From the NCBI GenBank assembly GCA_030428695.1, contig JAUIEM010000075.1, positions 1-29,276 of the forward strand: DNA of 29,276 bases. Direction: 5' to 3'. The stretch's first letter is position 1. Each line of letters opens with the position of its first letter. Position numbers and translations under genes: made by a program. The notes beneath the pieces are model-generated. The model had not been told where the DNA came from. It was given only the letters and a program-made list of their open reading frames with translations, and did no database searches. Shown piece by piece: positions 1-29,276 of the stretch. The stretch is from a bacterium. GTDB lineage: Bacteria > Planctomycetota > J058 > JAJDCP01.

Positions 1-1
1 C

Positions 2-73
2 CTCGGCGCGCTGGCCGGAGGCAACGCTCTCGGCGGCCTCGGCGCGCTGGCCGGAGGCAACGCCCTCGGCGGC
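2..73 (+). repeat. Two tandem 36-bp units encoding LGALAGGNALGG
   Basis: Two near-identical 36-base units (2-37 and 38-73) each encode LGALAGGNALGG in the same frame as the TerB-like gene. The array probably continues to the left of the window. The in-frame, multiple-of-three period marks it as a coding tandem repeat. Confidence 0.75.
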
Positions 74-1399
74 CTCGGCGGAGGTGCGCGCGCCTCGACC
101 GGCGGCGGCTGGGGTACGATGGCGACCGCAGCGGGCGCCGGTGCGGTCGGGGGAGGGCTGGCGGGGCTGGTCGGGGGTGGCCTGGCGAGCCTGTTCGGCA
201 AGGGCCGCGGGGGAGGTTCCTCGGGGCAGAGCGGCTGGTCGCGGCTGCCCGGCCAGCAGCAGGCGCCGCCAGCGCAGAGCGGTTGGTCGCGGCAGCCGGG
301 TGGGCAGGCGCCGGCAGCACCACCGCAGCCCCAGCAGCCGGCGGGGCAGAGCGGTTGGTCGCGGCTGCCCGGTCAGCAGCAACCGCAGTCGCAGCCGGGG
401 CAGGGGGGCTGGCCGCAGCAGCAACAGCAACAGAGTGGTTGGTCGCGGCTGCCGGGCCAGCAGCAGGCGCAGCCGCAGCCGGGACAGGGGGGCTGGCAGC
501 AACCGCAACTGCCGCCGGGGCAGGGGGGCTGGCAGCAACCGCAGTCGCAGCCGGGGCAGGGGGGCTGGCCGCAGCCGCAACAGCAACAACAGAGCGGTTG
601 GTCGCGGCAGCCGGGTGGGCAGGCTCCCCAGCCCGCGCCGCAGCCGGGGCAGGGGGGCTGGCCGCAGCAGCAACAGCAGCCGAGCGGTTGGTCGCGGCTG
701 CCAGGGGGGCAGGCTCCGCAGCACGCGCCGCCTCCGGGGCAGGGGGGCTGGCCGCAGCAACAGCCTGGGGGCGGGCAGCAGCAGCAGCAGCCGCAGCAGG
801 GAGGCTGGCCACAGCAGGCGCCGCCTCCACCACCCGCGCCCCCGCCTGGCTACAGCCAGCCGGCCTGTGGCGGCCAGGCGGAGTTCGACACCGTGTTGCG
901 CATGCATCCGCCGCAGGGCCCGGACGACCGTTCGCTGCTGGTCCGGCTGCTGGTCGATCTGGCGCGCGTCGACGGCGCCTTCGACCCCGACGAGAGCCAC
1001 TTCCTCGGCACGAAGCTCGCCGGCGCGGACCTGCGCCAGGTCGCCACGCAGCCGCCGCTCACGCCCGCGGACCTCGGCAGGCTGTCGCCCGGCGTGCGGC
1101 CGAGCGCCGTCCTGCTCGCGCACGCGACCGCCTTCGCCGACGGCAGCGTCAGCGCCCGGGAGAAGAGCCAGCTCGCGGCCCTGGAGCAGGCCACCGGGCT
1201 GCCCCGCGAGCAGCTCGACTACCTGCGCAAGGTCGCCCGCGGCGCGATCGTCGAGCGGCTGCTGTCCGCGATCTACGGTGACGGACACAAGAGCGTCGAG
1301 GAAGCGATCGAGCTCGAGAAGGCCGCGATCGAACTCGACATCGGCAGCGCCGAGCTGACGCAGCTCGACGCCGCCTTCCGCGCCCGCCGGGGGCTGTAG
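2..1399 (+). CDS. Gly-rich/Gln-rich low-complexity protein with C-terminal TerB-like domain (5' end outside window)
   Basis: The frame is open from the first bases of the window, encoding GALAGGNALGG-type repeats, so the real start lies upstream; the ATG at 119 is internal to this open frame and need not be used. In order the visible protein has Gly/Ala-rich repeats, a glycine-zipper-like hydrophobic stretch (about 119-205), a long Gln/Pro/Gly region with recurring QSGWSR(L/Q)PG and PGQGGWPQ units (about 215-830), and a helical domain of about 165 residues (about 880-1396). That last domain contains LLVDLARVDGAFDPDE, the A-DG-hydrophobic-DxxE pattern of TerB-like folds. TerB-family domains often occur in membrane-associated stress or conflict systems, frequently near SPFH and AAA proteins, as is the case further along this window. 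Function is otherwise unknown. The Gln/Trp repeats look intrinsically disordered and possibly condensate-forming (inference). Confidence 0.8.
   Translation, partial: LGALAGGNALGGLGALAGGNALGGLGGGARASTGGGWGTMATAAGAGAVGGGLAGLVGGGLASLFGKGRGGGSSGQSGWSRLPGQQQAPPAQSGWSRQPGGQAPAAPPQPQQPAGQSGWSRLPGQQQPQSQPGQGGWPQQQQQQSGWSRLPGQQQAQPQPGQGGWQQPQLPPGQGGWQQPQSQPGQGGWPQPQQQQQSGWSRQPGGQAPQPAPQPGQGGWPQQQQQPSGWSRLPGGQAPQHAPPPGQGGWPQQQPGGGQQQQQPQQGGWPQQAPPPPPAPPPGYSQPACGGQAEFDTVLRMHPPQGPDDRSLLVRLLVDLARVDGAFDPDESHFLGTKLAGADLRQVATQPPLTPADLGRLSPGVRPSAVLLAHATAFADGSVSAREKSQLAALEQATGLPREQLDYLRKVARGAIVERLLSAIYGDGHKSVEEAIELEKAAIELDIGSAELTQLDAAFRARRGL
217..830 (+). repeat. Coding Gln/Trp/Gly repeats (SGWSRxPG and GQGGWPQ units)
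   Basis: Degenerate units of variable spacing inside the TerB-like gene: QSGWSRLPG or QSGWSRQPG alternates with PGQGGWPQ and runs of CAG/CAA glutamine codons. Recurrent DNA words such as ggttggtcgcggc and ggggcaggggggctgg appear many times. Expect copy-number variation between strains and possible assembly slippage. Confidence 0.8.
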
Positions 1400-1452
1400 G
1401 CCGGCGGAGCGGATCGTTCCCGGTCGGCGCGCTTCGATATCGGTATCGGTTG

Positions 1453-1477
1453 TGCCTTCCCTCGCATACGGAAGGCA
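1453..1477 (+). terminator. Perfect 8-bp hairpin downstream of the TerB-like gene
   Basis: TGCCTTCC (1453-1460) pairs with GGAAGGCA (1470-1477) across a 9-base loop, 54 bases after the stop. There is no T-tract, so it is only a weak terminator candidate and may instead stabilise an mRNA end or act as a protein site. A second small hairpin, CCCCCG/CGGGGG, lies at 1535-1551 just before the next gene. The rest of 1400-1558 shows nothing else clear. Confidence 0.35.
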
Positions 1478-1558
1478 GAGGTAGACCGCATCCGGTCCGA
1501 CTCCGCGCGGGCACGTGGACAGGGCTGCAGGTTACCCCCGCCCGTCGGGGGATCGGGC

Positions 1559-2233
1559 GTGCCACGCCCACAGAGCGAGGTCATCGAGACCATCGAAACC
1601 CCCAGTGTAGACCTCTTCGCCGATGCCGCCCGGGCCTGGTGCAGCTGGGCGGAGGAGACCGAGGAGAGCGACCACGCGACCTGCGCCCGTGCCTGCCTGG
1701 CCGGCCTTTGCCGCCTGGTCGGCCTGGCGGCGGCCCTGCCGGAGCCTGAGGGAGAGCTCGAGGACATCGAGCTCGGGCCCATCGAGGTGCCGCGGCGGCG
1801 CTTCTGGTCCCTCCCCGTATCCTGTTACGGGCTGGTCTTCGACCCGCTCGTGGTGCCCCCGTCCGAGCCGGTCCTGGGCGACCTGTCGGACGACTGCGAG
1901 GACATCCCGTCTGACTCACCGGGATTCCTGCTGCGGACCCGGATGCCGCAGATCTCGGGCACTTCGAGCCTACTGCGCTGCTCACCTATGGGGGACATGG
2001 GCTCCGCTGCTCGAAGACTCGAAGCGCCCGATCTCAAGCGGCCTCCGGGCCCTCGCGACGAAATCCCGGTGACTCAGCCGGGCTACAAGGAGCTCAAGAG
2101 ATGCCTGCTGCACGATGCGCAGGGGCGCCGCGCGCTCGCCGTCTGGACCTGGCGCTTCGGCTTCCACCACCACTGGGGTCGGCACGCGACAGGCGCGATC
2201 CGCGCGCTAGCGGCGTTCATCGGGCGTGGGTGA
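1559..2233 (+). CDS. DUF5063 family protein with a 59-residue in-frame insertion
   Basis: The GTG start at 1559 is preceded by a GGGGGA stretch. The N-terminal half (FADAARAWCSWAE, LAGLCRLVGLA) and the C-terminal end (AVWTWRFGFHHHWGRHATGA) match the DUF5063 pattern, a small helical family of unknown function. Members normally read DDLxDIYxDLKxGL without a break. Here DDCEDI and YKELKRCLLHD are separated by about 59 Pro/Ser/Arg-rich residues encoded by a palindromic element (1907-2083). Removing that segment restores a contiguous family sequence of about 165 residues, so the gene was probably interrupted but kept in frame. Whether the product folds is unknown. The gene is convergent with the kinase gene, whose stop is 30 bases away. 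Family assignment is from motif recall. Confidence 0.75.
   Translation: MPRPQSEVIETIETPSVDLFADAARAWCSWAEETEESDHATCARACLAGLCRLVGLAAALPEPEGELEDIELGPIEVPRRRFWSLPVSCYGLVFDPLVVPPSEPVLGDLSDDCEDIPSDSPGFLLRTRMPQISGTSSLLRCSPMGDMGSAARRLEAPDLKRPPGPRDEIPVTQPGYKELKRCLLHDAQGRRALAVWTWRFGFHHHWGRHATGAIRALAAFIGRG
1906..2083. repeat. Palindromic insertion element (MITE/REP-like) inside the DUF5063 gene
   Basis: The left end CCCGTCTGACTCACCGGGA (1906-1924) is an inverted copy of the right end TCCCGGTGACTCAGCCGGG (2064-2082), with two mismatches in 19. Imperfect complementarity continues inward, for example tctcgggcacttcgag against the reverse complement of ctcgaagcgcccgatct, so the whole segment can fold as a long hairpin. 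It is 59 codons long, lacks stops in the host frame and carries no transposase. Mobilisation would have to be in trans. Exact borders are uncertain by a base or two. Confidence 0.7.
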
Positions 2234-2263
2234 GGAAACAGCTGACGCCCCGAGAGAGCGCGC

Positions 2264-3346
2264 TCAGAAGAACCCGCCGAGCGCCAACGCGAAGGCGCCC
2301 CCGGTCAGGGCGAGCCCCGCGACCAACCAGATGATCAACGCGTAGGAGGATCGGGCGGGGGGCTTCGGAGCGGCGCGGGTCTGGGCCTCGCCGAGCTTCT
2401 GGTAGGTCTTCCCGTCCTTCATCTTCAGCGGCATCACGATCGGTCCGCGGGGAGAGGCGTGCAGCACCCCCTGCTCCTTGAGCTGGAACTCGGCGTGGTC
2501 GAGATCCTCGATCAGCTCCTGCCCGCCCTGGTAGCGCTCTTCGGGCTTGCGCGCGAGCATCTTCCGCAGGACCTCTTCGAGGATCAGCGGCACGTTGCCA
2601 CGGGTCGCGCGGATGCTGCGCGGGTCGCGGTTGCAGTGCAGATAGAACTCCTCGGTCTGGGTGTCCCCCTCGAAGGGGCGGGCGCCGGCGAGCATCTCGT
2701 AGAAGATCACGCCGAGCGAGTAGAGGTCGCTGCGCGTGTCGACCTCGCCGGCGCAGGCCTGCTCCGGCGACATGTACTCGGGAGTCCCGACGGTCTTGCC
2801 GATGCGGGTCAACTTCAGATGGGTCTCGTTCAGGCACTTGGCGAGGCCGAAGTCGAGCAGGGTGATGCGGCCGTCGGCGCCGAGCATCACGTTGCTCGGC
2901 TTGATGTCGCGATGGACGATCTGGCGGGTGGCGGCGTGCGCGAGCGCTCCGGCGACGGTGCGGACGATCTTGATCATCTCCGCGAAGGTGAAGCGGATCT
3001 TGCCGATGCTCTTCTGCAGCGAGCGGCCTTCGACCAGCTCCATCGCGATGAAGAGGATGCCGGTCTCGCGTTCGCGCCCGGCACACAGCACCTTGACGAC
3101 GTTCGGATGGTCGACCGCCGCGGTCGCGCGGGCCTCGACGAGGAAACGCTTGGTGAAGCTGGAGTCGTTGCACAGGTGCGGGGCGAGGATCTTGACCGCG
3201 ACCCTGCGCCGGGTCTCGGCCTGGACCGCTTCGTAGACGATGCCCATGCCGCCCTTGCCCAGGGGCTTCTTGAGTCGGAACTCCCCCACCGTGCTGCCCG
3301 GTCCGACCAGTCGGGCCTTCTTGCGCTGGATCGAGCTCAGAGGCAT
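2264..3346 (-). CDS. Hanks-type Ser/Thr protein kinase with C-terminal membrane anchor
   Basis: The start chosen is the ATG read leftward from 3346 (protein begins MPLSSIQRKK), because GGAGGG lies five bases upstream on the minus strand; an in-frame ATG 20 codons further up has no such site. The 360-residue protein has a complete kinase domain: Gly-rich loop GKGGMG (30-35), VAVK lysine 52, catalytic loop HRDIKPSN (145-152), DFG (165-167), then GTPEYMSPEQ and SDLYSLGVIFYEML. After a linker of about 60 residues it ends in one hydrophobic segment with only two residues beyond it, so it should be tail-anchored with the kinase in the cytoplasm. All catalytic residues are present, so it should be active. 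Substrates are unknown. It is divergent from the helicase-like gene and convergent with the DUF5063 gene. Confidence 0.92.
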   Translation of the reverse strand: MPLSSIQRKKARLVGPGSTVGEFRLKKPLGKGGMGIVYEAVQAETRRRVAVKILAPHLCNDSSFTKRFLVEARATAAVDHPNVVKVLCAGRERETGILFIAMELVEGRSLQKSIGKIRFTFAEMIKIVRTVAGALAHAATRQIVHRDIKPSNVMLGADGRITLLDFGLAKCLNETHLKLTRIGKTVGTPEYMSPEQACAGEVDTRSDLYSLGVIFYEMLAGARPFEGDTQTEEFYLHCNRDPRSIRATRGNVPLILEEVLRKMLARKPEERYQGGQELIEDLDHAEFQLKEQGVLHASPRGPIVMPLKMKDGKTYQKLGEAQTRAAPKPPARSSYALIIWLVAGLALTGGAFALALGGFF

Positions 3347-3663
3347 GTCTCCCTCCTGTGGTCGTGGAAATCGATGCAAGCGCCGTGCCACCCTGTAATG
3401 CGCCATCTACTGTCGGTCCCGTCACGCGCTGTGTCCCAGAATGGGCGCGTGTGTCTCAGCATGATACGCACCGGTGTGCCGGCGAGGTGCGTCGCTCCGG
3501 GCAGGGTGGCGGCGGACGGTCGGCCGTCGCCTGAAGTGGCGCGGGGGAGTTGCTATACTCCTTTGACGCGGTCGAGAACCTCCCGTGGCCGGCTCGTAGC
3601 CGGCCGCGCCGCTCGCAAGAGCGGTCCGGGGTCGAGACGTCGTGTGGTGCTTGGGGAGCGGAC
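3347..3663. other. Divergent intergenic region between kinase and helicase-like genes
   Basis: This 317-base stretch holds the 5' region of the minus-strand kinase gene and the promoter and leader of the plus-strand helicase-like gene. Apart from the plus-strand promoter at 3531-3559, no clear operator or structured RNA is visible. Confidence 0.6.
3531..3559 (+). promoter_or_regulatory. Extended -10 sigma70-type promoter for the helicase-like gene
   Basis: TGCTATACT (3551-3559) is an extended -10 box (TGN-TATACT). A weak -35 candidate, CTGAAG (3531-3536), sits 17 bases upstream. Transcription would begin near 3566, giving a leader of about 100 bases to the GTG at 3664. This argues against the longer reading starting upstream at 3550. 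Confidence 0.55.
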
Positions 3664-6600
3664 GTGATTCCCGGACTGCTGGTCGACGACATCCGGCGCA
3701 CCCTGCTCGATGCGCTCGACACCCTCCTCGCACCGGACTCCGATGGCGGCCTTCGCGCGCTGCTCGCCGACCCGGAGCGCGGGATGTTCCGCGGGCCCTA
3801 CCTCGATCTCGAGCTGCCCTACCGGCGCGCCGGGGACAGCCCCGAGAACGACCTCCTCCCGGGCTTCGTCCCCAACCGCCACCAGGCCCGCGTCTTCGAG
3901 CGCTTGTCTTCGAAGGACCGCGAGCCCGCCTCGACGCTGCTGGTCGCTCCGCCGGGTTCGGGCCGCACCGAGGCCCTGCTGCAGCCGCTGCTCGATCACT
4001 GCCTGCGGCAGCTCGGGAAACCGGGGGTCAAAGCGCTCCTGCTCTACCCGAGCACCGAGCTCGCCAGCGAGCACGCCCGCCGGCTCGCGGCGCGGATCTG
4101 GGCGGACGGTCGCCTGCGGGGGCGGCTGCGCGCCGGGGTCTACACGGGCAGCAACGAAGAGCGTCGGGACATGGGGCCGGAGCACCTGATCTCGTCGCGG
4201 GACAGCCTGCGGAAGTTCCGACCGGACATCCTGCTCGCGCACTACGCGTCGGTCGGCGGCCTGCTGCACCGTCCGGAGGACGCGCGGCTGTGGCGCGATA
4301 CCGGTCAGGAGAGCCTGCGTTACCTGGTGGTGCCGGAGCTGCACCGCTACAGCTCCTACGCCGCGCGCGAGGTCGCCTTCCTGATCCGGCGCCTCCACGC
4401 CCGGCTCGGCGTGCGTATGGGAAGCCTCTGCTGCGTCGCGAGCTGCCGCCCGCTGGCGGGCGGCAGCGAAGAGCTGATCGAGCACGCCGAGCGCCTGTTC
4501 GGCCGCTCCTTTCCGCCGGATGCGGTGGTCGATGAGGTCGAGGCCGACCCGGATCAGCTGTGCGTCCAGCCCCCGGACGAGGCGCCGCGCCCGCCGCCGG
4601 ATGCGCGCCTGCAGCGGCTGCCCGGCGAGACGGCGGGGGCCTATCTGCGGCGGTTGCACGGCTACTGGTTCGGCAGCGAGGAGGGGGCAGATGATCGCCG
4701 CGCCCTCGCCGGGAAGATCGTTCGCCATCCCTTCGGCCACCTGCTCTTCCGCTCCCGGCGCTCGCTCGGGCCGGCTCCGCTCGGCGAGTGGTGCGCCGCC
4801 CTGGCCGCCGCCGACCCGGACTTCGCGGCGCTCGAGCCCGAACGCCAGAGCGCGGTGTTGCTGTCCTTCTGCGCCCTGCTCGGCGAGGCGCGCGTCGGCG
4901 GCGAGGAGGAGGGCGAGTCGCGCCCCCTGACCGTCTGTCGGCTGCAGCTCTGGGTCCGTGAGCTGCACGGCCTGGTGCGGACATTCGACGAGCCGGCGCA
5001 GCTGCGCTGGTCGACCCCCCACGGTCGTGCCGGCCTGCCGCCCGCGGTGTGCAGCCTGTGTGGCGCGCTCGGCTGGGCTGGCCTGTTGGTCGATGGTTGT
5101 CTGGACGGCCGCCAGTCCGAGGTCGACCGGGCCTTCGCCGAGCGCGACCGCGAGCTGCGGCTGGTGTTCGCGCATCCCGACGGTGAGCGGCTCTGCAGCG
5201 CCTGCCTGCGGCTCGGCGCCGCCGACGTCTGCGAGTGCGGGGGGAGGACCCTGGCGGTCAAGGTCCGGCGCCTCGACGTCGACTACGAGTGCCCGGCCTG
5301 CCGTGGCCACAGCTGCGTGGTCAGCCTGACCGTTCGGGCGGCGCGCCTGGCGGCCCTGGCGCTCGGTCGCCTGCGCGGGGCGGGGGTAGACCGCGACAGC
5401 ATCGCCTTCGCCGAGCATCCGCAGGAAGCGAGCCAGCGCGCGAGCTTCTTCGCGGCCGCCGACTACCGCTGGCAGCTGCGCAACGCGATCGCGATGGTGC
5501 TGCGGGAGGAGGAGTCGGAGGGCTGGTCCCTGTCCGAGCTCGCGGCGCACACCTTCGCGTTCTGGAAGGAGCGCGTGCCGCTGAAGACGCTCGCGGCCTG
5601 CTTGACGCCTCCGGACATGAAGGACCTCGCGCAGTACCGCGCGATGATGGGCACCGTTGGTCGCGACGAGGGCTTCGAGGAGCTCCTGAAGATGCGCCTC
5701 GGGCTCGAGGTCGTCCTCGAGCTCGGCTTCGGGGCGCGGGCGGAGGCCAGCCTGGAGAAGTGCCGCCGGGTGACGGCCTTCCCTTCCTCCGAGGCCCTCG
5801 ACGTGGCGGCGGCCGGGCTGACCGACGTGCTGCGCGACGAGTTCCCGTCGCTCGAACAGGTCGCGATGACCCGCGTCCGGCACTTCCTCAACGGGCTGCT
5901 GACCTGGTCCCGGCTGCGAGGCAGCATCGCGAGCCCGCTGTTGTACGGCTACGCCGACCAGCGCGCGCCCGAGGTGCTGCGGACCAAGCAGAGCCCGCTC
6001 CTGCCCTTCTTCCGCGGCCGGCTCCCTCGCTTCCTCAGCCTCCGCTCCGGCGACCGCGTCTTCGACCCCCTGCGCGGGGCCCGCGCCGACAGCTGGCCGG
6101 GAGACTGGGCGCGCCGCGCGCTCGGCGTCAGCCTCGACAACGCGCAGCTCGATCGGCTCTACGCGAGCACGGTCGAGCAGCTGATCGACGGCGAGCTGCT
6201 GCTCCCCTTCGGCAGCCCGGGCGCCCGGGTGTACGCGATCGACCCGGCCCGGCTCGAGGTCAGCACCGACACCGTGCAGCTGGTCGCCGACGACGGCCAT
6301 CGGGTGACCGTCGCCCGCTCGGAGCGCGAGACCTGGTGGGGGATGCCCTCGCTGCGCTTCGGGTCGAGCGGCTGCTACACCCCGGTCGAGGATCCTCCGG
6401 GCCGGCTCCCGGCGGTGCCGTCTGCGCTCTTCCCGCTGACCGTCGCCGAGCACTCCTCCCTGCTCGACGGCAAGGTGCGTGAGCGCCTCGAGCAGGCCTT
6501 CCGCCGCCGCGACCGCGGGGACGGCGTGCAGCTGCTCGTGTGCCGGCCGACATCGCGCCTCGCGCTCGACTTCAGCGCGATGTCCGTCGGCCTGTTCTGC

Positions 6601-8700
6601 GGTATGCCGCAGAGCGCCCCCGTCCTCGCCGATCGCGTCGCGCAGCTCGGACGCAAGAGCGGGGGCGCGCTCGCCCTGGTCTTCGTCAACGACGAGCCGG
6701 CCGAGCTCGCGCGGTGGGAGCGCCCGGAGGAGCTCCTGCGCGGCGCCTTCCGGCCCCGCAGCATCGAGCTCAACGCGCCGGTGCTGCTGCGTCGGCAGTA
6801 CGTCGCCTACACCTTCGACTGCTGGGCGCGCGACGACAATCGGGCCCAGCGCACGCCGCGCAACGCCGCGCAGCTCCTGACGATGTTCCGCTCGAAGAGC
6901 TTCCCGCAGCCCTTCCTGCGCTACCTCAAGAGGGACGCCGACAGGCTGCTCGACGCGTTCCTGGAGCTGTTCGTCGACGAGCTCTCCGCCGCGACCCGCG
7001 CCGCTCTCGAGGAGCTCTCCCTGCCGGAGGCGATCGGGGACATCCTCGCCGGGGCGCTCGAGAAGGCCCAGGCGATCATCGACGGCCAACGGCGCCTGGT
7101 CAATCGGCTCGCGAAGCGCACCAAGGTCGCCGAGCAGCGGGCGGAGGAGGATGGCTCAGAGAGCGAGGATCCGCGGGGCTCGCTGACCGAGCTGCGGGAC
7201 GAGATGCGCCAGCTGCGCACCCACGCCCACATGCTCAGCCAGCGCTACCCGTGGGCTGTGCTGTCCGAGGCGGGGGCGCTGCCGGACGACGAGCATCCGG
7301 AGACCGGCATCGCGCTGACCTCGATGCTGTACGGCGTGCCGCGGCCGGGGAAGGCCGGCGATGCGCGCACGGTCGAGGCGCGCCAGTACCTGTTCGAGGC
7401 CCGCGCGGGTTTCCGCGAGCTCGCCCCATACAACACGGTCTACGCCGAGCAGCGCCGGGTGTACGTCGATCAGGTCGAGACCGGCGGCAAGCGCGACTGC
7501 CGCATCGTCCCCTGGTACTTCTGCCCGGCCTGCGGCTTCGCCGGCCCGGTCGAGGAGGGCGTCGGCGCGAGCCTCTGTCCGGAGTGTGGCTGCGCCCTAT
7601 CGCACCAGCAGCGCAAGCTGGTGCTGCGGCTCGAGCAGGTGTCGGCGCACTCGGACTTCGTGTCGAACCTCGCGACCGACGCGGAGGAGGTCCGTCATCG
7701 CCGCAGCTACCGCCTGGTGCGCCTGCTGCGTCCGCTCGCCGCGCCCGAGCTGCAGCTCGAGGCGGAGGCCGGGTGGCGCGTCGAGCTGCTGCCCGCGACC
7801 CGCCTGCTCGAGCTGAATACAGGCTTCGCAGGCGCGCGACCGGACAAGCTCGAGGTGCTCGGCGCGCAGGAGTGCGGGCTCGGCTTCCACGTCTGCCGCG
7901 ACTGCGGCGTCGTCCAGCCGCCGCGCGGGGTCAAGGCCGTGCGCCGCCACCGCAGCTGGTGCCTGCTGTCGCAGAAGAAGGGCAAGACCCTGACCGGGCG
8001 CATGGTGGTCGACGACTGGGCTCCGATCTACCTGTACCGCGAGCGCCGCTGCGAGGCGCTGCGCTGGACCCTGCCGAAGGAGTGGCTCGAGCGCCCCGAA
8101 GCCCTCGCCTCGCTGCACGCCTGCTTCGCGATCGGCCTGCGCCATGCGGGGATGGAAGACGACGTGCTGGTGCACGAGCAGGGCGAGCACCTCTTCCTGG
8201 TCGACGCCACCCCGGGCGGCAGCGGGCTGTTCGAGCGCTTGCTGCGGCAGCGCTGGCGGCTGCGGAACCTGCTCCTCTTCGCCGCCCGCGTGCTGGCCGG
8301 CTGCGGCTGCGAGGCCGGCTGCACGCGCTGCGTCTTCGCGGGCTGGGGCCGGGACGACCCCGCGCCTTCCCTCCCGGTCGCGCGCCAGCTGGTGCGCTCG
8401 ATGCTCGCGAGCTGGCCTGGCGCCGAGGGCGAGCTCGACGCCCTGCTCGCGGACTGCGATCCGGCCTGCCACCCGTGGATCCGCGCCTGCGCCGAGCACG
8501 CGCTGCCGCTGCCGCAGGTCGGCTTCCAGCTCGCGACCGACTCCGGGGAGGTCGAGGCCGCCCTGGCGTGGCCCGACCGGCGGCTCGCCCTGCTGTGGGA
8601 GAGTGCGGCCCGCCCGGTCTTCGAGCAACAGGGCTGGACGGTGCTCGCGGCCGAGGATCCGGTCGCCGGCGCGCTCGACGCGCTGCGCCTCCCGACGTGA
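3664..8700 (+). CDS. Giant DUF1998/MZB SF2 helicase-like protein with degenerate ATPase motifs
   Basis: The GTG at 3664 follows GGGGAGCG and lies downstream of the promoter. The 1,678-residue protein follows the layout of large DEAD-like helicases with a C-terminal DUF1998/MZB region. It has an RecA1-like part (about 80-270), four-Cys elements (C463/C466, C511/C514), the family block IAFAEHPQEASQRASFF (580-596), a RecA2-like part (about 955-1040), a second four-Cys ribbon (C1287/C1290, C1305/C1308), and an MZB cluster CGCEAGCTRC (1547-1556) after DATPGGSGLFE. Catalytic motifs are eroded. Walker A reads PPGSGRTE with R101 in place of Lys, DExH reads PELH (P224), motif V reads RPTSRLALDF, and motif VI reads DRVAQLGR instead of QRxGRxGR. 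Relatives act in DNA or RNA processing and phage defence. This member probably binds nucleic acid or a partner without hydrolysing ATP (inference). The gene is followed closely by the paraoxonase gene. Confidence 0.82.
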   Translation: MIPGLLVDDIRRTLLDALDTLLAPDSDGGLRALLADPERGMFRGPYLDLELPYRRAGDSPENDLLPGFVPNRHQARVFERLSSKDREPASTLLVAPPGSGRTEALLQPLLDHCLRQLGKPGVKALLLYPSTELASEHARRLAARIWADGRLRGRLRAGVYTGSNEERRDMGPEHLISSRDSLRKFRPDILLAHYASVGGLLHRPEDARLWRDTGQESLRYLVVPELHRYSSYAAREVAFLIRRLHARLGVRMGSLCCVASCRPLAGGSEELIEHAERLFGRSFPPDAVVDEVEADPDQLCVQPPDEAPRPPPDARLQRLPGETAGAYLRRLHGYWFGSEEGADDRRALAGKIVRHPFGHLLFRSRRSLGPAPLGEWCAALAAADPDFAALEPERQSAVLLSFCALLGEARVGGEEEGESRPLTVCRLQLWVRELHGLVRTFDEPAQLRWSTPHGRAGLPPAVCSLCGALGWAGLLVDGCLDGRQSEVDRAFAERDRELRLVFAHPDGERLCSACLRLGAADVCECGGRTLAVKVRRLDVDYECPACRGHSCVVSLTVRAARLAALALGRLRGAGVDRDSIAFAEHPQEASQRASFFAAADYRWQLRNAIAMVLREEESEGWSLSELAAHTFAFWKERVPLKTLAACLTPPDMKDLAQYRAMMGTVGRDEGFEELLKMRLGLEVVLELGFGARAEASLEKCRRVTAFPSSEALDVAAAGLTDVLRDEFPSLEQVAMTRVRHFLNGLLTWSRLRGSIASPLLYGYADQRAPEVLRTKQSPLLPFFRGRLPRFLSLRSGDRVFDPLRGARADSWPGDWARRALGVSLDNAQLDRLYASTVEQLIDGELLLPFGSPGARVYAIDPARLEVSTDTVQLVADDGHRVTVARSERETWWGMPSLRFGSSGCYTPVEDPPGRLPAVPSALFPLTVAEHSSLLDGKVRERLEQAFRRRDRGDGVQLLVCRPTSRLALDFSAMSVGLFCGMPQSAPVLADRVAQLGRKSGGALALVFVNDEPAELARWERPEELLRGAFRPRSIELNAPVLLRRQYVAYTFDCWARDDNRAQRTPRNAAQLLTMFRSKSFPQPFLRYLKRDADRLLDAFLELFVDELSAATRAALEELSLPEAIGDILAGALEKAQAIIDGQRRLVNRLAKRTKVAEQRAEEDGSESEDPRGSLTELRDEMRQLRTHAHMLSQRYPWAVLSEAGALPDDEHPETGIALTSMLYGVPRPGKAGDARTVEARQYLFEARAGFRELAPYNTVYAEQRRVYVDQVETGGKRDCRIVPWYFCPACGFAGPVEEGVGASLCPECGCALSHQQRKLVLRLEQVSAHSDFVSNLATDAEEVRHRRSYRLVRLLRPLAAPELQLEAEAGWRVELLPATRLLELNTGFAGARPDKLEVLGAQECGLGFHVCRDCGVVQPPRGVKAVRRHRSWCLLSQKKGKTLTGRMVVDDWAPIYLYRERRCEALRWTLPKEWLERPEALASLHACFAIGLRHAGMEDDVLVHEQGEHLFLVDATPGGSGLFERLLRQRWRLRNLLLFAARVLAGCGCEAGCTRCVFAGWGRDDPAPSLPVARQLVRSMLASWPGAEGELDALLADCDPACHPWIRACAEHALPLPQVGFQLATDSGEVEAALAWPDRRLALLWESAARPVFEQQGWTVLAAEDPVAGALDALRLPT

Positions 8701-8731
8701 GACGCGTGGACAGAGGGGAGGAGGAGACACC

Positions 8732-9844
8732 GTGAGCCGCAGACGCAAAGGCTGTCTGGTCGCCGTGCTGTGCGTGTTGGCGCTGGTCGGCAGCTACGGG
8801 CTGTACATCTACACGATCGCCGGCGAGCTTCGCAGCATCGAGCCGCACTTCGCGGGCACGGCGCGGCTGGTGGAGGGCCCTGTCGGCGCGGAGGACATCG
8901 TGATCCTGGGCGACGGCTCGACCGCGTTGCTCTCGTCCCAGGACCGCTCGGCGCACCTGCGCGGCGGCGACGCCGCCGGCACGATCTACGCCTACGACCT
9001 GACCGACCCCGCGGCGAAGCCCGTCGACCTGTTGCCCGACGCCCCGGACGACTTTCGCCCGCACGGGATCGGGCTGTACGAAGGCGACTCGACCTACCTG
9101 TTCGTCGTCAACCACCCCCGCGGCTCCCTCGATGGCGATCTCCCGGGAGAGGGGCCGGTCCACACGATCGAGATCTTCCTCTGGGCCGACGGGGCGCTCC
9201 ATCACCGGCGGCGCATCGCGGACTCCCTGCTGGTCTCGCCGAACGACGTCGCGCCGATCGGTCCGGACCGCTTCTACGTCACGAACGACCACGGCACGGG
9301 CGATCCGACCGGGCGGATGGTCGAGGACTACCTGCGCATCCCCGGCTCGCACCTCTTGTACTTCGACGGCACGTCGTTCACGCGCCTCCCCGGCGACTAC
9401 CTGTACGCCAACGGGGTGGCGGTCTCCCGCGACCACAGCGAGCTCTACCTGGCGGCGACCACCGCCCGGACCGTGTACGTCTTCGCGCGCGTCGTCGAGA
9501 CCGGCGCGCTACGCCTGCACCAGGAGGTGTTCTGCGATACCGGGGTCGACAACATCGATGTCGGGCCGGAGGGCGATCTGTGGATCGGCTGCCATCCCCA
9601 GCTCCTGACCTTCGTCGGCCACATGGAGGACCCGTCGCGCCCGAGCCCGAGCCAGGTGCTGCGGCTGCATCGCGAGGACAACTACCGGGTCGAGGAGGTC
9701 TTCCTGTCCGACGGCACCGACCTGCCCGGCTCGAGCTGCGCGGCGCGCTTCGGCAACCGCCTGCTGATCGGCCCGGTGCTCGCGTCCGGCTTCCTCGACT
9801 GCACCCTCGATGAGGGGGTTGACACTGCCCCGGAGGATCGCTAG
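8732..9844 (+). CDS. Paraoxonase/arylesterase-type lactonase, membrane-anchored
   Basis: The GTG at 8732 is preceded by a strong purine-rich site (AGGGGAGGAGGAG). The 370-residue product starts with a basic N-terminus and one hydrophobic segment (about 8-30), a signal anchor like that of animal paraoxonases. The body is a six-bladed propeller of the PON family and retains every residue expected for calcium binding and catalysis: E54-D55, H111 in RPHGIG, H128 in VVNHPRG, N171 in SPNDV, N227 in YANGV and D273-N274 in GVDNID. These correspond to PON1 E53/D54, H115, H134, N168, N224 and D269/N270. Known members hydrolyse lactones, including acyl-homoserine lactones in some cases; the substrate here is not known. 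The catalytic domain should face the periplasm. It lies 31 bases after the helicase-like gene and is probably co-transcribed. Confidence 0.92.
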   Translation: MSRRRKGCLVAVLCVLALVGSYGLYIYTIAGELRSIEPHFAGTARLVEGPVGAEDIVILGDGSTALLSSQDRSAHLRGGDAAGTIYAYDLTDPAAKPVDLLPDAPDDFRPHGIGLYEGDSTYLFVVNHPRGSLDGDLPGEGPVHTIEIFLWADGALHHRRRIADSLLVSPNDVAPIGPDRFYVTNDHGTGDPTGRMVEDYLRIPGSHLLYFDGTSFTRLPGDYLYANGVAVSRDHSELYLAATTARTVYVFARVVETGALRLHQEVFCDTGVDNIDVGPEGDLWIGCHPQLLTFVGHMEDPSRPSPSQVLRLHREDNYRVEEVFLSDGTDLPGSSCAARFGNRLLIGPVLASGFLDCTLDEGVDTAPEDR

Positions 9845-9847
9845 TTT
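9819..9847 (+). promoter_or_regulatory. TTGACA-N17-TAGTTT promoter overlapping the end of the paraoxonase gene
   Basis: A perfect -35 hexamer TTGACA (9819-9824) and a TAGTTT -10 (9842-9847) are separated by 17 bases. The predicted start near 9854 lies just before the ribosome-binding site of the 75-residue gene at 9873. The promoter overlaps the last codons and stop of the paraoxonase gene. Confidence 0.55.
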
Positions 9848-9872
9848 CTCGGGTTCGAGCGGGAGGGACACG

Positions 9873-10100
9873 ATGATCTGCCGAGAGATGAAGATCAAGA
9901 TCAAGGATGTGCTGACGCGCATCGAGGAGAAGGACTGGGAGGCGGTCGCCACCAAGGCCCTGCACGGCTTCCCCGAGGACATGATCCTCAACAACACCGA
10001 GAAGTGGCAGGCGATCTGGCGCGTCAAGGAGCACATGGGGCTCGACGAGAACAGCCAGTACGACTTCGAGCGCTTCATGCGCCGCGAAATCTGGATCTGA
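9873..10100 (+). CDS. Small hypothetical protein, 75 residues
   Basis: The ATG at 9873 follows GGGAGGG with good spacing and lies downstream of a TTGACA-type promoter, so this start is preferred over an in-frame ATG at 9810 that overlaps the paraoxonase gene. The soluble, charged, helical product begins MICREMKIKIKD and contains WEAVATKALHGFPEDM and WQAIWRVKEHMG. There is no signal peptide, membrane segment or metal motif. I do not recognise the family. Codon use matches the neighbours. The stop codon runs directly into a palindromic repeat element. Confidence 0.7.
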   Translation: MICREMKIKIKDVLTRIEEKDWEAVATKALHGFPEDMILNNTEKWQAIWRVKEHMGLDENSQYDFERFMRREIWI

Positions 10101-10256
10101 GGGACTGGAACAGAACAACTACTCGTTTTCGCTGACCCTCGCCGCCGCTGGCTGCGTCGCTCGTCGCCCGAATACAGCCCGTATGCGAGCTCCTCGCTCC
10201 TTGCCATCGACGACGATCCCTCACCGAAGACGAGCATCTGTTTCGTTCCAGTCCCT
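10100..10256. repeat. 157-bp palindromic repeat element with 12-bp perfect terminal inverted repeats
   Basis: AGGGACTGGAAC begins at 10100 and its exact reverse complement GTTCCAGTCCCT ends at 10256. Imperfect pairing continues inward; ACTCGTTTTCGCTGA faces the reverse complement of CACCGAAGACGAGC. The centre contains a smaller hairpin, ATAC-AGCCC-GTAT. The element abuts the stop of the 75-residue gene, codes for nothing and could act as a transcription end or RNA hairpin. It resembles non-autonomous MITE or REP-type repeats; no transposase is in the window. Confidence 0.7.
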
Positions 10257-10467
10257 GAGGGCCGCGATCCGGTCCGGTGCGCCAGCGCGCTGGCGCGGCA
10301 CGCCAACGAGTCCGTCCCCGCCACCGGTCGGGGGCGGCCTTCACTTTGTTGGCCAACGATTTGCGGGACTGTGGGAAACGCGCCCGCCGCGGCAGCGAAC
10401 GCGCCTTGCGACGCTTGCCCGCGGCGAGCTATAATGGCTCGGCCCTGACGCGAGGAAAACGCCCCGG
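10257..10467 (+). other. Leader/promoter region of the ESCRT-like operon with palindromes
   Basis: No gene is seen here. It contains a perfect 18-base palindrome GCGCCAGCGCGCTGGCGC (10279-10296) and a 10-base palindrome GTTGGCCAAC (10348-10357), both plausible dimer-binding operators upstream of the promoter at 10406-10435. Their role is inferred only from position. Confidence 0.5.
10406..10435 (+). promoter_or_regulatory. TTGCGA-N18-TATAAT promoter of the ESCRT-like operon
   Basis: A consensus -10, TATAAT (10430-10435), lies 18 bases after TTGCGA (10406-10411). The predicted start near 10442 gives a short leader containing GAGGA before the ATG at 10468. A perfect TATAAT stands out against the GC-rich background. 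Confidence 0.7.
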
Positions 10468-11271
10468 ATGGTCGGAAAGGTCTCCGCCGCCAAGACGATC
10501 GAGGACAGCTTCATCCAGCGCTTCGAGTCCAAGCTGGGCATGCTGGCGACGGTGTTCTGTCCGCTGGACGGCAAACGCTACGAGGCGACGGCCGCGAACC
10601 GGCGCCTGTTCCGCCGCAACCGCAACGCCCACGTCGTCCAGACCCTGAAGAACGCGCAGCGCTTCGAGCGCGAGCTGCTCAAGGCCGTGCCGCTCGACGA
10701 GGCGCTGCACTGCGTGGTGTCCTCCCGCAGCTTCTTCGGCCGGCGCACGCCCCGGGTCGTCCTGATCGGGGCGGTACGCAGCCCGTTGAAGAGCCTGCTC
10801 GGCGACAACGACCGCGCGCTCGGCGCCCTCGACCTCGACGAGGTGATCCGCGCGCTGGTCAAGGATCCGCAGGTCTTCTACTACCTCGGCATCTGCGCGA
10901 CGACGCGCTGGAGCGACGAGGCCTTCGAGCGCATCCCGGTGCTCGACAACGCGCTGATCTGCCTGCTCGAGAGCGCCGGCTCGACGGCCTGGAGGCTCCG
11001 GCCGCAGAGCGACCCGCGCTGGAACGACCTGCTCCCGCTGTTCGATCCGGAGACCGAGGAAGAGAAGGTCGCCCGGGTCGAGGCCTGGGTGCGCGAGCAT
11101 CCGATCCTGGCCCTGCGCGGCGGGCACATGAAGGTCGCCGACATCAGCCGCGAGACCGGCGTCAACGGCGCGCTGCTCGACAAGGCGCTCAAGGCCTGCG
11201 CCGCTCGCGACAGCGAGCTGTCGCTGACGAAGATCGACGACACCGCGATCCTCAAACGCTCCCGACTGTGA
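10468..11271 (+). CDS. Operon-leading protein of unknown function with C-terminal winged-helix-like domain
   Basis: First gene of the ESCRT-like operon; GAGGA lies 11 bases before the ATG. The 267-residue protein has no signal peptide or membrane segment. The N-terminal part (to about 50) is helical and basic, the middle (about 50-195) is a mixed alpha/beta region I do not recognise, and the last 65 residues look like a winged helix: AWVREHPILAL, then HMKVADISRETGVNGALLDKAL, then a short beta-like end. Winged helices form ESCRT-II subunits and some archaeal Cdv linkers, so an adaptor role between cargo or membrane and the ESCRT-III-like proteins is possible. A DNA-binding autoregulator is an equal alternative. 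The next gene starts 7 bases later, so co-expression is very likely. Confidence 0.8.
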   Translation: MVGKVSAAKTIEDSFIQRFESKLGMLATVFCPLDGKRYEATAANRRLFRRNRNAHVVQTLKNAQRFERELLKAVPLDEALHCVVSSRSFFGRRTPRVVLIGAVRSPLKSLLGDNDRALGALDLDEVIRALVKDPQVFYYLGICATTRWSDEAFERIPVLDNALICLLESAGSTAWRLRPQSDPRWNDLLPLFDPETEEEKVARVEAWVREHPILALRGGHMKVADISRETGVNGALLDKALKACAARDSELSLTKIDDTAILKRSRL

Positions 11272-11278
11272 GGTAGGT

Positions 11279-12001
11279 ATGGCCCTGTGGGACAAGATCC
11301 GCGCGTTGTTCGGCGCCAAGGGCGTCTCCGACGAGACGCGCCAGGCGCTCGCCGAGGCGTCGAGCACGAACGATCTGCTCAACCAGCTCGACACCCTGGT
11401 CACGCGCAACGAGATGAAGTGCGCCGAGCTGACGGCGGAGATCGAGAAGCTCGAGGCGCTCGAGAAGGCGCTCGCTGATCGGGTGCGCGCGGGCAAGCTC
11501 GCCGGCCTGAACAAGTCGACGACCCTGCACAAGATCCAGCGCCATCGCAAGCAGAAGGAGAACTACCACTTCCGCCTGAAGATCTACCACAAGAACATCA
11601 ACATGCAGTTGAACTTGATCGGCAAGATCCAGGAAATGGAAGCGATGGAGATGGCCGGCCTCGAGGAGACCAAGATCGACGAGATCCTGCTCAAGGCCGA
11701 GGAGAAGACCGAAGCCTACGAGCGGCTGACCACCGCCGGCAAGGTGCTCGACGAGATGCGCGGCCGGGTCAGCGCGACCGAAGAGCGTGAGCTGGCCGAG
11801 CTCGAGGCCGAGATCATGGCGGGCGTGGTCGACGAGCCCGAGGCAGAGGTCGTCGCGGAGGAAGAGCCCGAGGACGTCGAGCCGGAGATCCTCGAAGAGC
11901 CGGAGCCCGAAGACGAGCTGCCGAGCATCGACGAGATCATGGAAGGGCACCGTCCGCCGCCCCTGCCCGAGACGCCCGACAAGAAACTCGAGTTGAACTG
12001 A
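11279..12001 (+). CDS. ESCRT-III (Snf7/CHMP)-like protein A with acidic, proline-rich C-terminal tail
   Basis: 240 residues. The N-terminus MALWDKIRALFGAKG is a short amphipathic helix ending in LFG, like the membrane-inserting helix of Snf7/CHMP4. Long charged helices follow (about 35-170), with KLEALEKALADRVRAGKLAGL and QLNLIGKIQEMEAMEM resembling the helical hairpin and third helix of ESCRT-III. The middle is basic and the end strongly acidic (EEEPEDVEPEILEEPEPEDE), the usual ESCRT-III charge polarity. The tail ends in RPPPLPETP, similar in character to the proline-rich MIM2 motif that binds MIT domains. By analogy it would polymerise on membranes and be disassembled by the downstream AAA ATPase. 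Homology is inferred from pattern; PspA/Vipp1 is the main alternative, but the tail does not fit that family. Confidence 0.75.
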   Translation: MALWDKIRALFGAKGVSDETRQALAEASSTNDLLNQLDTLVTRNEMKCAELTAEIEKLEALEKALADRVRAGKLAGLNKSTTLHKIQRHRKQKENYHFRLKIYHKNINMQLNLIGKIQEMEAMEMAGLEETKIDEILLKAEEKTEAYERLTTAGKVLDEMRGRVSATEERELAELEAEIMAGVVDEPEAEVVAEEEPEDVEPEILEEPEPEDELPSIDEIMEGHRPPPLPETPDKKLELN

Positions 12002-12010
12002 GGACACAGC

Positions 12011-12658
12011 ATGCCCCTGGGAATCTTCGGCCGCCTGTTCGGCAAGACGGAAGAGCCGCCGACCACGCGCGATCTCAAGGTCGCGTTCATGGGCGTGAAG
12101 CGCGAGCGCAAGAAGAAGCAGCTCGAGATCCGCAAGCTGCGCGTCAAGCGGCAGCAGACCCTCGACGGCCTGAAGAAGGCGCGCAAGAACAACAACACGA
12201 TGGAGGTCGACTTCCTCTGGGAGGAGCTCAAGCACCTGAAGATCGAGGCGGGCTACCTGATGAAGGAGGCCCGCATCCTCAACCTCGAGAGCATCGGGCT
12301 GCAGCGCTACATCCGCGGCATGGAGCGGCTCGAGAAGAGCGGCCAGGCCGGCAAGGTGCAGGGGCTGATCGAGAAGGTGCGGCGCCTCGGCCTCGACGAG
12401 AAGCTGCGCGGCGCCGAGGTCGACGAGGCCGCCTACCTCGACTCCCTGCAGGAGAGCCTCGACGAGATCGAGCTCGAGCTCGAGACCCTCGACACCGACA
12501 TGGAGTCCGACCCGGAGAAGGCTCAGCTGCTCGCCCAGATCGACCTGATCAACGCGGCCGAGGAGAAGGGCGACTTCGAGACCGCCAAGGTCGAAGAGGA
12601 GAAGCTGACCGAGCGGCTCGAGGAGAACGTCGAGACCCTCGAAGACGACGCGTTCTGA
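12011..12658 (+). CDS. ESCRT-III (CHMP)-like protein B with MIM1-like C-terminus
   Basis: 215 residues, starting 9 bases after gene A; TGAGGA overlaps the upstream stop as ribosome-binding site. The N-terminus MPLGIFGRLFGKTEE again has the hydrophobic LFG-type anchor. A strongly basic first helix (KRERKKKQLEIRKLRVKRQQ) is followed by helical segments and an acidic end. The tail carries EEKLTERLEEN (196-206), which fits the eukaryotic MIM1 pattern (D/E)xxLxxRLxxL at every key position except the last Leu. MIM1 binds the MIT domain of Vps4, and the next gene encodes an MIT-like AAA ATPase. Role by analogy: membrane-bound ESCRT-III subunit recruiting the ATPase. No signal peptide or membrane span, so it should act on the cytoplasmic face. 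Confidence 0.77.
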   Translation: MPLGIFGRLFGKTEEPPTTRDLKVAFMGVKRERKKKQLEIRKLRVKRQQTLDGLKKARKNNNTMEVDFLWEELKHLKIEAGYLMKEARILNLESIGLQRYIRGMERLEKSGQAGKVQGLIEKVRRLGLDEKLRGAEVDEAAYLDSLQESLDEIELELETLDTDMESDPEKAQLLAQIDLINAAEEKGDFETAKVEEEKLTERLEENVETLEDDAF

Positions 12659-12668
12659 GAGGTTCCCC

Positions 12669-13886
12669 ATGAGCTTCCTCGACATCAACAGCCAGCTGCA
12701 GAAAGCGCTCGAAGCGACGATGCAGAACGCCAAGAAGGCCTACGCCGGCAAGAAGCTCGGCGAGGCGGCGAAGCACTTCGACCGCGCCTCCGACCTGTTG
12801 CTGCAGCTCGCCGAGAACCAGCCGACCCGCGAGCTCACGCTGCAGAAAAGGAAGAAGGCCTTCGAGTACCGCGAGTTCGCGACCACCCTGCGCGCCGGCG
12901 GGGCGCCCGCCAAGGCCGACGGCCCGCCCGGTCCGGGCAAGGCGCCGGCGAAGAAGGACGGGGAGGAGGGCGACTTCTCGGCGGTCGTGCAGCAGCTCGT
13001 CCACCGCTCGAGCATCACCTGGGACCAGATCGGCGGCCTCGACGAGACGAAGACCGAGATCAAGTTCGCCCTCGGCCTCAGCGTTGCCCAGCCGCCGGCG
13101 GGGGTCGAGATCGCGGCCTGGCGCAACATCCTGTTCTACGGCCCGCCGGGCACCGGCAAGACGCTGCTCGCCGCCGCGACCTCGAACGCGCTGAAGATGG
13201 GCAAGGGCCGCACCGCGATGTTCTTCAACGTCAAGGTCAGCTCGGTGCTGTCGAAGTACTTCGGCGAGTCGTCGAAGATCGTCTCCGAGATCTACGGCAC
13301 GGCCCGCGACGAGAGCCCGTCGGTCGTCTTCCTCGACGAGTTCGAGTCGCTCGGCATGAACCGCGACGAAGAGAGCGCGGGTCCCGAGCGGCGCATCCTG
13401 TCGACCATCCTCGCCGAGCTCGACGGCCTGGCCGAGAAGGGCCGGCGCGACATCTACGTGTTGACCATCGCGGCGACGAACCGGCCCTGGGACCTCGACG
13501 CCGCCGTGCTCTCACGCTTCGAGAAACGCATCCTGATCCCGCTGCCCGATCCGGGCAGCCGGCGCGCGATCCTCGACATCCACCTGCTGAAGAAGGGCTT
13601 CGAGCTCGACTGCTCGGTCGACGACCTCGTCGGGCTGACCGAGGGCTACAGCGGCCGCGAGCTCGAGCGCTTCGCCAAGCAGACCAAGATCCGCATGATC
13701 GCGGAGACCAACGCCGGCATCCCGCAGCTCGTCGACGACGGCTACGCGTCGGTGCGGCGCCACAAGATCGAGGTTCGGCCCCTGACCCTGGCGGACTTCG
13801 AGCTCTCCAGCCGGACGATCGTCCCGCAGACCTCGGCCGAGGACATGCAGCGCTATCTCGACTGGGAAGAACGACAGGAGGCCTGA
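12669..13886 (+). CDS. Vps4-like AAA+ ATPase with N-terminal MIT-like domain (first of two)
   Basis: 405 residues. Residues 1-75 form a three-helix MIT-like domain (KALEATMQNAKKAYAGKKL, GEAAKHFDRASDLLLQLAEN, KRKKAFEYREFATTLR), matching the spacing of Vps4 and spastin MIT domains. After a Pro/Gly/Lys linker the AAA module begins at WDQIGGLDE. Walker A is GPPGTGKT (158-165), Walker B is VVFLDEFES (D223, E224), sensor 1 is AATNRPWDLD, and the RFEKRILIPLPDP motif is typical of the meiotic clade (Vps4, katanin, spastin). It should remodel or depolymerise the adjacent ESCRT-III-like proteins by threading them through a hexamer. It lies 10 bases after gene B and 4 bases before gene C. ATPase activity is well supported; ESCRT function is inferred from neighbours. 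Confidence 0.88.
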   Translation: MSFLDINSQLQKALEATMQNAKKAYAGKKLGEAAKHFDRASDLLLQLAENQPTRELTLQKRKKAFEYREFATTLRAGGAPAKADGPPGPGKAPAKKDGEEGDFSAVVQQLVHRSSITWDQIGGLDETKTEIKFALGLSVAQPPAGVEIAAWRNILFYGPPGTGKTLLAAATSNALKMGKGRTAMFFNVKVSSVLSKYFGESSKIVSEIYGTARDESPSVVFLDEFESLGMNRDEESAGPERRILSTILAELDGLAEKGRRDIYVLTIAATNRPWDLDAAVLSRFEKRILIPLPDPGSRRAILDIHLLKKGFELDCSVDDLVGLTEGYSGRELERFAKQTKIRMIAETNAGIPQLVDDGYASVRRHKIEVRPLTLADFELSSRTIVPQTSAEDMQRYLDWEERQEA

Positions 13887-13890
13887 GGCC

Positions 13891-14481
13891 ATGGGCTTGT
13901 TCAAGTCGAAGGAAGAGCGGCGCCTCGAGCGCCAGATGGAGATCCGCCGCGGCATCAACGCGATCAAGCGCCAGATCAAGCAGCTGCGCAAACACGAGAA
14001 GGACTACCTGAAGAAGGCGGTGCGCGCGCGCGAGCTCGGGGACAGCAACCAGCTCCGCTTCCTCAAGCAGACCGTCAAGCGCACGATCGGCCAGCGGATG
14101 ATGATGGAGCGGCAGCTCTTGTCGATCGAGACCGCGAACCAGATCAAGAACCAGGCCGAGGCCTACGGCTCCTTTGCGAAGTCGATGACCGCGGTCAGCA
14201 CCTCGATCTCCGAGGTGTTCGGCGCGACCGACTTCAACGAGACCCAGAAGTCCTTCGAGCGGGCGATGCACCAGGCCGAGAGCATGGAGCAGCGCATGGA
14301 CATCTTCCTCGACATGGCGAACGAGAGCATGGGCGCCGAGTCGATCACGATGGACGAGGCGGTCAGCGACGAGACCATCGACCGCATGCTCGACGCGGCG
14401 ACGCCGGGCCGCGAGCGGGTGGTCGACAAGGACATCGCGCAGGGGCTCAGCGAGATCGAGAAGGAGCTCGGCAGCCTCTAG
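13891..14481 (+). CDS. ESCRT-III (Vps2/Vps24/CHMP)-like protein C
   Basis: 196 residues; AGGAGG (13876-13881) inside the end of the ATPase gene gives the start. The N-terminus MGLFKSKEERRLERQ closely resembles CHMP3 (MGLF plus basic residues). A basic first helix (INAIKRQIKQLRKHEKDYLK) and KKAVRARELGDSNQLRFLKQ are followed by IETANQIKNQAEAYGSFAKS, a serine-rich VSTSISEVF stretch, and MHQAESMEQRMDIFLDMANE, which follow the order of helices 1 to 4 in CHMP1/2/3 proteins. The acidic C-terminus ends in LSEIEKELGSL, a MIM1-like pattern with Glu in place of Arg. Of the three paralogues this one is most convincingly ESCRT-III by eye. It is the last gene before an intrinsic terminator. Expected role: cytoplasmic membrane-remodelling filament subunit. 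Confidence 0.82.
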   Translation: MGLFKSKEERRLERQMEIRRGINAIKRQIKQLRKHEKDYLKKAVRARELGDSNQLRFLKQTVKRTIGQRMMMERQLLSIETANQIKNQAEAYGSFAKSMTAVSTSISEVFGATDFNETQKSFERAMHQAESMEQRMDIFLDMANESMGAESITMDEAVSDETIDRMLDAATPGRERVVDKDIAQGLSEIEKELGSL

Positions 14482-14507
14482 AGCGGGCGCGGTCGGCATC
14501 GGTATGG

Positions 14508-14530
14508 GACGGATGGCGTCGCCAGCCGTC
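14508..14530 (+). other. Hairpin preceding the terminator
   Basis: GACGG-A-TGGCG pairs with CGCCA-G-CCGTC around a single-base loop position with one A/G mismatch. It lies immediately upstream of the terminator stem and may protect the 3' end of the operon mRNA. Confidence 0.4.
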
Positions 14531-14535
14531 GACGG

Positions 14536-14559
14536 GGGCGGGGAGGGACCCCGCCCTTT
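14536..14559 (+). terminator. Intrinsic terminator after the ESCRT-III-like gene C
   Basis: GGGCGGGG (14536-14543) pairs perfectly with CCCCGCCC (14549-14556) across a five-base loop, followed by TTT. The short T-tract suggests partial termination, separating the first five genes from the following block while allowing some readthrough. Confidence 0.65.
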
Positions 14560-14592
14560 CACGATCTTCCACGGGGCGCTACGGGGACACAC

Positions 14593-15966
14593 ATGATCTG
14601 CAAAGGCAGCAACCTCGCCGGCTACGTGCTCGACGAAGCGCGGGGCAGCGGGCTGTGGAAGGCCCACCGCGAGGACGGGATGGCGGTCGCCCTGCGCCTC
14701 CTGGCCGGCTCCGAGCGCGTGCGCGATCGGGTCGGCGCGGAGCTCGAAGGCGTCCCGCCCATCCTCGAGCTCGAGGCGGACGGCGACCAGCCCTTCCTCA
14801 GCTGCCCCTGGCTCGAGGGCCGCAGCCTGGCCGGCCTGCTCGAGGACGGGCCGCTCGCGCGCGAGGACGCCGCGCGCTGGCTCGGCGAGCTCGCCGACAG
14901 CCTGGCCGCGGTCCACGCCGCGGGGCTGGTCCACGGCGCCCTCGAGCCGAAGCGCGTGGTCGTCGGCCCGGAGCGCGTCTGGCTGACCGGCGTCGGCCTC
15001 GCCCGCGGGCTGCGGGAGAGCGCCTACGCGGCGCCCGAGGTGGTGGCCGGCGAGGCGCCCGACGCGCGCGCCGACGTCTACGCCTTCGGGGTGCTGATGT
15101 TCCGGATGCTGACCGGCGAGCTGCCGAAGGGCCTCGAGGTGCCGAGCGAGCTGGTCGAAGACCTGCCGGACGGCCTCGACGAGGTCTTCCGCCGTTGCTT
15201 CGTGCGCGCCCCGAAGCGCTACGCCGACGCCGGCGCCCTGTGCGAGGATTTCACGCCGGTGCGCATCGCCCTCGAGGTCGCGGCCGAGCGCGCGAAGCTG
15301 GTCGACCCGGGGCCGCTGGTCGACGTGCACCTGCTCGGGTGCGTCGATGCCGCGGCGGTCGGCTCGCTGATTCCCAAGCTCTCCGGCCCGCAGCTGCGGC
15401 AGCTGTTGGACGCCCTTCCCCAGCCGATCCTGCTCGCCCGACCCGAGCCGGAGGCGGATGCGCTGATCGAGGCGTTGAAGGAGGACGCGCGGATGCGGAA
15501 GGTCCCGGCCGGCAGCCCGCTGTTCGACACGGGCGCGGAGGCGTCGCCCGAGCCGGTCGCCGCAGGCCCGGCCGGGAAGTCCAGCCTGCTGCTCAGCCTC
15601 GGCTGTCTGTTCCTGTTCATGTCGGTCGGCCTCGGCGCCTTCCACTTCGCGAAGCCGCTGTGGAATCCTCCGGTGCCCGCCGGGGAGGAGGTTCCCGAGG
15701 ACATCACCCGGGCCCTCGAGGTGCTGCGCGAGGCGATCGATGCCTTCCACGAGGCACACCAGGCCTGGCCCGAGAGCTTCTCCGCCCTGCGCGAGCAGCT
15801 CGAGGAGCGAGGCCGTCCGGACCTGGTCCGCGGCCGCCACGGGCGCTACAGCCTGGTCCTGGTCAAGCAGGGCAAGGTGCTGGCGATCGCGATCGAGAGC
15901 GGCCTGCCGAGCTACCGGAGCCATCCCGGCGAGCCGGTCGTGGAGTTCCGAGGAGGGGAGGAATGA
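14593..15966 (+). CDS. Transmembrane pseudokinase with pilin-like extracytoplasmic domain
   Basis: 457 residues. The N-terminal 220 residues follow the Hanks kinase layout, but the active site is lost. There is no Gly-rich loop, the VAVK lysine is Arg (VALRLL), the catalytic loop reads VHGALEPKR (113-121) instead of HRDxKPxN, and DFG reads GVG (LTGVGLAR). The structural parts YAAPEV and RADVYAFGVLMFRMLTGELP are intact, so the fold should be kept. A single membrane span follows at about 330-352. The outer part, DITRALEVLREAIDAFHEAHQAWPESFSAL, resembles the conserved region of type II pseudopilins. It probably acts as a scaffold or sensor across the membrane. Its stop overlaps the start of the second Vps4-like gene (ATGA), implying coupled translation and a shared job. 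Kinase-fold call firm, pilin-like call tentative. Confidence 0.82.
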   Translation: MICKGSNLAGYVLDEARGSGLWKAHREDGMAVALRLLAGSERVRDRVGAELEGVPPILELEADGDQPFLSCPWLEGRSLAGLLEDGPLAREDAARWLGELADSLAAVHAAGLVHGALEPKRVVVGPERVWLTGVGLARGLRESAYAAPEVVAGEAPDARADVYAFGVLMFRMLTGELPKGLEVPSELVEDLPDGLDEVFRRCFVRAPKRYADAGALCEDFTPVRIALEVAAERAKLVDPGPLVDVHLLGCVDAAAVGSLIPKLSGPQLRQLLDALPQPILLARPEPEADALIEALKEDARMRKVPAGSPLFDTGAEASPEPVAAGPAGKSSLLLSLGCLFLFMSVGLGAFHFAKPLWNPPVPAGEEVPEDITRALEVLREAIDAFHEAHQAWPESFSALREQLEERGRPDLVRGRHGRYSLVLVKQGKVLAIAIESGLPSYRSHPGEPVVEFRGGEE

Positions 15967-17099
15967 GCCAGGCGCGGTTCCTGATCGAGAGCGCGGAGCG
16001 CCTGGCCGAGGAGGCGCGGGCCGCCGAGCGTCGGGACGAGCCGAAGAAGGCGAAGCGGGCCTGGTTCGAGGCGGGCAAGATGATGCTGCTCGCTGCCCAG
16101 GAGACCCCGGCGGACAGCGAGGAGAACAAGGCCCTGCGCGCGCTGCGCAAGCTCGAGGGCCAGGAGTTCGTCGCCAAGGCGAAGGCGATCGGCCAGCCGA
16201 AGAAGAAGGCGGCCGCGAAGAAGATGGCGCTGCAGGCCGACGAGTCCGAGGGCGCCGACGAGGACGCCTTCGTCGCCCTCGAGCGGCCGGATGTCCGCTT
16301 CGACAAGATCGCCGGCCTCGAGCACGCCAAGGAGCAGATCCGCCTGCGCATGATCTACCCCTTCCAGAACCGTGACCTCGCCTCGCTGTACGGCATCCAG
16401 AAGGGTGGCGGGATGCTCCTCTGGGGGCCGCCGGGCACCGGCAAGACGCTGCTCGCCCGCGCGGTCGCGGGGGAGATCGAGGTACCCTTCTTCTCGGTCA
16501 AGCCCTCGGAGATCATGAGCAAGTTCGTCGGCACCGCCGAGAAGAACATCGAGCGCCTGTTCGAGACCGCCCGCAAGCACCCGCTGTCGGTGATCTTCAT
16601 CGATGAGGTCGAGGCCCTGGTGCCGCGCCGGGCGGGCAGCCAGTCGAACGTGATGACCCGGCTGGTGCCGCAGATCCTCGCCGAGCTCGAGGGGGTCGAC
16701 AGCGAGGGCAGGAACCCGCTGCTGTTCATCGGCGCGACCAACGAGCCGTGGTCCCTCGACCCTGCCGTCTTGCGGCCGGGCCGCTTCGATGTCAAGGTCT
16801 ACGTCGGGCTGCCGGACATCGCGGCGCGGACGGTGATCCTGAAGCTGAACCTCGACGGCCGGCCCCTCGCTCCCGAGCTCGACCTCGAGGCCTTCGCGCG
16901 GAGCCTCGAGGGATACTCCGGAGCGGACATCAGGAACATCTGCCAGACCGCGGCCCAGAATGCCTTCCTCGAGGCGATGAAGAGCGGGCAGACCGCTCCG
17001 ATCGGGCTCGACGACCTCGAGGCGGCGCGTGGCAAGCCTTCGGTCGCCCGCGACGACCTCACGCGCTTCGAGCAGTACCGGGACAGGAGCTGGGCCTGA
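15963..17099 (+). CDS. Vps4-like AAA+ ATPase with N-terminal MIT-like domain (second of two)
   Basis: 378 residues; the ATG overlaps the pseudokinase stop. The N-terminus (about 1-75: SAERLAEEARAAERRDE, AKRAWFEAGKMMLLAAQET) is a helical bundle consistent with MIT. A basic linker leads to FDKIAGLEHAKEQIRLRMIY, Walker A GPPGTGKT (155-162), Walker B VIFIDEVEAL (D214, E215), sensor 1 GATNEPWSLD and the Arg-bearing LRPGRFDVKVYV. The extreme C-terminus KPSVARDDLTRFEQYRDRSW matches the Vps4 C-terminal helix region (KPSVxxxDLxxxExF), a clade signature. It differs from the first ATPase in its second-region motif, so the two are not a recent duplication. It may serve a different ESCRT-III-like partner or form a mixed hexamer (inference). 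Confidence 0.88.
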   Translation: MSQARFLIESAERLAEEARAAERRDEPKKAKRAWFEAGKMMLLAAQETPADSEENKALRALRKLEGQEFVAKAKAIGQPKKKAAAKKMALQADESEGADEDAFVALERPDVRFDKIAGLEHAKEQIRLRMIYPFQNRDLASLYGIQKGGGMLLWGPPGTGKTLLARAVAGEIEVPFFSVKPSEIMSKFVGTAEKNIERLFETARKHPLSVIFIDEVEALVPRRAGSQSNVMTRLVPQILAELEGVDSEGRNPLLFIGATNEPWSLDPAVLRPGRFDVKVYVGLPDIAARTVILKLNLDGRPLAPELDLEAFARSLEGYSGADIRNICQTAAQNAFLEAMKSGQTAPIGLDDLEAARGKPSVARDDLTRFEQYRDRSWA

Positions 17100-17174
17100 G
17101 CGGACGTTGGAACCAGATTTGCAGACGGTGTGCTGTCTCCGCCCGCGCGGAGGCCCGCACGACGAGGAGGTGTC

Positions 17175-19067
17175 ATGGCTTGGGATTGGTGGCGATCGCA
17201 CGCGAGCGCGAAAGCCTGTCTGCTCCGGTCGTCGGAGCTGCCCGGCATCTTCAGCAAGGAGCTCGTGGTGCCCGAGCGCACCCGCGCGTTCGTCGAGTGG
17301 GAGAACGGGGACACGAAGATCCTGCGCGCCGGCGAGACCGCGACGGGCAGCTTCCAGGCCATTCTGACACTCGCGCTGCCCTTCGAGCTGCCGTTGATGC
17401 TCCACAACGTCGTCAGCTCCGAGGGCTATGAGGGCGCGCTCTCCTTCAGCCTCGAGCTGAGCTTCGGCGAGGAGCCTCTCGACTTCGAGGCGCTGCGCAC
17501 CAACCTGCTCGCACGCCACGCCCGGGTCGACAGCCAGGTGCTCGAGGGCTGGCTCGGCGAAGCGGCGGAGGCCAGCGTGCGCAGCTGGCTGTCCGGGCGC
17601 AGCGCGGCAGCGGTCTACCGCGACGGGCCGCAGGGCCTGCGCGAGGTGCTGCACGAGGCGCTCAAGGCCGGGCTGTTCGAGGCGGGCTGCGTGTTCGCGG
17701 GCGTCGGCCAGTGGAAGTTCAGCTGCGAGACCTACGAGCGCATCCGCGCCAAAGAGGCGGCCGCCCTCGCCCAGGTCGAGGAGGCGCGCCGCGAGGAGAG
17801 CGCCCGCGACGAGGCCAACCGGCTCAAGAAGGAGAACTTCCTCAAGGCGCTGCAGTACGAGCGCGAGGTCGACGACCGCGCGATCTCCCAGAAGGTCGCC
17901 CAGTTCGAGGCCCTGCGCGAGAAGCTCGGCGACGAGGACCGGGCGATGATCGCGCTGCTCGAGGATGAGGACGCCAAGCGCGCCCTGATCGAGCGCCTGG
18001 TCGAGCGCGAGATGTCCCCCGAGCAGATCCGCGCCCGCAAGGTCGAGGAGATCGAGGCCCGCTTCGAGAAGCAGTACCAGGCCTTGCTGAAGGCCGTCGC
18101 CAGCCACGGCGCCGTCGACACCGACGCCCTGGTCAGCTGCCGGCGGATGACGACGCGCCGGGTGCTGGTCGCGCTCGGCAAGCAGATCCTCAGCTTCGAC
18201 CCGACCACCAACCTCGACCCGGACGTGCCGAAGGAGCGCTACGACTTCCGCAACCGCGGCCTCGGCTACCTGCGCTCGATCCGCGCCTACCGCCGCGACG
18301 ACCAGGACGAGCTCTACGCCGGCGCCCAGCGCGGGGTCTACCGGGTGGTCGGCGGCGAGGTGACCGAGTTCCCCTTCCCCCGTCCGCCCCAGGGCAAGGG
18401 CGGGACGAACTCGGTCGCGGTGTTCAAGGACAAGCTCTACGCGACCCACAGCGAGGTCGGCCTGTGCTGCTGGGACGTGCGCGGCCTGACCCCGGCGCGC
18501 GGCCTGTGGCAGGACCGCACCCGCGGGCGCGACTCCGTGCGCGGGGCCTTCGTCGACCACATGGGCAACCTGTTCTTCTCGGCCGGCAACCAGATCTTCC
18601 GCTCGAACCTGGTCAAGGACCAGGACCTGACCGTGTTCTCGGGCGCCAAGGACGCGATCACCGCCTTCCTCGTCGTCGACCAGAGCCTGATCGCCGGTGA
18701 CAAGGCCGGGCGCATCATGGTCTGGAAGCAGTCCGATCCGAACAGCCCGCGCCAGTTCCGCGTCGTCAAGCCGAACCCGATCTACATGCTGAAGTCCTCG
18801 ATGTTGCGCGGCCTCCCGCACCTGTTGATCGGGGCGAAGGACTACGGGGTCACCGCCGCCCTGCTCGAGGGCGACCGCGACATCGAGTACCGCTGCCAGG
18901 ACCCGGTCCGCTGGGTGGGGGGCGCCTCGGACATGATCTACGGCGTCGACCGCACCGGCTACCGCGTGCTGTGCTGGGACGCCGCCAAGCCGGGCCGGCA
19001 GACCCACACCATCCGGGTCGCGGACGCGATCCAGGACCTGTACGTGATCAAGGAGGAGGCCACGTGA
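17175..19067 (+). CDS. SPFH/Band-7-like domain, coiled coil and beta-propeller protein
   Basis: The start is fixed by GAGGAGGT (17164-17171) before the ATG. The product is 630 residues. Residues 25-190 read like an SPFH/Band-7 domain (KELVVPERTRAFVEWENGD, then RNVV-type beta strands and ARVDSQVLEGWLGEAAEASV), followed by the usual long charged coiled coil (about 190-310: ERIRAKEAAALAQVEEARRE). From about 315 to the end there are repeated beta-strand units (DELYAGAQRGVYRVV, DKLYATHSEVGLCCWDV, SLIAGDKAGRIMVWK) that form a WD40/PQQ-type beta-propeller. SPFH proteins build ring scaffolds on membranes. No membrane span is obvious, so it is probably peripheral on the inner face. SPFH-AAA-ESCRT-III clustering suggests a shared membrane-remodelling task. 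The stop overlaps the next start. Confidence 0.75.
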   Translation: MAWDWWRSHASAKACLLRSSELPGIFSKELVVPERTRAFVEWENGDTKILRAGETATGSFQAILTLALPFELPLMLHNVVSSEGYEGALSFSLELSFGEEPLDFEALRTNLLARHARVDSQVLEGWLGEAAEASVRSWLSGRSAAAVYRDGPQGLREVLHEALKAGLFEAGCVFAGVGQWKFSCETYERIRAKEAAALAQVEEARREESARDEANRLKKENFLKALQYEREVDDRAISQKVAQFEALREKLGDEDRAMIALLEDEDAKRALIERLVEREMSPEQIRARKVEEIEARFEKQYQALLKAVASHGAVDTDALVSCRRMTTRRVLVALGKQILSFDPTTNLDPDVPKERYDFRNRGLGYLRSIRAYRRDDQDELYAGAQRGVYRVVGGEVTEFPFPRPPQGKGGTNSVAVFKDKLYATHSEVGLCCWDVRGLTPARGLWQDRTRGRDSVRGAFVDHMGNLFFSAGNQIFRSNLVKDQDLTVFSGAKDAITAFLVVDQSLIAGDKAGRIMVWKQSDPNSPRQFRVVKPNPIYMLKSSMLRGLPHLLIGAKDYGVTAALLEGDRDIEYRCQDPVRWVGGASDMIYGVDRTGYRVLCWDAAKPGRQTHTIRVADAIQDLYVIKEEAT

Positions 19068-19975
19068 GCGAGCAGCGATCCGTCGTGCAGTGGAACGTCT
19101 CCTTCGCCGGGGTGATCGTCGGCGTCCTCGCGGTCGTCGGTGTGATCGTCTACTTCACGACCTACCACGAGAGCACGCCCGAGCGGCCGACCCCCGAGCT
19201 GAATTTCTACGAGGAGTACTTGATCGAGGAGGCCAGCCACGCGCTGGCGGACGACATGCCGGCCCTGACCGGCCTGCACAGCGTCGTCTTCGTGCCGCTG
19301 CGGGACGCCGAGAGCAAGGGCGCCCTCGCGGTCGACGCCTTCCACGAGGCCCTGCGCGAGAACGGCCGCTACCAGAGCGTGTCCGAGGACGCGGTGCGGA
19401 CCGCGATCGAGAAGCTGCTGCCCGAGGGCGGCGATGTCGGAAGTCCCGAGCAGGCGCTCAAGCTGGTGCGGGAGATCCTCGTCGACAAGGACGGCAAGCC
19501 GGTCGCCGACGGGGTGCTGCTGACCCGGGCCGAGGTCGAGGGGCGCATCGGCGATCAGGCGCGGGTCTTCCTCGAGGCGCAGATCATCGATGCGAAGAGC
19601 GGCGTCCCGGTCATCGCCGAGGGCATGCCGAAGTCGCACACGGCGAAGATCGAGAGCAAGTGGACCTGGGCCTGGTTCGTCGGCACGATGAACGAGATCG
19701 CCGTCGGCTGGCGGCTGTTCATCTGGGCGGCGGTGGTCGCCTTCCTGCCCTTCGCCCTGTCCGGCCTGGTCAACGCGATCACCAAGCGCGAGCGCAACCG
19801 CGACAACGCCTGGATGGTGCTCGGCTTCACCGCCTTCGCCGGGCTGTTCGCCTGGTTCCTCGTCGGCTTCTACATCAGCGGCACGGGCAGCGGGATGATG
19901 GTCTTCGCGGGCCTGATGCTCGGCGGCCTCTACAGCCTCTGGGCCTGTACCCACATCTACGAGAAGGGGAAGTAA
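19064..19975 (+). CDS. Membrane protein with CsgG/LpoB-like periplasmic domain
   Basis: The GTG at 19064 overlaps the upstream TGA (GTGA), so translation is coupled; the protein is 303 residues. It has an N-terminal membrane span (about 13-32), a periplasmic domain of about 180 residues, and three C-terminal spans (about 220-240, 250-275, 278-297). The periplasmic part reads HSVVFVPLRDAESKGALAVD, ALRENGRYQSVSEDAV, ADGVLLTRAEVEG and VFLEAQIIDAKSGVPVI, an order like that of CsgG/LpoB-type domains (strand, helix, strand, ADG-hydrophobic, iid-sG). These usually bind peptidoglycan-linked or outer-membrane partners. Here it may link the cytoplasmic machinery to the envelope (inference). There is no lipobox. 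Confidence 0.78.
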   Translation: MSEQRSVVQWNVSFAGVIVGVLAVVGVIVYFTTYHESTPERPTPELNFYEEYLIEEASHALADDMPALTGLHSVVFVPLRDAESKGALAVDAFHEALRENGRYQSVSEDAVRTAIEKLLPEGGDVGSPEQALKLVREILVDKDGKPVADGVLLTRAEVEGRIGDQARVFLEAQIIDAKSGVPVIAEGMPKSHTAKIESKWTWAWFVGTMNEIAVGWRLFIWAAVVAFLPFALSGLVNAITKRERNRDNAWMVLGFTAFAGLFAWFLVGFYISGTGSGMMVFAGLMLGGLYSLWACTHIYEKGK

Positions 19976-19977
19976 CC

Positions 19978-20724
19978 CTGCACGCCACCCGCGAAGCCGC
20001 GCTCGAGAGCCCCTACACCCTGCGCCGCCGCGGCGCCGGCTACGAGGAGCTGCCGGGCCGTGGCCTGGCCGGGCTGCTCGCCGAGCGCGAGGGGCTGCCC
20101 TCGGGCAGCGCCCTGCGCTACGGTCTGCACCTCGCCCGCTCGCTGCGCGAGGCCCACGGCCGGGGGCGGGCCCACGGGGAGGTCGCGGCGGAGGCGGTGT
20201 TCCTCGAGCGCCTCGAGCGGCACTGCTGCGAAGCCGAGAAGTACCGGGCGAAGCTGCGCTATCCCGCTCCGCGCAGCCTCGACGAGGCGGCGCGTCGCGC
20301 CGACCTCCGGGCCTGGGCCGCGCTGTGCCGGCGTCTGGCCGCGGTCGAGGAGCCGCCGCCGGCCCCGCTCCTCGCGGTGGCCGAGGCGTGCGCGCGCGGC
20401 GAGGTGCAGGGCTTCGCCGAGGTCTGCGCGCGGCTCGAGGCCGGCGTGGTCGCGGGGCTGCGTCCCTCGCTGACGCGTCGCGCGGCCGGATTCCTGCTCG
20501 ACGGCGGGCTGGTGCTCGCGTTGTTCGGCCGCATGCCGGCGCTCGCGCTGGTCGTGTGGCTGGTCTACGACGGGGGCGTGCGGCCGCTGGCCGGCCGCAG
20601 CGTCGGCGAGTGGGTCGCGCGCCTGCCCGCCTCGCGGAGCGCGCGGGCCTGGCTCGTGCGGGCCGTCTGCTTCGCCCTGGTCGCGGGCGCCCTGTCGCTG
20701 TTCGTGTTCCCCTCGTCCCCCTAG
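19978..20724 (+). CDS. Pseudokinase C-lobe fused to an RDD-like membrane domain, probable CTG start
   Basis: 248 residues if read from CTG at 19978. No ATG or GTG is well placed. The CTG follows AAGGGGAAG by a few bases and comes two bases after the previous stop, so it is the best start; this is unusual and uncertain. The first half lacks an N-lobe but keeps a C-lobe outline: ALRYGLHLARSLREAHGRGRAHGEVAAEAVFLE corresponds to helix E plus catalytic loop, with the loop reduced to HGEVAAEAV (H66-V74), YPAPRS stands where APE would be, and RADLRAWAALCRRL follows. The second half has two or three hydrophobic segments beginning TRRAAGFLLDGG, typical of RDD domains but shortened. It must be catalytically dead as a kinase. 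Its partner may be the kinase-RDD protein two genes downstream. Confidence 0.7.
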   Translation: MHATREAALESPYTLRRRGAGYEELPGRGLAGLLAEREGLPSGSALRYGLHLARSLREAHGRGRAHGEVAAEAVFLERLERHCCEAEKYRAKLRYPAPRSLDEAARRADLRAWAALCRRLAAVEEPPPAPLLAVAEACARGEVQGFAEVCARLEAGVVAGLRPSLTRRAAGFLLDGGLVLALFGRMPALALVVWLVYDGGVRPLAGRSVGEWVARLPASRSARAWLVRAVCFALVAGALSLFVFPSSP

Positions 20725-20754
20725 CGCTTCCGCGCACTGACACAGGAAGTCGTC

Positions 20755-21312
20755 TTGAGTCGCAAGCACATGTTCGCGTTGTTCCTGGTGGTCGCCGTCT
20801 TCGGCACCGCCCTCGACCTGTGGTCGAAGTCCTACGTCTTCGACAGCCTGGGCGCCGAGCTCGACCCCGCCGCGCCGGAGAGATTCCAGCCCGGGGAGAG
20901 CTACGTCATCATCGAGGGGATGTTCGACTTCAGCTGCGCGGTGAACTTCGGGGTCGCGTTCAGCCAACTGCGGGGGAAGACGGGCCTGATCATCGGCTTC
21001 TCCTTCCTGGCGATGCTGCTGGTCTGCTGGATGCAGTACAAGCTGCCGGAGGGCGCGTGGGGCCGGTCGCTCGCGCTCGGCGCGATCATCTCCGGGGCGC
21101 TCGGCAACGTGTACGACCGCCTGACCTACGGGGTCGTCCGGGACTTCATCCACTGCTGGTACCAGGACTGGCACTACCCGACCTTCAACGTCGCCGACAT
21201 GGCGATCGTGATCGGGGCGGTGGTGATCATCCTCGCCGAGTTCGGCCGCAAGGAACCGGACAAGGACGCCTCGAGCTTCAAGGACAAGCCGGCCGCGAAG
21301 AAGAAGGGCTGA
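20755..21312 (+). CDS. lspA: Signal peptidase II (prolipoprotein signal peptidase)
   Basis: The TTG start at 20755 follows CAGGAAG; the protein is 185 residues. Four membrane spans fit LspA. The N-terminal motif is ALDLWSKSYVF, and the two catalytic aspartates lie in GNVYDRLTYGVVRDFI (D130) and FNVADMAI (D148), 18 residues apart as in other LspA proteins. It cleaves the signal peptide of diacylglyceryl-modified lipoproteins in the inner membrane. It is somewhat longer than usual because of an insertion after the first span (about 30-50) and a Lys-rich cytoplasmic tail. It sits between two kinase-like RDD genes within the same run, so it may be a dedicated copy or just a housekeeping passenger. 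The sequence alone does not say whether another copy exists. Confidence 0.93.
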   Translation: MSRKHMFALFLVVAVFGTALDLWSKSYVFDSLGAELDPAAPERFQPGESYVIIEGMFDFSCAVNFGVAFSQLRGKTGLIIGFSFLAMLLVCWMQYKLPEGAWGRSLALGAIISGALGNVYDRLTYGVVRDFIHCWYQDWHYPTFNVADMAIVIGAVVIILAEFGRKEPDKDASSFKDKPAAKKKG

Positions 21313-21320
21313 TCGACACA

Positions 21321-22613
21321 TTGGTTGCCCACGCTTCGCCCGGAGACTCCATCGGTGAGTACCAGCTCGACTGCCTGCTCGGACAGGGCGGCTTCGGCGA
21401 GATCTGGAAGGCCCACCATCGCGCCTTCCGCGAGCAGCTCGTCGCGATCAAGCTGCCGCGCGGGGAGGCAGACCGCGAGGCGCTGCGCAGGGAGGGGGAC
21501 CTCCAGCACCGCCTGCGGCATCCGGGCATCGTCCGCTGCCTCGGCATGGACCTCGAGGCCACGCCTCCCTACATCGTGATGGAGTACCTGCCGGGCGGGA
21601 CCCTGCGGGACAAGCTGCAGGCGGGACCCCTGCCCTGGCAGGAAGCGGCCGGGCTGACGCGGGAGATCCTGACGACGCTGCGCGCCGCGCACGCCGACGA
21701 CGTCGTCCACCTCGACCTCAAGCCCGAGAACGTGCTGTTCGACGAGGAGGGACGCAGCAAGCTGACCGACTTCGGGCTCAGCCGCTCGCTGAACGACCTC
21801 GAGACCTCGCTGCAGTTCTCGGCGGAGAACGCCTCGACGGTCGCCGGCACCCTCGCCTACATGGCCCCGGAGCAGCGCAAGGGCGAGGCCGCCGACGCCT
21901 CGACCGACCTGTTCGCGGTCGGCGCGATGCTGTTCGAGATGCTGACCGGCGAGCCCCCGGTCGGCGCGGACAGCCTGCGCGAGCTCGTTCCGCAGGCGCC
22001 GCTCGGGCTCGACGCGGTGTTCCGCCGCTCCTTCACGCGGCGCGCGCGGCGCTACCGCAGCGCGCAGGCGATGCTGCAGGCCCTCGACCGCGCGACCGCG
22101 GTGCCGCGCTCGCTTCCTCCGCCGTTTCCTGCGCCGCTGCCCCCGCCGCGCTGGCCGACCCGCACGACCGTCGCGGTGCCCGGCCCGCTGCCGCCCCCGC
22201 CACCCTACGGCCAGGCGCTGCCGGCGCGGCTGCGGGCGGGCTTCACCGAGCGCGGCCTGGCGATGCTGGTCGACGCGCTGTTCGGGGTGCTCGTCCTGGT
22301 CGCGCTGGTGCAGCTCCCGGCCACCCTCGTGGGGAGCGGGAACGTGCTCTCGCTCGAGTGGTGGGGGCCGGCCTACCTCGCCTACCGCTGGTTGGGGCAG
22401 GGGCTCTTCGGGGGCACCCCGGGGCAGCGGCTCATCGGCCTGCGGGTGGTGCGCTACGCCGACGGGGGACCGCTCGGCCTCGGGCTGGCGCTCGCGCGGG
22501 CCCTCGCCTTCTGCCTAGCCCTCGTCACGTTGTTCGGGCTGCCTCTGGCCGGGCTGTCCGCCAAGCGCGGGCTGCACGACTACCTGGCGGGGACCTGCGT
22601 GCAGCGGATGTAG
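21321..22613 (+). CDS. Ser/Thr protein kinase with C-terminal RDD membrane domain
   Basis: The start is set at TTG 21321, eight bases after the lspA stop; a CTG at 21309 is an alternative. The 430-residue protein has a complete kinase: GQGGFG (21-26), VAIK lysine 44, catalytic loop HLDLKPEN (130-137), DFG (150-152), GTLAYMAPEQ and STDLFAVGAMLFEMLTGEPP. The Arg of HRD is replaced by Leu, so this is a non-RD kinase, which usually does not depend on activation-loop phosphorylation. A Pro-rich linker (about 265-300) leads to an RDD domain with FTERGLAMLVDALFG, FGGTPGQRLIGLRVVR and LHDYLAG and three or more spans. The kinase faces the cytoplasm. It is the only catalytically complete kinase in the 14.6-22.6 kb block and is the probable signalling enzyme for it (inference). 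Confidence 0.9.
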   Translation: MVAHASPGDSIGEYQLDCLLGQGGFGEIWKAHHRAFREQLVAIKLPRGEADREALRREGDLQHRLRHPGIVRCLGMDLEATPPYIVMEYLPGGTLRDKLQAGPLPWQEAAGLTREILTTLRAAHADDVVHLDLKPENVLFDEEGRSKLTDFGLSRSLNDLETSLQFSAENASTVAGTLAYMAPEQRKGEAADASTDLFAVGAMLFEMLTGEPPVGADSLRELVPQAPLGLDAVFRRSFTRRARRYRSAQAMLQALDRATAVPRSLPPPFPAPLPPPRWPTRTTVAVPGPLPPPPPYGQALPARLRAGFTERGLAMLVDALFGVLVLVALVQLPATLVGSGNVLSLEWWGPAYLAYRWLGQGLFGGTPGQRLIGLRVVRYADGGPLGLGLALARALAFCLALVTLFGLPLAGLSAKRGLHDYLAGTCVQRM

Positions 22614-22790
22614 TGGTCGCGTGAAGGTGGGACGGGTCCCCCGCTCTGCCGCCTTCGGCTGTCCTCTTCCGCCATCGATGCTCGCGTCGAACGCGCCGGA
22701 AGAACCTCAGGTGCCTCGGGACGTGCCGTGACGAGAGATGCGGGTCGGCAGCGATTATTCGGACACGCGGGAGAAGAGACGTATGTGGAT
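22614..22790. other. Convergent intergenic region
   Basis: 177 bases between the kinase-RDD stop and the stop of the minus-strand orphan gene. No convincing terminator with a T-tract, no ORF and no RNA gene seen. Composition shifts from GC-rich to AT-richer near its right end. Confidence 0.5.
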
Positions 22791-23345
22791 CTAGATGTCT
22801 GATGGAATCATCCAGTAGGGGATCTTGCTATCAGAGAAAGTCAACGAGTCGAGATAGAATCCGATCTCTGGGCCTCGCTCTGGGTCTCTGTTGTAGAGAT
22901 AGAGACAAAATCCCGATGGTCCTTTCACCCTCCACGTGTGGGATACTCCTTCAATTCCAAGGAAACTAGATTCAGATTTGAAGGACGAAGTTGCCGGGCC
23001 CAACAGAGAGAGGGGTTGTGCTAGGACTTTTGCGTATTCTTCCTGACATTCTTCGTTGGAGACTATTCGACCTGCATTTACCCAAGTTCTGGAAAATAGG
23101 GACATCGATAGAAAGGAACCGTTTACGTCGCAACTGCAGAGGCAGCGAATGCTGCCGAAAATGTCCACCTCCACGCGTTTTCCATGTCTCGTGTGGTGAT
23201 ACCTTTGGAACCACGGAGGGGCAGAGTGGATCTCAATATAGGTTTCTACGAGGTTGCAGCAACTGACCCGCCGAGAGCATAGTCGCTCCATTCGCTTGAT
23301 ATCGCCACAGACTTCCGAGTTGCTCAACCATACGTCATTCATCAT
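22791..23345 (-). CDS. AT-richer orphan protein, possible immunity or accessory gene
   Basis: Read leftward from the ATG at 23345, which has GAGGAGG upstream on the minus strand; 184 residues. The frame extends further upstream without a good start. I do not recognise the family. The sequence has WFQRYHHTRHGKRVEVDIFG, a Cys-containing IRCLCSCDVNG stretch and a C-terminal part with GVSHTWRVKGPSGFCLYLYN that looks like beta strands. There is no signal peptide or membrane span. Base composition and codon choice (many A/T third positions) differ sharply from all neighbours, a sign of horizontal acquisition. It lies directly downstream of, and on the same strand as, the giant membrane-active repeat protein, where immunity genes of polymorphic toxins are usually found. 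The immunity role is inference from position and composition only. Confidence 0.6.
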   Translation of the reverse strand: MMNDVWLSNSEVCGDIKRMERLCSRRVSCCNLVETYIEIHSAPPWFQRYHHTRHGKRVEVDIFGSIRCLCSCDVNGSFLSMSLFSRTWVNAGRIVSNEECQEEYAKVLAQPLSLLGPATSSFKSESSFLGIEGVSHTWRVKGPSGFCLYLYNRDPERGPEIGFYLDSLTFSDSKIPYWMIPSDI

Positions 23346-23567
23346 ACCATCTCTGGCCTCCTCGGTGGCCGAGCAACAGGATAGCCGCCTATCCCATCGA
23401 GGTCGGAGACGAGCACGAACCGCCTCGTCCCACCCCTGACGCCAAGCACCAGCGGTCCAAGAGGAACCGCAGAGGACGCAGGATCGGTCGGACAGACCGT
23501 CTGTTGAGGTTTTGCCCACGCCCATCGCATCGAGCGCGTGGGAGCTGGCCAGCCCGTAGCCGCTTCG
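23346..23567 (-). other. Intergenic region with hairpins downstream of the giant repeat gene
   Basis: This stretch contains GGATAG-CCGC-CTATCC (23379-23394), CCCACGC/GCGTGGG with a 14-base loop (23515-23542), and CTTCGC/GCGAAG (23563-23580), the last overlapping the giant gene's stop. None has a T-tract on the minus strand, so termination is possible but weak and readthrough into the orphan gene is plausible. Confidence 0.4.
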
Positions 23568-26500
23568 CTAGAACGCGAAGCCCTTGAACTCCGCGCCGCG
23601 GATGCAGTCGGACTCGATGTCGTCCTGCAGCAGGTCGAGGACCTGGCTGGAGAGCTCGTCGAGGAAGGACTGCTGGTCGACCTTGCGCTTGACCCCGTAG
23701 ACGCGCATCGCCTGGTTGATGCTGTCGCCCGAGGGCGTCTTCGTGCGCTCTTCGGGACGCGTGGGCGAGGCCATGACGGGCGCGGCGGCGGCGACCGGCA
23801 GGGAGGCGGACTTGGCGTTGACGACCCGCGGAGCCGAGCCGGTCAGGACGCTGGTCTTCGTCTCCATGTGGCTGGTCTGCGCCGAGTAGCTCGACCAGGT
23901 CTTCATGTAGGCGGCTTCGGCCGCTTCCGCCTCGCCCTCGACGTCGACGCCGAAGCGCTTGCTCGCGTCGTGGTGGAAGGCGGCGTGCTTCGACTCGTGG
24001 GCGATGATCGCGGCCTTCTCGGGCAGGTCGCCCTGGCCTTCACCGCTGCCGTAGTAGGTCTGCTTGCCGACCGTGAAGGCGCGCGCGTTGAAGCGGCGGG
24101 CGAGCTTGTCGGCCTTGACGCCGACGTGCATCGAGACCGGGCCGGGGTCGAAGCCGGCGGCCTTCTCGATCTTCAGGCGCTGGTTGAACGACATCGTCAG
24201 GGAGTTGGACTGTTTCTTGTCCAGGCCGAGGTCGGTCGCGAGCTTGTCGGCCTGGGCGTCGCTCTCGCGGCCCTTGAAGAAGATCGCGCGGCCCTTGGCC
24301 TTGCGGGCGAGGCGCCGGGCGAAGTCGTAGACGCGGTTCTGCAGCCCGAACTTGCGGCCGTGACGGACGCGGGCGAAGCGCTTGGGGACCGGCTCGCCAC
24401 GCAGGCGGTACAGCTTCTGCACGCGCTCGCGGTCGCGGACGGTCAGCTTGGTCAGGTCGACCTGCAGGTCACCGCCGAGCTCGCGCGGGAAGCCCGGCTC
24501 GCCGATAGGCGCGGTGGGCTGCTTCGTCGTCTCGGTCAGGCGCCGGCGCACGCCCGCCCGGGCCTCGATCGCGGCGTGGTCGGGGCGGGTCTCGAAGGCG
24601 CCGCGCAGGTTGCCGAAGCGGTCGTCGGCGGCGAAACGGGCGGCCCGCTTGCGGCGGCGGCCGGCGTAGCGGGCGCGGGCTTCCTGCAGCTCGGGGGCCA
24701 TGCAGGGGGCGACCCGGGGCTTCTCGACCCAGCCGTCGAGGCGTCCGCGTCCGAGCACCTTGACCCAGCTGCCGTTGTGCTTCAGGCGCTCTTCACCGGT
24801 CATCGTGACGACCGCGAGCACCGAGCCGGTGCCGGCGCGCTCGAGGACGATGCCGGGGAAGGGGGAGGAGCGCGTCGGGCGGTCGAGAACCTCGGCGCCC
24901 TTCGGGTGGACCACCCGCACCCAGCCGACGATGCGGTTGGCTGCCAGGGCGTAGTCCTTGCGGTTGATCTCCCGCTTGCGGCTGCGCAGCACGCGGTGCA
25001 TGTCGTAGCTGCCGCGCAGGCTCGACAGCCGGCTGCGGACGCGCTGCCAACGGATGCGCATGCCGCGGGTGAAGATGCTCCCCTGGCGGGCGAGGCCGCT
25101 CTTCTTGTAGCGGGCGTAGAGCGACGCGTAGGCGGTGCGCCGGCTCCAGCGCCGGCCGCCCTCGCGGGCCATGCTGTAGACGCCCGGGCGGCCCGGGTGG
25201 CCGAGCAGCCGCCGCAGCTTGTCCTCGCCCTTGAACATGCGCAGGAGCTTCTGGCTCTCTTCGGTCAGGGCGCGGAAGCGCTCGTTGGTCGGGCGCGCGA
25301 GCAGCTCGTTGGTCGGCTTCTTCTTGTCGTTGATCATGCCCGCGTAGGCATGGCGGAAGCGCTTGAAGGTCGCGTGCATACGACCGAGCAGCCGGACCCG
25401 CGTGCCGAGCAGACGCCGGCGTTGACGTCCGCTGGCGCGTCCCCGTCCCGGGTTGCGGCCGCAGCCGCGCCGGCCACCGCCGAGCAGTCCGCCGAGCAGC
25501 CCGCCGACGATCGCTCCGCCGATGCCTCCGACCAGACCACCGATCAGGGCTCCACCGAGCACGCGCCCGACCAGTCCACGGCGACCGCCGCGTCCGCGTC
25601 CGCCACGCCTTCCGGGCAGGCCGAGACGCCGACCGCTCGGCACGCCGCGCGCGCCCCCCCGGGCCCTCTGCAGGGCACGGGAGAGGGGGCCGCGGCCGCG
25701 ACGATTGCGCTTCCGACGCAGGACGCGCAGGGCGCGGGCGACCGGCCCGGCGCCGCCGCGGCTTCCGCCGCGCCGCCGGCCGAGGAGTCCGCCCAGGGCC
25801 CCACCGATCCCGATCCCGATCGCCGCCCCGCCCAGGGCACGGCCAAGACCGCCCCGGGAGCGCCCGCTGCCGCAGGTCGCGGGGCGGCGGCCGAGGAGAC
25901 GGCCGAGCAGGCCGGGGCGCTTGCTCGCGCTCCCCGAGCTTCCGCCGCGCTTGCCGCCGCGGAGGCTGCCGAGCAGACCGCCGACGACGCCGCCGATGCC
26001 CGCGCCGACCAGGGCTCCGCCGGCTCCACCGAGCAGGCCGCCGACCACCCCGCCGATGCCGGCGCCGATCCCGGCCCCGACGAGGGTGCGGCAGGTGCGC
26101 GAGGAGAGCCCGCGCTTGACCTTGCCGAGCAGGCGGCCGGCGAGGGAGCGCCCGCCGCTGAGCAGCTTCTTGAAGCCTTCGGCGGCCTTGCCGGCGATCG
26201 AGCGACCGCCGCTGAGGATCTTGCTGCCGAGGTTCTTCAGGCCCCGGGCACCTGCGATGGCGAGGCCACCGACGCCGAGGGCGCCCATGGTGAGCAGGGC
26301 GGCCGGCTTCTTGAGCACCTTGCCGAGAGTGCCGAGCACCTTCTTGCCCGCGTCGACCGCCTTCTTGGCGACCGAGCCCACGCCGCGCTTGAGCGCGTTG
26401 AAGCCGCCAGCGATCTTGCCGCCGAGCTTCTTCAGCCCGCCCCAGATGCCGCCGGCGACCTTTTTCGCGCCGGAGGCGATCTTCGAGCCGATCTTCCTGG

Positions 26501-29276
26501 CGCCACCAAACAGGCGCTTGCCGACGCTGGCGATGCCGCCGAGGATCTTGCTGCCGAGCTTCTTGGCGCCGCCGACCAGGCGGGTGACCTTGTCCTTGAT
26601 CTTCGCGCCGATCTTCTTGACGCCGGAGAGGACGCGCTGGCCGGCCTTCTTGACCCCGCCGAAGATCCGTTTCGCGACGTTGCGCGCTCCGCCGGCGATC
26701 TTGCTGCCGATCTTCTTGATCCCGCCGAACAGCCGCTTGGCGCCGCCGAACAGGCCGCGGCCGACCTTCTTGAGGCCGCCGAAGATGCCGCCGGCGACCT
26801 TCTTGAGACCGCCGAACATGCGCTTGCCGGCGTTCTTGATCCCGTTGACGATGCGGCTGCCGACGTTGCGGATGCCGCGCAGGGCGCCCTTCGCGCCGCT
26901 GAAGAGCTTCGACCCGAAGGACTTGATCCCGTCGAAGAGCTTCTTGCCGAAGGCCTTGACCTTGCTGCCGACGGCCCGGACCCCGGCCTTCACCTTGTCC
27001 TTGATGCCCTTGACCACGCCGCGGATCTTCGCGCCGGCGCTGCGCATGCCGCTGAGGATCTTGCCGCCGATCTTCTTGACGCCGCCGAACAGGCGCTTCG
27101 CCCCGCAGGCCACCCCCGCGGCGATGCCGGCGCCGATGGCGAGAGCTCCGCCGAGCATACGCTTGGCGCCGCCGAGCATGCGTTTGGCGCCGCTGAAGAC
27201 CTTCTTGCCGAAGGAGGCGATGCCGCCCAGGAGCCTCTTGCCGAAGCGCTTGACGCCGTCGCCGACCTTCTTGACCGCGTTGCCGACCTTGTTCTTGATC
27301 GCGCGCAGGCCGCCGGCGATCTTGCTGCCGATCTTCTTGATGCCGCCGAAGATCTTGCCGCCGATGCTGCGAAGGCCCGCACCGACCTTCTTGAGGCCGC
27401 CGAGCATGCGGGAGCCGACGCTCTTGAGACCGCCGAGGATCCTGCTGCCGAGCTTCTTTGCGCCGCCGAAGAGCTTCTTGCCGAAGCTCTTGAGGCCGCC
27501 GAAGAGCTTCTTGCCGAGCTTCTTGACGCCCGCGCCGATCTTGCGGACGGTGCTGCCGACCTTGTTCTTGATCGCGCGGAGGCCGCCGGCGATCTTGCCG
27601 CCGATCTTCTTGATGCCGCCGAAGATCTTGCCGCCGATGCTGCGGAGGCCCGCGCCGACCTTCTTGAGGCCGCCGAGCATACGCGAGCCGACGCTCTTGA
27701 GACCGCCGAAGATCTTGCCGCCGATCTTGCGCGCGCCGCTGAAGAGCTTCTTGCCGAAGCTCTTGATGCCGCCGAAGAGCTTCTTGCCGAAGCTCTTGAT
27801 GCCGGTGCCGATCTTGCGGAGGGCGCCGCCGACCTTGTTCTTGATCGCGCTGCCCAGCTTGCGGACGCCGCCGGCGATCTTGCCGCCGAGCTTCTTGATG
27901 CCGCCGAAGATCTTGCCGCCGATCCGCCTGGCGCCGTTGAAGAGGCGCTTGGCGCCGCAGGCGAGGCCGGCCGCGACGCCGATGCCCAGGCGGGCCGCCC
28001 CGCCGACCAGGCGCTTGGCGCCGCTGAAGAGCCGCTTGCCGAAGCCGGCGATGCCGCCGAGCAGCTTCTTGCCGAACTTCTTGACGCCGTCACCGACCTT
28101 GCGGAGGGCGCCACCGACCTTCTTCGCGATGTTGCGTGCGCCGTTCTTGACCTTGCTGCCGATGCTGAGCAGGCCGCCGCGAATCTTGCTGCCGACGGCC
28201 TTGATGCCGGAGATCAGCTTCTTGGAGCCGCGCTTGACCGCGTTGACCAGGGTCTTGCCGCCGAGGGCGAGGCCGCCGATCAGCGCGCCGCCGAGGCAGG
28301 CCGCGCCGGTCAGGAGCCGTTTGGTTCCGCCGAAGAGCTTCTTGCCGAAGGACTTGAGACCGCCGAACAGCTTTTTGCCGAAGCGCTTGACCGAGCCGCC
28401 GATCTTCTTGACGGCGCCGGCGACCTTGTTCTTGATCGCGCGGAGGCCGCCGGCGATCTTGCCGCCGATCTTCTTCGCGCCGGACGCGAGCTTGCCGCCG
28501 ATCTTCTTGAAGCGCTCGAGCACGCGGGAGCCGGCGCTCTTGAGGCCGCCGAGGACCTTGCTGCCGATGCTCCTCGCCGCCCCGAAGGCCCGCTTGACCC
28601 CGCCGAAGAGCTTCTTGCCGAAGGACTTGATGCCGCCGAAGAGCTTCTTGCCGAAGCTCTTGATGCCGGTGCCGATCTTCTTCAGCGTGCCGCCGACCTT
28701 GCTCTTGAGCGCGCGCAGCTTGCCGACGACCTTGCTGCCGATGTTCCGCAGCCCGCCGACGACCTTGCCGCCGAGCTTCTTGAGCCCGCCGAAGACCCGC
28801 TGGGCGCCCTTCTTGATGCGGGAGGCGAGCGCCTTGCCGCCGAGGGCAAGGCCCCCGAGCACCGCGCCGCCGAGGGCGGCCGCGCCGCCGAGCATGCGCT
28901 TGGCGCCGCCGAAGAGCTTCTTGCCGAAGCTCTTGAGGCCGCCGAAGAGCTTCTTGCCGAACTTCTTGACGCCGGCGCCGACCTTGCCGAGGGCCGCCTT
29001 GACCTTGCTGCCGACGTTGCGCATGCCGCCGGCGATCTTGCTGCCGATCTGCTTGAGCTTGCCGAACACCCGGCCGGTCAGCTTCTTGGCGCCGCCGATC
29101 AGCTTCTTGCCGAAGGCGCGCACGCCGCCGAGGATCCTGCCGCCGAGCTTCTTGGCGCCGCCGAACATCCGCTTGGCGCCACCGAAGAGCTTCTTGCCGA
29201 AGGACTTGATACCGCCGAACAGCTTCTTGCCGAAGCTCTTGATGCCGGAGCCGATCTTGCGGAGGGCGCCGCCGAC
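23568..29276 (-). CDS. Giant cationic amphipathic-repeat protein with glycine zippers, SH3b-like and DUF4157-like domains (5' end outside window)
   Basis: The minus-strand frame is open to the right edge, so the start lies outside; about 1,900 codons are visible. In protein order it has thousands of bases of roughly 11-residue repeats such as GIKSFGKKLFGG and GGKIFGGIKKI (29276 to about 26400). A hydrophobic stretch (AALLTMGALGVGGLAIAGA, about 26250) precedes three glycine-zipper segments separated by Arg/Gly-rich linkers (about 26095-25410) and a basic helical region. An SH3b-like domain (about 24940-24700) is followed by a DUF4157-like domain with FNARAFTVGKQTYYG and HESKH (23985-23999), an HExxH zinc site. 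A tail of about 110 residues completes it. DUF4157 domains are common in eCIS-associated and other secreted effectors. The repeats resemble membrane-lytic cationic peptides of the magainin type in residue pattern. Likely role: membrane-active effector or structural envelope protein (inference). No eCIS structural gene is visible. Confidence 0.82.
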   Translation of the reverse strand, partial: VGGALRKIGSGIKSFGKKLFGGIKSFGKKLFGGAKRMFGGAKKLGGRILGGVRAFGKKLIGGAKKLTGRVFGKLKQIGSKIAGGMRNVGSKVKAALGKVGAGVKKFGKKLFGGLKSFGKKLFGGAKRMLGGAAALGGAVLGGLALGGKALASRIKKGAQRVFGGLKKLGGKVVGGLRNIGSKVVGKLRALKSKVGGTLKKIGTGIKSFGKKLFGGIKSFGKKLFGGVKRAFGAARSIGSKVLGGLKSAGSRVLERFKKIGGKLASGAKKIGGKIAGGLRAIKNKVAGAVKKIGGSVKRFGKKLFGGLKSFGKKLFGGTKRLLTGAACLGGALIGGLALGGKTLVNAVKRGSKKLISGIKAVGSKIRGGLLSIGSKVKNGARNIAKKVGGALRKVGDGVKKFGKKLLGGIAGFGKRLFSGAKRLVGGAARLGIGVAAGLACGAKRLFNGARRIGGKIFGGIKKLGGKIAGGVRKLGSAIKNKVGGALRKIGTGIKSFGKKLFGGIKSFGKKLFSGARKIGGKIFGGLKSVGSRMLGGLKKVGAGLRSIGGKIFGGIKKIGGKIAGGLRAIKNKVGSTVRKIGAGVKKLGKKLFGGLKSFGKKLFGGAKKLGSRILGGLKSVGSRMLGGLKKVGAGLRSIGGKIFGGIKKIGSKIAGGLRAIKNKVGNAVKKVGDGVKRFGKRLLGGIASFGKKVFSGAKRMLGGAKRMLGGALAIGAGIAAGVACGAKRLFGGVKKIGGKILSGMRSAGAKIRGVVKGIKDKVKAGVRAVGSKVKAFGKKLFDGIKSFGSKLFSGAKGALRGIRNVGSRIVNGIKNAGKRMFGGLKKVAGGIFGGLKKVGRGLFGGAKRLFGGIKKIGSKIAGGARNVAKRIFGGVKKAGQRVLSGVKKIGAKIKDKVTRLVGGAKKLGSKILGGIASVGKRLFGGARKIGSKIASGAKKVAGGIWGGLKKLGGKIAGGFNALKRGVGSVAKKAVDAGKKVLGTLGKVLKKPAALLTMGALGVGGLAIAGARGLKNLGSKILSGGRSIAGKAAEGFKKLLSGGRSLAGRLLGKVKRGLSSRTCRTLVGAGIGAGIGGVVGGLLGGAGGALVGAGIGGVVGGLLGSLRGGKRGGSSGSASKRPGLLGRLLGRRPATCGSGRSRGGLGRALGGAAIGIGIGGALGGLLGRRRGGSRGGAGPVARALRVLRRKRNRRGRGPLSRALQRARGGARGVPSGRRLGLPGRRGGRGRGGRRGLVGRVLGGALIGGLVGGIGGAIVGGLLGGLLGGGRRGCGRNPGRGRASGRQRRRLLGTRVRLLGRMHATFKRFRHAYAGMINDKKKPTNELLARPTNERFRALTEESQKLLRMFKGEDKLRRLLGHPGRPGVYSMAREGGRRWSRRTAYASLYARYKKSGLARQGSIFTRGMRIRWQRVRSRLSSLRGSYDMHRVLRSRKREINRKDYALAANRIVGWVRVVHPKGAEVLDRPTRSSPFPGIVLERAGTGSVLAVVTMTGEERLKHNGSWVKVLGRGRLDGWVEKPRVAPCMAPELQEARARYAGRRRKRAARFAADDRFGNLRGAFETRPDHAAIEARAGVRRRLTETTKQPTAPIGEPGFPRELGGDLQVDLTKLTVRDRERVQKLYRLRGEPVPKRFARVRHGRKFGLQNRVYDFARRLARKAKGRAIFFKGRESDAQADKLATDLGLDKKQSNSLTMSFNQRLKIEKAAGFDPGPVSMHVGVKADKLARRFNARAFTVGKQTYYGSGEGQGDLPEKAAIIAHESKHAAFHHDASKRFGVDVEGEAEAAEAAYMKTWSSYSAQTSHMETKTSVLTGSAPRVVNAKSASLPVAAAAPVMASPTRPEERTKTPSGDSINQAMRVYGVKRKVDQQSFLDELSSQVLDLLQDDIESDCIRGAEFKGFAF
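25410..26095 (-). other. Three glycine-zipper hydrophobic segments in the giant protein
   Basis: In protein order: GAGIGAGIGGVVGGLLGG with an immediate second copy of GAGIGGVVGGLLG, then AAIGIGIGGALGGLLG, then GALIGGLVGGIGGAIVGGLL. Each is flanked by Arg/Gly-rich linkers. GxxxG-type spacing suits tight helix packing within a membrane, as in pore-forming or channel proteins. Confidence 0.7.
26400..29276 (-). repeat. Long tandem array encoding ~11-residue Lys/Gly/hydrophobic repeats
   Basis: The 33-base units encode variants of K(K/S)(I/F/L)G(K/G/S)K(L/I)(F/A)GG(L/I/A). Higher-order units exist. The segment beginning GGLRAIKNKVG recurs with a 273-base (91-residue) period, for example at about 27307 and 27580, and further divergent copies occur to the right. 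Phase slips of a few residues break strict periodicity. The DNA keeps codon-third-position variation, which points to selection on the protein. The array continues past the window edge. Confidence 0.88.

What the first reader, a model, noticed from the sequence alone, without database searches (positions are those of the whole stretch)
10406..14559. A complete-looking bacterial ESCRT-III/Vps4 operon
Seen: one promoter, five genes 4-10 bases apart, one terminator. Three of them encode small helical proteins with basic N-termini and acidic C-termini whose first residues resemble CHMP proteins, and one encodes an MIT-like AAA ATPase with the meiotic-clade RFEKRxxIPLP motif. Known: bacterial ESCRT-III relatives PspA and Vipp1 are not normally encoded with a cognate MIT-Vps4 ATPase; such operons are characteristic of archaea and eukaryotes. 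Inference: a bacterial membrane fission or repair machine. I cannot tell whether it has already been described.
Basis: partly seen in the sequence, partly recalled or inferred. Interest (0 to 1): 0.95.

Follow-up and report, generated by a model that had tools for sequence, protein, structure and literature searches.

The report
Bacterial ESCRT system with two ATPases

Summary
The finding holds and is larger than reported. The five genes exist as described. Gene 5 is a Snf7-type ESCRT-III relative by profile. Gene 3 is predicted to have the ESCRT-III helix layout. Genes 1 and 2 match the winged-helix and ESCRT-III-like halves of one protein in 26 aligned relatives (the CHMP7 layout). Gene 5 relatives were found in 74 named loci (Planctomycetota, Hydrogenedentes, Sumerlaeota, Clostridia) and in 46 of 246 Planctomycetota genomes; an AAA gene is near in 51 of 75 loci. 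In one clostridial order ESCRT-III and Vps4-like genes each occur in 14 of 151 genomes, together in 11 (P = 8e-12), on one contig each time. [quoted passage not shown] another 2024 paper reports bacterial Snf7-AAA links of other kinds. Function is untested: I infer ATP-driven membrane remodelling. A general FtsZ replacement is unlikely: 200 of 246 Planctomycetota genomes lack gene 5 although none has FtsZ above cut-off, and 11 of 12 further carriers match FtsZ. Origin (archaeal transfer or ancient) is untested.

The parts
10406..10435 (+). sigma-70-like promoter TTGCGA-18 nt-TATAAT
   Evidence: consensus scan, 10 of 12
10468..11271 (+). gene 1, 267 aa: predicted alpha/beta domain plus C-terminal winged helix (ESCRT-II-like module); in 26 aligned relatives in one frame with gene 2
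   Evidence: hhalign to N-half of fusions prob 99.9, E 2.4e-33; winged helix about 190-260 in the model of the L040 fusion
11279..12001 (+). gene 2, 240 aa: predicted ESCRT-III-like protein with acidic, proline-containing tail
   Evidence: hhalign to C-half of fusions prob 98.9, E 2e-17; hairpin 283-381 of the fusion model; no Pfam match
12011..12658 (+). gene 3, 215 aa: predicted ESCRT-III fold (helices 5-10, 19-59, 63-110, 113-126, 137-166)
   Evidence: AlphaFold2 mean pLDDT 85.2; top 15 Foldseek rows ESCRT-III superfamily, all weak
12669..13886 (+). gene 4, 405 aa: MIT-AAA-Vps4_C ATPase, clade A
   Evidence: Pfam AAA 1.2e-32, Vps4_C 0.013; CdvC model over 19-404, under its cut-off; tree
13891..14481 (+). 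gene 5, 196 aa: Snf7-type ESCRT-III relative with MIM1-like C-terminal helix
   Evidence: Pfam Snf7 3.9e-4, 40 of 58 relatives, PDB SNF7, tail
14536..14556 (+). GC-rich hairpin, possible weak terminator (TTT follows)
   Evidence: folding; not called by the consensus scan
14593..15966 (+). gene 6, 457 aa: kinase-like protein whose HRD and DFG motifs are not recognisable (pseudokinase) with a hydrophobic, likely transmembrane stretch near residue 331
   Evidence: Pfam Pkinase 1.3e-9; sequence
15963..17099 (+). gene 7, 378 aa: second MIT-AAA ATPase, clade B, the type shared with Phycisphaerae and Clostridia
   Evidence: Pfam AAA 1.6e-40; NCBIfam; tree; starts inside the gene 6 stop
17175..19067 (+). 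630 aa protein: SPFH-like N-domain (inferred from relatives), coiled coil, beta-propeller; GTG start at 17130 also possible
   Evidence: family in 20 loci; Band_7 in 3 of 10 members scanned, all under the curated cut-off, not in the window copy; propeller profile
20325..22613 (+). Ser/Thr protein kinase with RDD membrane domain; true start uncertain, the ORF overlaps 19090-20724
   Evidence: Pfam Pkinase 8.9e-43, RDD 2.2e-12; kinase cluster in 26 loci

Best explanation
The cluster encodes relatives of ESCRT-III and Vps4 in what is likely a bacterial genome, and it is predicted to work as an ESCRT machine: ESCRT-III subunits would co-polymerise on a membrane and the MIT-AAA ATPases would bind their tails, extract subunits and so drive remodelling or sealing. 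Shown by sequence: a Snf7-profile protein (gene 5), two ATPases with intact Walker motifs, MIT-like N-domains in the ATPase families, and their recurrence together in several bacterial phyla. Predicted: ESCRT-III folds for genes 2 and 3, a winged helix for gene 1. Inferred: gene 1 nucleates the polymer through gene 2 (as CHMP7 does with both domains in one chain); gene 5's C-terminal helix is the MIT ligand; an SPFH-propeller protein anchors or recruits the complex at the membrane; kinases set its activity. Most likely role: repair or remodelling of the cytoplasmic membrane or its invaginations, not a general substitute for FtsZ.
For: Gene 5: Pfam Snf7 3.9e-4, under Pfam's cut-off; Snf7 at E up to 0.1 in 40 of 58 aligned relatives, best 4.7e-8; the family profile's PDB hits at E up to 1 are five, all SNF7 or CHMP2A; 17 of the 119 relatives listed carry PF03357. 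ATPases: AAA in 47 of 47 and Vps4_C in 41 of 47 aligned, at E up to 0.1; MIT; in 4 of 5 genomes the top CdvC-model hit is the cluster's own ATPase, in the fifth a 427-aa ORF outside the fetched locus; FtsH-sized proteins (658-706 aa) score lower. Genes 1-2 fusion. Gene 3 model. Linkage: AAA gene within 4.5 kb of gene 5 on the same strand in 51 of 75 loci, 38 of the 45 with enough flank; co-occurrence in one clostridial order, 14 and 14 of 151 genomes, 11 shared, P 8e-12. Tails: spaced hydrophobic motif in 57 of 75 gene 5 C-termini against 6.8 +/- 2.5 when shuffled (motif chosen after seeing the tails). Bacterial context: sigma-70 family genes on the same contig as gene 5 in 5 of 8 genomes (capped list). 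SPFH neighbour in clostridial loci and weakly in planctomycete loci.
Against: No function was tested. The window's gene 5 is under the Pfam Snf7 cut-off (20.6 against 27.3 bits) and its ATPases far under the CdvC cut-off (160.7 and 197.5 against 650); PAN or CDC48 models score as high or higher for both, and the CdvC match of gene 7 starts only at residue 80. Genes 2 and 3 have no ESCRT-III sequence match; gene 5 and gene 2 profiles do not align, gene 5 and gene 3 only weakly (prob 28). Structure matches are within the range of chance for long helices, and unrelated chains score as high or higher. TPR repeat proteins outscore MIT structures, and the window's own gene 4 N-domain hits MIT at only 0.11. 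24 of 75 loci show no AAA nearby (many are cut by contig ends, some are not). No archaeal or eukaryotic Vps4 could be added to the tree.
Confidence: 0.82

Rival explanations
1. The small proteins are unrelated coiled-coil adaptors and the ATPases are Cdc48/PAN-like unfoldases of another pathway, so this is not an ESCRT machine.
For: CDC48 or PAN models score as high as or above CdvC for both window ATPases; genes 2 and 3 lack ESCRT-III sequence matches; coiled-coil models match many unrelated helices.
Against: Snf7 profile in 40 of 58 gene 5 relatives, SNF7/CHMP2A the only PDB families hit; MIT and Vps4_C in the ATPase families; winged-helix/ESCRT-III-like fusion.
Confidence: 0.1
2. The cluster is the division machine of FtsZ-less planctomycetes, as Cdv is in Sulfolobus.
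For: No FtsZ above cut-off in any of 246 Planctomycetota genomes; none of the 46 gene 5 carriers is among the 9 genomes with a weaker FtsZ hit; in the genome of L063 ftsZ lies about 2.2 kb from gene 5.
Against: 200 of the 246 genomes lack gene 5 relatives, so most of the sampled phylum divides without it; of 12 further carriers (9 clostridial, one Hydrogenedentes, one Sumerlaeota, one planctomycete) 11 have an FtsZ match, 10 above cut-off, the miss being the planctomycete.
Confidence: 0.12
3. It is a phage-defence or damage-response module that uses ESCRT proteins to seal membranes.
For: A protein family with HEPN near 7 loci (one member scanned) and one with TIR-TPR near 5 clostridial loci (one member scanned); kinases common nearby.
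Against: These neighbours are not constant; not scanned against PADLOC; the core is conserved without them.
Confidence: 0.08
4. Archaeal DNA misassigned to bacterial bins.
For: By title nearly all carriers are metagenome-assembled genomes.
Against: Bacterial sigma-70 family genes on the same contigs in 5 of 8 genomes; that search rings in 10 of 10 bacterial controls and none of 4 archaeal ones. Occurrence in 46 of 246 genomes of one phylum.
Confidence: 0.02

Closest known systems
Archaeal ESCRT systems of Makarova et al. 2024 (PMC10936438; abstract, passages and part 1 of section 5 read)
   Same: Vps4, ESCRT-III, winged-helix protein, often Ser/Thr kinase; SPFH protein with zinc ribbon in the Meth_adaptin type; HEPN and PQQ among the figure's domain abbreviations
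   Different: Here in bacteria, where that paper says such systems do not occur; three ESCRT-III-like genes, two ATPases, SPFH-propeller protein; arCOG08177 or CdvA relatives were not looked for
Eukaryotic CHMP7 with Snf7/CHMP4 and VPS4 (recalled)
   Same: winged helix followed by ESCRT-III domain in one chain in the fused form; MIT-AAA partner
   Different: genes 1 and 2 are separate in the window; one winged helix seen in the model, with an alpha/beta domain in front
Bacterial PspA and Vipp1/IM30
   Same: ESCRT-III superfamily helical hairpin; SPFH partner known for PspA (Makarova 2024 passage)
   Different: P0005 matches Snf7 and not the PspA profile; several paralogues; dedicated MIT ATPases
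Bacterial Snf7 and VPS4-like genes of the PSP survey (PMC11237479, passages read)
   Same: reports Snf7-clade genes in some bacteria, VPS4-like ATPases transferred to bacteria, and PspA or TM-bearing Snf7 genes with AAA ATPases
   Different: there snf7 is displaced beside the VPS4-like ATPase, or the AAA protein has two AAA domains; no operon of several ESCRT-III genes with MIT-Vps4 in the passages seen (its supplements were not seen)

Membership tests
ESCRT-III (Snf7) | Snf7 profile match | tested here: met
   gene 5 family: 40 of 58 members at E up to 0.1, best 4.7e-8; window gene 5 itself 3.9e-4, under the curated cut-off. Genes 2 and 3: no match
ESCRT-III (Snf7) | long alpha1-alpha2 hairpin with short helices after it | tested here: met
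   predicted, not solved: gene 3 and the gene 2-like half of the L040 fusion; gene 5 not modelled; structure matches weak by score
ESCRT-III (Snf7) | C-terminal MIM that binds MIT | tested here: inconclusive
   MIM1-like spacing (recalled motif) in 57 of 75 tails against 6.8 shuffled, pattern set after inspection; binding not tested
ESCRT-III (Snf7) | polymerises on membranes | not testable with these tools
   needs protein
Vps4 | N-terminal MIT domain | tested here: met
   for the families: Pfam MIT in 7 of 35 N-domains at E up to 1, best 1.2e-6; SKD1 MIT structure at 2.5e-4 over 9-72, below TPR rows; window gene 4 alone 0.11
Vps4 | single AAA cassette with Walker A/B and Vps4_C helix | tested here: met
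   AAA 47 of 47, Vps4_C 41 of 47; motifs in both window ATPases; Vps4_C 0.013 in gene 4, not listed for gene 7
Vps4 | MIT domain or ESCRT gene neighbourhood (criteria of Makarova 2024) | tested here: met
   neighbourhood met in 51 of 75 loci, the window among them
Vps4 | falls in the Vps4 clade of a tree with archaeal and eukaryotic members | not tested
   no archaeal or eukaryotic sequences were obtained
CdvC (NCBIfam NF041006) | score above the curated cut-off of 650 bits | tested here: not met
   160.7 (gene 4) and 197.5 bits (gene 7); best of the nine proteins is 239.7
PspA/Vipp1 | PspA_IM30 profile match | tested here: not met
   not among Pfam matches of P0001-P0003 or P0005 (HMMER's filters drop most matches above 0.1)
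CHMP7-like winged helix plus ESCRT-III | winged helix followed by ESCRT-III domain | tested here: met
   fused relatives, 26 aligned; model of L040; in the window as two adjacent genes

The most novel reading that the evidence does not exclude
Bacteria of several phyla run a true ESCRT system: a hetero-polymer of ESCRT-III subunits started by a CHMP7-like winged-helix partner, dismantled by one or two Vps4-type motors and tied to the membrane by an SPFH-propeller protein. In planctomycete relatives one gene, through an internal start with its own ribosome-binding site, would make both the nucleator and the bare filament subunit. ESCRT machines are then not an archaeal-eukaryotic invention kept from bacteria.
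Probability: 0.65. Interest if true: 0.95.

Novelty: new variant of a known kind. Interest (0 to 1): 0.9.

Why it matters
[quoted passage not shown] A multi-part version in Planctomycetota, Sumerlaeota, Hydrogenedentes and Clostridia would change that picture, offer a bacterial setting in which to study ESCRT mechanics, and give candidate machinery for the unusual membranes of planctomycetes. It also makes origin testable: transfer from archaea, or a bacterial branch as old as PspA.

Tried and rejected
Rejected: PspA/Vipp1 (no PspA profile match). Rejected as general: FtsZ replacement. Rejected: archaeal contamination. Rejected: 'complete five-gene operon' - the cluster goes on past gene 5.

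Led nowhere: sequence search of gene 3 and gene 2 families against PDB (unrelated and coiled-coil rows only) and of the fusion profile (designed coiled coils first; CHMP4B at E 1.5); gene 5 against gene 2 profiles; Rfam on the window (none). The N-terminal alpha/beta domain of gene 1 has no assigned fold: the structure searches barely tested it. Placing the ATPases among archaeal and eukaryotic Vps4 was not possible; the tree holds only cluster ATPases and six AAA proteins of 654-692 aa that I took for FtsH by size (not checked with the FtsH model); that outgroup was not monophyletic, and clade B has support 0.61. In the class of G003 each of the ESCRT-III and ATPase searches matched one genome of 245, the same one, too few to use. 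SSU rRNA was found in 8 of 12 genomes but on other contigs or contigs not compared with gene 5, and its controls ring in archaea too, so it was not used.

Rows dropped or not used: A1 aligned 58 of the 120 proteins listed (307 found); A3 aligned 47 of the 62 AAA ORFs in the neighbourhood cluster, leaving out very long or cut ORFs and near-duplicates; A2 50 of 63 gene 3-type ORFs; A8 35 of those 47 ATPases; A5 26 fused ORFs, leaving out L027, L051, L052 and L055 (longer or cut at a contig end). Neighbour families were assigned by one or a few scanned members. Record titles such as 'Proteobacteria' (L024) and 'Kuenenia' (L011) were not verified.


Full report
What is there. Five genes at 10468-14481 are spaced 7, 9, 10 and 4 bases apart behind a sigma-70-like promoter. 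The window is 70% G+C and no whole genome is held for it. After a 111-base gap with a hairpin, gene 6 encodes a kinase-like protein without recognisable HRD or DFG motifs and with a likely membrane segment; its stop overlaps the start of gene 7, a second AAA ATPase. A coiled-coil/propeller protein (17175-19067) and a membrane kinase (20325-22613) follow.

Gene 5. Pfam Snf7 at 3.9e-4, under the curated cut-off. A search of 5.8 billion proteins gave 307 at E up to 1e-3; of the 119 relatives listed, 17 carry a precomputed Snf7 domain, and those with an organism in the name are Planctomycetota, Sumerlaeota or an unplaced bacterium. Of 58 aligned members 40 match Snf7 at E up to 0.1, best 4.7e-8. 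The profile's five PDB hits at E up to 1 are SNF7 (best 7.6e-4) and CHMP2A; a profile led by clostridial members hits CHMP2A first (0.0053), with unrelated rows below and CHMP3 at 0.94.

The ATPases. All 47 aligned have AAA, and 41 match Vps4_C at E up to 0.1. N-domains match MIT in 7 of 35 at E up to 1 (best 1.2e-6; TPR_2 also in 7, best 0.0014); their profile hits VPS4/SKD1 MIT structures over the whole domain (2.5e-4), while TPR proteins score higher, the top one by summing repeats. The CdvC model aligns from MIT to C-terminus in gene 4 and in five of the nine proteins, but only from residue 80 in gene 7, always far under its cut-off, with CDC48 and PAN close or above. In 4 of 5 genomes the top CdvC-model hit is the cluster's own ATPase, in the fifth (G005) a 427-aa ORF outside the fetched locus; FtsH-sized proteins score lower. 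In a tree the gene 4 type (15 sequences, support 1.0) and the gene 7 type (32, support 0.61, including all Phycisphaerae and Clostridia in the alignment) separate.

Distribution. The genome scan found 74 loci: by title 56 planctomycete groups, 12 Clostridia or similar, one Hydrogenedentes, one Sumerlaeota, four others. AAA genes lie near gene 5 in 51 of 75 loci including the window, 38 of 45 with enough flank; gene 3 in 58 and gene 1 or 2 in 57 of 75, none of these in the 12 clostridial loci at the thresholds used, though a few of those have weak gene 3-like hits. Whole-genome samples: 46 of 246 Planctomycetota, 1 of 68 in the phylum of G004 (Hydrogenedentes locus), 1 of 199 in the phylum of G003 (clostridial locus), 14 of 151 in one clostridial order. 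In that order a Vps4-like ATPase (E up to 1e-60) also occurs in 14, shared with ESCRT-III in 11, each time on the same contig with starts 0.6-6.3 kb apart.

Neighbours. A kinase cluster is near 26 loci (two members scanned), the propeller family near 20 (including the window), a HEPN family near 7 (one scanned); nine clostridial loci have a family member of an SPFH protein upstream (one scanned, Band_7_1 2.9e-13; zinc-ribbon cysteine pairs invariant in 7 of 7 aligned). Of 10 propeller-family members scanned, 3 hit Band_7 (4e-4, 5.8e-4, 0.048; all under the cut-off) and the window copy does not. Archaeal ESCRT loci are reported with winged-helix proteins, kinases and SPFH-zinc-ribbon proteins, a similar set.

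Tails. Gene 5 C-termini keep a spaced hydrophobic helix (57 of 75; 6.8 +/- 2.5 after shuffling, highest 14; pattern set after looking) that resembles MIM1 as I recall it.

A side finding. In all 26 aligned fusions the junction keeps an in-frame ATG, preceded by a Shine-Dalgarno-like 4-mer in 18 of 26 against 18 of 243 other in-frame ATGs (5-mer 13 of 26 against 2 of 243; 8 of 26 have neither). I infer that one gene makes both the long and the short protein.

Bacterial or not. Sigma-70 family genes sit on the same contig as gene 5 in 5 of 8 genomes, in a capped list; that search rings in all 10 bacterial and none of 4 archaeal controls. The window's own phylum is inferred from its relatives only.

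Division. None of 246 Planctomycetota genomes has FtsZ above cut-off; 9 have weaker hits, none of them among the 46 carriers. But 200 of the 246 lack gene 5 relatives, and of 12 further carriers 11 have FtsZ matches, 10 above cut-off. A general FtsZ replacement is unlikely.

Literature. [quoted passage not shown] The PSP survey (passages) reports bacterial Snf7-clade genes, VPS4-like ATPases without snf7, and PspA or TM-Snf7 with AAA ATPases, so bacterial Snf7-AAA links are partly anticipated. The passages seen of PMC7618577 and the one of PMC7203096 (only its first 300,000 characters are held) mention no bacterial Vps4 system; other papers were seen only in listings. Ten searches (one search matched nothing) listed no paper whose title or abstract start describes this cluster; preprints and most subscription papers are not held.

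Mended against the calls: hairpin coordinates, thresholds behind Pfam counts, the genome-level CdvC statement (4 of 5), the FtsZ wording, and the number of loci as against clusters.

Noticed in passing
A5 fusions, e.g. L030 (ORF 5808-7307), L042 (5293-6729): Invariant in-frame internal ATG at the gene 1/gene 2 junction with a Shine-Dalgarno-like motif (18 of 26 against 18 of 243 control ATGs): likely two products from one gene.
   Followed up: partly
L063 and genome G003 contig C7 171321-175083: ftsZ lies about 2.2 kb upstream of the ESCRT-III gene, with a gene of the SPFH family between.
   Followed up: no
window 10097-10135 and 10221-10259: 39-nt inverted repeat, 79% complementary, upstream of the promoter.
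   Followed up: no
window 23568-29168, - strand: 1866-aa protein with an eCIS core domain near its C-terminus.
   Followed up: no
L071, L073, L074: Tandem ESCRT-III/ATPase pairs, two in a row, the second ATPase ORF longer and more divergent.
   Followed up: no
L066 6430-8160 and members of its family near four other clostridial loci: Protein with TIR and TPR-like domains near ESCRT-III and the ATPase; only the L066 member was scanned.
   Followed up: no
window 3550-8700 +: 1716-aa DEAD-box helicase with a MrfA zinc-binding domain.
   Followed up: no
P0126-P0245: A large family of ATPases close to the L066 Vps4-like protein, many with Vps4_C annotated, on contigs from many sources; the three named are Clostridia.
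   Followed up: partly
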